This document shows, in pieces, positions 1 to 64,000 of a DNA stretch of 64,000 nt. A program made the translations under genes and the position numbers. The stretch comes from Nitrosomonas sp. Its GTDB lineage: Bacteria > Pseudomonadota > Gammaproteobacteria > Burkholderiales > Nitrosomonadaceae. How positions within the stretch are numbered: position 1 is the first letter of the stretch; the number at the start of each line of letters is the position of its first letter. The DNA lies in NCBI RefSeq assembly GCF_019752095.1, contig NZ_JAIEMO010000003.1:186001-250000 (forward strand). Direction: 5' to 3'. The notes below the pieces were generated by a model. The model did no database searches, had not been told where the DNA came from, and was given only the letters and a program-made list of their open reading frames with translations.

Positions 1-857
1 GGAATATTGTTGGTATAGCATAGTACCTGCTCGCTGTAACTGTCATTCCATTGCATCGATACTTCGACGGCAATATTATCCTTTACACCAGTTGCATAGA
101 AAATACTGGGATGCAGCACAGACTTACTGCGATTGATATATTCAACAAAGTTTCTGATGCCGCCGGTAAAAGCGAATTTTTCATCTTTACCAGTGCGTTG
201 ATCAACCAGATGAATTTTTACGCCATTGTTGAGAAAGGAAAGCTCACGTAAACGCTTGGCAAAAATATCATAATGATATTCAACGTTGCCAAAAATTTCC
301 TTGCTAGCGAGAAAATGTACTTCCGTACCATGTCGTTCGCTTTCTCCGGTTATTTCTAGTGGTTTTATTGGGACACCCATACGAAATTCCATCTGGTGCA
401 TTTTACTGTCACGCCTGATAGTGAGTTTCAACCATTCCGATAATGCATTGACTACCGATACGCCAACTCCATGCAAGCCACCGGAAACTTTGTATGAATT
501 GTCGTCAAATTTTCCTCCGGCGTGTAATTCCGTCATAACGATTTCTGCCGCAGAACGCTTCATTTCATCATCCTGTTTGATCCCGGTAGGGATGCCTCGA
601 CCGTTATCCAACACACTGACTGAATTATCCGGATGAATCGTGACAGTTATTTCGTCGCAATGACCGGCTAATGCTTCATCGATAGCATTATCGACCACCT
701 CAAACACCATGTGATGCAAACCTGTACCATCGCTGGTGTCGCCGATATACATGCCAGGACGTTTACGTACGGCATCCAGGCCTTTGAGTATTTTGATGCT
801 TTCAGAATCGTAATCAGTTAGATTTTCTTTCGGTACATGGGGATTTTGATTACTCAT
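1..857 (-). CDS. gyrB: DNA gyrase subunit B (partial, N-terminal part)
   Basis: Reading the minus strand from the ATG at 855-857 gives an open frame to the window edge, so only the first ~285 of roughly 800 residues are present. The translation starts [20 protein letters not shown] and continues with the GHKL ATPase signatures: [16 protein letters not shown], the N box VVDNAIDEA and the G1 box DNGRGIP. At the edge the frame reads [17 protein letters not shown], a conserved GyrB transducer-domain segment. GyrB is the ATPase subunit of the type II topoisomerase that adds negative supercoils, acting with GyrA. It follows dnaN on the same strand, as in the classical dnaA-dnaN-gyrB cluster. A 76-base gap separates it from dnaN, in which I see no clear terminator. 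Confidence 0.97.
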
Positions 858-933
858 TAGCTAGGATACTTTATGAAAGTTACAAAAAACGTTTCAAGGG
901 TCACGGTTTTTATTGATTCTGGCATGGTTATTA

Positions 934-2049
934 TTAAATCCTCATTGGCATTACAATGTATTTGAATATTTCATTTCCAGGTATTGTCATTAATACACTA
1001 CTATTGGCATTTTCAAATGCGCATTGTACGGTTTCACTCGTAACATTGTTTAATAAATCCATCAAATAGGTAATGTTCAGGCTGATGTCCACCGGATCTT
1101 CTTGATAGCTGATTTCCAGTTCTTCTTCAGCTTCTTCCTGCTCATTATTCTTGCAGATAATGCGAAGATTATTTTTATCGACGATTAAACGCACACCGCG
1201 AAATTTATCACTTTGATTCGATAGAATGGAAACCCGCTGCAAAGCTTGCAAAAAGATGAGCCGATTAATTTCAAATAGTTTGTTGTTTCTAGTTGGAATA
1301 ACCCGATTGTAATCCGGAAACTTTCCGTCGATAACTTTAGATGTCAGAATTATATCTGAAAAAGAAAATCTGACTTTATTTTGAAAATATTCTATCTTGA
1401 TCGAGTTTTCGCTGTCATCGAGTAATTTGGATAGTTCAAAGACTGCTTTGCGCGGAAGAATAACTTCTTGCTTTTTCTGCGCCTTATCTAAAGTTGTTGA
1501 AACATAAGCAAGGCGATGACCATCAGTACCAACGCTGATCAGTTGCTTGCCGTCGATTAACAACAAAAGTCCATTTAAATAATAGCGGATATCCTGTTGA
1601 GCTACTGCAAACTGAACCAGATGTAGAAGATTCTTGAATTCTTTTTGCCTGAGTGTAATAACACTGTCTGATTCCGGTTCTTCGGTTACTTCGGGAAAAT
1701 CTTCCGCAGGAAGAATTTGCAGACTGAATGCGCTTTTACCGGATTTAACCTGTAAGTTGTCATCTTTTCGCGTTAACGTTACCTCGGTATCGGATGAAAG
1801 TGAACGTAAAATATCCTGAAGCTTTTTAGCAGATACTGTAAAAGAAAAATCTTTTTTAGGGGAAAGGTTTTCAGCAGCCTCTGTTTTGATTTGTATTTCC
1901 AGATCAGAGGTTAAAAAAGAAGTCTTTTCTTGATTTTGCTTAATCAGAACATTTGATAGGATAGGTAACGTTTGACGACGCTCTACAATGCCAGTTACAG
2001 TTTGTAGTGGTTTTAACAACGTATCTCGGTTGGTTTTTATTAAAAGCAT
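934..2049 (-). CDS. dnaN: DNA polymerase III beta subunit (sliding clamp)
   Basis: The 371-residue product has the usual DnaN length and start (MLLIKTNRDTLLKPLQTVTGIVERRQ) and the conserved ending YIVMPMRI. Family knowledge: DnaN forms the ring-shaped dimer that tethers DNA polymerase III to DNA, each subunit having three similar domains. Conserved segments are visible, such as LPILSNVLI near the N-terminus, RYYLNGLLL around residue 155 and GTDGHRLA around 175. It lies between dnaA and gyrB on the minus strand. The 205-base gap to dnaA is AT-rich and carries DnaA boxes, so dnaN transcription may be influenced by DnaA. Nothing in the gene looks unusual. Confidence 0.97.
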   Translation of the reverse strand: MLLIKTNRDTLLKPLQTVTGIVERRQTLPILSNVLIKQNQEKTSFLTSDLEIQIKTEAAENLSPKKDFSFTVSAKKLQDILRSLSSDTEVTLTRKDDNLQVKSGKSAFSLQILPAEDFPEVTEEPESDSVITLRQKEFKNLLHLVQFAVAQQDIRYYLNGLLLLIDGKQLISVGTDGHRLAYVSTTLDKAQKKQEVILPRKAVFELSKLLDDSENSIKIEYFQNKVRFSFSDIILTSKVIDGKFPDYNRVIPTRNNKLFEINRLIFLQALQRVSILSNQSDKFRGVRLIVDKNNLRIICKNNEQEEAEEELEISYQEDPVDISLNITYLMDLLNNVTSETVQCAFENANSSVLMTIPGNEIFKYIVMPMRI

Positions 2050-2254
2050 TGCATTGATATAAAAATGATATTAAAAATAGTAATAATTAGATAATGTCTT
2101 TAATACTTCTGTATAGTTTTTTGCTTCCTATGAATTTCAACAAGATAGCATCACTTTTTTGTTTGTATGATTAAGGTATGAAGACTGGATAAATTGTGGA
2201 TAAAAATAGTATCTTTTTATCATAGGCAGTTATACACAGTTTGTTAAACAGTTA
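2050..2254. other. candidate chromosomal replication origin (oriC) between dnaA and dnaN
   Basis: This 205-base AT-rich gap has a perfect DnaA box TGTGGATAA (reverse of TTATCCACA) at 2195-2203 and a one-mismatch box TTATACACA at 2230-2238. Weaker candidates (ACTGGATAA near 2184, TTATCAACC near 2250) lie beside them. The dnaN-proximal half is very AT-rich (2050-2160) and could be the unwinding element. The gap upstream of dnaA, where many bacteria place oriC, is only a few tens of bases here because panC abuts dnaA. That makes this gap the most plausible origin in the window. Function is inferred; the boxes could instead only autoregulate dnaA-dnaN transcription. Confidence 0.55.
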
Positions 2255-3679
2255 TCAACCTCTTAAAATGAGTATTAAAGCGTTAAAATCCCGACTTATA
2301 AGTGGATCAGAAACACGTAATTCGTTAATCTTACGGTAGCCGTGTAATACGGTAGTATGGTCTCTGCCGCCAAAAGCTTCGCCAATATCAGGTAGACTCA
2401 GTGAAGTCAGCTCTTTGGCAATGGCCATTGCCATTTGTCTTGGCCTCGCAACGATACGTGAACGTTTTTTTGAATACATTTCAGAAACTTTGATCTTATA
2501 GTAGTCAGCAACAGTTTTTTGAATATTTTCAATTGAAATTTGACGACTTTGTACTGCAAGCAAATCTTTTAATGCCTCTCTCGCCAGATCAAGTGTTATT
2601 TCCTGATTGACAAAACGTGAGAAAGCCAACACGCGTTTCAACGCACCTTCCAGCTCACGTACATTTGAACGGATATGTTTAGCGATAAAAAAAGCGACAT
2701 TTTCATCTAATCGGATTTTTTCTATTTCAGCTTTTTTTAAAAGAATCGCGACACGCATTTCCAGTTCAGGGGGTTCCACCGCTACAGTTAATCCCCAGCC
2801 AAAGCGTGAAACCAAACGTTCTTCCAGACCGGTAATTTCTTTTGGGTAAGTGTCGCAGGTGATGATGACTTGTTTATGTGTCTCAATGAGAGCATTAAAC
2901 GCGTAGAAAAATTCTTCCTGAGTGCGATTCTTTCCGCCAAAAAATTGCACGTCATCAACCAGTAATAGGTCCAATGAATGATAGTAAAGTTTGAACTTGT
3001 CAAAAGCTTTGTGCTGATAAGCACTGACAACATCGGAGACGTATTTCTCTGCATGAACATAGCGAATCTTTGCATTTTTGTTGTTTTCTTGTACGTAGTT
3101 ACCGATCGCTTGAATTAAATGTGTTTTCCCAAGACCTACACCGCCGTAGATAAATAGCGGGTTATAGGCAACCCCTGGAGATTCCGCCACCTGAATAGCT
3201 CCGGCTCGTGCTAATTGATTCGCTTTTCCAGTTATAAAGCTATCAAAGGTGAAGCTGGGATTTAACCCATTGAGATTTTTTTTAGTAGGATGATGAACAG
3301 TTTTAGATTCCGGTTTAATCTCATTGGAGCTGGGTATGGAGTCAGAGATCTGATTCAATGCATTATTTTTGGTTTTTGTTTGATTAGCAAGTTTCAGATG
3401 GAATTGGATATTTTTGTCAAAATAGGTTTTCGCCATACTTTCTATGTGAACGATAAAGTTATCCGCGACCCATTGTGATACAAAGCGATTAGGTGCGATC
3501 AGTACAACTTTATTATCACTATTTAATGCAAGATCAATTTCCAAAGGTTTGATCCAAGTGTTAAATTGTTGCGCATTCAGTTCTTTTTGAAAATGATCTA
3601 GACAGGATAACCAAAAAGTGTTCAGTGATTGCATCATTTTTTGTTCTTTATTTGTCTGGTTTGAAAAAACAGTCATCAT
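2255..3679 (-). CDS. dnaA: chromosomal replication initiator protein DnaA
   Basis: The product contains the DnaA domains in order: an N-terminal DnaB-interacting domain (FQKELNAQQFNTWIKPLEI), a variable Ser/Asn-rich linker (about residues 100-140), the AAA+ domain with Walker A GGVGLGKTHLIQAIGN and Walker B LLLVDDVQFF, and the C-terminal helix-turn-helix with GGRDHTTVLHGYRKI, which reads DnaA boxes. DnaA-ATP unwinds oriC and also regulates transcription. The longest frame starts at 3679 (MMTVFSNQ), but family alignment and a weak purine-rich site favour the MMQSLNTFW start at about 3637. It is followed by dnaN and gyrB, as usual; the upstream neighbour panC, 27 bases away or about 70 with the later start, is unusual. 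Confidence 0.97.
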   Translation of the reverse strand: MMTVFSNQTNKEQKMMQSLNTFWLSCLDHFQKELNAQQFNTWIKPLEIDLALNSDNKVVLIAPNRFVSQWVADNFIVHIESMAKTYFDKNIQFHLKLANQTKTKNNALNQISDSIPSSNEIKPESKTVHHPTKKNLNGLNPSFTFDSFITGKANQLARAGAIQVAESPGVAYNPLFIYGGVGLGKTHLIQAIGNYVQENNKNAKIRYVHAEKYVSDVVSAYQHKAFDKFKLYYHSLDLLLVDDVQFFGGKNRTQEEFFYAFNALIETHKQVIITCDTYPKEITGLEERLVSRFGWGLTVAVEPPELEMRVAILLKKAEIEKIRLDENVAFFIAKHIRSNVRELEGALKRVLAFSRFVNQEITLDLAREALKDLLAVQSRQISIENIQKTVADYYKIKVSEMYSKKRSRIVARPRQMAMAIAKELTSLSLPDIGEAFGGRDHTTVLHGYRKINELRVSDPLISRDFNALILILRG

Positions 3680-3706
3680 GCTATGTTCATTACAAAAAAC
3701 CTGATG

Positions 3707-4531
3707 TTAGATTTCTAGGTTATCGATCAATCGTGTTTTATCAAGACAAGCTGCGCCTAAAACGACTAAATCTTGATCTGATGCTTGTGCAAATAAAAGT
3801 GTATTGCGTTTATGGATACTGATGTAATCAACTTTCCAGCTGTGCTGCTCTAGATTGTTGACAGCATTTTCCTGCAATTTCTGAAAATTTTTACAACCGG
3901 AACAAATTTCTTGTTTGATCTGCAAAAGCGATTGGTAAAGCCTGCAAGCTTCTGCTCGTTGTGCTTCATTTAAATACTGATTGCGTGAGCTTAATGCTAA
4001 ACCATTCGGCGCTCGAATAGTTTCACTCGCAATAATTTCTATGGGTAAATTTAATTGTTGTACCATTTTACGCACTATATGCAACTGCTGATAATCCTTT
4101 TTGCCGAATACAGCGAGGTCAGGTTGGATAATATTGAATAATTTCAATACAATCGTTGCAACACCACGAAAAAATCCTGGTCGAAATTCTCCTTCCAAGA
4201 TATCTGCTACAGGGGGTAATGCTAACAAGAATTCTTGTTGAGTTGGGAAAAGAATTTTTTCATTAGGTGCAAAAACTATCTTGACATTTTGTGCCGACAG
4301 CACCCTGCAATCTTCTTCGAATGTTCGAGGGTAACATTCGAAATCCTCATGAGGCTGAAATTGCAATCGGTTGACAAAAATACTGACAACAATGCAATCA
4401 GATAATTGATTGGCTTGATCAATCAGAGCAAGATGCCCTGCGTGTAAATTACCCATCGTTGGAACGAAAGCAATTCTTTGCTCTCGACGAAGATTTTTAC
4501 GCAACTCCGAAATATCGGTAATTATTTTCAC
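3707..4531 (-). CDS. panC: pantothenate synthetase (pantoate-beta-alanine ligase)
   Basis: This 274-residue protein carries the nucleotidyltransferase-fold signature [16 protein letters not shown] with the HxGH-type ATP-binding motif near residue 30. It also has the [19 protein letters not shown] segment and the SSRNQYL motif around residue 180, both typical of PanC. The enzyme joins D-pantoate to beta-alanine using ATP, the last step of pantothenate (coenzyme A precursor) synthesis in the cytoplasm. panB lies 14 bases upstream in the same direction, so the two pathway genes are co-transcribed. Downstream it almost touches dnaA, so transcripts from the vitamin operon may run into dnaA. Confidence 0.96.
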
Positions 4532-4545
4532 GCGATATTGTTCAG

Positions 4546-5337
4546 TTAAAATTGATGTTCAGTACTTGGAAATTGCCCTGTTTTAACTGCAGCAACATAA
4601 TTTTCTATTGCTTCTTGAATACTTTGAGCATCCGCCATAAAATCTTTGATGAAGCGTGGTTTTTTACCTTGAAATAAACCCAACATATCGTGTAATACTA
4701 GAACTTGTCCGGAACAATTATTGCCGGCGCCAATACCGATGGTAGGAATGGAAAGTGTTTGGGTGATTTTTTTAGCCAGTTTCGCCGGTATGAGTTCCAT
4801 TACCAGCATACTTGCACCGGATTTTTCCAGACTTTTTGCATCATCCAACATTAGCTTGGCGGATTTTTCTGAATTACCTTGTAATTTATAGCCACCCAGC
4901 TGATGGATGGATTGCGGTGTCAAGCCGATATGCGCGCAAACGGGTATGCCGCGTTGGCTCAAAAACTGAATGGTATCAGTCATGATGTGGCCGCCTTCTA
5001 TCTTCACCATGTGAGCGCCCGCAGCAATAATTTTGCAAGCATTTTTAAAAGCTAGCTCTGGCGATGTCTGATAAGTGCCGAAGGGCATATCGGTGATAAT
5101 GAGCATCTTGTCAGTACCCTGTGCAACGCAACGGGTGTGATAAATCATATTATCAAGCGTGACTGATAATGTGGTGTTTTCACCTTGTAAAACATTTCCT
5201 AATGAATCACCGACTAGGAGCACATCTACGCCTGAGTTTTCTAGAATGGTTGCGAAAGTTGCATCGTAACAGGTCAGAACGGCGATTTTCTCATTGTTCT
5301 CAACCATTTTTTGCAGCGTCGTGAGTGAGGTTCTCAT
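4546..5337 (-). CDS. panB: 3-methyl-2-oxobutanoate hydroxymethyltransferase
   Basis: The 263-residue product matches PanB throughout. It starts [11 protein letters not shown] and has [27 protein letters not shown], in which the acidic metal-binding residue VGDS is clear, HMVKIEGG around residue 110 and [20 protein letters not shown] around 200. The enzyme transfers a hydroxymethyl group from methylene-tetrahydrofolate to alpha-ketoisovalerate, giving ketopantoate, the committed step towards pantothenate. It precedes panC by 14 bases and follows folK, whose product makes the folate its reaction depends on. No separate promoter was recognised in the 59-base gap to folK. Confidence 0.97.
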
Positions 5338-5396
5338 ACTCTATTTCAATAGTGGCAAATAGTTTTGTGACAAATTCTTATTTTGGTTATAAGATT

Positions 5397-5891
5397 TTAT
5401 CCATTGATTTTTAGTAATTTTTGATCTTTACATGCGGCGAGTAATGGCGCAATATGACCGTATCCTGGGATCTGACAATCTGGAGCAATTTCTATCAAGG
5501 GCTGTAGTACAAATGCGCGTTGGGTCATCCGTGGATGCGGTATGGTCAGTTCGCCATCTTGATACTGGAGTGTATCATATAGCAAAATATCGAGATCCAG
5601 AGTCCGTGGTGCGTTTAACGATTCACGTAAGCGACCTTGCTTATGTTCGATAGTCAATAACGCAGCCAGTAAATCCGATGGTGAGAGCTCAGTTTTAATC
5701 TGTACTACTGCATTGATAAAATCAGGTTGATCCAGCCGCCCGATCGGAGCGCTTTGATACAAAGACGAGCGTTTTATTAGATGCGTACCAGGAAGCTGCT
5801 CCAATTCATCAAAAGCTTGTTGTACCTGAAAAACCGGGATTTCCAGATTACTTCCTAAAGCGATAAAAGCCAATCCTTTATTTATTAACAT
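5397..5891 (-). CDS. folK: HPPK: 6-hydroxymethyl-dihydropterin pyrophosphokinase
   Basis: The 164-residue product has the HPPK signatures: the N-terminal FIALGSNLEIP strand, SSLYQSAPIGRLDQPDFINAVVQIKT, and the PRTLDLDILLYD motif around residue 95 whose aspartates bind Mg-ATP. Next come IPHPRMTQRAFVLQPLIEIAPD, which complete the family fold. The enzyme pyrophosphorylates hydroxymethyl-dihydropterin, a step in folate synthesis. It starts 11 bases after the pcnB stop and is followed by panB, so pcnB-folK-panB-panC is probably one transcription unit. Length and motifs are normal. Confidence 0.96.
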   Translation of the reverse strand: MLINKGLAFIALGSNLEIPVFQVQQAFDELEQLPGTHLIKRSSLYQSAPIGRLDQPDFINAVVQIKTELSPSDLLAALLTIEHKQGRLRESLNAPRTLDLDILLYDTLQYQDGELTIPHPRMTQRAFVLQPLIEIAPDCQIPGYGHIAPLLAACKDQKLLKING

Positions 5892-5902
5892 GAAATGTAC
5901 AA

Positions 5903-7288
5903 TTAAGTGCTTGAGTTGTCTATCGGGTTTTCGGAGGCGATAACAGAATTGGGCGAAGGTTTTTTATGGCTACGCTTTCTTCGCCCTTTTTTGATGGTTG
6001 TTTGCTTGGCCAGCATTTTTTCTCGTTCGGAATTATCTGCGGATAGAAAGGCTTTCCACCACTCTCCGAATTCAATGCTGAGTTCACCGCTTTCACAGCG
6101 TAACAGCATAAAATCATAGGCGGCGCGGAAACGTGGATGCGCAAGCAAGCGGAAAGGCTTGCGCCCGACACGGGCTTCGAATCGCGGTTGCATCGCCCAT
6201 ATTTCTTGTATTACTGCATCAAAACGGCGTGGAACCGCCAATTTTTTATGCTGTAGCGAAAGAATATGATCCATTGCTTTAAATAAAGCGGGCAATGGTT
6301 TTTCCCCGGATGCTTGGAGTGAATTCCAGTATGCCAGCACCTCGTGCCATAACAATATGGCAAAAAGGAATCCGGGTGAGACCGGTTTATTCTGTCTGAC
6401 CCGTTCATCCGTGTTTTTCAGTGCAATAGTGATAAAACGCTCGCCTAAGGGCTGTTCCAGGATCACATCAAGCATAGGTAAAAGGCCATGATGCAAGCCA
6501 CGCGTGCGCAGTTCAATAACACAAGTCAAAGCATGCCCGGACAACAGCAATTTCAGCATTTCATCAAACAGGCGAGACGGTGGGACATTTTGTAGCAAAG
6601 GTGCCAGATCGCCAATCGGCTTAGCGGTTTCTGTATCAATTTGCATATCTAGTTTTGCTGCTAAGCGAACCGCTCGTAACAAACGCACAGGATCTTCCCG
6701 GAAACGTTGTACCGGGTCGCCGATAATGCGCATTTTTTTGGCTTTAATATCGTTGTAGCCATTCAGGTAATCTAAAATTTCTTCTTTGGCGGGGTCGTAA
6801 AACAATGCGTTGACGGTAAAATCACGGCGCTTCGCGTCTTCTTCCTGACTACCAAAGACATTATCATGCAATAAGCGGCCATGCTGGTCGATTGATTGGA
6901 TCGATGCAGGACCGTCATCATCCGATGACGGTCCTCGAAAAGTAGATACTTCCACGATTTCAGCGCCGCACATGACATGTACCAGGCGAAAGCGTCGCCC
7001 TATAATGCGCGAGCGGCGAAAAATTCTGTGAATTTCTTCAGGTGTTGCATCGGTTGCAACATCGAAATCTTTTGGTACCAATCCCAATAACAAATCACGT
7101 ACCGCGCCTCCGACGAGATAAGCCGAAAAACCAGCCTGTTGCAAATTGAGGGCGGTTTTTAATGCACAAGGGGTGATCTGGTGGCGTCGGATTCCATGGT
7201 GTTTGCTAGAAATAATACTCAGCTTCACGAGTGATTCGGAAGCAGTTGCTTTGCGGCTGAATACCTTGCTAAGAAATTTACGGATCAT
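5903..7288 (-). CDS. pcnB: poly(A) polymerase I
   Basis: This class II nucleotidyltransferase of 461 residues has the head-domain motif AYLVGGAVRDLLLG (about residues 55-70) and the catalytic DFDVATDATPEEI aspartates. RRDFTVNALFYDP follows, and the RNA-binding motif RFREDPVRLLRAVRLAAKLD. The C-terminal tail is rich in Lys/Arg (KKGRRKRSHKKPS), typical of PcnB rather than the related CCA-adding enzyme. Its role is 3' polyadenylation of RNAs to promote decay. It is the first protein gene of the minus-strand run to panC; the RNase P RNA gene lies about 95 bases upstream on the same strand. A CCA-transferase role is less likely because of the IIGRRFRLVHV segment and the basic tail. Confidence 0.93.
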   Translation of the reverse strand: MIRKFLSKVFSRKATASESLVKLSIISSKHHGIRRHQITPCALKTALNLQQAGFSAYLVGGAVRDLLLGLVPKDFDVATDATPEEIHRIFRRSRIIGRRFRLVHVMCGAEIVEVSTFRGPSSDDDGPASIQSIDQHGRLLHDNVFGSQEEDAKRRDFTVNALFYDPAKEEILDYLNGYNDIKAKKMRIIGDPVQRFREDPVRLLRAVRLAAKLDMQIDTETAKPIGDLAPLLQNVPPSRLFDEMLKLLLSGHALTCVIELRTRGLHHGLLPMLDVILEQPLGERFITIALKNTDERVRQNKPVSPGFLFAILLWHEVLAYWNSLQASGEKPLPALFKAMDHILSLQHKKLAVPRRFDAVIQEIWAMQPRFEARVGRKPFRLLAHPRFRAAYDFMLLRCESGELSIEFGEWWKAFLSADNSEREKMLAKQTTIKKGRRKRSHKKPSPNSVIASENPIDNSST

Positions 7289-7382
7289 TGCGATGATTGA
7301 AAGTATTCAATGCTAATTTATTAAGTTAACGAATAACCGTTTTGTATGACGTGTGTCATCATATCAAGCATGTAAAATTGAT

Positions 7383-7682
7383 GAAGCTGGCCGATAAGCC
7401 GGGTTCTGTCGTGGACAGTCATTCCTCTAGTTGCACAGTTGCCTGTGCACTCAAGCAACCTACCCGCAGGCTCCGCGAGCTACATCATTGCCTGCCTATT
7501 TGGTCTTGCTCCGGATGGAGGTTACCGCGTTTCACCGTAACTGAATACGCTCGTCTCTGTGGCCCTGTTCCTCACCTCACGGTGGACGGCCGTTAGCCGT
7601 CATCCTGCTCTGTGGAGCCCGGACTTTCCTCCCCTTGAGTTCAAAAGTAGAACACCAAGCGGCGACTGTCTGTCCAGCTTCG
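7383..7682 (-). ncRNA. rnpB: RNase P RNA, bacterial class A
   Basis: The minus strand shows the family ends and core: it opens GAAGCTGGACAGACAGTCGC, has the near-universal core GGGGAGGAAAGTCCGGGCTC, and later AGAGGAATGACTGTCC and AGAACCCGGCTTATCGG before the closing pairing strand GGCCAGCTTC. These elements form P1, P4 and the catalytic core of the ribozyme that removes 5' leaders from pre-tRNAs with the RnpA protein. About 300 bases is somewhat short for a class A RNA, so a peripheral helix may be reduced. A -10-like TAGAAT lies at 7689-7694, just upstream. Ends are estimated from pairing and may be off by a few bases. Confidence 0.95.
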
Positions 7683-7856
7683 TCGACTATTCTATCATTT
7701 GCAAAAATGATCGGTTGGAGAAATAATTTATCAGTGGCTGTTATGCTTGTCTTCAAAATCACCTGATTTGATATTTACTGCAAAGCATGTTTCCATGTTC
7801 AACCTGATTTGTTTTTCCAGTAGATCGTTACTCTTCTATCACAACCGATTACATTT

Positions 7857-10800
7857 ATGTCATTGAAATCCTTGCCCAGCTTAAAACTGTTTTTTTTCAT
7901 CCTCTTGTGTATTTTGTTTTCCGACAGTGCTTACTCAAAAACACAGTCATCGGCTATTAAAGCGATTGACGCCGCACGTACAGCAGTCGATCGCAGCAAA
8001 ATGGAAGAAACACAACGGCAAGCAGCTATTAATCATCTAGATACAGCACGGGCTGACGAGCAGGAAGCCGGAGTATTGAAAGAACGTCTGGCTACTTTAC
8101 GTGCCGAGACTGCAGATCAGCCAGTACGGATGGAGCGTTTGAAAAAAGCATTGGCAACCAATCATGAGCAGGAGTTGCTCGAATGGTCCAAGCGTATTCC
8201 GGCAGATGCTGATGGAGAAACGCTAGAACAGATTTTGGAACAAGAGCGTACTATCATCACCGATCTGCGTGCGCAGATCGGTACCGCTGGTACTGATCTG
8301 GCTCTGATCTTATCACGTCCGGCTCAAGCCGCTGATGAAATCGCTACATTGCGCCGGCGCATCGAAGAATTATCAGCGCCGATAGCTGCACAAAAAGATG
8401 AACCTGCCGCATTGTTTGAAGCACGACGCTTGCATCGTCTCAGCGAACAACATCGATTGCAAACAACGTTAGATTTGCGCTTTGCCGAGCAGGATACTGC
8501 TACGCAACGTCAGCGTTTGCATGAGCTGTCGCTACGTGAGCTACGATATCGACTGGATTTACATGAAGAACGGATAGTACATCTTCAGGAACGTATTACC
8601 AGTCGTGGCCGGTATGAATTGGAATCACTGATTGAACAATTGATTCAGCGTGAACAAGAGCTGGCAGGGGGCAACGCTGCAGCGGCAGAGGCCGCTACAG
8701 CAAATCACGCAATGGGTGAGGAGCTTATCCAACACAACGAACAATTAGCGCGCGATCGTGTTACTTTGGCCAATATCGAACAGGCTCGCGAGCACATTGC
8801 TGTAGCTTTACGTGACAGTCGTACCCGGCTTGATGTTGGTGGATCCAGTGAACGTGTTGGCCGCTGGTTGTGGAGTGAGCGACGCCAACTGGAGTCTCCA
8901 ACTCGACTTGAATTTCACTTGAAAATGATTCGCAATGATCTGGCTGATTTACGGCTAGAGCGAGTAATGTTAAGCGAACAGCAGCGTCGTTTATTGGATA
9001 TTGATGCTGTCGCAAGAGCGTTGGTGGAAGCGCGCCCGGGAGCGGATGACGATGCGCATGTTGATGTAGTCGCTCAGAACTTATTGTTTCCCTTGTTGCG
9101 TAAACGTACCGAACTGTTGGCACTGTTGGAGCCTTTGCTGCAGCGGCGTATTTCGGCGCTGGAAAAGAGTGAGCAAGCGTTGCAGGAGCAAATCCATAAT
9201 GTCCTGCAGCTGCAGCAAATGCTGGATCGCCATTTGTTATGGATTCCCAGTCATCGCGTTATCAATAGTGATTGGCTGCAACGATTACCCGAAGGATTGT
9301 ATGATTTGATCAAACCATCGCGTTTCATCACTACGATGGAATTAAGCATGCGTAACTTTGAACAACAGCGGCTTCCTTGGGTAGGTAGTCTGCTGCTGCT
9401 ATTGATTTTATTGGAATTACGGCGTCGTGCGCCAGCGCGGATCGAAGCTCTGGCCGCTGATACCAGTCGCATACGCCAAGATAGCTACACCGCTACGCTT
9501 AAAACATTAGGATGGACCCTGTTGGCTATTTTGCTTGGGCCCGTGATGTTAATTGTATGGGGTCAATTGCTACAAGGCATTGGTAATCCAGAGCGTTTTA
9601 GCCATTCCGTGGGTCAGGCCTGTATGTTAATGGCGCTGCCGTTGTTGATCGTGCAGTTGCTTTATTGGACCAGCATGGAGCAAGGTCTTGGTCATGCACA
9701 TTTTCGCTGGACTAAGCAACGCCGCGCCGCATTACGCCAAGCAATTCCGAGAATTGCTGTTGTAGTGTTACCGTTATATTTCGTCGGTTCATTGGCATTT
9801 ATTCGTCAACTTGATTTAGCGATTGATGTTCAAGCTCGTACGGCTATTGTGCTAAGTTGCGTAGTGCTAGCCTGGGCGCTTTGGCGTCTATTGGATGTGG
9901 GTCGACTTTGGGTCATTCGCGGCGTGACCAATGAACCATCCTCCTTGCGTAAACTATTGCGAGTGTTGCTTCCAATATCACTATTGACCGTTGCAATTTT
10001 AGCATTGACAGGCTATGTTTATACGGCGGGTATGATATTGCAGTCAATGTTGGCTAGTTTTAGTGTGATTGTGATAGTTGCGATTGGTTTGGGGCTTCTT
10101 GCGCGCTGGTTTTTGCTCGGCGAGCGTCGCCTGGCATTGCATAGATTGGATGAGCGCCGCCTAGCGGCAACTCAAGCTGCTGAAGAGTCCGGTGAGGCGA
10201 TACCTGAGCCGGAGGAAAATATTACTCTGGAGCAAGTCAACACCCAGACGCGTCGCCTGTTACGAGCGATTCGTTTAACTCTGCTTATAGTGGGCCTGGT
10301 CTGGGTGTGGGCTGGCATACTGCCAGCCATTACTCGCCTGGATGAGATTGCGCTATGGCATGTCAGTGATGTGGGTGCCGATGGTGCTACGATCCAGCAA
10401 TCAGTCACGTTGATAGCGGTGTTATTGGGTATTTTTATTCTTGTCATGACCACGGTGGGTGCTAGAAACCTGCCGGGATTGATTGAAATTAGTTTGTTAT
10501 CGCATATCCGTATCGATGCTGCTTCACGTTACGCTATTACTAGCGTGTTGCGTTACGCTATTGTAATCGGTGGCACCCTAGTGGGATTAAGTTATCTGGG
10601 CATGCGCTGGTCACAACTGCAATGGATGGCTGCGGCCTTGACGGTTGGACTTGGTTTCGGCCTACAGGAAATTTTTGCTAATTTTGTTTCTGGCATCATT
10701 CTGTTATTTGAGCGGCCATTTCGGGTTGGTGATGTGATCACGGTCGATGGGTTTACCGGTAGAGTTACTCGTATTCGCACTCGTGCAACCACGGTACTTG

Positions 10801-11252
10801 ATTTCGATAATAAGGAAGTCGTGATTCCCAATAAAACTTTTATCACTGGCCAACTTATCAACTGGACGTTGACCGACCCGACTACCCGTGTTGTCATCCA
10901 GGTAGGCGTTGCCTATGGAACGGATGCTAAAAAAGTACGTGGATTGCTGTTGCAAGCCGCCAAAGAAGATGAGCGCGTGCTGGCGGAGCCGGAGCCTACA
11001 TGTTGGTTTCTTGCTTTTGGCGCAAGCTCGCTTGATTTTGAGTTACGGGTATTCGTTAACACCATAAGTCACAGGCTGGAAGTTCAGGATGCACTCAACT
11101 CACGCATTACAGCGTTATTTGCTGAACACAATATTGAGATTGCCTTTCCTCAGCTTGATCTGCATGTGCGTGATTTACCCTCTGATCTAGTCCGAAGCCA
11201 GTCTCCCGTCACTATAAAAAATGAGGAAGTGAAGTCAGATCAATCGCTGTAA
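7857..11252 (+). CDS. large MscS-family mechanosensitive channel (MscK/KefA-like)
   Basis: The 1131-residue product has a signal peptide (residues 1-28, SLKLFFFILLCILFSDSAYS), then a long periplasmic Glu/Arg/Gln-rich coiled-coil region (about 30-490). A membrane part with about 10 hydrophobic segments follows (510-920). The MscS pore and beta domain come last (about 925-1080): GLGFGLQEIFANFVSGIILL followed by the ERPFRVGDVITV and VVIPNKTFITG motifs. Family knowledge: such channels open under membrane tension to release solutes during osmotic downshock; MscK of E. coli (1120 residues) also senses potassium. The length fits MscK or MscM. It is a single gene, divergent from rnpB and convergent with the TolC-like gene. 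Confidence 0.92.
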   Translation: MSLKSLPSLKLFFFILLCILFSDSAYSKTQSSAIKAIDAARTAVDRSKMEETQRQAAINHLDTARADEQEAGVLKERLATLRAETADQPVRMERLKKALATNHEQELLEWSKRIPADADGETLEQILEQERTIITDLRAQIGTAGTDLALILSRPAQAADEIATLRRRIEELSAPIAAQKDEPAALFEARRLHRLSEQHRLQTTLDLRFAEQDTATQRQRLHELSLRELRYRLDLHEERIVHLQERITSRGRYELESLIEQLIQREQELAGGNAAAAEAATANHAMGEELIQHNEQLARDRVTLANIEQAREHIAVALRDSRTRLDVGGSSERVGRWLWSERRQLESPTRLEFHLKMIRNDLADLRLERVMLSEQQRRLLDIDAVARALVEARPGADDDAHVDVVAQNLLFPLLRKRTELLALLEPLLQRRISALEKSEQALQEQIHNVLQLQQMLDRHLLWIPSHRVINSDWLQRLPEGLYDLIKPSRFITTMELSMRNFEQQRLPWVGSLLLLLILLELRRRAPARIEALAADTSRIRQDSYTATLKTLGWTLLAILLGPVMLIVWGQLLQGIGNPERFSHSVGQACMLMALPLLIVQLLYWTSMEQGLGHAHFRWTKQRRAALRQAIPRIAVVVLPLYFVGSLAFIRQLDLAIDVQARTAIVLSCVVLAWALWRLLDVGRLWVIRGVTNEPSSLRKLLRVLLPISLLTVAILALTGYVYTAGMILQSMLASFSVIVIVAIGLGLLARWFLLGERRLALHRLDERRLAATQAAEESGEAIPEPEENITLEQVNTQTRRLLRAIRLTLLIVGLVWVWAGILPAITRLDEIALWHVSDVGADGATIQQSVTLIAVLLGIFILVMTTVGARNLPGLIEISLLSHIRIDAASRYAITSVLRYAIVIGGTLVGLSYLGMRWSQLQWMAAALTVGLGFGLQEIFANFVSGIILLFERPFRVGDVITVDGFTGRVTRIRTRATTVLDFDNKEVVIPNKTFITGQLINWTLTDPTTRVVIQVGVAYGTDAKKVRGLLLQAAKEDERVLAEPEPTCWFLAFGASSLDFELRVFVNTISHRLEVQDALNSRITALFAEHNIEIAFPQLDLHVRDLPSDLVRSQSPVTIKNEEVKSDQSL

Positions 11253-11336
11253 TAATCGCGTTTCATATTCAAGAAACACGTAGTAAATTGCTTTAGGGCT
11301 ATGTATGGAAAACAAGGCTTGGTTGAGGATTGTCAA

Positions 11337-12686
11337 TTACTTGATGAGCATCGCGTTAATCTGTATTAGTGTATCTTCATCCAGTTCGCCGGCTTCTGCG
11401 CTCAGGCGTAATCTTGACATCAGATAGCTGTGATAGGCTTTGGCAAGGTCACGTTTAGCAGAATAAAATTGTTGTTGTGCATTTAGCACATCGACTTCGG
11501 TTCTGACGCCGACTTCTTGTCCCAGCACGGTTGAATCCAGTTGACTTTGGCTTGAGATCAAAGCTTGCTTGAGTGCTTTGACTTGTGCAATGCCGTTGGT
11601 AACATTTAGAAATTGCTGGCGTGTTTGTAAGGCGGTATTGCGCCGGACGGTTTCCAGATCATGTAATGCCCGGTTTTGGTTCGCCAGCGCTTCACGGACA
11701 CGGGATTGTACTGAAAATCCCTGAAACAGAGGTACGTTAAGTTGAACGCCAATGGACTTGGAAATCAGATCGATGCCACGACCGGTAATTGCGCCACCGA
11801 CACCCGTTTGATCACTGTATTGCGCAACGAGATCGACTGTCGGATAATGCTGCGACCAGATTCGCTTTACTTCCTGACGGGCTATTTCATAGGCGGCTTG
11901 CTGGATTTTTAATGCGAAATTTTTTTCTTCGGCGGCATTAACCCACTCATCCATGCCGATGTAGGTTAATCTGTCCAGGTTCAATGCAATTTCCTTTGCG
12001 CTCATCAGATTTTCAGGAAAACGGTCAATGATCCCCTGTAACGTGCGTTTGCGGATTTCCAGCGCATTGTGTGCAGCAATTTCCAGTGACGTGGTGAGGT
12101 CATAGCGTGCTTGCGCTTCGTTAGTATCCACGATGGTGGATACGCCGACTTCAAAATTGCGCTTGGCTTGTTCGAGTTGTTTCAGAATGGCTGTTTTCTG
12201 CGCTTCGGCGACTTCGACGTCGATTTGCGCATCCAGTACGTCAAAATACGCTTGGGCGACACGCAAAATCAAATCTTGTCCTGCTACGATGAATTGAGCA
12301 TCGGCTCTGCTGACTTCAGTTTTTGACTGCTGATAAATTACAATATTTTCCATCCGGAACAGGGGTTGCGTTGCTGCTATAGTCACGCCACGACTTTGAA
12401 TGGTGACGGGCGCAGGATTGATGTTACTGTTGGTTGTGGAACTAATTAAGCTGCCTGCGTCCACTTCTTGAACAGTGCGTGATCCTGTTAGCGTAATAGT
12501 GGGTAAAAAACCGGCTCTGCCTTGCACCAATTTTTCTTGCGTAGCCTGATAGGCCGCTCGAGCGGATCGATATTGTGAGTCCTGCGTCAAAGCTTCTTGA
12601 TAAATACTCATTAAATCTGCAGCCTGCAGCGTGGAAAGCGATAGAGCGCCGATCAAGATTACGAAAGCCAATTGCAGGAATTTCAT
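11337..12686 (-). CDS. TolC-family outer membrane efflux channel
   Basis: This 449-residue protein has a Sec signal peptide (MKFLQLAFVILIGALSLSTLQAADL) and two repeats of the outer-membrane-efflux-protein domain (about residues 25-225 and 235-440), rich in Gln/Ala heptads of the periplasmic alpha-barrel. Typical segments are SIYQEALTQDSQYRSARA near the start and GVRTEVDVLNAQQQFYSAKRDLAKA near the end. TolC trimers form the exit duct for type I secretion and tripartite efflux pumps. It sits 88 bases downstream of a PIMT-family methyltransferase gene on the same strand, a pairing common in betaproteobacteria. It lacks the lipobox of the second channel at 32-33.5 kb. Confidence 0.93.
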   Translation of the reverse strand: MKFLQLAFVILIGALSLSTLQAADLMSIYQEALTQDSQYRSARAAYQATQEKLVQGRAGFLPTITLTGSRTVQEVDAGSLISSTTNSNINPAPVTIQSRGVTIAATQPLFRMENIVIYQQSKTEVSRADAQFIVAGQDLILRVAQAYFDVLDAQIDVEVAEAQKTAILKQLEQAKRNFEVGVSTIVDTNEAQARYDLTTSLEIAAHNALEIRKRTLQGIIDRFPENLMSAKEIALNLDRLTYIGMDEWVNAAEEKNFALKIQQAAYEIARQEVKRIWSQHYPTVDLVAQYSDQTGVGGAITGRGIDLISKSIGVQLNVPLFQGFSVQSRVREALANQNRALHDLETVRRNTALQTRQQFLNVTNGIAQVKALKQALISSQSQLDSTVLGQEVGVRTEVDVLNAQQQFYSAKRDLAKAYHSYLMSRLRLSAEAGELDEDTLIQINAMLIK

Positions 12687-12774
12687 GCTTTTTTCCGATA
12701 TAAGCCTGGAGTGGATGAAAATTCAGCAATGAGTCGATCGCTGTGTTTGATAGCTGGCGTAATTGCGTTGATAC

Positions 12775-13428
12775 TCAAAAGATAAACCTTGATGGCTGCT
12801 GGGCATTGATAAACGGGACCGTACTGGTTTCAAACAATGTGGTAGTGGTGAATTCTCCGGACGCCACACAAGTAATCAATAAAGCTTCCATGACCGGGTC
12901 TTCGCCGACAATCGCAAATAGCCGCCCACCCGGATTCAGGCTGTTTTTAAAGGTATCCGGTAACACCGGCGTGGATGCGGTTAACACGATCACATCATAC
13001 GGTTCATGCTTAGACCAGCCACGCGCTGCATCGCCTAGTTCAAATGTGACGTTGGTAATTGCATGTGTTTTAAGGTTGTTTTCAGCCATTGCTTTCAGTT
13101 CTGGAATGATCTCGACGCTATAGACATGTGCGCCTATGGCAGCCAGAAGCGCCGTCATGTAGCCGCTGCCGCTGCCGACTTCGAGAATTTTGTCCGTTTT
13201 CTGGATGTGTAGCTCTTGCAAAATGCGCGCTTCCATTTTTGGCGTCAGCATGACTTGCCCAAAACCCAGCGGAATTTCCATATCGACAAAAACCATCGCA
13301 AGGTTTTCTGCGGGCACGAATTCTTCGCGTTTTATTTTGTACAACAAATCCAGTACAGCATCATCCAATACATACCAAGTGCGAATTTGCTGTGCAACCA
13401 TATTAAATCGGGTTTGTTCAAGATCCAT
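12775..13428 (-). CDS. protein-L-isoaspartate O-methyltransferase family protein
   Basis: The 217-residue sequence has the PIMT layout. RFNMVAQQIRTWYVLDDAVLDLL at the N-terminus is followed by the SAM-binding motif I KILEVGSGSGYMTALLAA (about residue 80), acidic YSVEI and the later DVIVLTAS and LNPGGRLFAIVG. True Pcm enzymes methylate isoaspartyl residues for protein repair; this divergent subgroup next to tolC is widespread in betaproteobacteria and its exact substrate is not known to me. It lies upstream of the TolC gene in the same direction, 88 bases apart. The SAM-dependent class is certain, the substrate is not. Confidence 0.88.
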   Translation of the reverse strand: MDLEQTRFNMVAQQIRTWYVLDDAVLDLLYKIKREEFVPAENLAMVFVDMEIPLGFGQVMLTPKMEARILQELHIQKTDKILEVGSGSGYMTALLAAIGAHVYSVEIIPELKAMAENNLKTHAITNVTFELGDAARGWSKHEPYDVIVLTASTPVLPDTFKNSLNPGGRLFAIVGEDPVMEALLITCVASGEFTTTTLFETSTVPFINAQQPSRFIF

Positions 13429-13538
13429 TTCTATCCCATATTCTTAAATTGATATTAGACTTGCAATTATTTCACATTTCCATTAGCTTCACAGCATCAG
13501 CTAGGGGTCCGTTTTCAGAATTGAATTATCTGAAAGAT

Positions 13539-13684
13539 TTGAGTGCCTTTAAAAATCCAAAATTTTAAATAAGACTAGCACAATGTTGAAAAATGTTAGC
13601 GTCACATATAGCTGATATGTGAGGAAACATTTTTTGCAAGTAACCTTGTATTGTAACGAAGTTTGGATTTTTAAAGGCACTCAA
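13539..13684. repeat. 23-bp perfect inverted repeat around a 100-base spacer, overlapping the riboswitch 5' end
   Basis: Bases 13539-13561 are the exact reverse complement of 13662-13684. The second arm runs into the 5' side of the TPP aptamer (the AAAGGCACTC part). The 100-base spacer contains its own hairpin, TCACATAT-AGCTG-ATATGTGA at 13602-13622. The rest of the 357-base gap between the PIMT and thiC genes holds nothing else I recognise. If transcription starts upstream of the left arm, the arms would compete with aptamer folding; otherwise the pair may be the remnant of a small inverted-repeat element. Confidence 0.85.
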
Positions 13685-13745
13685 TTGGTGAGAGAGTCCC
13701 TTAACACCTGACGCGGATAATGCCGCCGTAGGGAAGCTGGGATTT
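13665..13745 (+). promoter_or_regulatory. TPP riboswitch (thi box) of thiC
   Basis: The thi-box core is clear on the plus strand: GGTGAGAGAGTCCC, then ACACCTGACGCGGATAATGC and GCCGTAGGGAAG. These match the TPP aptamer's CTGAGA-type bulge and the CCTGA...GGATAATGCC...GTAGGGAA segments. It lies 40-120 bases before the thiC start codon. Family knowledge: binding of thiamine pyrophosphate to the nascent mRNA switches off thiC. The ribosome binding site TAAGGAG (13771-13777) lies shortly after the aptamer, so control of translation initiation is likely; I see no strong terminator between them. Confidence 0.93.
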
Positions 13746-13773
13746 ATCCTCCCGCTCTTTATGGCATTTCTAA

Positions 13774-15681
<1,908 letters not shown>

Positions 15682-15724
15682 TCAGAGTACCGCCGTCAGA
15701 TTGATCAACTAGATAAACACGCCA

Positions 15725-16549
15725 ATGGATTTCATTTTATTACTTAAAGCGCTGATCCTTGGCGTTGTAGAAGGTCTGACCGAATTTCTGCCGATTTCTT
15801 CTACCGGCCATCTGATTTTGTTCGGCGATTTACTGGACTTTAATGATGAAAAAAGCAAGGTCTTTACCATTGCGATACAGCTGGGCGCTATCCTGGCCGT
15901 GTGCTGGGAATACCGCAAGAAAATAACGGATATTGTGATGGGCATAGGATCAGAGGCTTCAGCCAATCGGTTTGTGCTGAATCTTTTCATTGCATTCATG
16001 CCCGCAGCCATCCTGGGCCTACTGTTTATTGATGTGATCAAGCAATATTTATTTAATCCCGTATCAGTGGCGACAGCACTGGTCATCGGTGGTATTGTGA
16101 TTTTATGGGCAGAGCGCAGGGATCATGTGATTGAAGTGGAACAAGTCGATGACATGGACTGGAAGCATGCGCTGAAAGTTGGCATGGCGCAATGTCTGGC
16201 ACTGATTCCGGGAACATCGCGTTCGGGGGCGACCATCATTGGTGGCCTGCTTTTTGGCCTGTCGCGAAAAGCCGCTGCCGAGTTTTCCTTTTTCCTCGCC
16301 ATCCCCATCATGTTTGCCGCTACTTTTTATGATGTATATAAAAACCGCGCAATTCTGGAATTGGACGACGTGAGCATGTTTGCGGTCGGCTTCATGGGAG
16401 CATTCTTCAGCGCACTAGTGGCAATCCGCGGGCTAATACGCTTCATCAGTAATCATGATTTCACCGTTTTTGCGTGGTATCGCATTGTGTTTGGCGTCGT
16501 CATTCTGGTTACGGCGTATACGGGTGTGATCGGTTGGTCTGAGATGTAA
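15725..16549 (+). CDS. uppP: undecaprenyl-diphosphate phosphatase
   Basis: The 274-residue integral membrane protein has both family signatures: [18 protein letters not shown] at residues 15-33, holding the catalytic (E/Q)X4E-type residues, and the phosphatase-like loop [19 protein letters not shown] around 165. About eight hydrophobic segments are predicted. The enzyme dephosphorylates undecaprenyl diphosphate, recycling the lipid carrier for peptidoglycan, and gives bacitracin resistance when overproduced. It follows thiC by 43 bases. No oddity was seen. Confidence 0.97.
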
Positions 16550-16636
16550 GTTGGTAATTAACCTAATCAGTAATCAGGAAGACTGCCCGGAAGTTTGCTC
16601 CCGAGTAGTCGGTCTGAAGCATGTCTTAATCCCTTT

Positions 16637-17089
16637 CTAACTCTGTACCCACGGCAATCCGGCTGCTTTCCAGCCTGAAAGTTTGCCGCGTTGGCCGTTC
16701 TCATCTCTATCGCCTTCAAAACCTTCGAGGATGTTATAGCAATCGGCAAAGCCACTCTGGCTAGCCATGATAGCAGCTTGATTCGAGCGCGATCCACTGC
16801 GGCAGATGAATAGCACGGGTGAGGTTTTATTGACTTTACTCGCGAGTCGACCCAGAAAATCTGCGTTGGGCTGCATGCTTGGGTATGCGCGCAATTCAAT
16901 TTCTATCGCATTAGGGAGGCGTCCAACCCAATCGAGTTCGGCATGAGTGCGCACATCCACCAATTGCGCATGCGCGGATGCTTGCAAAATTCGATAAGCT
17001 TCCATCGGGAGTAATGCGCCTTTGTAGGGAAGCTCCATTTCCTCGGCGCGTTGATGCGCTTTTTCCAGTATGGCTGCGGTAGTTTCCAT
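16637..17089 (-). CDS. rhodanese-like domain protein
   Basis: This 150-residue cytoplasmic protein is one rhodanese domain. ALLPMEAYRILQASAHAQLVDVRTHAELDWVGRLPNAIEIE leads to the active-site loop LFICRSGSRSNQAA with the persulphide-forming cysteine at about residue 95. Single-domain rhodaneses carry sulphane sulphur between partners; the specific partner is unknown. It stands alone, divergent from the pseudouridine synthase gene, with 106 bases between the starts and a likely shared control region. The active-site loop is intact, so it is probably functional. Confidence 0.9.
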   Translation of the reverse strand: METTAAILEKAHQRAEEMELPYKGALLPMEAYRILQASAHAQLVDVRTHAELDWVGRLPNAIEIELRAYPSMQPNADFLGRLASKVNKTSPVLFICRSGSRSNQAAIMASQSGFADCYNILEGFEGDRDENGQRGKLSGWKAAGLPWVQS

Positions 17090-17195
17090 GAAATGCTCCT
17101 GATCAGGTTATTAAAAATGATCGTTTGATTACCTTTATAATAGGGCAACGCCAATCTTCCATTCATTCTTTTTACTGCCAACATTATAACGCGAC

Positions 17196-17927
17196 ATGGA
17201 GAAAATCCGCTTATCAAAACTGATGTCCGAACAAGGCCTATGCTCGCGCCGCGAAGCGGATCGCTATATCGAGCTGGGCTGGGTGTTTGTCGATGGGGAA
17301 CAGATTTCCGAGCTGGGCACCAAAATTTATCCCACGCAGAAAATTAAACTGAACAAAGCCGGGCAAGCGCAGCAGACCAGCCTGGTTACAATCTTGCTGA
17401 ACAAACCCATCGGTTATGTGTCCGCGCAGCCGGAGCCGGGTTATCAGCCCGCTGTCGTGCTGATCAAACCGGAAAACCAGTTTCGTACCGATCAATTGAC
17501 CAAACGTTTTCAGCCCGCGCATTTGAGAAATCTGGCACCGGCTGGGCGACTCGATATTGATTCGCAGGGCTTGCTGGTGCTGACACAAGATGGCCGTATT
17601 GCGAAACAATTGATCGGCGAGAATTCCCGCGTTGATAAAGAATATCTGGTGCGGGTTGAAGGTGCTTTGCCCCCGGCCAAGCTGGCGTTGCTGAATCACG
17701 GCTTGAGCCTCGACGGCCAGGCTTTGAAAGCAGCACAGGTGAGCTGGCAAAATCAGGATCAATTGCGGTTTATCCTGCAGGAAGGTAAGAAGCGCCAGAT
17801 CCGCCGCATGTGCGAGCTGGTCAATCTGAAAATAACCGGCTTAAAACGCGTGCGCATCGGTAAAATCAAGCTGGGCAATTTGCCCGAAGGGCAATGGCGC
17901 TATCTGGAGGAAGGCGAGAGCTTTTGA
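17196..17927 (+). CDS. RsuA/RluB/RluF-family rRNA pseudouridine synthase
   Basis: The 243-residue enzyme has an N-terminal S4 RNA-binding domain ([30 protein letters not shown], residues 5-35). The catalytic domain follows, with motif [22 protein letters not shown] holding the catalytic aspartate near residue 115, and the C-terminal [12 protein letters not shown] motif. Such enzymes isomerise single uridines in rRNA. The sequence seems closest to RluF (23S rRNA) by its overall layout, but RluE/RluB/RsuA cannot be excluded by eye. A DUF2835 gene follows within about 30 bases in the same direction. Confidence 0.9.
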
Positions 17928-17958
17928 CGATGATTTCTTGGCATTGGTGAGGGAATCT

Positions 17959-18186
17959 ATGCATCAGCGGTTGCACGTTGTACTCAATATTCCTGCCCAT
18001 CAACTTTTGTACTATTACGAGGGCGAGGTGGATACGGTGGCGGCGAGAACCACCGATGGCCGCATTATTCATTTTCCGGCCAATGTGTTGCGCTCCGTGG
18101 TGGGCAATCATGGCGTTTATGGCACGTTTGAATTGGTTTTTGATGAAAAATATAAATTTGTGTCAATCAGCCGTGTCGGCGATTAA
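17959..18186 (+). CDS. DUF2835 family small protein
   Basis: The 75-residue product (MHQRLHVVLNIPAHQLLYYYEGEV...) matches the DUF2835 pattern: a short beta-rich protein with YYEG, RTTDGRIIHFPANVLR and the ending FELVFDEKYKFVSISRV. A longer frame opens at a TTG at 17938, but the ATG at 17959 has a good GAGGG ribosome site and fits family length. Function is unknown. Its position 31 bases after the pseudouridine synthase suggests one transcript. Confidence 0.85.
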   Translation: MHQRLHVVLNIPAHQLLYYYEGEVDTVAARTTDGRIIHFPANVLRSVVGNHGVYGTFELVFDEKYKFVSISRVGD

Positions 18187-18295
18187 CGACAATCCCGTGC
18201 CCCGCTTTCAATGCTGAGGCGCGTGCGTTACACTCTTTCATGATTGTTTCAAGTATTCATAACCTTTTCTTTCATCCAATAAGATTATTTAACCT

Positions 18296-19960
<1,665 letters not shown>

Positions 19961-20059
19961 ATGTCATGGACGTAAAATTTAAAGAGCAGCCTAGGTTTAT
20001 AGGTTTGTGCTAGTTAGCAACCTATCAGAGTAAACTTATTTAAATATCGAAGTGACATA

Positions 20060-20842
20060 GTGATTATGGATGAACTGTTAGCGAAATTGACAAACCTTAG
20101 CTATGATTTTTTCGGTATATTGCTGCCGGGAATTATATTCAACATTTTTCTTCTTCTCATATGGATGGGACTCGGCTCTCTTGTGCCCATTTGGACTAAC
20201 AATGGTATTTTAAAACTTACGATTCAGACTTTACCGCATCTGGTAGATACATTGAGTCTTGAAGGTAGAATCTTCGTTGCTATTCCTCTCCTTTTTCTTT
20301 GGTATTTTTTCGGACATATACTGAACTGGGTTGGTCGATCCGGAAGTCCTATCGCAGGGAAAATATCTGATAGGTGTAGAGTATATCAATCTCTCAAGCT
20401 TCGTATACCCAAGCCTGAGTCTTCATTCGATCCAAAATTGGAGCCACTCTTCAAAGTTATACAGAAGGAATTTTCTCCTAAAGGCATTGAGTTAGCATGG
20501 AGTTCTCTTTATCCAGTTTTTAGAATTTACTTGGCTCAAAACTTATCGCACTCACTCGTGACTACTTATCAAAATAAATACACGCTTCACAGATCGATAA
20601 CTACAGCTAGCACACTTCTTTTCTGGCTTTCTTTACTCGGTATCCTCGGAGGAATAGTGACGCTGTATTTTTATTGCATACAGCCGGATTGGCCACTTTT
20701 AATTATGCTACTCATCGGCTCTCTTATTTTGGTGTGGGGCTTTTCTGGAAGTTACCTGTATAACTGGGCTCTGTTTGGAAATTCAATTGTTACGGAAACT
20801 TACTCACTTTTACGTGCCTCAAAGAAATGCTCGATCTTGTAA
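20060..20842 (+). CDS. uncharacterised four-helix membrane protein
   Basis: I do not recognise this 260-residue protein. It has hydrophobic segments at about 15-45 (FGILLPGIIFNIFLLLIWMG), 68-88 (IFVAIPLLFLWYFFGHIL), 186-205 and 215-240. The cytoplasmic or periplasmic loop between segments two and three (about 95-180) is polar. The start is either GTG at 20060 or ATG at 20066; neither has a strong ribosome site. Its last 16 bases overlap the start of the exonuclease gene, so the two are likely translated together. Both are AT-richer than ettA upstream, and a decayed antitoxin gene follows, which suggests a small acquired accessory unit. Confidence 0.75.
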   Translation: MIMDELLAKLTNLSYDFFGILLPGIIFNIFLLLIWMGLGSLVPIWTNNGILKLTIQTLPHLVDTLSLEGRIFVAIPLLFLWYFFGHILNWVGRSGSPIAGKISDRCRVYQSLKLRIPKPESSFDPKLEPLFKVIQKEFSPKGIELAWSSLYPVFRIYLAQNLSHSLVTTYQNKYTLHRSITTASTLLFWLSLLGILGGIVTLYFYCIQPDWPLLIMLLIGSLILVWGFSGSYLYNWALFGNSIVTETYSLLRASKKCSIL

Positions 20843-21411
20843 GTAATAATATTGTAGTGATTGATCTTGAGACTAGCGGAATTAATCCATTCCAGGATGA
20901 AGTACTTTCTGTTGCAATTGTTCCACTGACTCTACCTGCACCTCCTTGTGTTGTATATGTTCGGCCACAACATGATGAGATTCATTGGAGTCAGTTTGCC
21001 AAGGAAAATTTTAAAAAATTTGCGGCTAATTGGAAAGAAAAAGCAGTTCCTGCCGTCGTTGCATTGGAGAAGATTGAGCAATATCTCAATCAAACCTTCG
21101 GACAAGGATGCGTAACTGCTATTGGCCACAATGTTGGTTTTGATGTGGCATTTATACGTAAGCTAGTTTTTCTTGCGGGGAAAAATGAACTTCCTGGAAT
21201 TTCTCACAGAGCGTTAGATACACACACGATGCTATATCTGCTATATCTCAATGGTCATCTACCGGCATCTGCTCTGAGTTCTGATGGTGCATTTGAGTAC
21301 TTCGGAATAAAAATTTCTGAAAGCAATCGACACACGGCTTTAGCAGACGCTTTAGCAACTCGTGAATTAGTTTTAAAACTCCTCGAGTTGCTCATTAGTA
21401 CTAAGAGATAG
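20827..21411 (+). CDS. DEDDh-family 3'-5' exonuclease (DNA polymerase III epsilon-like)
   Basis: The 194-residue protein has the RNase T/DnaQ exonuclease motifs. Exo I is VVIDLETSGINPF (D and E, residues 11-13), exo II is GHNVGFDVAFIRK (about 98-110) and exo III is NRHTALADALAT (H and D near 170-175). These supply the metal-binding DEDDh residues. No polymerase-binding tail is seen, so it is an accessory nuclease rather than DnaQ itself. It overlaps the membrane protein gene upstream by 16 bases, pointing to a functional pair. The substrate (DNA or RNA, host or invader) cannot be read from sequence. Confidence 0.85.
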   Translation: MLDLVSNNIVVIDLETSGINPFQDEVLSVAIVPLTLPAPPCVVYVRPQHDEIHWSQFAKENFKKFAANWKEKAVPAVVALEKIEQYLNQTFGQGCVTAIGHNVGFDVAFIRKLVFLAGKNELPGISHRALDTHTMLYLLYLNGHLPASALSSDGAFEYFGIKISESNRHTALADALATRELVLKLLELLISTKR

Positions 21412-21440
21412 AAGTAAATGTACTTGTGAGAGTGATTTCT

Positions 21441-21610
21441 ATGACGCTATTAGTTACACAGCCGCCCGTAGTGATGATTTCCTTGGAAGCTTATCAAGCG
21501 ATGGAGAGACTGCATATCTTCTTCGTTCGTCTACCAATGCAAGGCAATTACTCGCATCAATTGCCGAACTTGAAGTGGGAAAAGGCATCAAGCAAGAATT
21601 GATTGAATGA
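21441..21610 (+). pseudogene. decayed YefM/Phd-type antitoxin gene
   Basis: Fragments of a YefM-type antitoxin appear in two frames. The N-terminal DAISYTAAR (frame of 21443) and the C-terminal ETAYLLRSSTNARQLL...GKGIKQELIE with stop at 21608-21610 share one frame. The middle VMISLEAYQAME is in the frame of the ATG at 21441. This fits loss of one base just after the start codon, loss of the central ~25 codons, and loss of one base after AYQAME. An intact homologue would be about 80-85 residues. No partner toxin (YoeB-like) is recognisable downstream to 21704. It is a relic of a toxin-antitoxin locus. Confidence 0.75.
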
Positions 21611-21704
21611 ACCTGATTTTTTCCTCCAGATATGATTTTCGTTTTGTATTACGCGGAGAAAGAGCGTGTAAGAAGGGACAGTTTTCATTTTGCCCCGTCC
21701 GTAA

Positions 21705-22097
21705 TCAATAAGAATCACAAATATGGCGACCTTTAAGGTCTTTCTCGCTGGTGGGGTAATCCATCTTCGGCATCATGCCCATTGCCATCTTGCCGCATTC
21801 TTTGGCCATTTTGATATTTTCATCCTGAGACATGGAAAGTCCGAATTGAATGGCGGTGCTTTGTGCTTGACTACGTTTATTGGCCTGACACAAAGCTTTA
21901 ATTTCCGCTTCCATAGCCTGCGATTTTTTTCCTAATGCTTCCATGGCCTGTTGGTCAATTCGGGACATGCAGTCTTGCATTTGTTGCGCTTGCTGCATTA
22001 ATTGCTGCATTTGCTCTGGATTAAAATCCGGTTGCTGAGCATAGCTCGGCAAGGATGCCAGCATAAAAATAATGAATACTGCGATTTGTTTTTGCAT
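21705..22097 (-). CDS. secreted Gln/Met-rich small protein of unknown function
   Basis: The best start is the ATG at 22095-22097, which has a GAGAGGTG ribosome site; the frame extends further upstream but the extension is not coding-like. The 130-residue product has a Sec signal peptide (MQKQIAVFIIFMLASLPSYAQQ). A mature part follows, rich in Gln, Met and Ala (FNPEQMQQLMQQAQQMQDCM), with four cysteines and a short acidic, basic ending. It is predicted helical and periplasmic. I cannot assign a family. It is divergent from the copper-radical oxidase gene across a 347-base gap. Confidence 0.75.
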   Translation of the reverse strand: MQKQIAVFIIFMLASLPSYAQQPDFNPEQMQQLMQQAQQMQDCMSRIDQQAMEALGKKSQAMEAEIKALCQANKRSQAQSTAIQFGLSMSQDENIKMAKECGKMAMGMMPKMDYPTSEKDLKGRHICDSY

Positions 22098-22444
22098 GGG
22101 ACACCTCTCGTTGAATGCTATTTGTTCAATCATTTTACAGAGTTTAGTGTTTTTTGTTTTGTATCGATTAACTCGAAAAAATATTTCAACAGATTGTGAA
22201 GATTCGGTTTTCTGAATGTTCTGATTATAAATACCGCTACAAACGCTTTCCACGGTATAGACATTGACACAAATTGAAAAGGACAATTCTCCTTCCTAAT
22301 CTGTGACAATCTTCCTGTATCATACGGGCCGCAATTTATGCACTATGTACTGCGATTGCAGTTTTCAGATCAAGTGTTGAAAGCGGACTGTGATCGTTTA
22401 TTAGTTTGTATTGAATGAATGATGATTGATATTGAGGATATCTG
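22098..22444. other. intergenic region between divergent genes
   Basis: This 347-base AT-rich gap separates two divergent genes for exported proteins and should hold both promoters. I see a good ribosome site (TTGAGGAT) just before the plus-strand gene but no convincing promoter hexamer pair, RNA gene or small coding frame. Confidence 0.5.
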
Positions 22445-24016
22445 ATGATTACAGTTAGGCATTTGCCTTTTGCGCAGCGAGGAAGGCATCTTATCGTTCT
22501 GTTCTTTTTCAGCCTAGTATTGCTGGTGTCCGATTTCAGAGGAGCATCCTTTGCTGTGGCGGCTGGGCCTGAGGCGAAAATAAAGGGCGAGTTTGGTCCA
22601 TTACATGATTGGCCGATTATTCCTATTGCCATGATGCTTATGCCGGATGGAAGGGTGTTTGCTTACGGCACGAATACGAATGGTGCGCAGGGCAGCAAAA
22701 TGCATTATGCGATTTGGGATCCATCCTTGGGAACGGGAGTCGATGCATTCGAAGTATTGCCCAATACGACTGAAACGGATATTTTTTGTGCGGGACAGGC
22801 GCATATTCCTGCAAGCGGTCAGGCGCTCATTCTCGGCGGCGATGCGCTGGTAAATAACAGGCGAAACTATGCAAATAGCGATGTAAATATTTTTGATCCA
22901 GCCACTGATGCGCTGATACGCCAGACCCAGAGTATGGGGTTTAAACGCTGGTATGCAACGGCGGTTACGCTTCCAAATGGCGAGCATGTTGTGCTGGGTG
23001 GGCGCAACGACAGATTCTTTAAAGGCACAAAAACGGTTCCCGCGACTGTGGCGACTTATTCGCCCATACCTGAAGTGCGCGCGGCTGATGGTAGCTGGCG
23101 TACGCTCACTTCAGCAGCCAGCGATTATGCATATGGAGCGCTGGGTGCTTCTTCTTGGTTCTATCCAAGGGCCTGGGTAAATCCTCAAGGGAATCTGTTT
23201 ATCCTTGCGCACAATGGGTACATGTATAACCTGAATACATCCGGTGATGGTGTGCTTACCAAGTACAGCAATAAGATTCAGTCAAGCCAGGCCAGTTTGT
23301 CGAGCGTGATGTTTGCGCCCGGAAAGATTCTTACGATCCGTAAGGACCGTAAAGCTATTGTTGTTGATCTCAACAATGCTGTTAAGCCTATTGTTTCTGC
23401 CGCAGGATTCTTAGCAAAAGACCGCCAGTATGGTACCGCAACTGTTCTGGCGAATGGTCAGGTTTGGGTCAATGGCGGTTCATCGACGGGCAACGATTTG
23501 GAAGGTGCGGCGCTGGAATCGGAATTATGGGATCCAGGTACCAATACATGGAAAACGACTGCAAGCGCAGCGACGGCCCGTTTGTATCACTCGGCTTCTC
23601 TCCTGTTACCTGATGGAACGGTAATTACAGGCGGTGGCGGTGCGCAAGGCCCATTAACGCAGCTCAACGGTGAAATTTATTACCCGCCTTACTTGTTCAA
23701 GACGGATGAAAGTGGCGAGTTTGCGTTGCGCCCGGAAATCATTGATGCGCCCATAACACAAATTAGCTGGAATCAGGAGTTTTCAGTCGAAGCGAGCGAA
23801 GACATTACAAGGGTAACATTGGTACGTGCTGGTGCAGTGACGCATACATTTGACCAAGAAACCCGTTTTTTTGACTTGCCGGTTGCACAGGCGGGGAGCA
23901 TAGTAACGGTGCAGTCGCCCGTATCGCCCAATTTAGCACCACCAGGTCATTATTTGCTATTTGTTTGGAATGCCTCGGGCGTTCCTTCGGTAGCCAGAAT
24001 TATCCAAATGGGTTGA
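22445..24016 (+). CDS. probable copper-radical oxidase (galactose/glyoxal oxidase-like, kelch fold, DUF1929)
   Basis: The 523-residue protein has an N-terminal hydrophobic export segment (about residues 15-40), a kelch-repeat propeller (GGD, GGR, GGS, GGG turns between 60 and 400) and a C-terminal immunoglobulin-like DUF1929 domain (about 425-523). All five residues that form the mononuclear copper/Cys-Tyr cofactor in galactose oxidase seem present: Cys115 in DIFCAGQ, Tyr170 in KRWYATAV, Tyr381-His382 in ARLYHSASLL and His502 in PPGHYLL. Such enzymes oxidise a primary alcohol or aldehyde and release hydrogen peroxide. The substrate here is unknown. It is a single gene, followed by the MazG-like gene. 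Confidence 0.85.
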   Translation: MITVRHLPFAQRGRHLIVLFFFSLVLLVSDFRGASFAVAAGPEAKIKGEFGPLHDWPIIPIAMMLMPDGRVFAYGTNTNGAQGSKMHYAIWDPSLGTGVDAFEVLPNTTETDIFCAGQAHIPASGQALILGGDALVNNRRNYANSDVNIFDPATDALIRQTQSMGFKRWYATAVTLPNGEHVVLGGRNDRFFKGTKTVPATVATYSPIPEVRAADGSWRTLTSAASDYAYGALGASSWFYPRAWVNPQGNLFILAHNGYMYNLNTSGDGVLTKYSNKIQSSQASLSSVMFAPGKILTIRKDRKAIVVDLNNAVKPIVSAAGFLAKDRQYGTATVLANGQVWVNGGSSTGNDLEGAALESELWDPGTNTWKTTASAATARLYHSASLLLPDGTVITGGGGAQGPLTQLNGEIYYPPYLFKTDESGEFALRPEIIDAPITQISWNQEFSVEASEDITRVTLVRAGAVTHTFDQETRFFDLPVAQAGSIVTVQSPVSPNLAPPGHYLLFVWNASGVPSVARIIQMG

Positions 24017-24072
24017 GTTTTTATTTGGGTAGTTATATGGCGGCTTATTATCACTAATTGGACTTTCTGCAC

Positions 24073-24402
24073 GTGAGCGATATTAAAGAAATCACCCAAG
24101 CACTGCTTAAATTCCGTGATGAACGGGATTGGGCGCAATTTCATAATGCTAAAGACCTTGCGCTGGCATTAAATATTGAAGCCGGAGAGTTGCTCGAGGC
24201 CTTTTTATGGAAGCCTTCTGAACAGGCGGATATCGATAAGGTGAAAGAGGAGCTTGCGGACGTTGTTGCGTTTGCTTTGCTTCTTGTGGAAAAATACGAT
24301 TTGGATTTAAAGCAAATCGTACTGCAGAAGATTGAGCAAAATGCACTAAAGTATCCGGTGGAAAAAGCCAAAGGCAGCGCTAAGAAATACACTGAATTGT
24401 AA
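24073..24402 (+). CDS. MazG-like nucleotide pyrophosphohydrolase
   Basis: About 109 residues, compact all-alpha NTP pyrophosphohydrolase of the RS21-C6/MazG-like group. The metal-binding pairs are visible: EAGELLEAFLW (ExxE, helix 2) and EELADVVAFALLL (ExxD, helix 3), plus the later KYPVEKAKGSAKKYTEL tail. These enzymes clear non-canonical or excess (d)NTPs. The GTG at 24073 gives the family start VSDIKEITQALLKFRDERDW; a TTG at 24058 would add five residues. It is convergent with the methyltransferase gene, 25 bases apart. Confidence 0.88.
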   Translation: MSDIKEITQALLKFRDERDWAQFHNAKDLALALNIEAGELLEAFLWKPSEQADIDKVKEELADVVAFALLLVEKYDLDLKQIVLQKIEQNALKYPVEKAKGSAKKYTEL

Positions 24403-24427
24403 GGAACTGCTGTTGCACTATTTCTGA

Positions 24428-25600
24428 TTACTGGGTTGCTAGGCGCCACAGCGAAGTAAGCTCCGCAGCGCGAGCTTTGTGCAGTGGGTCGTTGGTATCC
24501 GAAACTCGGGGATGGCAGGGTTTCGTGTCCGTCCGATCCAATACCCTTAAGCCCGCCGCATCAATGGCAGCAAGCAATTCCTCGCGTGTGCGCAATCCCA
24601 AATGCTCAGCAAAATCGGACAGGATCAACCAACCTTCGCCGTCGGGTAGTAAATGCGCGCTAAGCCCGTGCAGAAAACCGTGCAGCATGCGACTTTCCGG
24701 GTCAAAGATGGCATGCTCCAACGGTGAGCTGGGGCGCGCAGGAATCCAAGGCGGATTGCATACGATCAGTGCAGCTTGACCTGGTGGAAAAAGATCGGCC
24801 TGCATTAATTCAACCTGGCTTAGTAAATTCAGTCGCGTCAAATTGTCTCGTGCGCAAGTTAATGCACGCGGATCTTGATCCGTTGCGATGATGTGTCGAA
24901 CACCACGCAATGCCAGAGCTGCAGCTAATACACCGGTTCCGGTGCCAATGTCGAATGCTGTGGATTGGGTTGCCAGTAGTTCGGGAGGCGACACTTGCAC
25001 AATCAATTGTACATACTCGTTGCGAATCGGTGCAAAAACCCCATAATGCGGGTGAATCGTGATGCCCAATGCCGGGATCTCAATCCCTTTTTTGCGCCAT
25101 TCGTGTGCGCCAATTAATCCTTGCAGTTCACGCAATGAGGCGATGTAGGGCTCAGTGCAGGGTCCGTAGGTTTCCAAACAAGCAGTATGCGCATCGGGTG
25201 CGCGGCGCAGGGGAATGCTGTGATCGGCGTTAAAAGGGATCAGCAGTTTTTCCAGGACACGGGCGCGTTGCGATTGCGCCAGACGATGCCGGTGAAAAAC
25301 TTCAGCGTGTGAAACGCTTGGTTGTTTTGGTTTCTCCGGCTTTTTTTTGTCCGCACGCCGTGCCATTGCTTGCAGAAGTTGGCGTGCATTCTGAAAATCT
25401 CCGCGCCACAGCAATGCGGTACCTTCGCATGCCAGCCGGTAAGCGGTATCGGCTGGCATGCGGTCATCAATGACTTGCACTCGTTTGGGCGGCGGCAGTC
25501 CCTTTTCAGAATGCCAGTGAGCGGATTTTTCCTCGCCAATTTCTTGCCAATGAATCATGCAATCATTGTTCATGGCGATAGCGACGGTAAAATAAGCCAC
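24428..25600 (-). CDS. class I SAM-dependent methyltransferase (N6/N5-type)
   Basis: The 390-residue protein has an uncharacterised N-terminal domain (residues 1-180) and a Rossmann methyltransferase core. Motif I is AFDIGTGTGVLAAALAL (around 215), acidic IIATDQDPRALTCARDN follows, and motif IV is LIVCNPPWIPA (around 290). The (N/D)PPW motif points to methylation of an amide or amino nitrogen, as in PrmC- or RlmG-like enzymes, but the substrate is not readable from sequence. It is convergent with the MazG-like gene and divergent from rhlE. Confidence 0.85.
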   Translation of the reverse strand: MAYFTVAIAMNNDCMIHWQEIGEEKSAHWHSEKGLPPPKRVQVIDDRMPADTAYRLACEGTALLWRGDFQNARQLLQAMARRADKKKPEKPKQPSVSHAEVFHRHRLAQSQRARVLEKLLIPFNADHSIPLRRAPDAHTACLETYGPCTEPYIASLRELQGLIGAHEWRKKGIEIPALGITIHPHYGVFAPIRNEYVQLIVQVSPPELLATQSTAFDIGTGTGVLAAALALRGVRHIIATDQDPRALTCARDNLTRLNLLSQVELMQADLFPPGQAALIVCNPPWIPARPSSPLEHAIFDPESRMLHGFLHGLSAHLLPDGEGWLILSDFAEHLGLRTREELLAAIDAAGLRVLDRTDTKPCHPRVSDTNDPLHKARAAELTSLWRLATQ

Positions 25601-25784
25601 GTAGTAAAATAATAATATAAGGTCATGGAAGAATTAGAAATTTGTTGATGATTGTTGAGATTCTGAAACCAATTCATATTATACTCGCTACAAGAATTGG
25701 ATTTATGGCAGTATCCTTCATCCCTTTGTCTTGATAGTCATACCCAACCTGGGATGACAACCCGTTAACCCTCCTTGGAGTTTT

Positions 25785-27122
25785 ATGTCTTTCGCTACTT
25801 TCGGCTTGTCCGATGAAATTATTCGTGCCGTAACAGAGCGCGGCTATACCGTACCTACACCCATTCAAGCGCAAGCAATACCCGCCGTCCTGACGGGCGG
25901 CGATCTGCTGGCCGGGGCGCAAACCGGCACCGGAAAGACGGCTGGCTTTACCTTGCCGATTCTGCACCGCCTTTCTGACAAAAGCGTCAAAGGGCCATCC
26001 ATTGGGCGGCCGCCAATAAGGGCGCTTATTTTGGTGCCAACACGAGAACTTGCGGCGCAGGTTGAAGAGAGTGTGCGTGATTACGGCAAATATTTAAAGT
26101 TAAGTTCAATGATAATGATTGGTGGTGTGAATATTAATCCGCAAATCACCCGCCTGAAAAGCCGCGTGGATATTCTGGTCGCGACACCGGGACGCTTGCT
26201 GGATCATGTGCAACAAAAAACACTGAGCCTGTCACAGATCGAAATCCTCGTGCTGGACGAGGCCGACCGCATGCTCGATATGGGTTTTATTCGAGATATC
26301 AAAAAGATACTCGCGCTGTTACCCAAGCAGCGGCAAAATTTATTATTTTCAGCGACTTTCTCGGACGAGATCCGGGCGCTAGCGGATAATCTGCTCAACC
26401 AACCAGCCCTGATTGAAGCGGCGCGTCGTAATGCGGTTGCAGACAAGGTCACGCATGTGGTGCATCCGGTTGATCGTGAGCGCAAACGAAATCTCTTGGC
26501 ACATCTAATTAAGCAGCATGGCTGGTCGCAGGTGCTGGTATTTACCCGTACCAAGCACGGCGCCAATAAGCTGGCAGAATTTCTGACCGCAGGCGGTATT
26601 CCTGCACTTGCAATTCATGGTAACAAAAGCCAGACGGCGCGCACGCAGGCATTAGCCAAATTCAAGACGGGTAACCTGCAAGTCTTGGTAGCGACCGATA
26701 TCGCTGCACGTGGCATTGATATCAGTGAATTGCCCCACGTAGTTAATTTTGAATTGCCCCATGTCCCCGAGGATTATGTTCACCGCATTGGCCGGACGGG
26801 CCGTGCTGGAGCGGAAGGAGATGCCGTATCGTTGGTGTGCGTGGATGAAATTAAGCTGCTCACAGGTATCGAAAAATTGATTAAGCACGAATTACGTAGT
26901 CAGGTGATTGCTGGATTTGAGCCTGATCCTAGTATCAAGGCTGAGCCAATTAAAAATGGCCGTGGTGGGGAACCGCGTGGCGCAACGCCCTCGCGCAATT
27001 CACCAAAAAAATCAGAAAATAAAAAGCCGGTAAGTAAAAAATCTGCGGGTGCCGGTTTTGCTCCATCGTCCCGTCGACGTTTCGATGAGCCTCGTCGAGC
27101 GAGCGGAGCACGAGGACGCTAG
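25785..27122 (+). CDS. rhlE: DEAD-box ATP-dependent RNA helicase RhlE
   Basis: The 445-residue helicase shows the DEAD-box motifs in order: Q motif [14 protein letters not shown]...TPIQAQAIP, Walker A AQTGTGKT (about residue 48), [28 protein letters not shown], then [13 protein letters not shown] and [13 protein letters not shown]. The C-terminal tail (about 375-445) is Gly/Lys/Arg-rich, as in RhlE, and would add non-specific RNA contacts. RhlE proteins remodel rRNA during ribosome assembly and assist RNA decay. The CCTTGGAG ribosome site fixes the start. It converges on the efflux operon end. Confidence 0.93.
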
Positions 27123-27154
27123 CTCGCTATTCGTCGATAATCCAGGATGCAAAC

Positions 27155-27622
27155 TTACGGCATCACTGCCGGAGCAAGTGGAATTCCGCGCAGCTTGAAG
27201 CCGGGTTTTAGACCACGCGCATTGAACCAACCTTGGTTCATTTCCAGCGCATAGCGTACCGGCTTACTCGAACAGTGCGAGCGCTCGGTGCGTGGCTGCA
27301 TGTCGCGCAGATTGACGATGGCGCCATCATTGTCGATAAACGCGATGGTGAGCGGTATCAACGTATTGCGCATCCAATAGCAGCGCACTTGCGGCACTTC
27401 GTAAACGAATAGCATTCCTTCGTTAACCTCCATCTTCTTACGGTGCATTAAGCCGACGCTTTGCTGGTTGTACGTGTGCGCAACTTCGGCTTGTATTACA
27501 TGCATGCCGGCTGTTAATTCGACTGTAGGCAGGCGTGGTTGTGCGCGATCCTGTGCGATCGCATGGCTGGCGAATAATAATCCGCAGGCAAGTACGCCAT
27601 GCCGCACTAAATTTCTAATCAT
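27155..27622 (-). CDS. DUF192 family exported protein
   Basis: The 155-residue product has a signal peptide (MIRNLVRHGVLACGLLFASHAIAQ) and one DUF192 domain: GLMHRKKMEVNEGMLFVYEVPQVRCYWMRNTLIPLTIAFID and YALEMNQGWFNARGLKPG. Family function is not established. It is the last gene of the efflux operon and its start overlaps the pump stop codon by 4 bases, so it is translationally coupled, although DUF192 has no recognised part in drug efflux. Confidence 0.88.
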   Translation of the reverse strand: MIRNLVRHGVLACGLLFASHAIAQDRAQPRLPTVELTAGMHVIQAEVAHTYNQQSVGLMHRKKMEVNEGMLFVYEVPQVRCYWMRNTLIPLTIAFIDNDGAIVNLRDMQPRTERSHCSSKPVRYALEMNQGWFNARGLKPGFKLRGIPLAPAVMP

Positions 27623-30600
27623 GGTTTACCTTCATCGATTCTGGCTTGATCATCTTGCGGCGGCGCTATAGCAATCGCTTGTTGCGACTCGTTTGCATTA
27701 GTGGGTTGTCTGCCGCGTTGTGTAAGCTTGCCGATCACGACAAAAAACAGCGGCACAAAAAAGATCGCCAAAAATGTGGCTGCCAGCATACCCCCGAACA
27801 CACCGGTTCCGATTGAGTGACGGCTGGCTGCGCCCGCACCGGACGCGATAACCAGTGGCAGCACACCCAGAATGAACGCCATCGACGTCATGATAATAGG
27901 CCGAAAGCGAAGCCGTGCCGCATCGAGTGCTGCTTCGGTTAATGACATCCCGGCCGCGTAGCGTTGATTGGCAAATTCCACAATTAAAATGGCATTCTTG
28001 GCCGCTAATCCGATCAAAGTCACCAAGCCGATTTGAAAATAAATGTCATTGGTCAAATCCCTTGTCCAGATTGCCAGAAATGCTCCCAGAACTCCAAAAG
28101 GGATGGCTAAAATAACAGCAAATGGAATAGACCAGCTTTCATACAAGGCGGCCAATACCAGAAATACCATCAGTAAGGCAAAAGCGAAAACATAAGTCGA
28201 TTGTCCGCTGGCCTTACGCTCTTGCAAGGATATTCCGCTCCAATCGATCGAATAACCTTTCGGCGTGAGAATTTCATCGGCGATTTGTTGCAAGGCTTCC
28301 AGCGCTTCCCCCGAACTATAGCCGGGTGCCGCGCCGCCCAATATGAGCGCAGAATTATATCCGTTGAAATGCGTTACGGGGTCTGGGCCACTATTAAACT
28401 CGGTGGTTACTACCGAATCCAGTGGAATCATAGTATTTGTTGTTCCTGTTCGGGCGCGCACATAAATCTTGCTGATATCATCCGGATTGGAGCGATATTC
28501 TGGCAGTGCTTCAGTCTGCACCCGGTAGATACGGCCAAATTTTACAAAATCATTGACATACAGATTACCAAAATAGGCCTGCATGGTATCAAATACTTCC
28601 GAAATCGGAACACCCAATGCTTTGGCACGTTCGCGATCTACCGTGGCAAACAGTCGTGGCGCACTGATACGAAAATTGGTGCTGGCAACCGCAATCGCCG
28701 GGTGTTCTGTGGCTCTGGCAGTAAACTCCTGCGCCACTGCGGCAAATTCAGCGAAATCTCCGCCAGCGGGATCCTGCAATTGCGCTGAAAAACCGCCGGT
28801 GGAACCCAATCCGCTGATCGAAGGGGCATTAAAAGCCAGCACCAAAGCTTCCGGAATTTTAGCAAATTCCTGGTAAGCTGCGGCTATCAGACCGGGTACC
28901 TGTTCGTCGGCATGCTTGCGCTCGTCCCAGTGATGTAACGGGACAAACATCGTCGCTTGGTTCGTTCCGCGGGTACCGAAAACAAAATTCTGGCCGGTCA
29001 GTGTGTCGGTTGAATGAACGGCGGGAATTTCTTGAAAATATCCTTCAATTTTCTCTAAAACCTCGATGGTGCGCGTCAGTGAAGCGCCATCCGGCAATTG
29101 CACCACGGTAATAAAATAGCCCTGATCCTCTTCCGGCAGGAAACTTCCAGGAATTGCTTTGAACAGACCCATATTAACCAGTATCAGCATCAAAAAAATG
29201 ATAAGCGCAATTACGGATCGCTTAATGACGACGCCAACCGTTCCGACATATCCTGTCTGCGCCCAATCAAAAAACCGATTGAATGTTTTCCAGAATCGTC
29301 CGGGAGAGCCATGGCTAGGCTTGAGCACCAAGGCGCATAATGCGGGACTGAGGGTCAATGCCACAAATCCGGAAATAGTCACTGAGAGCGCAATGGTGAT
29401 TGCAAACTGTTGATACAATTCGCCAGTAATTCCGCCCAAGAATGCCACGGGTACAAACACGGCGGCCAGCACCAGAACACTTGCAATCACTGGCCCAGTC
29501 ACCTCGCTCATGGATTTTTTTGCAGCATCTCGGGGTGAGAGCCCGCCTTGAGTCATTTGTCGCTCGGCATTCTCCACTACTATAATCGCGTCATCCACCA
29601 CGATACCGATGGCCAGAATCATACCGAAAAGCGTCAGCGTATTGATCGAAAATCCCAACGCTTCCATACCGGCAAGCGTTCCAATCAGGGAAATTGGAAC
29701 GGCGAGCGCCGGAATCAGCGTTGCACGCCAACTCTGCAGAAAGAGAAAAACAACCAGAATTACCAATATCATTGCTTCGGCAAGCGTTTTGACCACTTCC
29801 CTGATAGAAACATCAATGAATGTTGTTGTGTCGTATGGAATATCATAAGACACGCCTGCTGGAAAGCTGTTTGCAAGCTTGTCCATTTCTTCACGAATCC
29901 GTTTAGAGGTGTCGAGCGCATTTGCGCCAGGTGACAGAAAGGTCAGCAAGAAAGTGTTAGGTTTCCCATTCCACCGCCCTTGCAGGTCATAGGATTGAGC
30001 ACCTAATTCCACGCGTGCAACATCCCGCATCCGTACCATCGCGCCGTCCGGGTGGGCACGAATAATCATGTCTTCGAATTCGTTAACCTCACTCATGCGG
30101 CCACGAGTAATGACCGGGATAGTTAATTCTGTACCCTTGGGCGTTGGTTCGCGCCCTATCCTGCCAGCTGGGAAATCGCGATTCTGCTCCCGCACGACCG
30201 CTGCAATTTCGGTTGGCGTAATATTAAGTTGCGCCATGCGGACGGGGTCGAGAATCAGCCGCATGGAGTAATTCTGCCCGCCAAAAATGACCGCGTCACC
30301 AACACCGGGAAGCCGTTTGACATTATCGAGAATGCGCAACAAACTATAGTTCGAGAGAAAAACGGTGTCATGCTTGGGATCCGTTGAACTCAATGCAATC
30401 ACCGCCAATAAATCGGGCGATGTTTTTTTAACCGTAATACCCTGTCGCACAACCTCATCGGGCAGTTGTGGCTCGGCCAGACGCTGCCGGTTCTGTGTCT
30501 GCACCTGTGCAATATCGATGTCGGTTCCAATCTCGAACGTGAGCTTCATGGTCATATGCCCATCGTTGGTACTGGTCGATTCATAATATAAAAGATTATC

Positions 30601-30819
30601 AATACCCGGAAGCTGCACTTCGATTGGGCGAGCCACCGCTTCCGCCACGACTTCCGCGCTGGCGCCCGGATAATCCGCATCGATCTGCACCATCGGTGGC
30701 GTGATCTGAGGAAACTGCGCGATGGGTAGCTTTTGCAGGGCAACTAAGCCGATGACAACAATGATAATGGACAGTACCGATGCAAAAATGGGCCGATCAA
30801 TAAAGAAATGAGAGTTCAT
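27619..30819 (-). CDS. RND efflux pump inner-membrane transporter (HAE-1 family, AcrB/MexF-like)
   Basis: The 1066-residue protein has the RND plan: a short N-terminal cytoplasmic start (MNSHFFIDRPIFASVLSIII), TM1, a large periplasmic loop, TM2-6, TM7, a second loop and TM8-12. The proton-relay aspartates are in TM4 (GIVVDDAIIVVENAERQ, about residue 405), and GLAAKNAILIVEFAN holds the conserved TM10 lysine. FLPEEDQGYF begins the second periplasmic loop. Such trimers export hydrophobic toxic compounds using the proton gradient. It overlaps the adaptor gene by 4 bases upstream and DUF192 by 4 bases downstream. Substrates cannot be predicted. Confidence 0.95.
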   Translation of the reverse strand: MNSHFFIDRPIFASVLSIIIVVIGLVALQKLPIAQFPQITPPMVQIDADYPGASAEVVAEAVARPIEVQLPGIDNLLYYESTSTNDGHMTMKLTFEIGTDIDIAQVQTQNRQRLAEPQLPDEVVRQGITVKKTSPDLLAVIALSSTDPKHDTVFLSNYSLLRILDNVKRLPGVGDAVIFGGQNYSMRLILDPVRMAQLNITPTEIAAVVREQNRDFPAGRIGREPTPKGTELTIPVITRGRMSEVNEFEDMIIRAHPDGAMVRMRDVARVELGAQSYDLQGRWNGKPNTFLLTFLSPGANALDTSKRIREEMDKLANSFPAGVSYDIPYDTTTFIDVSIREVVKTLAEAMILVILVVFLFLQSWRATLIPALAVPISLIGTLAGMEALGFSINTLTLFGMILAIGIVVDDAIIVVENAERQMTQGGLSPRDAAKKSMSEVTGPVIASVLVLAAVFVPVAFLGGITGELYQQFAITIALSVTISGFVALTLSPALCALVLKPSHGSPGRFWKTFNRFFDWAQTGYVGTVGVVIKRSVIALIIFLMLILVNMGLFKAIPGSFLPEEDQGYFITVVQLPDGASLTRTIEVLEKIEGYFQEIPAVHSTDTLTGQNFVFGTRGTNQATMFVPLHHWDERKHADEQVPGLIAAAYQEFAKIPEALVLAFNAPSISGLGSTGGFSAQLQDPAGGDFAEFAAVAQEFTARATEHPAIAVASTNFRISAPRLFATVDRERAKALGVPISEVFDTMQAYFGNLYVNDFVKFGRIYRVQTEALPEYRSNPDDISKIYVRARTGTTNTMIPLDSVVTTEFNSGPDPVTHFNGYNSALILGGAAPGYSSGEALEALQQIADEILTPKGYSIDWSGISLQERKASGQSTYVFAFALLMVFLVLAALYESWSIPFAVILAIPFGVLGAFLAIWTRDLTNDIYFQIGLVTLIGLAAKNAILIVEFANQRYAAGMSLTEAALDAARLRFRPIIMTSMAFILGVLPLVIASGAGAASRHSIGTGVFGGMLAATFLAIFFVPLFFVVIGKLTQRGRQPTNANESQQAIAIAPPQDDQARIDEGKP

Positions 30820-32009
30820 GGCGTACTTTGTAGGTTGGGTTCCTCGGCATTATGGATTATGGCGGTTGTTTCTTTCTGATCGGCTACAGGATCGACCTTA
30901 GCGCCCGGAAGAATCCGGAAAAAACCCTCCACAACCACACGCTCCCCTGAGCGCAAACCTTCTTCGATCAACCATTCCTTGCCACGCCACATGCTGGCCC
31001 TAATCGCTCTAAGTTCCGCCTTATCTTCCTCGTCAACGACATAGACAAACGAACCGCTGGGTCCCTGCTGCACAGCGCGCTGCGGGATCAGGATGGCATC
31101 GGTGCGGGTATAGCCTTTAATGCGAACTTTGACGAACTGGCCGGGATAAAAATAAGATTGCCCCGGGGCAAACGCGCCTTCGGGATTGGGGAATACAAAC
31201 CGTCCTTGCAATGTGCCCGTTTCAGGCCGCAAAGCAACATCTGCAAAATCAAGAACACCTTCTTGAGGATAGACGCTGCCATCCATGAAAGTCATCACGC
31301 CGCGTAACTGAAAAATATCCGGTCGCTCCACCTTATGCTCAGCGAGTTCACGGCGGCGGCGCAGAAGATAGCTTTCGGGAACACTGACATTGACATACAT
31401 CGGATCCAATTGGTCGATCGTTGCGAGCAGCGTTTCCTGAGCTGAAATCAGTCTTCCCTCATAGAAATGGCTGCGACCAATGCGACCGTTCACTGGCGCT
31501 GTAATGATCGTATTATCCAGATCAAATTTGGCCTTGATCAGATCATTTTGTGCCGATTCCAGCGCTGCTTTCGCACCCCGTACCTCCGCCTGTGCATCAT
31601 CCACATTTTTTTTACTCACCGCTTGCTGCTCAAGCAGCGGAAGCACACGCGCCAAATCCTGCTTGGCTAGATCGAGCCGGGCCTGAGCCTGAGCCACCTT
31701 GGCTTTGCTGCTGAGATAAATCGCTTTAAATGGCACAGGATCAATGAGGTATAGCTGATTACCCTGTTTAATATTGCGCCCTTCGGTAAAAAAGACCTTT
31801 TTGATGATTCCGCTGACTTGCGAACGGATCTCGACTGGGCGAAAAGCTTCCGTTTGCCCAATGAATTCCGGTTCATCCTGAATCGCTTGCGACGTTACGG
31901 TGATTACTTCGACTTGCGGAACAGGGGCAGTAGAATCCGCAGGCGGCTTTTCGGTGCAACCGATCAGAAGAGCCAGGCACAATCCGATGCTCAAATAAAT
32001 TTTATTCAT
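30816..32009 (-). CDS. RND efflux periplasmic adaptor lipoprotein
   Basis: The 397-residue membrane-fusion protein begins with a lipoprotein signal ending LALLIGC. The family layout follows: EVRSQVSGIIKKVFFTEG type lipoyl half-motif (about residue 65), a helical hairpin KVAQAQARLDLAKQDLARVL...AALESAQNDLIKAKFDLDNT (100-165), a second lipoyl half TVITAPVNGRIGRS, then beta-barrel and membrane-proximal domains. It links the pump to the outer membrane channel. It overlaps the pump gene by 4 bases and follows the channel gene by 29 bases, so the three parts are one operon. Confidence 0.94.
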   Translation of the reverse strand: MNKIYLSIGLCLALLIGCTEKPPADSTAPVPQVEVITVTSQAIQDEPEFIGQTEAFRPVEIRSQVSGIIKKVFFTEGRNIKQGNQLYLIDPVPFKAIYLSSKAKVAQAQARLDLAKQDLARVLPLLEQQAVSKKNVDDAQAEVRGAKAALESAQNDLIKAKFDLDNTIITAPVNGRIGRSHFYEGRLISAQETLLATIDQLDPMYVNVSVPESYLLRRRRELAEHKVERPDIFQLRGVMTFMDGSVYPQEGVLDFADVALRPETGTLQGRFVFPNPEGAFAPGQSYFYPGQFVKVRIKGYTRTDAILIPQRAVQQGPSGSFVYVVDEEDKAELRAIRASMWRGKEWLIEEGLRSGERVVVEGFFRILPGAKVDPVADQKETTAIIHNAEEPNLQSTP

Positions 32010-32038
32010 GTTTTTCCTCTGTGCTGATGCAACCGAGT

Positions 32039-33475
32039 TCAGTATAGCTTTACTTTGTTTGTCTCATGACCATTGCTGTATTCCGACGCCCATCCGCCAC
32101 CCAAGGCATTGTAAAGCTGGACGATGGATACCAGATGAAGACGCTGCGTTGCACTCAGGGAAAACTCGGCATCGAATAAAGTACGTTTGGCGAGCAACAC
32201 ATCGACGTAACTTGTAATGCCGCCCTGATAGCGCAGGTCTGCCACATGTAAAGCCGAGTGCAATGCTTCGACCTGCTGTTGCTGCGCTTTGATTTGCTCG
32301 TTAACGGTGCGAATTGCCACCAGTGCATCTTCAACTTCTTTGAACGCAATCAAAATGGTTTGCTCGTATTGTGCGAACGCTTGTCTTGCCTGCGCTTCCG
32401 CGACACGTTGCTCATAACCCAGGCTTTGCGCATTGAGTAATGGGCCTGCTAAGCCAAGTCCGCCCACGCCAAACTCGCTTCCGGAAAGCAGCAGATTGGA
32501 TAAAGCCGGACTAGCCACGCCAAGAAATCCGGTAATCGAAAGTTTGGGAAAGCGTGCTGCCTGAGCCACGCCGATTCTGGCGTTAGCGGCTGCCAGGGTT
32601 TGCTCGGCCTGGAGAATATCAGGGCGCCGCTGCAATAACTCGGAAGGCAGGCCAGCGGGTACTTCAGGTGGAATCGCTTGCTCTGTTAGGATACGTCCTC
32701 GCGCTATCGAAACTGGGTTTCTACCCAGCAGTACACTGAGCTCATTTTCTTTTTGTACCATTCTGCGCTCAAGTTCAGCCACCCTGGAAGCTGCATTCGC
32801 TCGTTCTGCCTGGAACTGATCCAGATCGAGGCGTGAAATGATGCCGCCTTGCAACTGTGCGCGCGAAATAGCGACCGATTCTTCCCATGAAGCCAAGGCA
32901 CGATGCGCAATTTCCAGTTGGATGTCAAATTGCAACAGGTCGAAATAGGATTGTGCCACCGCACTGATAAGCGTCAGAATGATGGCGCGTCGATTTTCCT
33001 CCCGCGCCATCAGCTCAGCGCGGGCAGCCTCATTGGAACGGCGAATCCTGCCCCAGATATCCAATTCCCAGTTCAAAGTTGTCTGGCCGAAATAATTGTA
33101 GGGTGTTGGGAAGCCGGGAATCTTGAATCCACCGAGCGTGCCAAACGCAGGTGCATTGCCGCTGATCTCCATGTTGGGAACAAAATCCATGAACGCAATG
33201 CGTGAGCGTGCTTCAAACTCTTCGACACTGGCAATGGCTCGTTTGAGATCCTTGTTCTCCTGCAAAGCTTGCCGGATCAATTGCTGCAGCGTTTCATCCT
33301 GCAGCAATTCCCACCATTGTAAATTGGCGATCGACTCAGCCTCCATTTCCGACAACCGAAACTTCTCGGCGGTATCAACTTGCGGGCGAATAAAGTCCGG
33401 TCCCATTGCGCAGGCGGTGAGCAGCAGGATGGGAAGGATTGATAGTGTGCGAAGCCAGCGTTGCATTAATTTCAT
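32039..33475 (-). CDS. RND efflux outer membrane lipoprotein (OprM/NodT family)
   Basis: Starting at the ATG at 33473-33475, the product has about 478 residues with a lipoprotein signal (MKLMQRWLRTLSILPILLLTAC). It has the OprM/NodT features: MGPDFIRPQVDTAEKFR, LQWWELLQDETLQQLIRQAL, TLNWELDIWGRIRRSNEAARAEL and the second repeat ending VDVLLAKRTLFDAEFSLSATQ...LYNALGGGW. The frame extends 20 codons upstream without a signal sequence, so the later start is preferred. It is the first gene of the channel-adaptor-pump operon. This makes the efflux system self-sufficient, independent of the TolC homologue at 11-12.7 kb. Confidence 0.94.
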   Translation of the reverse strand: MKLMQRWLRTLSILPILLLTACAMGPDFIRPQVDTAEKFRLSEMEAESIANLQWWELLQDETLQQLIRQALQENKDLKRAIASVEEFEARSRIAFMDFVPNMEISGNAPAFGTLGGFKIPGFPTPYNYFGQTTLNWELDIWGRIRRSNEAARAELMAREENRRAIILTLISAVAQSYFDLLQFDIQLEIAHRALASWEESVAISRAQLQGGIISRLDLDQFQAERANAASRVAELERRMVQKENELSVLLGRNPVSIARGRILTEQAIPPEVPAGLPSELLQRRPDILQAEQTLAAANARIGVAQAARFPKLSITGFLGVASPALSNLLLSGSEFGVGGLGLAGPLLNAQSLGYEQRVAEAQARQAFAQYEQTILIAFKEVEDALVAIRTVNEQIKAQQQQVEALHSALHVADLRYQGGITSYVDVLLAKRTLFDAEFSLSATQRLHLVSIVQLYNALGGGWASEYSNGHETNKVKLY

Positions 33476-33642
33476 TTGAAGATCTAGAATTGAATCATTG
33501 TTAACAATATTAAAGAGATATGCGCTCAGAATCACACAAATTCTGTGTCAATGTCAAACGCGCAAATAAGGTATCAAGAAGATGGATTGAAACGCAATGC
33601 TAACATATCTGCCTCGGATAAATATTGATTGGTGATCGATAC

Positions 33643-33672
33643 TTGTCTTCGCTCTCTTCTTCCGCCTATAAT
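33643..33672 (+). promoter_or_regulatory. sigma-70 type promoter of the mnmG-parAB operon
   Basis: A -35 TTGTCT (33643-33648) and a consensus -10 TATAAT (33667-33672) are separated by 18 bases on the plus strand. The predicted start point near 33680 gives a leader of about 100 bases before mnmG, and the parS site lies inside that leader. The divergent efflux operon begins at 33475, so its promoter shares this 304-base gap. Confidence 0.6.
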
Positions 33673-33712
33673 TGCCCCCCAAAATGCCACCTTTTTAGCT
33701 TACAATGCAAAA

Positions 33713-33728
33713 GGTTTCACGTGAAACC
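33713..33728. promoter_or_regulatory. parS centromere site (ParB binding)
   Basis: The 16-base palindrome GGTTTCACGTGAAACC contains the conserved parS core GTTTCACGTGAAAC (33714-33727) without mismatch. ParB binds this site, spreads and loads condensin, so that ParA can move newly replicated origins apart. The parA and parB genes are about 2.6 kb downstream. I found no second copy in the window. It lies between the operon promoter and the mnmG start, so bound ParB could also affect expression of its own operon. Confidence 0.93.
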
Positions 33729-33779
33729 TGTCTGTTAAATACTTCTTTGCTTCATCAAGACTTTCGATAACTTAACACT

Positions 33780-35663
33780 ATGAGCAATCACGCGGATTTT
33801 GACATTATCGTTGTAGGCGGTGGCCATGCCGGAACGGAGGCTGCGTTGGCGGCTGCACGTATGGGTTGCCAGACGTTGTTGCTGACGCATAATATCGAAA
33901 CGATTGGTCAGATGTCGTGCAATCCGTCGATTGGTGGCATTGGGAAGAGTCATTTAGTCAAGGAAATCGATGCCCTGGGCGGTGCGATGGGTGTGGCGGC
34001 AGATGAGGCGGGAATTCAGTTTCGCATGTTGAATTCGAGTAAAGGCCCGGCGGTCAGGGCAACACGTGCGCAGGCCGATCGTGTTCTGTATAAGCAAGCG
34101 ATCCGCAGCCGTGTTGAGAATCAGCTGAACCTGCGGGTAATGCAGCAGGCAGTGGATGATTTGATTGTCGAGCAGGATCGTGTGATTGGCGTGGTTACGC
34201 AGCTTAAGACTAAAATTCATGCGCGTGCGGTGATTCTGACGGTGGGTACATTCCTCGCAGGGCTTGCGCATATCGGAAAGACTCATTTTAAAGCTGGCCG
34301 CGCCGGTGATCCGCCGTCGTTGACACTGGCGCAGCGGTTGCGTGAAATGGAGTTTCCGGCAGGACGATTGAAAACTGGGACGCCGCCGCGTATCGATGGC
34401 CGTACGATGGATTATGCCAAACTGCTTGAACAGCCGGGCGATTGTCCGACCCCGTCGTTCTCGTTGGTTGATGCCAATATTCAGCATCCACGCCAGATTT
34501 CCTGTTGGATCACGCATACCAATGATGCGACGCACAGTATTATCCGCGATGGCTTGGTTGATTCGCCCTTGTTTTCCGGAAAAATCGAAGGTGTCGGGCC
34601 GCGTTATTGCCCGTCGATTGAGGATAAAGTAGTGCGTTTTTCCGCGCGCGAATCGCATCAGATTTTCCTTGAGCCGGAAGGTTTGAACACGCATGAAATC
34701 TATCCCAATGGTATTTCAACCAGTTTGTCGTTTGATGTGCAGGTCAAGCTGGTTCACTCGATCTTGGGTCTGGAAAATGCGCATATCACGCGACCAGGGT
34801 ATGCGATTGAATACGATTACTTCGATCCGCGCAATCTGAAGCGTTCACTCGAAACCAAAACCATCGAGAATTTGTTTTTTGCCGGGCAGATCAATGGCAC
34901 CACAGGCTATGAAGAAGCTGCGGCGCAAGGATTGTTGGCCGGAGTTAATGCCGTGCTGAAAATTCAGGCGCGTGATGCTTGGCTGCCACAGCGTAATGAA
35001 GCTTACCTGGGCGTATTGGTCGATGATTTGGTCACTTCCGGCGTGACCGAGCCGTACCGGATGTTTACCAGTCGCGCAGAATATCGCTTGCAATTGCGCG
35101 AAGACAATGCTGACCTACGGTTGACTGAAACTGGCAGAAAGCTAGGGTTGATCGACGATCAGCGCTGGGCGGCATTTAGTGCAAAACAGGAAGCGATTGA
35201 AAAAGAGCAGCATCGACTTGATTCGATTCGCGTGCTACCGGGAACATTGCCGGAACAAGATGCCATTCGCGTGCTGGGTAAAAGCATCGAGCGCGAATAT
35301 ACATTAACTGAATTGCTCAAACGTCCGGATGTTACCTATGGCTCACTGATGACTTTGTCCGGTGCGGGCGAGCCAGTGGTGAATGCGCAAGTAGCCGAAC
35401 AAGTTGAGATTCAAGCCAAGTATCACGGTTATATCCAGCGTCAACAGGAAGAAGTTTCCCGGCAAGCGCAATATGAAAATACTTTGCTGCCGAAGGATAT
35501 TGATTATTGCGCAGTGAAAGGATTGTCGAACGAAGTGCAGCAAAAATTGAATCAGCATAAGCCGGAGACCATAGGTCAAGCGTCGCGGATTTCCGGAGTG
35601 ACGCCGGCAGCGATCTCTCTGTTGCTAGTGCATTTGAAACGCGGATTTGCGGTCAATGAATGA
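33780..35663 (+). CDS. mnmG: tRNA uridine-5-carboxymethylaminomethyl modification enzyme MnmG (GidA)
   Basis: The 627-residue product has the FAD-binding motif [21 protein letters not shown] at residues 9-28. MnmG signatures follow: [24 protein letters not shown] (about 45-68), [13 protein letters not shown] and [17 protein letters not shown] near 365. The C-terminal helical domain is TVYGS-like and ends HLKRGF. With MnmE it installs the cmnm5 group on wobble uridine 34 of several tRNAs. It heads an operon whose next two junctions (rsmG, parA) overlap by 4 bases. This is the classical gidA-gidB-soj-spo0J order near the origin. Confidence 0.98.
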
Positions 35664-36337
35664 GTCTGCTCCCGCAGATTACGCAAACTTTGCGAGCGCT
35701 GGATTTTGTTGTTACCGCACCGGAAGAGCAATTTGCTAAAAGTATTGAGCGCTACATAGCGCTGATTGAGAAGTGGAATAAAGTTCATAATTTGACGGCG
35801 ATCCGCAATCCGCAGGAGATGCTGACACAACATGTGATGGATAGTCTTGTGGTGCTGCCGCATATTCATGGTGCGCACATTATCGACGTTGGCACAGGGG
35901 CAGGACTGCCGGGAATACCGATTGCACTGGCAAAACCCACTTGGCAAGTGACTTTGGTGGAAAGCAATCAAAAGAAAATCGCTTTTTTACAGCAAGTAAA
36001 AATCGAGTTGGAGTTGAAGAACGTTGAAATCATGGCGCAACGCATTGAACATATCGTTGTAGGTAAAAGCGTTAATACCATTATCTCGCGCGCTTTTTCA
36101 GAACTGGGAGAATTTGTCGCGTTAACCCGGCAATGGGCAAACGCACAAAATATGGATTGTCGCTGGGTCGCGATGAAAGCACTTTGTTCAGAGCAGGAAC
36201 GCAAGCAAATTCATGAGCCATTTGTGATCGAAAATATCGTAACGCTGAACGTGCCCGGATTGAAAGCAGCGCGGCAATTGGTCATTATAAAGTATGATCT
36301 TGATTCGACCGCAAGCCATAAGGAGTCAATACTGTGA
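35660..36337 (+). CDS. rsmG: 16S rRNA m7G527 methyltransferase RsmG (GidB)
   Basis: The 225-residue SAM-dependent enzyme shows the RsmG pattern: [32 protein letters not shown] (about 30-65), motif [35 protein letters not shown] and [13 protein letters not shown]. It methylates N7 of G527 in the 530 loop of 16S rRNA; loss gives low-level streptomycin resistance. The start overlaps mnmG by 4 bases and its end overlaps parA by 4 bases, so translation is coupled. Confidence 0.97.
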
Positions 36338-37098
36338 CCAAAATACTCGCTATTACCAATCAAAAAGGCGGTGTCGGAAAAACCACCACTAGCGTGAACC
36401 TGGCGGCAAGTTTGGCGGCATCCGGGAAACGCGTTTTATTGGTCGATCTCGACCCGCAAGCCAACGCAACAATGGGGAGCGGGATCAACAAGCAAAAGGT
36501 CACAACCACGGTCTATCATGTGCTGATGGACGATGCAGAAATACAGCATGTGCGGGTGAGCAGCCCGCAGGGGAAATACGACTTGATTCCCGCCAATCGG
36601 GATCTGGCCGGAGCGGAAGTGGAAATGGTGGAATTTTCCCAGCGCGAAGCACGACTGAAAACCGCACTGGAAGTCATTGCAAGTGACTATGATTATATTT
36701 TAATCGACTGCCCACCTGCGCTGAACCTGCTTACATTGAATGGGTTGTGTGCTGCGCACGCAGTCATGATTCCAATGCAATGCGAATATTACGCGTTAGA
36801 GGGGTTAAGCGATCTGGTTAATACCATCAAGCGCGTACGCAATAGTTTTAACTCGAACTTGCGCATCGAAGGTTTGCTGCGCACTATGTTTGATCCGCGC
36901 AATATTCTGGCACAGCAGGTTTCTGATCAATTACAAAAACATTTCGGCGAAAAAGTTTATCGCACCGTGATTCCACGCAATGTGCGCTTGGCTGAAGCGC
37001 CCGGCTTTGGCTTGCCAGTGTTGTATCACGACGAGCAATCCAAAGGGGCACAGGCTTATCTTGAGCTTGCAAAAGAGATACTCGCAGGGCATCTCTAA
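36334..37098 (+). CDS. parA: chromosome partitioning ATPase ParA (Soj)
   Basis: The 254-residue product starts with GTG and has the deviant Walker A motif ITNQKGGVGKTTTSVNLAA with the signature lysine at about residue 11. Walker A' VLLVDLDPQANAT and Walker B YDYILIDCPPALN are also present. The short N-terminus without a helix-turn-helix domain marks the chromosomal Soj type. ATP-bound ParA binds DNA non-specifically and is moved by ParB-parS complexes. It overlaps rsmG by 4 bases and precedes parB by 104 bases. Confidence 0.96.
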   Translation: MTKILAITNQKGGVGKTTTSVNLAASLAASGKRVLLVDLDPQANATMGSGINKQKVTTTVYHVLMDDAEIQHVRVSSPQGKYDLIPANRDLAGAEVEMVEFSQREARLKTALEVIASDYDYILIDCPPALNLLTLNGLCAAHAVMIPMQCEYYALEGLSDLVNTIKRVRNSFNSNLRIEGLLRTMFDPRNILAQQVSDQLQKHFGEKVYRTVIPRNVRLAEAPGFGLPVLYHDEQSKGAQAYLELAKEILAGHL

Positions 37099-37202
37099 CA
37101 ATTTAAATTTCGTTACAATGCTTCGTCGCGCGTCTCGTCTTGATCAACACTTTGAATTTTTTAGAAATATCCACGCTAATAAAAAATTGAGGAATCCATG
37201 AA

Positions 37203-38042
37203 ATGATAAAACAGAAAGGATTGGGACGTGGGCTGGACGCTTTATTATCAGGCAGCGCAGACGTAGCGCAGGTGGAAGAATCGTTGCAGAGCATCGAAAC
37301 ATCTAAATTGCAGCCCGGTAAATACCAGCCCAGAACCAATATGGATCAGGTGGCGTTAACGGAGCTAGCCGAATCGATCAAAGCGCAAGGCATCATGCAA
37401 CCGATTCTGGTGCGACCAGTCGACGAGGGTCGTTATGAAATTATTGCTGGCGAGCGCCGCTGGCGCGCTGCGCAATTGGCGGGACTCAATGAAGTGCCCG
37501 CATTGATCCGCAAGGTTGCCGATGAATCAGCGCTGGCGATGTCGTTGATTGAAAACATACAACGCGAAAATTTGAATCCGCTGGAAGAAGCAATGGGTAT
37601 TCAACGTCTGATCAATGAGTTCGGCATGACGCACCAGACGGCTGGAGAAGCGCTTGGCAATTCGCGTAGCACTATTTCCAATTTGTTGCGTTTGCTCAAT
37701 CTGTCAGCACCGGTTCAGGAATTAATGATGCAGGGCAAGATTGATATGGGTCATGGCCGCGCCTTGTTATCGCTGGTTCCGGCACAGCAAATCAAACTTG
37801 CCAACGTCATCGCGCAGAAACAATTATCGGTGCGTGAAACAGAAAGACTGGTAAATCAGATCGAGCATCCGGTACCTAAAAAGGTGCAAAAGCCCGATCG
37901 GGATCTTTTGCGGTTGCAAGAAGATGTTTCTGAACGCCTGGGTGCGCAAGTGGCGATTAAGCCGCAGAGAAATGGTCAAGGTAATATCGTGGTCCACTAT
38001 ACCAGTTTGGATCAATTGGATGATATTCTCAGCAAATTTTAG
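37203..38042 (+). CDS. parB: chromosome partitioning protein ParB (Spo0J)
   Basis: The 279-residue protein begins with a short ParA-activating tail (KGLGRGLDALLS). The ParB N-terminal domain follows, with IMQPILVRPVDEGRYEIIAGERRWRAAQLAG, whose GERRWRA motif is the CTP-binding box C. A helix-turn-helix comes next (HQTAGEALGNSRSTISNLLRLLNL, about residues 140-165), which recognises parS, and then a C-terminal dimerisation domain. ParB forms CTP-dependent sliding clamps loaded at parS. Its site is 3.5 kb upstream in the operon leader. The 104-base gap after parA could hold an internal promoter, which I could not identify. Confidence 0.96.
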   Translation: MIKQKGLGRGLDALLSGSADVAQVEESLQSIETSKLQPGKYQPRTNMDQVALTELAESIKAQGIMQPILVRPVDEGRYEIIAGERRWRAAQLAGLNEVPALIRKVADESALAMSLIENIQRENLNPLEEAMGIQRLINEFGMTHQTAGEALGNSRSTISNLLRLLNLSAPVQELMMQGKIDMGHGRALLSLVPAQQIKLANVIAQKQLSVRETERLVNQIEHPVPKKVQKPDRDLLRLQEDVSERLGAQVAIKPQRNGQGNIVVHYTSLDQLDDILSKF

Positions 38043-38063
38043 AAATATAAACTAAGGAAAATT

Positions 38064-38246
38064 ATGGACTCAAGATTGCTTGATATTCTGGTGTGTCCGC
38101 TCTGTAAGGGGCCGCTGATTTATAAAAAGGATGATCAGGAATTAATTTGCAAGCCCGACCGGCTGGCTTTTGCGATTAAAGACGGCATTCCTGTCATGTT
38201 GGAGGACGAGGCGCGTAGGATATCCGATGAAGTTGAAATTAAATAA
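38064..38246 (+). CDS. Trm112 family zinc-binding-like small protein
   Basis: The 60-residue product ([18 protein letters not shown]...) is a Trm112/YcaR-family protein: CPLCKGPL near residue 11, then [27 protein letters not shown]. Three cysteines are visible, two in CPLC and one in LICK. In other organisms these small proteins support methyltransferases or LPS enzymes. It follows parB by 21 bases and precedes the ADP-ribosylglycohydrolase gene by 14, so it probably belongs to the par operon transcript. Confidence 0.9.
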
Positions 38247-38260
38247 CATTAACCCACGCT

Positions 38261-39238
38261 ATGAATTTGAATATTAAACTGGAATCTCGTGCGGCGGCTA
38301 TTCTAGGTGCGTTGATTGCTGATTCAGCCTCGCTGGGTTTGCATTGGCTCTATGATTCCGAGCGCATTGCTCAGATCGAGAAAACCAAAGGGTTGGTTTT
38401 TTTGCAGCCTGATGTTAATGATTATGCGGGTGTGAGCGGTTACTTTGCACATGGTGATAAAGCGGCGGGCGATTCATCCGCATATGGTGAGCTGTGTTTG
38501 CTGATGCTACGGCACTTTGCCCAGCATGGCCAGTTTGATCGAGTGCCGTACCAGACTGAATATCGTAGTTATTTGGGGCCCGGTGGCGCTTATGCCGGTT
38601 ATGTCGATTCACCGACACGCCAAACACTACAGACGCTGTTAGCGCTCAAACCGGAAGAATTCCCGGAACACTCCGGCGCCGATGACGATCAGTTTGCTGC
38701 ATTGGCCGCAATACCTGTTGTGGTAGCAACCCATACCGGATCGCAAGCAGCGCTGATGACTCAAATCGAACAGATTGTGCGTTTGACTAATCATAATGAC
38801 ACGGCAGTTGCGGCGGCGCAGTATGCGGGTTGTGTTTTGCTGGGCGTTTTGCATGGAAAGTCGATTGTTGAAGCGCTCGTCGGCGCACTGCCGAATGCAG
38901 GTGAAAAGCTGGCCCCTTTAGTGGAACAAGCGCTGCAAACGAGCTTGCTTGATAGCGCTACGACCGCCAAACGCTTTGGCACAGCCTGTCACGTTCTGGA
39001 GGGCGTACCCGTGATTGCGCATATTGTCCGATATGCACCGGACTACCGCACGGCAATTGAAGAGAATATTCGCATCGGTGGTGATAGTTGTGGCCGTGCC
39101 ATTATGCTTGGCGCCATTATGGCGGCTTATACCGCGCAGCAAACTGAGCAATTCGTTTCAATTCCACTCGAATGGGCGGCACGCTACAATAAACTGGTGG
39201 CTGCGACAGATGCATGCGGGCGTCTGAGGACTGTATAG
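38261..39238 (+). CDS. ADP-ribosylglycohydrolase family protein
   Basis: The 325-residue protein resembles DraG/ARH-type hydrolases: AAILGALIADSASLGLHWLYD at the N-terminus (residues 12-32), a central acidic ADDDQFAALAAIPV and the C-terminal GGDSCGRAIMLGAIMAAY motif (about 278-296). In the family, acidic residues of these motifs bind two metal ions for removal of ADP-ribose. Here the last motif reads GGDSCGRA where many have GGDTDT, so metal binding may be altered. It is 14 bases after the Trm112-like gene and may share its transcript. The substrate is unknown. Confidence 0.85.
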   Translation: MNLNIKLESRAAAILGALIADSASLGLHWLYDSERIAQIEKTKGLVFLQPDVNDYAGVSGYFAHGDKAAGDSSAYGELCLLMLRHFAQHGQFDRVPYQTEYRSYLGPGGAYAGYVDSPTRQTLQTLLALKPEEFPEHSGADDDQFAALAAIPVVVATHTGSQAALMTQIEQIVRLTNHNDTAVAAAQYAGCVLLGVLHGKSIVEALVGALPNAGEKLAPLVEQALQTSLLDSATTAKRFGTACHVLEGVPVIAHIVRYAPDYRTAIEENIRIGGDSCGRAIMLGAIMAAYTAQQTEQFVSIPLEWAARYNKLVAATDACGRLRTV

Positions 39239-39302
39239 AAATTCTGAGCTATGCTAAAGTGCCATTTTTGCAACAACACAATAACAAGGTAAGAGGTTAA
39301 TC

Positions 39303-39491
39303 ATGGATTATAATTATGAATCTGATCACACTAAATTCATGCGCGAATATCTGGAGAAGAATCCAGAAGTAAAAGAAAAACGTGTGGAAGCGCGCAATAT
39401 GTGGTGGGACAAAAAACAAAATCTACAGGAACGCAAACGCTTCGAAGAATCCGAAGTTCCGATGAAACCCTATGTTTATTTTAATGGTTAG
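39303..39491 (+). CDS. DUF3460 family small protein
   Basis: The 62-residue product (SDHTKFMREYLEKNPEVKEKR, MWWDKKQNLQERKRFEESEVPMKPYVYF) matches DUF3460, a small charged protein family seen mostly in betaproteobacteria. The AAGAGG ribosome site precedes the ATG by 5 bases. Function is unknown. Its presence supports the taxonomic placement. Confidence 0.85.
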   Translation: MDYNYESDHTKFMREYLEKNPEVKEKRVEARNMWWDKKQNLQERKRFEESEVPMKPYVYFNG

Positions 39492-39571
39492 CAGGTTGTT
39501 GAAAAGCGTTTTGTCATCGTCAAACTGCTCGCACGAGTGATTATGCTCGGGTTTCTCTAGACGAACTTGAG

Positions 39572-39952
39572 ATGAAGATAGCGCTGGTTGGTTTAGCCTT
39601 ATGCTTCATTTCGGCATGCGCCAATTTAGTCGATTCGAAGACTAAGCCCGAGCAGTTTGAAGAACAGATGGTCGGAGAGCATGCGCCGCTTGCAAGTTGT
39701 GTCACCCATAAACTGCAATCCGATGGCAGATCGTTCTTGCGTCCACTACAATTTAGAAGTCGACAATATCCAGATATTGAAGCATCAGAAATTCATGCGT
39801 ACGATACTCGATACCAGCAAAATGCTATTGCAACCTACGCGCCTTCGAATCCTGATGCCATTTTTATTTATGCCCATATCGAGCCGCAGATTCAGGCATC
39901 CGCACAGCGCGGAGACAACGACAAAGCAGCTTACGCCTTGCTTTACTACTGA
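39572..39952 (+). CDS. small lipoprotein of unknown function
   Basis: The 126-residue product has a lipoprotein signal with lipobox ISAC at Cys16 (MKIALVGLALCFISAC). The mature part has no domain that I know and ends in KAAYALLYY. A second frame (39657-39965) covers the same region, but the lipobox and the start context support this one. It stands alone between the DUF3460 gene and the convergent SDR gene. Confidence 0.7.
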   Translation: MKIALVGLALCFISACANLVDSKTKPEQFEEQMVGEHAPLASCVTHKLQSDGRSFLRPLQFRSRQYPDIEASEIHAYDTRYQQNAIATYAPSNPDAIFIYAHIEPQIQASAQRGDNDKAAYALLYY

Positions 39953-40074
39953 AGAAAATCGATAGTCACACAGTGCAAGCTTCCTTAAGGGGAGACGCTT
40001 TCATCGGTAATGTTGCCTGGAAAATATTACAGTCATGCGTAGCAACAGATCTTAATTTCCACCCTTCTAATCAA

Positions 40075-40911
40075 TCAGTTATTATTCCCTGATTTTGCCA
40101 GTAATCTATCGAGTACACGTGTGCTTAGCACACGTTTGAGAATGCCAAATAAATAGGTTGGGAAGGTCACATAATAGCGTGGTTGTGGTTTGGTGGTTTC
40201 GAGTGCATGGATTACACGTTTCAGCACAGCTTCAGGTGGTAATGTAAAAGGAACCGCGGGCCCTAGTTTATTCAGGCGTCCCAATACGCCTTGGTATTTT
40301 TCACGATGAAAGCTGTTGTCGATGTCGATATATTTTTCCAATGCTTTGACTGCGTTGATACGAAACTTGCTGGCAATCGGCCCTGGTTCGATCAGACTGA
40401 CATAGATGTTGCTGCCTTTCAATTCCAGTCGTAAGGTGTCGCTGAGTCCTTCTATGGCGTATTTGGAAGCGTTGTAAGCTCCACGGAAAGGCAATGCAAC
40501 AAAGCCCAGCACGGAACTGTTTTGAATAATTCGACCATAACCTTGTTGGCGCATAACCGGTATTGCCAGATTGGTCAATTCCTGCCAGCCAAACACATTG
40601 GTTTCGAATTGCGCGCGCAAAGCATCGCGATTCAGGTCTTCCACCGCACCCGGTAATCCATAGGCGCCATTATTGAATAGCGCATAGAGTTCGCCATCAG
40701 TGCGGCGTAAAACCTCTTCAAAGGCAAACTGAATTGAGTTTGAATCATTCAAATCTAGACGAAAACTCTCAAAGCCTTCCTCCAGCAGCGCTGCAACACT
40801 GTCTCGCCGTCGAGCCGTCGCAAATACGCGATAACCTCGATGCTGCAATGCTTTGGCAACGCAATAGCCGATCCCGCTGGAGCAACCTGTAATTAATATA
40901 GTTTTTTTCAT
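40075..40911 (-). CDS. short-chain dehydrogenase/reductase (classical SDR)
   Basis: The 278-residue protein has the SDR NAD(P)-binding motif TGCSSGIGYCVAKAL (residues 8-22), NNGAYG in place of NNAG near 85, the catalytic Ser in NSSVLGF (about 133) and YNASKYAIEGL with the catalytic Tyr and Lys (about 147-151). Arginines after strand 2 (FATARRRDS) suggest NADP(H) preference. The substrate is not predictable. It is a single gene on the minus strand. All catalytic residues seem intact. Confidence 0.9.
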   Translation of the reverse strand: MKKTILITGCSSGIGYCVAKALQHRGYRVFATARRRDSVAALLEEGFESFRLDLNDSNSIQFAFEEVLRRTDGELYALFNNGAYGLPGAVEDLNRDALRAQFETNVFGWQELTNLAIPVMRQQGYGRIIQNSSVLGFVALPFRGAYNASKYAIEGLSDTLRLELKGSNIYVSLIEPGPIASKFRINAVKALEKYIDIDNSFHREKYQGVLGRLNKLGPAVPFTLPPEAVLKRVIHALETTKPQPRYYVTFPTYLFGILKRVLSTRVLDRLLAKSGNNN

Positions 40912-41049
40912 GGGTGCAATTCAACCTGCAAAATTGTAATTTTATTAGTGATGATTATTCATAGCTTGACAATGGATTCAATGCAAAGATAGCATCAATC
41001 TCTGTCGCAAGGCTTTTTTCGATGAAAATAACATAGCTCAAGAATCAGC

Positions 41050-41415
41050 ATGGCAAAAATTTTATTCAGGCTTAATGGTGTATCCGATGATGAAGCGTAT
41101 GAAGTGCGCGAGTTGCTGACCAACAATGCAATTGATTACTATGAAACTGCGCCGGGAAACTGGGGTGTATCGATGCCTGCAATCTGGCTCAATGATGACA
41201 GTCAGTTTGAAAAAGCACGCGCACTGCTGGATACGTATCAGAACGAGCGCACAGTGAGAATGCGCGAAGAATACGACCGCCTGAAACGAGAAGGAAAAAA
41301 TCGAACTTTTTGGGATGCAATTATACAAAAACCGGTCAGTTTTGCGATCCACCTGGCACTGGCTTTGATGGTTATTTATTTATCGATCAGGCTGGTTCTA
41401 GACCTGGCACCGTAG
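41050..41415 (+). CDS. DUF6164-like small membrane-anchored protein
   Basis: This 121-residue protein has a soluble N-terminal part of about 80 residues (LFRLNGVSDDEAYEVRELL, YYETAPGNWGVSMPAIW), which resembles a signalling-like alpha/beta fold. A C-terminal hydrophobic helix follows (FAIHLALALMVIYLSIRLVL, residues 97-116). It resembles proteins labelled DUF6164; function is unknown. It stands 98 bases before the cytochrome gene on the same strand. Confidence 0.7.
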   Translation: MAKILFRLNGVSDDEAYEVRELLTNNAIDYYETAPGNWGVSMPAIWLNDDSQFEKARALLDTYQNERTVRMREEYDRLKREGKNRTFWDAIIQKPVSFAIHLALALMVIYLSIRLVLDLAP

Positions 41416-41513
41416 CAGAACAATCATCAAGTTATCAATATTCACTACTGAATGCGGTATCATAACTATCTCAAACCTGTTTTATCCCGCAATATCTATC
41501 AAGGAGAAGAAAC

Positions 41514-42035
41514 ATGAAAAATACATTCAAAGCTATTATCGCAGTTTTGGCCATCACCCCATTGCTTGCTTATGCTGGCGGAGATCCTGAGCACGTTAAA
41601 TTTCCTGAAGACTATGCTAAAGCCTTCACCCAATACGCCACAATAAACCGTGCAAATCAAACGCAAGTGGCCAAGTTATATGCCAATGAAACAGCAGTTT
41701 CCAACTACAAGCAGGGAAAACCAGGGGGTTCTGGCGCTGTTGTAGTCATGGAAATCTATACGCCAAAGGCAGATGCAGCAGGGAAACCGATTCCCGGTAG
41801 CGATGGCATCTTCGAAATCGACTCCCTGGCCGCGATTGGCGTAATGGAAAACAAAAGCGATTGGGATGCGGCTTTCCCCAAAGAAAATCGCTCTGGCGAT
41901 TGGGGATTCGCACTTTACAATCCCGATGGCAGCGTGAAAAGCAACGACCTGACTTGTGCGCAATGCCACAACCCATTGCAAGCGCAGGATTTTCTGTTTA
42001 CATATCAAAAATTGGTTGATTTCGTGAAAAAATAA
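41514..42035 (+). CDS. cytochrome P460 / cytochrome c'-beta family protein
   Basis: The 173-residue protein has a Sec signal peptide (MKNTFKAIIAVLAITPLLAYA) and a C-terminal haem attachment motif CAQCH (about residue 155), as in the P460 family where CXXCH lies near the end. Other shared features are KFPEDYAKAFTQYATINR at the start and PKENRSGDWGFALYNPDG before the haem site. Cytochrome P460 of Nitrosomonas oxidises hydroxylamine to nitrous oxide and needs a haem-lysine cross-link. In my by-eye alignment the lysine-bearing LVKEL segment reads VVMEI here, so this protein may be a cytochrome c'-beta type lacking that link. An AAGGAG site fixes the start. Confidence 0.85.
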   Translation: MKNTFKAIIAVLAITPLLAYAGGDPEHVKFPEDYAKAFTQYATINRANQTQVAKLYANETAVSNYKQGKPGGSGAVVVMEIYTPKADAAGKPIPGSDGIFEIDSLAAIGVMENKSDWDAAFPKENRSGDWGFALYNPDGSVKSNDLTCAQCHNPLQAQDFLFTYQKLVDFVKK

Positions 42036-42123
42036 TCGATTCCAACTCATTAATCGGATGATTGTGGGCGTTACGATCATCCGATTAGTTGTGCGGTTTG
42101 CAGCATTAATGTTGTGCTAACTT

Positions 42124-44157
42124 TTAGAAGACGCCTCTAATTCCACCTATAATTGCTCGCCCAGCCATGGGGGCTGCGTCTTTCAGGAAAGAAGTATGCA
42201 TGCGGATATCGCTATCCAGTAGATTTCTGCCTTGCAGAAACAGCATGTAATTCACGGACTGAGTCAGCCTCATGTGGTAACCGATTTCTGCGTTCATCAA
42301 AGTGTAACCAGGTGTTTCAGTTTCCAGTACGGCGATTCGATCCTGATGAACGACGCGGGTCAGATTGAAGTTACCCTGCCACTTATGCTGGGTAAGATTC
42401 AGATCAAAACCGAAACGCTGTGGCGTGATACGTGGGATATTGCCATTGTCTTTTAGCTTGCCATAAACGGTATCGGTAAATAGCCGCAAATTCAGGGTAT
42501 CCGGTAGTAGCGCGATGTTGGCTTCGGCTTCCAAACCATAGAATCTTGCTCGGGTTTGAGAAAAATCCTGTACTAAAAAAGGAGCATTGATTTCCAGTAT
42601 GCCCTCATCATTGATTCGATCAGCAATTCCATCGTTATTGCTGTCACGGCTTTGCTGAAAAATATAGTCGTTGATATGGTTATAAAACAAATTCACTCTT
42701 CCAGTAATTCTTCCTGTGGTTTTTTGTAAAGACAGATCGAAATTATTGGATGTTTCTTTGCTTAAGGTTGAATTGCCTTGTTCAAGCGTGTTGGTCGCAA
42801 CGTGTATGCCATCGGCAAATAGTGCTACGGTATTCGGTGCACGTTGTCCGCGGGTTGCGGTCAGGTCGAGCTGATAGCCGTCGACGAATCTCCAGGCAGC
42901 GCCTGCTGATACGCTATATAAATTGAAATTACGTGTCTGCAGCATTACTGCGCGCGGATTATGTATCGAGTGTTCAAACCGTCCACCGATTTCAAATTGC
43001 CATTGCTGCCAGTTGCGTTTTTCAACCATGAAGATGCCGGCAGATTGCGACAGACTGGTTGGCACGAAGGCTTCTTCGCCTTTTGCGGTAAAATTACGGT
43101 GTTGCAGCTGCACGCCCATAATGCCATGCCATTGTGCAACTGGCGCATGCATTAATTCGGCACGGCCTTCTAATTCATCATTTTTAAAACGACTGCCGAC
43201 TTCGCCGCTCTGCTCGAGCTCCTTATGCTGATAATCATTGTAGTTAAAGCGCATTCTCAACTGCTCAAACCCTTTTAGCGGATTATCCAGATCTCCAGCC
43301 AAACTGTAGCGTGTCTGGCCCATATCAATTTTTGCACCTTCAGGGCCGGGGATGCCGTAGAAATTTTCTAGCCTTGAAACGGATATACCTACATGCCCTC
43401 GTTCACCAATGTAAGCACTGCCTGCCGACAAATTGCTGGAATCGATCGCGCTGTTTCTGACAAATCCAATTTCGCTTTCCGGATCGTTCGGATTGGCCCG
43501 CCCTGGAATATGAACATCATTGGTTTTTCGTTTCATGCCTTCAACATTCCACGAAATCTGACCCTTGCTGCCTGATGCTGTAAGCATGCCATTGCGTTCT
43601 TCCAGGGCGGAATTGAAGCGTCCTTCAACATGGACCTGTGGTGATTTAAACAACCGATCAGGAATACGATCATTAAGCACATTCACAACACCGCCGGATA
43701 CGCCGCTGCCATACAGCAATGTCGATGGCCCCCGCAGTATTTCAATGCGTGTAGCATTTAAGGTTTCTGTCGCGACAGCATGATCTGGGCTGATGACAGA
43801 AACATCTCCCGTACCCATACTATTTTCAATTACACGAACACGCTCACCATCCTGCCCACGTATGATCGGGCGGCCAGCGCCTGGACCAAAACTGCTGGAA
43901 GTAACCCCAAGTTCGTGCGCAAGCGTATCCCCCAGATTGGTTTCTTGTTTCTGACGCAAACGATCACTTTGAATAATCGTATCGGCCTTGAGTCCGGTTG
44001 ATTCAGCCGAACTTGTCGTCGGCGCGGTTATCATGACACCGGGCAATTCAATATTCTTTTGAGCATTTTGTGCGCAAAGATTCGGTATATCCAGCGAGAA
44101 TACAATCAATATTAATGCCGCTTGTTTAAATAGCATTGTATGCATAGCCATTTTCAT
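42124..44157 (-). CDS. TonB-dependent outer membrane receptor, ZnuD-like (probable zinc uptake)
   Basis: The 677-residue protein has a signal sequence (about residues 1-28), a plug domain with GRPIIRGQDGERVRVIENSMGTGDVSVISPDHAVATE and RIEILRGPSTLLYGSGVSGGVVNVL (about 95-165). A 22-strand barrel follows, ending MAGRAIIGGIRGVF with the terminal aromatic residue. The plug sequence resembles ZnuD, the zinc receptor of Neisseria. It lies downstream of zur on the same strand, and a palindrome like the one at the zur promoter lies 64 bases upstream of its start (44221-44233). These support zinc uptake; TonB energises transport. Other metals cannot be excluded. Confidence 0.88.
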   Translation of the reverse strand: MKMAMHTMLFKQAALILIVFSLDIPNLCAQNAQKNIELPGVMITAPTTSSAESTGLKADTIIQSDRLRQKQETNLGDTLAHELGVTSSSFGPGAGRPIIRGQDGERVRVIENSMGTGDVSVISPDHAVATETLNATRIEILRGPSTLLYGSGVSGGVVNVLNDRIPDRLFKSPQVHVEGRFNSALEERNGMLTASGSKGQISWNVEGMKRKTNDVHIPGRANPNDPESEIGFVRNSAIDSSNLSAGSAYIGERGHVGISVSRLENFYGIPGPEGAKIDMGQTRYSLAGDLDNPLKGFEQLRMRFNYNDYQHKELEQSGEVGSRFKNDELEGRAELMHAPVAQWHGIMGVQLQHRNFTAKGEEAFVPTSLSQSAGIFMVEKRNWQQWQFEIGGRFEHSIHNPRAVMLQTRNFNLYSVSAGAAWRFVDGYQLDLTATRGQRAPNTVALFADGIHVATNTLEQGNSTLSKETSNNFDLSLQKTTGRITGRVNLFYNHINDYIFQQSRDSNNDGIADRINDEGILEINAPFLVQDFSQTRARFYGLEAEANIALLPDTLNLRLFTDTVYGKLKDNGNIPRITPQRFGFDLNLTQHKWQGNFNLTRVVHQDRIAVLETETPGYTLMNAEIGYHMRLTQSVNYMLFLQGRNLLDSDIRMHTSFLKDAAPMAGRAIIGGIRGVF

Positions 44158-44220
44158 GATCTAGTTCATTGTGATCAGCGTAATCCATGCCATTTCTCTT
44201 ATTCAATAAGAGCTTGCGCC

Positions 44221-44233
44221 GCAACTGAGTTGC
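44221..44233. promoter_or_regulatory. putative Zur operator upstream of the ZnuD-like receptor
   Basis: The palindrome GCAACTGAGTTGC (GCAAC, 3-base spacer, GTTGC) lies 64 bases before the receptor start. It has the same half-sites and spacing as the site at the zur promoter (45090-45104). Shared palindromes at a zinc regulator and a receptor gene suggest Zur repression in zinc-rich conditions. No other clear copy was noticed in the window. Confidence 0.55.
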
Positions 44234-44329
44234 AACAATGATGCTGACCGGTCACACGTAATTAACCCGCATCCAAACGGTCAAAAACCGCTGGATGGCT
44301 GAGTCAAAGCTGGATTAATTGTTTAAGAA

Positions 44330-44653
44330 TCAGAAAAAATGAAGTGGCGGTGCGCGTGAGCAATAGGAAGGAGTTCTGCTATCAGACTGCCACCTTAATG
44401 CCCATACTGGCAAGCGGTGACGAATAATTGAAATACGCAGAAACAACCTTGAAGCAATCAAAAAAAGACTGATTGCGGTAAATGCAAGACAATCCAAACA
44501 GATCTCATCAAGGTCAATACCAGCGTCATCTTCACTGTTGCTTACATCGAGAACATCGGTTTGTGCGTAGTGCGTGAAAGCATGCGCCATCAAAAATACC
44601 GGCACAGATATTACTGCCAGTGTAAGGATTAGAAATAAACTTTTGCGTATCAT
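44330..44653 (-). CDS. small exported or membrane protein in the zur cluster
   Basis: The likely start is the ATG at 44653 (MIRKSLFLILTLAVISVPVFLMAHAF), which begins with a hydrophobic signal or anchor segment. The frame opens seven codons earlier inside zur. The 107-residue product has an acidic stretch with paired cysteines (SEDDAGIDLDEICLDCLAF) and a second hydrophobic segment, then a basic tail. It resembles small DUF2946-like proteins linked to metal genes only in layout; I cannot assign it. It starts just after the zur stop, so the two are co-transcribed. The Cys and acidic residues could bind metal. Confidence 0.65.
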   Translation of the reverse strand: MIRKSLFLILTLAVISVPVFLMAHAFTHYAQTDVLDVSNSEDDAGIDLDEICLDCLAFTAISLFLIASRLFLRISIIRHRLPVWALRWQSDSRTPSYCSRAPPLHFF

Positions 44654-44655
44654 CG

Positions 44656-45078
44656 TTAACAGCAATTGGCGCAAAGGCCTTTGACCGTTAATTCAATTTC
44701 CTGGAAGCGATAGCCGGTTGGCAATGGCCAGTTTTGTTCAATCGGTAGATTGTCCAGGCAAATCACCTGCGCGCAACCGGTGCATTTGAAATGCGCATGC
44801 TGATGTGAATGTGGTTCGAGATTGGCGTTATAGCGCCACACTCGGTCGTCGCTGGTTATTTTGTGGATAAGGCCATTTTCAACCAACCATTCCAGCGTAC
44901 GATATAAAGTCACTCGATCCAATTGCAGTGATTGCGGAAGACGCTGTTCGATTTCACGGTGTGTAATGGCTTGCTGCTCAGCCAGTAAAGTAGCCAGTAT
45001 TCCAATGCGACCTGCTGTCGCACGCCCACCGTGGTGTCGGATCATGTCTTCAGCAGTATGGTAAAATTTATTCAGCAT
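44656..45078 (-). CDS. zur: Fur-family regulator, probable zinc uptake regulator Zur
   Basis: Starting at the ATG at 45078 the product has about 140 residues: winged helix MIRHHGGRATAGRIGILATLLAEQQAITHREIEQRL, RVTLYRTLEWLVENGLIHKI (recognition helix), HQHAHFKCTGCAQVICLDN with the HXHXXXXCXXC metal site, and a C-terminal CANCC. Both Cys pairs fit the structural zinc site of Fur proteins. The frame extends to a GTG at 45105 but that would lie inside the operator. Zinc-loaded Zur represses uptake genes; next to a ZnuD-like receptor this assignment is stronger than iron (Fur). The promoter and operator just upstream predict autoregulation. Confidence 0.85.
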   Translation of the reverse strand: MLNKFYHTAEDMIRHHGGRATAGRIGILATLLAEQQAITHREIEQRLPQSLQLDRVTLYRTLEWLVENGLIHKITSDDRVWRYNANLEPHSHQHAHFKCTGCAQVICLDNLPIEQNWPLPTGYRFQEIELTVKGLCANCC

Positions 45079-45089
45079 ATCGATATAAA

Positions 45090-45136
45090 TGCAACTATGT
45101 TGCACTCATTGTAATGGAATGCTTTTCCAGAGGCAA
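45090..45136 (-). promoter_or_regulatory. zur promoter with overlapping Zur operator
   Basis: On the minus strand a -35 TTGCCT (45131-45136), 17-base spacer and -10 TACAAT (45108-45113) form a good promoter. The palindrome TGCAACTATGTTGCA (45090-45104) starts 3 bases after the -10 box and would cover the transcription start. It repeats the GCAAC-N3-GTTGC pattern found before the receptor gene. The rest of the 260-base gap up to the tRNA gene holds no gene I recognise. Confidence 0.65.
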
Positions 45137-45365
45137 TAAGCAATTTATTTTTGCAAGAATGCGTCGCAACAAACCTTGTAACTTGCCGTATATAACTACC
45201 AATGCTCAGAACAAAATACTCGGATTAAGCATAATAAACGAGCATTTCGAACCAGTGTTTAAACACCGCAGCAGCAATGCAGATAGTTTGTCGAAGGCCT
45301 TGCTAGGCGCAATTAAATTTACACGCTCTATTCATGGCGTAATATTAGCGTAAAATGCCAAGTTC

Positions 45366-45441
45366 GCCCTGGTAGCTCAGTGGATAGAGCAACCCCCTCC
45401 TAAGGGGTAGGTCGCACGTTCGATTCGTGTTCAGGGTACCA
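45366..45441 (+). tRNA. tRNA-Arg (anticodon CCT)
   Basis: The 76-base cloverleaf is complete with an encoded CCA. The acceptor stem GCCCTGG pairs with TCAGGGT (two G-T pairs), the D arm is GCTC/GAGC and the anticodon stem ACCCC/GGGGT encloses CTCCTAA. The T arm is GCACG/CGTGT with loop TTCGATT. The anticodon CCT reads AGG (Arg). The defence genes begin just after its 3' end, and tRNA 3' ends are frequent integration sites, so this may be the left boundary of an island. Confidence 0.96.
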
Positions 45442-45488
45442 ATATAATCAATTAGTTGATCTCATAATAATTTACCGTGCTCGCTGTT

Positions 45489-45518
45489 AATTTGTAGTTT
45501 GTAGCTGGTTTGTAGCTT
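45489..45518. repeat. short direct repeats just downstream of tRNA-Arg
   Basis: TTTGTAG occurs three times here (45491, 45498, 45509); the last two are within GTTTGTAGCT units spaced 11 bases apart, one helical turn. A 10-base match ATTTGTAGTT recurs at 62697-62706 beside the integrase gene. The spacing resembles protein-binding arm sites of tyrosine integrases, but this is a weak inference from short AT-rich words. The rest of the 197-base gap between the tRNA and vsr shows no gene. Confidence 0.35.
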
Positions 45519-45638
45519 AATTTATTCAATGCCCATGTGTTTTCTTTGGGTATTATCTTCCGTCTCAAGCACAAATATAAAAAACATTTTTCGTGTTTGA
45601 CACACTGCACTGCTGAACAAGTTTGCTTAATAAGTGCG

Positions 45639-46052
45639 CTATTCAGCAGGGTTCGTGATTTGATCCATCAGTTGTTTCTGGAGGTGCTCAATGGATCCAT
45701 TTAATTCACACTCCCAGATAATTATTACACGAACTCCTTGAGCTGCTAGGACTGAATACTTTCTCGCATCTCTTTCCACATTTGCGCGGAATTTTTTTTC
45801 CCAGAACTCTATATTTGATTTTGGGGTTGTTGTGTAGCGACAGTTTTGATGCCTATGCCAAAAACAACCATTCACGAAGATTACACATTTCCATTTAGGA
45901 AGGTGAATGTCAGGGGTTCCAGGGAGGCGAGGATCGTTCTTTCTAAATCGAAAACCTGCACGATGAAGAATTGAGCGGACCAGTCTTTCTGGCAAAGTAT
46001 CCTTCGATTTTATAGCCGCCATGTTTCTTGACCTGGTATCATTCACATCCAT
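45639..46052 (-). CDS. vsr: very short patch repair endonuclease Vsr
   Basis: The 137-residue protein is full length and shows the Vsr core: RSRNMAAIKSKDTLPERLVRSILHRAGFRFRKNDPRLPGTPDI, where the catalytic Asp lies in TPDI, IFVNGCFWHRHQNC with the metal-binding Cys/His residues, and NVERDARKYSVLAAQGVRVIIIWECEL. Vsr nicks next to T in T:G mismatches that arise by deamination of 5-methylcytosine, protecting methylated sites from mutation. It is divergent from the cytosine methyltransferase gene with only 26 bases between starts. This supports shared control and a methylase of the C5 type. Confidence 0.95.
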   Translation of the reverse strand: MDVNDTRSRNMAAIKSKDTLPERLVRSILHRAGFRFRKNDPRLPGTPDIHLPKWKCVIFVNGCFWHRHQNCRYTTTPKSNIEFWEKKFRANVERDARKYSVLAAQGVRVIIIWECELNGSIEHLQKQLMDQITNPAE

Positions 46053-46078
46053 GGATTTATTCTGAGGAGTTATTTTTG

Positions 46079-47611
46079 TTGGCAGATATTAAAGTCGTTG
46101 ATCTATTTGCTGGGCCAGGCGGTCTTGGTGAAGGATTCTTTAGTTTTTCCAATAAACAAGGTAGACATCCTTTTCGTACCGTTATTTCCGTGGAAAAAGA
46201 AACATCAGCACACAAAACCTTAACGCTTCGAAGTTTTGTTCGCCGCCTTTTGAAGAATGGCGATTCCTTGACTGAATATTTTGCCTATTTACGTGGTGAA
46301 AGAAGCATCCCATATTCAAACCAAACAAAGGCTGCTTGGGTCGATGCAACTGCTGAGACCCTTCAGGTCACACTTGGAACCGTATCAGGTGACAAGTTAG
46401 TCATGGAAAGAGTCAAGAAGTCACTTAGAAATTCAAAAAACTGGATACTCATAGGCGGTCCACCCTGCCAAGCATATTCTGTCATCGGCAGATCAAGAAA
46501 CAAAGGTATTCGTGATTATACTCCTGAGGCTGATCATAGGCATTTTCTTTATCGGGCATACCTTACCCTTCTAGCTGAACTCCAACCCCCAGTTTTTCTT
46601 CTAGAAAATGTCAAAGGGATTCTGACTTCCAGAGTTTATGGTGACCTTATATTCCCTAACATTCTGCGCGACCTGTCGGATCCTGCTGGAAAAACCGGAA
46701 AGTCAGGGCCAAAATACCGAATTCACTCCATTTCGAGTGACGAATACTTTGAACATGGACACGAACATGATTTATATTACACTTCAAAGTATGTCGTAAA
46801 GGCCGAAAATCACGGTTTGCCGCAAAACCGTCACAGGGTCATTCTTATCGGCGTGAGGGAGGATATAGACAAGAAGCCAAGGACTTTGGATTATGCTGTT
46901 GCTCCAACCGTAGCTGAAATCATCAAAGATATGCCATTCTTACGAAGCGGGATCACAACAAATGATGGCTCCCTTGAATGGATGGTTACTGTCAATCAGT
47001 ATGCGGAAGATCTGAGAAATTCCCTCAAAGAAGTGGATTCTAATCTTTCGGATAAATTCGCCGAGATTAGCTCCTTTTTCAACAACACTAGTGCCAATAT
47101 TCTATCTCGAGGCGGAAGATTCATCAGTCACCCTAGAACTGCGGCTGGAAGCATTGATTCTTGGATTGGGAGCAATGCACCAACTGATGGGTTTGCAAAT
47201 CATGAGTCGCGTTGCCATATGCACAGAGATTTACTTCGATATCTTTTTGCTTCTTCATACGCTCTGGTAAAGGGAAGGTCCCCAATAGCGATTGATTTTC
47301 CTGAAAATCTTGCACCATTACACAAAAGTTGGTCATCAGGCGAGTTCGATGATCGATTCAGAGTGCAGCTCTGGAATCATCCATCAACAACAATCACCAG
47401 CCACATGTCGAAAGATGGTCATTACTTCATTCACCCAGACCCAAGGCAATGCAGAAGCCTGACCGTCAGAGAAGCTGCTAGACTACAAACTTTCCCTGAC
47501 AATTATTTCTTCGAAGGCAACCGCACGCCGCAGTACGTTCAGGTCGGCAACGCCGTTCCTCCTTTGCTTGGGCATATGATTGCCAGAAGAATCTACGAAT
47601 TAATTTCGTAG
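46079..47611 (+). CDS. DNA (cytosine-5) methyltransferase
   Basis: The start is TTG at 46079 (or 46076), set by the GAGGAG ribosome site at 46064-46069; it gives about 510 residues beginning LADIKVVDLFAGPGGLGEGF (motif I). Further C5 motifs are GGPPCQAYSVIG with the catalytic cysteine (motif IV), LLENVKGI (motif VI), QNRHRVILIGVR (motif VIII) and QVGNAVPPLLGHMIA (motif X). The region between VIII and X (about 230 residues) is the target recognition part; its specificity is unknown. It methylates self DNA in a system with Vsr and the convergent sigma/GHKL/Z1 operon, 117 bases from that operon's end. Confidence 0.94.
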   Translation: MADIKVVDLFAGPGGLGEGFFSFSNKQGRHPFRTVISVEKETSAHKTLTLRSFVRRLLKNGDSLTEYFAYLRGERSIPYSNQTKAAWVDATAETLQVTLGTVSGDKLVMERVKKSLRNSKNWILIGGPPCQAYSVIGRSRNKGIRDYTPEADHRHFLYRAYLTLLAELQPPVFLLENVKGILTSRVYGDLIFPNILRDLSDPAGKTGKSGPKYRIHSISSDEYFEHGHEHDLYYTSKYVVKAENHGLPQNRHRVILIGVREDIDKKPRTLDYAVAPTVAEIIKDMPFLRSGITTNDGSLEWMVTVNQYAEDLRNSLKEVDSNLSDKFAEISSFFNNTSANILSRGGRFISHPRTAAGSIDSWIGSNAPTDGFANHESRCHMHRDLLRYLFASSYALVKGRSPIAIDFPENLAPLHKSWSSGEFDDRFRVQLWNHPSTTITSHMSKDGHYFIHPDPRQCRSLTVREAARLQTFPDNYFFEGNRTPQYVQVGNAVPPLLGHMIARRIYELIS

Positions 47612-47728
47612 AACCATAAACACCTTTTCGAATACAACGAATACGAACAGATCGAGGCCACGAGTTCTAAGCAAAGTTTCATTGGTATTTTGAAGACCTG
47701 AAGTGGTACCGTAAAACTGGATAGCTTG

Positions 47729-49519
47729 TTACATAACCTCTGGAATTTCTGAATCAATTGCAGAAAACGAGTGCTTCTGAACTTGTTCCCAACATTCCGA
47801 TTTTTTTGCCCACTCGGAAATCATCCTTCCACGAGAACTTTGTTGAAGCACAGTGTATACCTCATTTGCCCATTTAAGAATCTGTTGCTCTAGTGACTTA
47901 GAGATTTTTTGCTCCTGCCAAATAAGACTCAAATTAATCTTGTCAGCCAAATGTTTTGAAACCACTGCCACCGTGTAAGCCGTGATGTTTGCTTGGAATG
48001 CAGGAAAATTATTTCGAATAAGCTTCTGAGCGGATTTAAATATAATAATTTTAGTAATCATATTCTTATACTCAGTTACAGCTGGTAACTTAGGTTCCGC
48101 GGAATCCGAAGGATCAACGATCTCCATAAAAGCAGCGAAGTTCTTTTGACCTCCCAAACTGACGCTATCCGGTCTTTGCTCCCAAGCACACAGATACTTT
48201 GCCAAATCGGTCTTCGTGAGTTTACGTGCTGGGGGTATAGACTCCTGTAGTCGCTTTATTCCAGCAGGAGTTTTTCCCTCTCTTTCAAGCATCACCTTAT
48301 AACTTCCTGTTGCTCGCTCATAAAACCATCGACCAAAGCCATCTGGACAGTAAGTATTTATTGCGAGTTTCTCCATTTCCACATGAAACGGTCTGTTCGC
48401 GGAAAGATCAGATTGATTAACTTTGTTCTGAGTATTTGAGAAACGTGAGATATCACTGATCAATGCTTCTTCTTGAGCTGGATCCGCCTGCTTTAAAACT
48501 ATTATCTTTGCTGGCACCCTAACTTGGCTTAAATCAGTTGTAGAGAAACGCTTCTTTGTGAAAAACATTGATGCGGTTGTTTGACCACCGTTTACTATTT
48601 GCATCCCCTTCAGCCAACTAATTCCGGGCCCTCCATCAGCGGTGCGCTCTAATCGTGCTTCATCAGCAACAATGACAATCCCGTTGTTATATGCCATGAA
48701 TCTATCTGGTTGATAGCGGAGAGTTTGACTTATTCCTTTATTGACCTTACCTGTTTGACTTAGAAACGAACGTACATTCGCCTCTAAAATTCGAGTTCCA
48801 TACTTATCATAGAGAAAACGCAATGCTTCCCCTGGCACAACTGTCATTGCATAATCGTACTCACCTAATGAGTTTGGCACCCATACGCAAGGCAAAGGAC
48901 CACCGGATATATCTTCAAAATTCACAACCAGCTCATCGCGAGGTTTGCCCTCTTGCCAATGGTTATAAAGGCGAACAATATCCATAACCTCAAGTTTGAT
49001 CGTCTTACCTTGAATCACTCTGGACTGAAATTGGCGAGTCTTTACTTGGGCATCAGTAAGGATGTAAATCCGAATCTGCTCAAGGGTCGGATAGCTTTGC
49101 TCGATAGTCAAAACTAACGGGTAAGCCTCAGTGGACTGATCCATTTTGCTGGACAACTTACCTTCTACGCAATAAGTTAAAAATCGAGAACAATGGTCAG
49201 CAGCTTTCATAGTCTCGCTATCAGGAATGCTTGTAAGTTGATCTTTTCCTTGATACAAACTGACGAATAAATCAAGCTGGTCTGCATCCTCCGAGAGACA
49301 GTAACCACTCAGCCTTACATTTGCTATTCCCACCTTTGCCTCGTAATTACAAACTTGTGGTTCATCAAATGTCATGCCAATTTCTGACATATAGTGCGTC
49401 ACAGTCTCAGTGAACACATTTATTTCAAACGGAACTTCTGTTCCAGGTTGAGTGAAACGAGAATTCATTTCTTCTCTAATCTCGCTGCGCGTTTGATCTA
49501 AGAATTCAGCTAATTCCAT
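47729..49519 (-). CDS. AIPR (abortive infection phage resistance) domain protein
   Basis: This 596-residue protein matches the AIPR family in its central region: MAYNNGIVIVADEARLERTADGG and WLKGMQIVNGGQTTASMFFTKKR (about residues 272-330), followed by KIIVLKQADP and ISRFSNTQNKVNQSDLSANRPFH. These NGGQTT and SNTQNKV signatures are diagnostic. Family knowledge: AIPR proteins appear in abortive infection and restriction-type loci; the biochemical activity is not known to me. It is the last gene of the minus-strand defence operon, 2 bases after the PD-(D/E)XK gene. Confidence 0.92.
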   Translation of the reverse strand: MELAEFLDQTRSEIREEMNSRFTQPGTEVPFEINVFTETVTHYMSEIGMTFDEPQVCNYEAKVGIANVRLSGYCLSEDADQLDLFVSLYQGKDQLTSIPDSETMKAADHCSRFLTYCVEGKLSSKMDQSTEAYPLVLTIEQSYPTLEQIRIYILTDAQVKTRQFQSRVIQGKTIKLEVMDIVRLYNHWQEGKPRDELVVNFEDISGGPLPCVWVPNSLGEYDYAMTVVPGEALRFLYDKYGTRILEANVRSFLSQTGKVNKGISQTLRYQPDRFMAYNNGIVIVADEARLERTADGGPGISWLKGMQIVNGGQTTASMFFTKKRFSTTDLSQVRVPAKIIVLKQADPAQEEALISDISRFSNTQNKVNQSDLSANRPFHVEMEKLAINTYCPDGFGRWFYERATGSYKVMLEREGKTPAGIKRLQESIPPARKLTKTDLAKYLCAWEQRPDSVSLGGQKNFAAFMEIVDPSDSAEPKLPAVTEYKNMITKIIIFKSAQKLIRNNFPAFQANITAYTVAVVSKHLADKINLSLIWQEQKISKSLEQQILKWANEVYTVLQQSSRGRMISEWAKKSECWEQVQKHSFSAIDSEIPEVM

Positions 49520-49521
49520 GT

Positions 49522-50523
49522 TTAATTATTCCCATAAATATCATTTAACATTTCAGTAATTGTGGTGGATGTTTGAATAGCACCAATATCAATTTCGTAC
49601 ATGGCTGATCGAACGCCCGCAGGTACTGTACTGGGAGTCAGTCTGGGAAATACCTCATCAACTTTTATAAAGCTCAAATTCTGAAGGCGAAAACGTCTCG
49701 AATATTGATTACTGTGAACATTCAAATAACCAATTAATGCTAGATTGGTATCAAATCTGAAGAACAAATCATCAGGCATTCTATCCCTTAGGCTTTGAAT
49801 AATCTCAGGTAACGTTCGTCCTTCGTCTACTAATACAAACCTTGAAATTACCAAAAATATTAGACTCAGAACAGAATCATCCAGTTGCTCGAGCGAACTA
49901 ATCTTAGCTACGAATCTATCGGATGCCAATGTACTTTTAACCTCTAAAGCACACGACATAAGTTCGAAATCTTGTGGGGCATCTTCTGGCCCAACCCAAC
50001 CTTGAATCACATCATAGGCGGACACTCCAGAAGCCAATAATTGCTCGATGCAGTTCAATTCTCCCACTAAACCTAATTCTGCCTCTGGACTTAGAATCTC
50101 ATTACCCTTCTGCATAAAAGCTTGCCAAGCTCGGATACGAGAGAGAAATAATTCAAGCAACTTAATATCACTTTTTGTCTGATTAATTTCCAAAGTGCCC
50201 AATACATCTTCAACCACTTTTGAAAACAAATCTAAAGATCCGGCAGACTGCCTAACCAAGGAAAGTAAAGGTTGCTGGATTCCTTCAACGTTAACGATCT
50301 CAACTTTAAAACCGTTTCCCTTAGGCAAAGAGCTCGGGGATAGCTTAAGTGATGAAGAAAATCCCACAAGAACTGCCTCTAGATTGTCGGGGAAAAACCT
50401 TCCGGCCCGGACCGTAACTTGGCCATACTGAGTAATCTGAATTAATCTACAACCTGTGGAGCCTGAACTGGCTGTCAACGCATTCCATGCCCTTAGAAAA
50501 CTCGTATTATTCTGCTGAGCCAT
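49522..50523 (-). CDS. PD-(D/E)XK motif protein (DUF4420-like nuclease)
   Basis: With the ATG at 50523 (MAQQNNTSFLRAWNAL) the product has 333 residues; the frame opens seven codons earlier inside the Z1 gene. The nuclease core is read as PEAELGLVGELNCIEQLL (early acidic residue in helix 1), then QDFEL and CALEVKSTLASD, where the D/E-X-K catalytic set would be EVK near residues 194-196. Proteins of this DUF4420-like group occur beside Z1 and GHKL ATPases in restriction-linked loci. It is the likely DNA-cleaving part of the system. It overlaps the Z1 stop by 17 bases and precedes the AIPR gene by 2. Confidence 0.87.
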   Translation of the reverse strand: MAQQNNTSFLRAWNALTASSGSTGCRLIQITQYGQVTVRAGRFFPDNLEAVLVGFSSSLKLSPSSLPKGNGFKVEIVNVEGIQQPLLSLVRQSAGSLDLFSKVVEDVLGTLEINQTKSDIKLLELFLSRIRAWQAFMQKGNEILSPEAELGLVGELNCIEQLLASGVSAYDVIQGWVGPEDAPQDFELMSCALEVKSTLASDRFVAKISSLEQLDDSVLSLIFLVISRFVLVDEGRTLPEIIQSLRDRMPDDLFFRFDTNLALIGYLNVHSNQYSRRFRLQNLSFIKVDEVFPRLTPSTVPAGVRSAMYEIDIGAIQTSTTITEMLNDIYGNN

Positions 50524-53374
50524 ACTGCGACTCCCACAACACATTGTTAACTTCGTACTTTACTTTGACGCCTGCTTTGCTACCCGGGAAACTGATTCCA
50601 AACGCAACGATGTTCACCGAGTCTGGGGGGAAGTTCAACCCCGTCCTTTTCGCATCTAATAAATAAATCATGAGAAGCCCCCGGTCAGCATGCCCTTGAA
50701 TCCCGTATCTTTGAGCTCCATATCCACGAATATATCGAAGTGATGGTCCGCTTGGTAACTCAGGTTCTGTCCTGTTTTTAAGTCTTCCGGGATCGCGATG
50801 CCAAGCCTCCTTAGTAAAATCTAATGCCGCTAACCAACCTGCTTCATCAATATCAATTCCTTCATCTTTTGGAGAAAGAAGTCGCCCAATACTATATTTA
50901 CAATTTGTACTCCCTTTTGATTTTCGTTTGGTAAGGGGTATAGAAAATTGATGTATTGGAAATGCTACGTCCTCATCTCCACTTCCTCCAATTACCGCGA
51001 TGGTCCAATTAGTAAGTTCTCCAACAGCCGCCATTTTCGAAATGAACTCAGCCAGTAATTTGCTGTTGACTTTCATGACATCTGGATGGGTTTCATATGT
51101 ATTAAGGAAGTCCTCAACTACTAAATGTGAGATGTTTTCCCAAATAACCCCATTCCACTTTTCTTGGGATGTACCGCGCTTCTTTGAAGGGATAGCCGTG
51201 GGCTGACCAAGGCTAGTAATCATTACACTCAATGCTTCGAGATTTTTCTTCAGTTTCGTAGAGTCACGGAAAAATGAAATTGTCTCTAAAACCTCACCAC
51301 TGAAAGATAGGTAAAGAGGCTTCGAACTGCGCATCTTCAGTCTAGAAGTGACCATAAGCACAGGATGCGATTTCACTTTCAAGCCGTAGTCTAGTGGAGT
51401 ACCCTTTCTTGCAACCATTGCATCAAATTCCTCGCGCAACTCTTCTGATGCATCCGTAATATGTTCGAACCACTCAATTAGCTCACCTGTAGTATAGAGA
51501 CGACACAAATCCAAGTAACCAAGTCTATAGCCAAACCAACGTCCCATTTGCATCAATGTATCGTACATGCGTGATGCACGAAGAAAATAGCTGGTGCAAA
51601 GGCCCTCAAGGGTTAATCCTCGAGCTAACTTGTCACCTCCAACTGCAATAATCTTTAGCGGCACTACACTTTCGGCATAGTCAAGCGCATCCTTGGCGAA
51701 TCCATTTATCATTCGTACTTGGACTTCGTCTATAACCCCGTTTATTGCCGACCACACTTCATCCCATGAAAAATCTATAACTTGACCATCAATTAAATTT
51801 TTCTCATGAATTGCAACTGTGCTGGGAACGAAATCACTTTGCCAGATAGTCTTCAAATCATCGTGAATAAGTTGATGCCCAATTCTTCTCGCAAGCTTTT
51901 GCTTCATATCCAATAAGTGATTAGTAATGGTTTGATGCACTGTTTTTTGCACAGCATTGAACCTAGTCACATGAACTAGCATTGAACTGTGGTGAGATCC
52001 TTGACCACGCAATTTTCTAACTGCGCACGCGATAAAAAACGAGGAAATAGCATCCTCCAAACTTTTTGGCAAGCCACTTTGATTTATATGCGGAACTGAG
52101 TGATTATTTTTATGCTTTACTGGCATCCATCCAGATTGTCCATCCTCAGAACAATGATCAGCTATTGTTCTGGTCAGATCTAAAGCCTCCGTTCTTCCGT
52201 CAATACTCGATAAACCGAATACTCTAGCGGGTCCAACATAATTCGAAGGAGCGCTCAAATTTAGAATAAAAGAAGATGGAAATAGATCAGGGCCTTCTTC
52301 GTTTGTTGAACCTTTTTCATGGATAAAGATATTTGCGAAGGGAGTGGCCGTATACCCAACATAGGCTTTCTTTGAAAAGCTATTGAGAATCCTACGAATC
52401 AAACTATTGATAGCAGTTGGTTGATGTTCAGGATCAGCTTGATTGTTTTCATCTACAACTGTTTCTCCTGTGTCTACTGAAGCGTTGTCAGCCTCATCAT
52501 CAATTATGAGAAGTGGCAAATTGGTAACCAATCTTTTTCCTGTTTCGGGATCGGTGATATTGGCCACATGGTTTTGAATCCATCGGAGTAGCCTTTGCAA
52601 TACAGACTTATTTTTTTTTACAACAAAGAGCCATGGTTTTTGCTCGGGAGTGATTCCTAAATTTCGAGCATTTCTAGCACTGAAGTCACCATCTTCCGCA
52701 CGATAAGTCCCAAAGTTTGGTTTGATAGAGATGTCACTATTTTTCTCCCCTACACCGATTACCTTTAAATATTCTTGGTCTGCGCTGGTCTCAAAACCCA
52801 AGAAGCCCTCATCCAGTCGTATCTGGGTCTGAGCTCGAAGATTATTATGCAAACCAGAAAGAACAATGATGATTTTATAACCGGCATCAGCAGCCTTACA
52901 AATCAGACCTGTGTAGTTTCCTGTTTTTCCAGACTGAACATGACCGACCACCAATCCTCTTCTGTCCCACCCACCAGAGCGAACAGGATCTTCAAGAAGA
53001 CCTAATATTTCATCAGTAGTGTCATCAAGACCCTGTACGGCTATCCAAGGAAGTTTCTCCTCTTGCCATTCCCTATAGCGCTGCCAGTATCGCCAATCTC
53101 TTTTTCTTTCAGTTGTTAACCAGGTTTCATGATCTTCATTGTTTACTAGTATCCCGCTCTGGCCCATCCATACACTGTATCGACGAATGAGCTCTGAGAT
53201 GACCCAATCACAATCCACTTCGAATTGCCAAGAGGGTTTTAGACTCAACGCATCTTCAATTTTTTCTTCAATAAGAGTTGGAGTAATGCTTGCCTTATCC
53301 TCTTCCTCTTCTAACAAAAGTTGAACCATCTGGAGTAAACGAAGATTAATTTTTTCTCTTTGATGTTCCCTCAT
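50507..53374 (-). CDS. Z1 domain superfamily II ATPase/helicase-like protein
   Basis: The 955-residue protein has Walker A GHVQSGKTGNYTGLI (residues 144-158), LSGLHNNLRAQTQIRL, Walker B LLIIDDEADNASVD (about 289-302), VGYTATPFANIFI motif III and the Z1 domain around 500-650, with KIIAVGGDKLARGLTLEGLCTSYFLRASRMYDTLMQMGRWFGYR. Z1 proteins are predicted to translocate on or remodel nucleic acid and occur with MORC-type ATPases in restriction-linked islands. It overlaps the GHKL gene by 4 bases upstream, and the PD-(D/E)XK gene downstream, so all three are translated together. The motifs look active. Confidence 0.93.
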   Translation of the reverse strand: MREHQREKINLRLLQMVQLLLEEEEDKASITPTLIEEKIEDALSLKPSWQFEVDCDWVISELIRRYSVWMGQSGILVNNEDHETWLTTERKRDWRYWQRYREWQEEKLPWIAVQGLDDTTDEILGLLEDPVRSGGWDRRGLVVGHVQSGKTGNYTGLICKAADAGYKIIIVLSGLHNNLRAQTQIRLDEGFLGFETSADQEYLKVIGVGEKNSDISIKPNFGTYRAEDGDFSARNARNLGITPEQKPWLFVVKKNKSVLQRLLRWIQNHVANITDPETGKRLVTNLPLLIIDDEADNASVDTGETVVDENNQADPEHQPTAINSLIRRILNSFSKKAYVGYTATPFANIFIHEKGSTNEEGPDLFPSSFILNLSAPSNYVGPARVFGLSSIDGRTEALDLTRTIADHCSEDGQSGWMPVKHKNNHSVPHINQSGLPKSLEDAISSFFIACAVRKLRGQGSHHSSMLVHVTRFNAVQKTVHQTITNHLLDMKQKLARRIGHQLIHDDLKTIWQSDFVPSTVAIHEKNLIDGQVIDFSWDEVWSAINGVIDEVQVRMINGFAKDALDYAESVVPLKIIAVGGDKLARGLTLEGLCTSYFLRASRMYDTLMQMGRWFGYRLGYLDLCRLYTTGELIEWFEHITDASEELREEFDAMVARKGTPLDYGLKVKSHPVLMVTSRLKMRSSKPLYLSFSGEVLETISFFRDSTKLKKNLEALSVMITSLGQPTAIPSKKRGTSQEKWNGVIWENISHLVVEDFLNTYETHPDVMKVNSKLLAEFISKMAAVGELTNWTIAVIGGSGDEDVAFPIHQFSIPLTKRKSKGSTNCKYSIGRLLSPKDEGIDIDEAGWLAALDFTKEAWHRDPGRLKNRTEPELPSGPSLRYIRGYGAQRYGIQGHADRGLLMIYLLDAKRTGLNFPPDSVNIVAFGISFPGSKAGVKVKYEVNNVLWESQYGSAE

Positions 53375-54900
53375 AGCTCAGCCTCTTGGGATGGATCTAT
53401 TAATGATTCAATAAGCTTTGGATATTTGTGGAATGGTTCTGATTCCAACAACCTTTTCTTAGCTAACTCAGACGAAAGACCTTTTTTGATGACCAAATTT
53501 CGATACATAATCTTAAGTATTCGTACCACATCCTCTGGCGGTGAATCATCAAAGCCAGTAGATGGTGTTTCTTTGTTTTCAGCAGTGTCAATCCAAATTC
53601 GTTGAACTGGTATTGTTTCCTCTAGAACACGTAACATCGCCTTTACTTGGGGTAACAATGGACCAGCCTCGTCGATAACTGCCCTAATTGAAGGGTGATC
53701 GAGATCTACTCGGTAACGCATGCCGCCTGTGAAATGATCTGCTCTCCACGCTTGTATAACTTCTGTTCCTTCATTGGTTCGTGGCGCCCTTCCTCTATGA
53801 GCAAATGCTCTTCGAGCTCGCGCACGAGTTGCTTCTGCCATCTGAGTAAGCCAAGGCCTCAATGCAATAGGAGGACGAGCAGTAGACTTTCGAATATCAA
53901 TCTTCCAATCCTGATCAACGGAATTAGGGATATCCAATCTAATTCTGGCTAGCCTATGAGCCTCATCTTTAGTCCAAGATCTGCCTACCCCTAGACTTAG
54001 CCAACTCCCGGCCAAAAGAAGTCTCTCATTTCTATAGACATAAAAGCCTTGCTGTGCAGTCCACCCATCTGGTCCTTGGGCCTCTATATATTCCTTCTCC
54101 AATATACGATCTTTGTGCGGCAAAACATGGCATTCACAAATCACTTTTGGAAAACTAGGCGCAGATGCTGGTGGCGAATGCCAAGGCTTTGCCGGATGAC
54201 CCAATAAAAATGGATCCCAAGGAGAAATTTTAATGTCGTTAATAGTTATCGTTAATTTGGGTTTTAAACCCTCAAGATATCGGTGAAAAACCATTGAAAG
54301 ATGGTTTTCAACTCGATCAATCAAACTTAAAAAATCCTTCTGGGAAAAGCTTGTAGATACGATCCGATCTAGATTTTCCCAAAGTACGATCGTTCCACTT
54401 TTCTGATCATTTAAATCAGCAAGAAATGGAAGAGAATCCTCCTGTGCGCCTTCCAGTAGATACCATCCATCGCCTTCACTTTCTTGCAAGATATCCAAAT
54501 CCCATCTGAGATAACTCTCATTTTTAAAACCTGCTTTTTTTGTAGCTACGGTTAGTCTTCTTGCCTGTGAAAAAGAAGCAGTTTTAAGTCCCATTCCAAA
54601 TCGACCTAGATCATCAGATGATCTTTCATCAAGTGGATTGAACTCGCCAAGACGCATTGCTTTATCAAGGGTTTCATCGGACATTCCGGTGCCATCATCG
54701 AGAATTGATATTCGGCTACTAGAGCCATTCCAATAAAACTTTAACCGCACAACCTTTGCTTTTGCAGCAATACTATTATCAATAATGTCCGCCAATGCAG
54801 AAGCTGTGCTATAACCCAAACCGCGGAGAGCCTCAAACATTGCAGCAGCTTTGGGTGGAGCATGACGCTTTTTTGATGATTGACTTGTATTGAAACCCAT
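53371..54900 (-). CDS. MORC/MutL-like GHKL ATPase of the defence operon
   Basis: The 509-residue protein has the GHKL ATP-binding fold near its start: N box ALADIIDNSIAA (about 36-46), G1 box LDDGTGM (67-73) and G2 box LGRFGMGLKTASF (98-110), followed by a transducer-like domain with KDFLSLIDRVENHLSMVFH and GFYVYRNERLL. This arrangement fits bacterial MORC-type relatives of MutL. Such ATPases are thought to clamp or compact DNA on ATP binding. The start codon overlaps the sigma factor stop by 1 base and the end overlaps the Z1 start by 4. It probably senses or grips invading DNA with Z1 and the nuclease; this is inference. Confidence 0.9.
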   Translation of the reverse strand: MGFNTSQSSKKRHAPPKAAAMFEALRGLGYSTASALADIIDNSIAAKAKVVRLKFYWNGSSSRISILDDGTGMSDETLDKAMRLGEFNPLDERSSDDLGRFGMGLKTASFSQARRLTVATKKAGFKNESYLRWDLDILQESEGDGWYLLEGAQEDSLPFLADLNDQKSGTIVLWENLDRIVSTSFSQKDFLSLIDRVENHLSMVFHRYLEGLKPKLTITINDIKISPWDPFLLGHPAKPWHSPPASAPSFPKVICECHVLPHKDRILEKEYIEAQGPDGWTAQQGFYVYRNERLLLAGSWLSLGVGRSWTKDEAHRLARIRLDIPNSVDQDWKIDIRKSTARPPIALRPWLTQMAEATRARARRAFAHRGRAPRTNEGTEVIQAWRADHFTGGMRYRVDLDHPSIRAVIDEAGPLLPQVKAMLRVLEETIPVQRIWIDTAENKETPSTGFDDSPPEDVVRILKIMYRNLVIKKGLSSELAKKRLLESEPFHKYPKLIESLIDPSQEAEL

Positions 54901-57002
54901 CAGCCATTCTCCTCAACATCTGATTCTGATTTGGACTCATCAACGCCTAGACATTTTAGATCCGCTTGAATATCACTACGATGCTCGTAATTCAGAAATG
55001 CCGCAAAGCACTTTGCTCGCACAGGATTCCTTAGTTTTTTTAGAACCTTAGATTCAATTTGCCTAACCCTCTCACGCGTAACACCGAAAATCTGCCCTAC
55101 TTGTTCAAGCGTCATCTCTTCCTTACCTTCCAAGCCAAAGCGCAATCGAAGTACCGAGGCTTCCCTTTCATCCAGCTTATCCAAAAAACTCGAGACGAAA
55201 TCGGAAAGCTGAACATCAGCACATTTTTCTTCCGGAGATTTATCGGTTGCGAGAATACTAGATCCAAAATCCAAATCATCTAGATCACAATCATTGCCCA
55301 TGTCACCAAAAAGAACAGCGTCATCCGAGAACTTAAGTAGCTTTTTAAGCTTATCAATATCCTTTCCCGAATTAGAAGCTAGAGAGTTCAATGGCATATT
55401 GAATCCAAATTCTTGTTGGTGCTTATCGTTGAGTCGCCTTAGAACGTTTAATTCCTCGACGACATGTACAGGCAAACGAATAATTCGGCTGGTATCTGCA
55501 ATGGCTCTTGTGACTCTTTGTTTAATCCACCAAGTGGCATAAGTTGAAAACTTGAAACCTTTACGATAATCAAACTTATCTACCGCTTTAAATAAACCAA
55601 TGTTTCCTTCTTGAATAAGATCGCTTAGATCTAACCCTCTACCTTGATATTTCCTTGCGATATGGACGACTAGTCTCAAGTTTGCATATACAAACTCATT
55701 TTTGCTGTGTTCAAATATTTCCAGCTGTGTTTGAATAGCGGAGGACACTTCTGTAGTCAACAGATGACTACTCTCTTTGAAGCGCTTGAGAAAATCTACA
55801 CTCGGTCTTGGGATATGCTGGTCTTCTTCGAGCAAACTCAGATTCTCTCGAGCAACTAGAAGATATTCCTCAAAACTTTGCTGGTTTTCATCCTCACCGA
55901 GCTTATTCGTATCAAACTCATAATCTGACTCTTCGGCAGGTTCTATATCCGCCACCTCGGATTCCCCAGCTTCATTGAGATCAACTGCCGTTAATACCTT
56001 TTTTACTGGCAAAACTGATTCTAACAAAGACTTCTCTTGCCACACTAGAGAACGAACAATTGAGATGATCGCGCTGTCGATTCTCTGTCCTATTCTCTCC
56101 TCAAGAGTCTTGTCTACTAAATCTCTTGATCTTACATCCTTAAGCATCAGATCAATTAAACGAGACTTATCCTGCAGGTCGTCTAATAGGTTCTGCAATA
56201 AGTTTGCTGCATCTTCGGATTCAACAGAACTTTTCTCTGGTATCTTCGCAGGTAACCACTCACCCAACTTATCTACATAAATACCATCCAGCTCGAGTAA
56301 TCTTGTTAGAACATGTCTGACAGATAAGTAATCTTCAGGGAACTCGTTGAGTAAAACATCCGCAAGCGAATCTTCGTCTACACACCCGAACGAAAGGGCT
56401 TGGCATATTAAGTGAAAAGTACCTGGGTATTCATACACATTGAACGATTTAAAAACAATCACTTCAGGAAGATAAAAGTCAACTTCATCCCAATTTTGAT
56501 CTCTGTCTACTGGCTTAAAGATTGTTAGTCTTTCATGACTAGCCTTCACGGCCTTTCGACATTCCATATCGTCCTCAGGAGTCAACACTTCAGGCTCGGG
56601 CAACCATAGAAACTGCTCAAATTCTATTACTGCAGGCAGATCTTCAGCATTTGAAAATGCTTGCGCATCTAGTTGAGGCTCAGATTGAGCTTCTGGTTTT
56701 AGTTGCTGCTCTGATTTCTCAGAGAACACTGACAAGATTTCTGAATTACCAACACTATGGACTAAATCAAAAACACTTTGATTCGCATTGTTGCAAACCG
56801 AGAGGCTCGCTCCCATTCCAATTAGCATCTCAACTAAAGATAAATGGCCATGTCTAATGGCTAACATCAACGGGGTATTACCTTCAGCATCAGTTGCTTC
56901 GATAACCCCTTCCTTCCTAACTTGAGGCGCTACTGCTGCAACTATTCCACTTCGAATAGCTAACTTTAGCAAGGGGCTGATTTTTTTGGAGGTCTCAGAC
57001 AT
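54900..57002 (-). CDS. RpoD-like sigma-70 factor with N-terminal ankyrin repeats
   Basis: The 700-residue protein starts with two ankyrin-type repeats (about 35-95: [32 protein letters not shown]). A long acidic linker follows, with a WLPEPEV segment and a possible winged-helix part (residues 195-250, [21 protein letters not shown]). A full sigma core is C-terminal: region 2 (435-505, [26 protein letters not shown] and [17 protein letters not shown]), region 3 (510-600) and region 4 (605-665, [23 protein letters not shown]). The DNA-recognition residues are primary-sigma-like. It is the first gene of the operon and touches the GHKL gene. I know no characterised defence system with such a protein; it could direct RNA polymerase to its own promoter or target a phage-modified polymerase. 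Confidence 0.92.
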
Positions 57003-57010
57003 AGATGCAA

Positions 57011-57061
57011 CAAATTGGTTAAATAATTAGTAATTTAAATTTATGTCGTCAAACCAATTTG
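57011..57061 (-). promoter_or_regulatory. promoter of the sigma-ankyrin defence operon within a 10-bp inverted repeat
   Basis: On the minus strand a -35 TTGACG (57047-57052), 17-base spacer and -10 TAATTA (57024-57029) stand just before the sigma gene start at 57002. CAAATTGGTT (57011-57020) and its exact reverse complement AACCAATTTG (57052-57061) bracket these boxes. A regulator bound to both arms could loop or close the promoter. The distal arm runs into the IS-remnant end (TGTCCAAATTGG reading outward), so part of this promoter may have come with the insertion. Confidence 0.55.
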
Positions 57062-57091
57062 GACAGATGGCTGATTAAATTAATAGACGCT

Positions 57092-57435
57092 TTAGTTCAT
57101 CAGTTTAGAAAATTTTGTTTGATTATCGTAATTCATTTGTCGCCACATCGCTAATGTTCGTAGCTTTCTTTCTCTCATGCATTCATGAATAGGTTGACTC
57201 CGACTATAAAAGACATCAGCGGGTGTCAGATTATACAGTGACTCATGGTAGCGTTCGTGAGAGTAGTAATCAACAAGCTGCCGAATGCAATCTTGCAGCT
57301 CACCGGGAAAGCAATAGTTTTCCAGCAAGATATATTCAATGAGCGATGCCAGCGCTCGATTTTACCTTGAGTCTGTGGATGGTAAGGGTTTGCCATGAAT
57401 ATGGTTATTGACAGATAGCTACTAAACTTTCTCAT
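57092..57435 (-). mobile_element. IS transposase remnant (DDE integrase core, 3' part only)
   Basis: Two overlapping frames encode the end of an IS3-like transposase: ANPYHPQTQGKIERWHRSLN (upper frame, up to about 57330) continues in another frame as ILLENYCFPGELQDCI, then YYSHERYHESLYNLTPADVFYSRSQ to a stop at 57092. One lost base after HRSL explains the frame change. The catalytic N-terminal two thirds of the gene and the left end are missing, so it cannot transpose. The outward end probably lies near 57055-57065 (TGTCCAAATTGG). The 236 bases between it and the next small gene (57436-57671) are AT-rich with nothing else recognised. Confidence 0.8.
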
Positions 57436-57671
57436 TTACCAATTTAAAGACATATTATTATATCGACTCTATTTAAAATAGATTTAGTGCCGTTCCGAAT
57501 CTACCTATCATGAAAGTAACTATAATTTGATTATGTGTCGCTTAATCATTATCAGGATCAGAAGAGCTATTTTCTCTAACTCAAAGCCAGACTCCACGAA
57601 TTACTGCGGTAATAATTTACATTCAATATAAATTTATGTGGGTAGTTTTAATGATACTTACTGGCGAATCT

Positions 57672-57854
57672 TCAACGCGGTTTAATACTTTCTATGAATT
57701 TGTAGGCGCGGGATTTTCGAATTTGCTGCCAATCTTTTTCGGAAACCATTATTCCATTTTTCTCATCAGCTATAGCATGCAATAAATCCTCAATCGTTGC
57801 TTCTTTCGTCACCCTTGCTTCTAACGCGATAACCCGTCTTTTAAGCATTGTCAT
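57672..57854 (-). CDS. small hypothetical protein of the integrative element
   Basis: The 60-residue product (MTMLKRRVIALEARV..., SEKDWQQIRKSRAYKFIESIKPR) begins with a short amphipathic helix and is charged throughout; I recognise no family. It overlaps the preceding small gene by 14 bases, and the same is true of the next junction, so the three small genes (58441 to 57672) act as one translational unit. Such coupling supports that it is real. Confidence 0.6.
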   Translation of the reverse strand: MTMLKRRVIALEARVTKEATIEDLLHAIADEKNGIMVSEKDWQQIRKSRAYKFIESIKPR

Positions 57855-58029
57855 CTTGCTTGCCGCTCACAAAGACTACTTTTAGTACCATTCTTCCATG
57901 CGCTTTTGCTTCCTCAATTTGTTGGTGCTGTTCAGGAGTCCACTCATCATTAAATTTAATCATAACCAAAGGTGTTTGATCAGGCATTATCATTTGCTCT
58001 AGTTTCATCAACCTATTTTTTATGTTCAT
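57841..58029 (-). CDS. small hypothetical protein of the integrative element
   Basis: The start chosen is the ATG at 58027-58029 (MNIKNRLMKLEQMI), giving 62 residues; an earlier in-frame ATG would lie deep inside the gene upstream. The protein has a helical start and a strand-rich part (LVMIKFNDEWTPEQHQQIEEAKAHGRMVLKVVFV). No family was recognised. It overlaps its neighbours by 17 bases upstream and 14 downstream. Confidence 0.65.
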   Translation of the reverse strand: MNIKNRLMKLEQMIMPDQTPLVMIKFNDEWTPEQHQQIEEAKAHGRMVLKVVFVSGKQDDNA

Positions 58030-58441
58030 TGGCTTGCTCCAATGCAGATAAACGTTTTTCAAGCTCATCAATCTCTTTGATCCTTGCCAATGTCCCTAGG
58101 CTGGTCAGTAGCGCGCTTCCCTGACTCGGAGCAAGCGTTCCGTTAGCAACAGCCTGAATAATTGATTGACCTTGTGTTGATAAATCGACATCTACTGGCA
58201 AGCTGATCTTTACAGATTGTTCCATTGATTTTATTGGAGGAATAACCCGCTCCAGTAGCAATTTGGCTGCTTGTGAATCGCCTTCCTTAGCTTTAATGAC
58301 CAACTGTTCGATAATTTCCGGTAGATGTTGGGCGATGTTCTCCCTTAACTGCGCCACCTTTCCAGTACCAGGGGTACGGCCGCGCGGATTACCGCTTTCC
58401 CCTTTCTTCCAGCGTCCACGTTCTTTTTTTGCTGTTGTCAT
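58013..58441 (-). CDS. DUF5681-like phage/element protein
   Basis: The 142-residue protein starts with a basic, glycine-rich segment RGRWKKGESGNPRGRTPGTGK, which is the hallmark of DUF5681-type proteins found in prophages and mobile elements. A helical part follows (LRENIAQHLPEIIEQLVIKAKEGDSQAAKLLLERVIPP) and a coiled tail. Similar proteins sit near phage packaging or replication genes; the function is not established. It is the first of three overlapping small genes and follows the iteron-like region on the same strand as the primase-like gene. Confidence 0.75.
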   Translation of the reverse strand: MTTAKKERGRWKKGESGNPRGRTPGTGKVAQLRENIAQHLPEIIEQLVIKAKEGDSQAAKLLLERVIPPIKSMEQSVKISLPVDVDLSTQGQSIIQAVANGTLAPSQGSALLTSLGTLARIKEIDELEKRLSALEQANEHKK

Positions 58442-58470
58442 TGCTTTTCTCCTGCTTTAACAAGTGAGGG

Positions 58471-58707
58471 AGTTCTCAATTCTCTTCATAGTTCTCGTCC
58501 GTGAGAGAACTGGATTTCGCTTACTGGGCAATGACTTAAACTTTCGGTTCTCCAATTCTCCAGTCCTCTATTACACCTCCATAAAAAAGTATTTTTATAC
58601 TTAGTAGAGAGACAGAGAGAGAATAGTGAACTATTGCTTAAAACCCTTACCCAGCAAAGATTTCCCAGTTCTCTACTGTGAGAGAACTGGAAGAGAACTA
58701 GAGAACT
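58471..58707. repeat. cluster of GAGAACT heptamers and a 10-bp-arm palindrome (iteron-like)
   Basis: GAGAACT occurs seven times on either strand within 237 bases: 58471, 58490 and 58667 (minus), and 58505, 58682, 58693 and 58701 (plus). Two are combined in a perfect palindrome CCAGTTCTCT-N6-AGAGAACTGG at 58665-58690, and two others in GTTCTC-N8-GAGAAC at 58491-58510. A purine-rich run (58610-58632) lies between the two groups. The 256-base gap has no plausible gene. Next to a primase/helicase gene this resembles an element replication origin, but a regulator binding site is also possible. Confidence 0.75.
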
Positions 58708-60883
58708 GAAAAACATTTAGTCCCCCCATCATCACAATGACTGATTTGGCGAGTTTCCACTAAATAAATAATGATTTCGTCAACTTCTTTAGATTTTGCT
58801 TTCAATAACTTCGTTAATTTTCCCCGTGGCATTAAACCTCGTCGGCAATACTCTCCAAATTGTCTATCATGTGAGTAATTTATGGTGTTCTTAATAAAAT
58901 CCAATGCCTTCGCAGCCTGCTTCTGGAACGGGTTTTCTGCTAAGTCCTTATCAAGCTTTTGTGCGAAAGCTTTGATTGATCCATTAACATAACCCCATGC
59001 CCAGGTAACATGCTCTCGTTTAATGACCCCTCCGTCACCAATCGCAAGTAATCCAGCTACTCGGATCGTTTGTTCCTCTGCACGGCTCCATAAATTAGCA
59101 AATTGATCTTTTTCATTTAACTGTTCGGCGAATTGAATGAGCAAGTCGTGTGCACCCTCTTCATAATCAATGACTGAAATGTCAATAGCGCGGATTTCTG
59201 CCATTTGTTGTTTGAGCTCGTCATTTATCCGAGTATCTGGCTTTCGATTTATCGGGTTTTCTTTATCGGCCTGAACTAATATAATCCGGTTTAGCAAGCC
59301 GTTATCAATCATCCTGGGTGTAATGCCATCCAGCAGCTCAAGCGATGTCGTAGTACCGATCAGATTGATATAAGGATTGTCATCTGGCCGATGTTTTGTT
59401 TCGTGTCAGCGTAGCTTTTGCCTGCAAAAAAAGAGCGGCCTAGTCCGTATAAAGTCATTAAGTCTTTTATCAGATCTTTTTGATGGATTGATCCACGCTC
59501 TGATAGCGCGGTTTGCAAATAAATGCCAAATTCATCAATGAGAATTAACGTAGACGGATTTCCTTCAAGTGAACGTAACAGTGCTGCACCACTGGCTATG
59601 CTCTCGTGAATACTTTCTCCCCGAGACATATTTCTCACCGAATCAATTAAACGTTTAATTGCTTTTCTAGGATCTTCCTTGCCGCGTCCTGTATCGCCAA
59701 CTAAACATATGAACAGGTTCAAAGCTGTATCGCTTCCTCCTACATAAGCTTTATTACTATTCAAATACGATACAATAATCAGGGCGCCAGCAATGGCGAA
59801 AGCTTTAATGGGCATGCGACTGCTTTGGAAAATATATTCCGCTATATCTCCAACGAGTCCGGGCGGGTATTGTAGGCTAGAGATTGCCTCCTCTTCCGTT
59901 ACTGGCTTTACATTGAATTCTGGTAGCGAGGGCAGATCATTGACCACCGGCGCGGACTTCCAGGCGCTGTGCAGTGTTGCCGTAACCTCCGAAGGCTCAA
60001 GACCAATTCTACTGGCGGCATCTTCCAGTTTACTTGTAACTTGATCCACATCCAATCTGCCCGCCTTAACGAATCCATACGCACGATATGCCACTTTGTT
60101 AAGTGTATCGTTACGATTCCCCTCAACGGCTGACTGAAGCTTAAGTAGAAGATTATCAAACTCAATTACCACATAAAAATCATCCTGCACGCATGGTATC
60201 GTTACAACTGGCACGGGCTTGTTCGGGATTCCTACCAGATTACCCACACCAATCCACTCTTTCAGCGCTTTAGCGGTATACCGTTTACCTGAGTTAAACA
60301 CCTCTCGCACCATGAATGGTTGCCCCTTATGATGCAGGAATCCAGGAACGCGCATAACGCGGGGCAGGTCGCATATCTTTGGGTCAGAACCGAGCAGGTT
60401 AGCCAAAGCCTTCTGGCATCCTTTAAACTCATTCAGGTGAAGTGTGTCTTCTATTATCCAGTAAGCGTGGTGTTTCCCGGGAGACGACTCAATTACTATT
60501 GACGGGACTAAAGGAAGATTGTCAAAAGTGCGATTAAAGTCTTGCGTATCAAAATCTGCAAATAATGCGCGCACCCGGACTACATTGCTCGCAGCTCTTC
60601 CCTGCCCGTCTGTTTCATTCACAGCAAAAAATACACCAGCGCCCTGATGATTAAGTTCTTCTAGCTCCGGTCGGCACTCCTCTAAGGTGCCGTGCATGAC
60701 CCTAGCCAGACTGTTGCTTTTATCCTTATCCCGGAAGGTTTGAAAAGTATGACTTTTACCCAAAGCATCAAGAATAGTGGCTTGACTAATTACTTGATTA
60801 TGAGTATATTTTTCTTTACCGGAAGTTTCAAAAATACTCGCCTCGTGCCTACCAGCATCCGGAGCGTTTTCATTTGTGATCAT
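58698..60883 (-). pseudogene. RepB-like primase/helicase (DUF3987-like) gene, split by a frameshift
   Basis: A 507-residue first part (60883 to 59360) holds a primase-like domain (VRVRALFADFDTQDF, SSPGKHHAYWII, PRVMRVPGFLHHKG) and an ATPase part with LVGDTGRGKEDPRKAI (Walker A) and LILIDEFGIYL (Walker B). It then stops early after DTKQNIGQM. In another frame the sequence continues as RPDDNPYINLIGTTTSLELL to LLNRIILVQ and a C-terminal domain ending at 58698. Restoring one A in the AAACAAAA run near 59395 rejoins them (about 728 residues). It is either a decayed gene, a sequencing error or a site of programmed slippage. Intact homologues start replication of phage-like elements. Confidence 0.85.
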
Positions 60884-61140
60884 TATTTACCGCCAGATAG
60901 CAATTTTCTGATTTCGCTAACATTCCACGCCAAGCGGCCATTTATACGCACCGGTCGCAGCGCTCCATTTTCCAGGCAAGCCCAGGCACGTAAGGTTTGG
61001 GGTCTGCGATTCAAATAAAACGCTGCGGCATCTGTTGGAACTGTAGGACGCGTTACTGATTCGAGCGGCGGGAATATTAGTTGATTATGCGAAGCGAGTG
61101 CTTCTGATGGGGTAAAGTTATGATTTGTGTCTATTTGCAT
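60883..61140 (-). CDS. helix-turn-helix (excisionase/AlpA-like) protein
   Basis: From the ATG at 61138-61140, which has a GAGGTG ribosome site, the product has 85 residues. The C-terminal half is a MerR/AlpA-type winged helix: VPTDAAAFYLNRRPQTLRAWACLENGALRPVRINGRLAWNVSEIRKLL. Such proteins act as excisionases or regulators in integrative elements. It ends at the start codon of the primase-like gene (1-base overlap), so it is co-translated with that gene. A role in DNA binding is clear from the fold; the target is not. Confidence 0.8.
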   Translation of the reverse strand: MQIDTNHNFTPSEALASHNQLIFPPLESVTRPTVPTDAAAFYLNRRPQTLRAWACLENGALRPVRINGRLAWNVSEIRKLLSGGK

Positions 61141-61217
61141 TTTGCACCTCGTTTTTTTGTTGAGGTGCGAATGATTTATCAAATAAAGCTATTTACTACT
61201 ATGCGCGGCAGCTATCT

Positions 61218-62129
61218 TCAATAAACGGTATTTAACGGCATTTGGCGGCGCTTTAGACGTTTTCCTAATGCAGATCTACTAAGCTTTGCTTGTATGTCAT
61301 TCTCGTTTGTATAGCACAAAGCATCACCCTCAAATATGCCGGTAAAGGGGGGGCATTCATCTTTGGCCAGTTCCTTCAGTTGCAAGAAAACATCTGCCAA
61401 CTCTGTGGTTCCAGCCTTTTTTATTGCTTCTTCTATCGCTGGGTCTAAAATATTCCGGCGAAGTTTGTTAACTCTTGCTACAGATATATGTGGCGTAACT
61501 AGTATAGATTCTGCTTGTTTAAGTTCTTGTTCGTTGTTTGAATTTGAATAACCAAGAAGTTCTTTCAGTTCAATTTCTCGTTCTTCAAGCTCTTTTATTT
61601 TGGTATCGATTATTATTTGCTCACTAGCAATTCCATTTGGATTAAGTCTTTGCCAATTAAAAATTTGATCAGGAATAGATTGTCGCTCTAGCTCCCAGTC
61701 ACAGTATTGATTTACTGTTTTTTCATAGTCTGGCTGCAGACTGGCATCAAAATCACGTGCCATTTGCTTACGTTGTTCTGTCGATATTTCATCCCATTTC
61801 TGGAAAATATCAACATAAGCAATATTCATTTTCATTTGTTGCGGCAAATCCGAGAACTTTTTCCCGAGATATGGCGCTATGGATTCTATTAATTTCTCTG
61901 ACGCGGCTTTTTCCCTATGATTCGGAGAATAATGAAAATCATATAGCGCAGCTAAATACTCTCGCTGCAGCTTAGAAAGCTTATCCCATTTGCTTACATT
62001 AGCGGAAATATCAATATTGGGTTTTTCTATCCCTTTTTGAGTAAGCCTGTTTTGCAAATCAATAGGTAAGGCAGAGAATTGAGATTCTAAAAAGGGGAAA
62101 ATTTGATCAAGTAGTAGTATATACGTCAT
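61218..62129 (-). CDS. hypothetical Gln/Glu-rich protein of the integrative element
   Basis: I recognise no family in this 303-residue protein. It is soluble, helical and charged (FHYSPNHREKAASEKLIESI, DTKIKELEEREIELKELL coiled-coil stretch around 185-205), with no signal peptide or membrane segment. It is read on the minus strand, after brnA by 11 bases, and before the helix-turn-helix gene by 77. Base composition is like the rest of the element. A plasmid- or phage-borne accessory role is likely, without more detail. Confidence 0.7.
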   Translation of the reverse strand: MTYILLLDQIFPFLESQFSALPIDLQNRLTQKGIEKPNIDISANVSKWDKLSKLQREYLAALYDFHYSPNHREKAASEKLIESIAPYLGKKFSDLPQQMKMNIAYVDIFQKWDEISTEQRKQMARDFDASLQPDYEKTVNQYCDWELERQSIPDQIFNWQRLNPNGIASEQIIIDTKIKELEEREIELKELLGYSNSNNEQELKQAESILVTPHISVARVNKLRRNILDPAIEEAIKKAGTTELADVFLQLKELAKDECPPFTGIFEGDALCYTNENDIQAKLSRSALGKRLKRRQMPLNTVY

Positions 62130-62140
62130 AACATTCCTTG

Positions 62141-62404
62141 TCAGTGTTGCTTCATCCAGTCCCTTAATGCGTCATTGATGCGAGTTTGCCAGCCGTTGCC
62201 TGTGGCTCTGAATTGTTCCAGGATTTCTGTATCTATCCGGAGTGTTACTTGTTCTTTCTTTCCGCTTCCTTGCGGCCTTCCCGGTGCTCTCCGTAATTGC
62301 TGCAATTCGTTATCTGTTAAAGGCAGATTGTCAGGATCAGCAAGGGCGGCTGCGTTAATTTGCGCTTCCTCAATATCAGTGGGTCTAATTAATTTCTTGC
62401 TCAT
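62141..62404 (-). CDS. brnA: BrnA antitoxin
   Basis: The start is taken at MSKKLIRPTDIEEAQINAAALADPDN (62404), three codons into the frame. The 87-residue product has the BrnA pattern: ADPDNLPLTDNELQQL, then the basic GRPQGSGKKEQVTLRIDTEILEQFRATGNGWQTRINDALRDWM ribbon-helix-helix, which dimerises and binds DNA. It neutralises BrnT and represses the operon. It overlaps brnT by 20 bases, the usual toxin-first order of this system. Confidence 0.93.
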   Translation of the reverse strand: MSKKLIRPTDIEEAQINAAALADPDNLPLTDNELQQLRRAPGRPQGSGKKEQVTLRIDTEILEQFRATGNGWQTRINDALRDWMKQH

Positions 62405-62657
62405 AATAGTCAAATTCTCTTTGGTTAGCTTTGCGCAAACTGATTATTCTTCGGTCATTCTCGCGATCAACATAAACCACGCAATATAATCTTTCGCCAA
62501 TCGGTGCTAATGCGACCATACGGTTTTCTCCGTAATCATGCCGCGTGTCCTGCCATATCAGGGCGACATCCCAATCTATGGACGCCGCTTCGGTCAGTGA
62601 TACGCCATGCTTTTCTTGGTTTTTAATATCTTTCGCGGCATCGCAAGTCACTTTCAT
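62385..62657 (-). CDS. brnT: BrnT toxin (RelE-fold ribonuclease)
   Basis: The 90-residue protein matches BrnT: VTCDAAKDIKNQEKHGVSLTEAASIDWDVALIWQDTRHDYGENRMVALAPIGERLYCVVYVDRENDRRIISLRKANQREFDYYEQ. The W-x-x-x-K-x-x-x-N-x-x-K-H-G type N-terminus and the C-terminal RIISLRKANQRE motif with the catalytic-type basic residues are clear. BrnT degrades RNA and is neutralised by BrnA, encoded next. There is no ribosome site before the ATG, and the -10 box ends 5 bases from it, so the mRNA may be leaderless. Confidence 0.93.
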   Translation of the reverse strand: MKVTCDAAKDIKNQEKHGVSLTEAASIDWDVALIWQDTRHDYGENRMVALAPIGERLYCVVYVDRENDRRIISLRKANQREFDYYEQEIN

Positions 62658-62662
62658 GTATA

Positions 62663-62714
62663 AATGTAGTTACGTTTATTATTGAAGTCAAGAATTATTT
62701 GTAGTTACGTTTAT
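62663..62714 (-). promoter_or_regulatory. brnTA promoter with 15-bp direct repeat
   Basis: On the minus strand -35 TTGACT (62686-62691), 17-base spacer and -10 TACATT (62663-62668) are well formed. TGTAGTTACGTTTAT occurs twice (62665-62679 and 62700-62714), 35 bases apart; the first overlaps the -10 box and the second the integrase stop. BrnA is a known autorepressor, so these repeats are the likely operator; an integrase arm site is an alternative. Confidence 0.65.
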
Positions 62715-64000
62715 AGCCTTGCTACATTCAACCCTGCTTGCTTTGGCACAATTTCAATTCCGGCCTCTTGTAAAATCCATTGCTCAATTCTGATATGCCA
62801 TAAGTGCAGCAAATCCAGTTCGCGTTGTATGTAATGCTTCTCAGCGATTGCACTTGGTTTGTGTCCCATAATTTGTGCAACGATTCCCGCAGGTACTTCT
62901 ACCCACTCAGACAGGGTGCCAAAAGAACGGCGCAAACCATGCAATGATAATGGAGGAAGTGCTGCGACAGTCAATGCCCTATTATGAGGATTGCGCGGTT
63001 CTTCCAGTCTGCCAGATGCAGCGGAGGGACTGCTAAAAACAAACTCATTGCGTCGCGGTAATACAGCTATTATATGTTCTACATAAGGCGTTAGTGGAAT
63101 CACTCGCAGCCCTTCAACCTTATCCCTAATGGTCATGCTCTTCCACTTAAAATCTACATCTTGCCATTGCAAACTCGCCAACTCATTACGACGCGCTCCA
63201 GTCAATAATAAAGATTGTAGGTATGCTGATATAACAGGATTGTTAATTTTCTTTACGGCTTCAAACCAAGGCCGGATTTGGGCACGTCTCAGGCTATCGT
63301 TCTTTTTTGTTCTTGGTGTAGGTACCAATCTCTTTATACTTTCGGTCTCACACGTATCAGAATTCACAATAGCGCTATATTCATCATTCTTTGCACACCA
63401 CGTAATAAAGGCACGCAAAAAACGAAATGCTTTTGCAGCGGAGGTAGGAGCTTGGGCCACCTCCTTTTTTAGCCATGCTGAAACGGCGTAAACATCAAGG
63501 TCAATAAGACGCATCGACATAAAAGGCACCAGCATGCCGGGACGTGTCGTTTCCGATTCATTTGGGCGGCGTCCACGTTTGCGCTTTACTCCACCTGCTT
63601 GTAGAAAATAGGCATGATGTGCCCTATGCCTATCTCCCCATTCGGGCTTTCCGTCTTTAATAGATGCGCTGCGTTCTTTAATATATGCGTTCCATGCTTC
63701 TGCAACAGTCACGGATTCACGAACATTCTGTATCAACAGCGCGGCAGCTTCTTTTTCTCTGGCTAGTTTTTCGGCTTCCTTGGCAGCTTCTTCATTAGCT
63801 TTTACTTCGCGCGGGTCTTTACCTTGATCTATCAAGATTTGTAAGCGGCGAGCTTCAATTTGCGCAGCGTCAATGCTCCATACGTTCACTTCACCGATAG
63901 TTAACCGCATGGTTTTTCCTTTAACTTTCGACTCGAAAATATAGCGCTTGCGATTTGAACCGGCTGTTGCACGAACGGCCAAACCATGCACTTCCGTGCA
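62711..64000 (-). CDS. tyrosine-type site-specific integrase (partial, N-terminus beyond the window)
   Basis: The frame stays open at the right edge (…TEVHGLAVRATAGSNRKRYIF), so the first part of the protein is missing. The DUF4102-type arm-binding domain is visible (TMRLTIGEVNVWSIDAAQIEARRLQILIDQGKDP), then a core-binding domain. The catalytic domain has LLLTGARRNELASLQWQDV with the catalytic Arg, LHGLRRSFGTL with H-x-x-R, and GHKPSAIAEKHYIQ with the nucleophile Tyr. Such P4-type integrases insert islands into tRNA genes. It ends 53 bases from brnT on the same strand, and the attachment site of this element is probably to the right of the window. Confidence 0.93.
   Translation of the reverse strand, partial: CTEVHGLAVRATAGSNRKRYIFESKVKGKTMRLTIGEVNVWSIDAAQIEARRLQILIDQGKDPREVKANEEAAKEAEKLAREKEAAALLIQNVRESVTVAEAWNAYIKERSASIKDGKPEWGDRHRAHHAYFLQAGGVKRKRGRRPNESETTRPGMLVPFMSMRLIDLDVYAVSAWLKKEVAQAPTSAAKAFRFLRAFITWCAKNDEYSAIVNSDTCETESIKRLVPTPRTKKNDSLRRAQIRPWFEAVKKINNPVISAYLQSLLLTGARRNELASLQWQDVDFKWKSMTIRDKVEGLRVIPLTPYVEHIIAVLPRRNEFVFSSPSAASGRLEEPRNPHNRALTVAALPPLSLHGLRRSFGTLSEWVEVPAGIVAQIMGHKPSAIAEKHYIQRELDLLHLWHIRIEQWILQEAGIEIVPKQAGLNVARL

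Follow-up and report, generated by a model that had tools for sequence, protein, structure and literature searches.

A two-fold symmetric repeat array directly 3′ of a DUF3987-type primase-helicase gene in Nitrosomonas: a candidate replication origin of an integrated element

The element and its genes

The window, which is the whole 64-kb stretch of Nitrosomonas DNA analysed here, holds an integrated element of about 18.9 kb that extends from a tRNA-Arg(CCT) gene to the point where its last 50 bp recur. This identical copy lies beyond the window, at C1:250253-250302 (64253-64302 in extended window coordinates). Read from its right end, the element encodes an integrase, a toxin-antitoxin pair, a 303-aa protein, an HTH_17-like protein and a split primase-helicase, followed by the repeat array and a DUF5681 gene. 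Beyond DUF5681 come a weakly matched transposase remnant, Mza A-E, a cytosine methylase and Vsr.

45392-45441, plus strand: attachment-site copy in tRNA-Arg(CCT)
47729-57002, minus strand: complete Mza anti-phage system, MzaE to MzaA, carried as cargo of the element
58013-58441, minus strand: DUF5681 gene, a possible small terminase with weak phage homologues
58471-58707, no strand: candidate origin, a two-fold symmetric array of six mirrored pairs of GAGAA-type sites
58698-59312, minus strand: 3′ part of the primase-helicase gene, encoding the helicase end and its C-terminal winged helix in a frame other than that of the 5′ part
59360-60883, minus strand: 5′ part of the primase-helicase gene, RepB_primase (PF16793) and the start of the helicase
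60883-61182, minus strand: small HTH_17-like protein overlapping the primase start, in an AlpA-like position (E 0.048, below the curated cut-off)
61218-62129, minus strand: 303-aa protein of unknown function
62141-62657, minus strand: toxin-antitoxin pair (ribonuclease toxin 62385-62657, antitoxin 62141-62413)
62711-64000, minus strand: tyrosine integrase, its start just past the window end

The cargo region (45639-57002) comprises Vsr, the cytosine methylase and the complete Mza A-E set, in which MzaA has ankyrin repeats fused to sigma-70 regions 2 and 4. Several transposase-like genes adjoin the element just outside, and a gene beyond the window and outside the element (L004, 4524-5042) looks by eye like a phage small terminase.

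The primase-helicase gene is interrupted by a frame break between 59312 and 59360, and is intact in the related loci L005 and L006. These intact proteins score 30.6 and 33 bits against the DUF3987 profile (PF13148, cut-off 27), which neither of the two window pieces matches alone. DUF3987 is widespread, and Pfam assigns the family no function. The C-terminal 89 residues of the helicase hold an invariant run, GKLTKLLK, and adopt a winged-helix fold in the structure model (pLDDT 87.6; Z scores against winged-helix domains reach 10.6). The full-length structure model, with a mean pLDDT of 45, was used for the C-terminus only, and a Foldseek search with the C-terminal model returned nothing below E 0.001, the best hit being MepR at 2.1e-3. 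Among the array-bearing loci described below, the helicase halves share 57-94% identity with the first row of the alignment, and the array is kept even in the three of seven (L033, L034, L036) whose N-terminal, priming half could not be recognisably aligned. An intact relative of the window helicase matches 606 phage and 7 plasmid records at E 1e-5. Two scans of viral contigs found no relative, and a piece of a canonical DUF3987 protein (L063) matched no phage record at E 1e-20.

DUF5681 was found in 12 of the 125 genomes of the family. Its phage homologues are weak (12 records matched, 28-33% identity), and in all five annotated phage neighbourhoods viewed they precede the gene for the terminase large subunit, in one case with an intervening gene and in two across the ends of the record; a sixth record viewed carries no annotation. 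DUF5681 also occurs in small plasmid-like replicons with an integrase, some of them with primase-type or capsid genes. Three plasmid-like circles of 8.6-13 kb (L051, L053, L057) carry an integrase and a DUF5681-type gene, two of them with a major capsid protein, and their incomplete gene tables list no large terminase; they are possibly satellite or phage-plasmid genomes. At a further locus (L066, genome G119, about 1250-1340) four direct repeats of about CAGAAAGTGCAG lie before DUF5681, without a mirrored array. DUF5681 as a general partner of DUF3987 was considered and rejected, its motif being present in just 3 of 81 DUF3987 loci, each with about 1.5 kb of flank.

The mirrored array and its recurrence within the genus

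The sequence-only reading had drawn attention to seven exact GAGAACT heptamers, a palindrome with 10-bp arms and a purine-rich run, placed in a gap between a primase-like gene and the DUF5681 gene. All three features were recovered: the heptamers at 58471(-), 58490(-), 58505(+), 58667(-), 58682(+), 58693(+) and 58701(+), the palindrome at 58665-58674/58681-58690 with arms 100% complementary, and the purine-rich run at about 58603-58627. Their setting needed amendment: the array does adjoin the gene, but the gene is split, and the last heptamers overlap the stop region of its 3′ part because that part ends at 58698. GAGAACT occurs 13 times in the window against 5.56 expected, a count reached by no shuffle, and seven of the 13 copies fall inside the 237 bp from 58471 to 58707. 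Its form, AGTTCTC-N8-GAGAACT, recurs in a second palindrome at 58490-58511, and these two places in the array are the only ones in the 2.8-Mb genome that have it.

The heptamers belong to a larger array of 12 GAGAA-type sites, forming six mirrored pairs about a centre at 58589. The pair centres are 58704/58474, 58696/58481, 58685/58493, 58670/58508, 58629/58549 and 58622/58557, and every pair sums to 117178 within one base. The GAGAA core is exact in 11 of the 12 paired sites, with a single mismatch in the remaining one. A weak GAGGACT at 58565 has no recognisable mirror partner at 58613.

58471-58477, minus strand: exact GAGAACT site; mirror partner 58701-58707
58478-58484, minus strand: degenerate site GAGAATT; mirror partner 58693-58699, 1 bp off
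58490-58511, no strand: palindrome AGTTCTC-N8-GAGAACT, two sites
58546-58568, minus strand: GAGAACC and GAGAATT 8 bp apart, plus the weak GAGGACT
58565-58610, no strand: A+T-rich centre between the site sets, a possible melting site (role inferred)
58603-58632, plus strand: purine-rich run, conserved in part, that contains two degenerate sites centred at 58622 and 58629
58667-58688, no strand: palindrome AGTTCTC-N8-GAGAACT, two sites, with the 10-bp arms given above
58693-58707, plus strand: two tandem exact GAGAACT, 8 bp apart

When the two 118-bp arms are compared without gaps, 59 of 118 positions agree at centre 58589, as against 26-49 at the eight neighbouring centres tried. With words of six or seven letters, a test for mirrored words ranked the array as the top 280-bp tile of the window, and none of 300 shuffles did as well; with five-letter words, one of 300 shuffles was as good and other tiles of the window tied with the array. 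The central 46 bp are 72% A+T compared with 61% over 280 bp, a modest excess.

The window-type helicase is present in 8 of the 125 genomes of the family, the window's own included. Outside the window there were ten helicase match places, nine of which were checked for the heptamer. The suggestion that the cluster might recur beside homologous primase genes was borne out: the array was found at seven of these nine loci, all in the same genus, and in the window and these seven relatives alike it begins at the helicase stop codon. Exact heptamers number nine in G027 (L005), seven in G069 (L006), six in G075 (L032), three in G049 (L033), three and none in the two loci of G052 (L034 and L035), and two in G026 (L036); the remaining array sites of the seven relatives are degenerate. 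No GAGAA array was present at the other two of the nine loci, one place in L037 and L038, nor at the tenth match, a 685-aa frame in L037. The flanks of L014 and L037, in the same genus, held no mirrored array of an informative word, and the same was true of remote relatives outside the genus (L041-L045 and L047). These flanks were all scored without shuffles; L041 offered only 160 bp downstream, and in L042 and L047 the scan scored A+T repeats. Short DNA matches in other genomes were set aside: that in G074 lies close to a porin-like gene and is due to chance, and those in G023, G038 and G080 fall on the start of DUF5681.

Site cores are kept better than spacers. In the four most divergent loci, identity to the window is 0.78/0.58, 0.84/0.49, 0.86/0.47 and 0.77/0.51 for cores and spacers respectively (Fisher p 0.0018 to 1.3e-8), while the three close loci give p 0.03-0.07; in L033 the site mask was slightly outscored by masks shifted by 2, 10 and 11 columns. 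The exact-word mirror test is significant in close relatives and, for five-letter words, in L035, and is not significant in L033, L034 and L036. Aligned with each other, the two arms outscore almost every shuffle at each of the eight loci, where between 0 and 8 of 300 shuffles do equally well. Some relatives are also flanked by repeats at tRNA genes: L032 at tRNA-Arg (about 51 bp), L034 at tRNA-Met (about 49 bp) and L033 by a tRNA-Met repeat whose extent was not resolved.

Mirrored arrays behind other DUF3987 genes

Genomes G023 and G038 have a canonical DUF3987 gene with a mirrored array built from a different word behind it, and DUF5681 beyond the array. This array has four GCTAC and four GTAGC with spacing 6-9-9-30(31)-9-9-6, so that position and symmetry stay constant while the word changes with the helicase. 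The spacing 6-9-9-30-9-9-6 is common to different words, namely GCTAC in L063, GCGAC in L087 and L112, and GCTAA in L111. The DUF3987-DUF5681 loci L064 and L067 have no array, and a mirrored-array scan of L064, L066, L067 and L072 found none.

We then surveyed the 83 best-scoring PF13148 loci (30 from the family, 27 more from a sample of the order and 26 more from a sample of the phylum). More PF13148 matches existed than loci taken, and the loci are not a random sample and include near relatives. Two had too little flank, leaving 81 loci of Pseudomonadota, in which the tested stretch began 40 bp ahead of the longest frame's stop and ended 460 bp past it. A locus was counted as positive with at least three mirrored pairs and no more than 0.7% of shuffles as good at any of three word lengths. 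For L149 and L159 the choice of frame seems incorrect, and the L081 frame is interrupted by a stop.

Mirrored arrays lay downstream of 28 of these 81 best-scoring loci (21/55 in the first set and 7/26 in the second). Control stretches upstream gave none in 71 of the best-scoring loci (0/46 and 0/25), and stretches inside the gene gave none in 55, with none in the second set either. The tested stretch held no mirrored array at the other 53 loci, among them all eleven tested loci of the FTFRDC..HK C-terminal type (L078-L080, L088, L092, L093, L099, L101, L108, L135 and L136). No array was found at three YfjI-type loci of E. coli and Citrobacter tested with shuffles, nor in KE47, which was scored without them.

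At 24 array loci, one winged-helix residue of the helicase and one base of the repeat word go together without exception: Gln accompanies GCTA (17 loci) and Arg accompanies GCGA (7). Array-positive loci with the motif x[QR]xG[PTS] give Gln/GCTA in 16 of 16 and Arg/GCGA in 6 of 6, and two loci added by eye (L095 and L113) agree; four array-positive loci without the motif (L081, L117, L126 and L138) were left out. When all motif loci with a clear word are counted, array-negative ones included, there are 23 Gln/T, 1 Gln/G, 0 Arg/T and 7 Arg/G, four motif loci having no clear word. The array-negative L115 breaks the rule, and in L100, an array-negative Arg/G case, the motif may not lie in the winged helix.

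On a tree of the 24 proteins the Gln/Arg label needs three changes, and the starred branches force all three; these may be gains or losses, and two of the three changing groups carry a long-branch warning. Only one of 416 well-filled alignment columns separates the groups with a single residue each (R in seven, Q in 17), although one neighbouring column likewise separates them with mixed residues. Since the motif used to select 22 of the 24 rows admits only Q or R, and the position was noticed post hoc, these numbers are exploratory. The rule was also seen in canonical DUF3987 proteins, not in the GAGAA subtype of the window. Contacts of Gln with adenine and of Arg with guanine are common in DNA readers, and such contacts would fit the T (with A on the other strand) and the G of the word. 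Residue and word co-vary, and the array is therefore tied to the DNA-binding domain of the helicase.

Interpretation and comparison with known systems

We propose that the array is the replication origin of the element and that it would be bound by the winged helix of the primase-helicase. We give this reading a probability of roughly 0.83, with binding and replication inferred from sequence alone. The earlier suggestion that the repeats are initiator sites is supported by their recurrence beside homologues, by site cores kept better than spacers, by the mirrored arrays behind other DUF3987 genes and by the co-variation of helicase residue and word.

An origin could also be read by another protein of the element, the HTH_17-like or the 303-aa protein, with the helicase recruited later. 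Both genes lie upstream of the helicase, and HTH_17/AlpA proteins bind DNA. The protein at the 303-aa position in L006, however, has by eye a different C-terminal half, while the L006 array is 95% identical to that of L005, and the co-variation points to the winged helix of the helicase; we regard a different reader as unlikely.

We consider it slightly less likely still that the array is an operator through which a transcription regulator controls the DUF5681 gene or the helicase operon. The array is just upstream of DUF5681 too, and palindromes are a typical operator form. Yet the array is constant though the gene beyond it varies: L006 has a truncated DUF5681, and none was found in the L033-L036 genomes, which do have the array. 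Conversely, a different repeat word accompanies DUF5681 where that gene persists (76% and 72% identity) next to another helicase. An initiator site is thus favoured over an operator of the downstream gene because it is the helicase residue with which the word co-varies.

There is little to recommend a role as RNA, with the inverted repeats forming a terminator or regulatory hairpins after the helicase gene. Two palindromes capable of forming hairpins do lie directly 3′ of the stop codon, but in the divergent relative L034 the two halves of one change independently: in one pair AAGAATT faces GAGAACC, so the stem is not kept and the core is kept on one side. Hairpins would leave the tandem sites spaced 8 bp apart and the 237-bp symmetry unexplained, and the array has no Rfam match at the gathering threshold. 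That the repeats are incidental to a short gene is barely credible: a 76-aa frame (58486-58716) runs without a stop for 76-79 codons in the window, L005, L006 and G075, and G049 keeps 71 codons open, but the frame closes after 12-21 codons in three relatives, and substitutions in it are spread rather evenly over codon positions (4/5/6, 3/4/7 and 8/9/13), in contrast to the neighbouring helicase gene (13/6/27 and 8/4/27).

The best reading of the window array thus remains an origin of PICI-like type that a DUF3987 initiator helicase would recognise, its replication inferred. The sequences themselves show the sites, symmetric, conserved and placed behind the helicase gene, and in related loci the co-variation, whereas binding, loading as two assemblies, melting and replication are inferences from them. 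On this proposal the window helicase would be a divergent DUF3987 protein that binds the GAGAA-type repeats through its C-terminal winged helix. The division of the sites into two mirrored sets makes it likely that two helicase assemblies would load, one on either side of the A+T-rich centre. They would melt this centre, opening the array for bidirectional copying that the fused primase domain would prime. As the helicase frame is interrupted in the window, the origin there may be inactive or rely on supply from elsewhere, provided that the break is real and not a sequence error.

More broadly, we lean towards the view that DUF3987 (YfjI-type) proteins across Pseudomonadota include a large class of self-contained, origin-recognising initiators. 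Each such gene would carry its own mirror-image origin just 3′ of its stop, and the choice of Gln or Arg at one winged-helix position would decide between T and G at one position of a five-letter word. Whether the window element is a phage satellite is a nearly even question on which we incline slightly to doubt; the gene order, the origin layout and DUF5681 are no more than suggestive. A packaging gene such as terS occurs in some PICIs only, and DUF5681 may be one to judge by its weak phage homology. No capsid-remodelling gene or packaging site was recognised in the element, in a reading not aimed at either.

The sequence-only reading had likened the repeats to the origins of phage satellites and plasmids, and the likeness holds better for the former: the layout of PICI/SaPI origins fits, that of the long tandem iterons of plasmids does not. 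In Rep_3 iteron plasmids the initiator binds repeated sites beside an A+T-rich region, and the origins have several long direct tandem iterons of about 17-22 bp. The window sites are unlike these in being 5-7 bp long, mirrored and in both orientations, and the sole tandem pair of iteron-like length is of 19 nt at 74% identity.

According to the available parts of two papers, PICI/SaPI origins lie directly 3′ of the initiator helicase gene and have two sets of short iterons flanking an A+T-rich region (PMC6092414, PMC7581432). The window array agrees in each respect, being immediately 3′ of the initiator gene, with two (mirrored) sets of sites and an A+T-rich stretch between them, if only by a modest excess. 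The element also has its own integrase and a specific attachment site (50-bp direct repeats at tRNA-Arg), as expected of a PICI-type element. It differs in that its helicase is of DUF3987 type with differing N-terminal halves among loci, in the two-fold symmetry and conserved spacing of its array, and in its host, a nitrifier genus.

PICMI satellites of Vibrio are described, in the accessible text of PMC10803314, as carrying an integrase, AlpA (PF05930 or HTH_17) and a DUF3987 or DUF5906 primase, deletion of which lowers copy number. The window element likewise is small and integrated, with the order integrase-HTH-DUF3987. By the same partial text, PICMIs adjoin fis and the type element is 6.1 kb; the window element is at tRNA-Arg, not beside fis. 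That text names no origin sequence, and the word 'iteron' is absent from it. DUF3987 was predicted, not shown, to be a replicative helicase of mobile elements, as far as the accessible portion of PMC5862659 goes. In the E. coli K-12 cryptic prophage CP4-57 (L164) the order is intA-yfjH-alpA-yfjI-yfjJ-abpB-abpA, which resembles the window element in its integrase, unknown protein, HTH regulator, DUF3987 protein and anti-phage cargo, and differs in that yfjH is on the opposite strand and no mirrored array follows yfjI.

In the literature searched, from which subscription papers were mostly missing, no report tied the PICI-type origin layout to DUF3987. The layout itself is already known from PICIs; what is new is the DUF3987 survey and the Gln/Arg rule. 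Together these would extend the PICI layout, with stricter symmetry, to DUF3987 helicases in tRNA-integrated elements of nitrifiers and in other Pseudomonadota, giving an origin candidate for elements that replicate by DUF3987 and a residue-to-base rule that can be checked at the bench.
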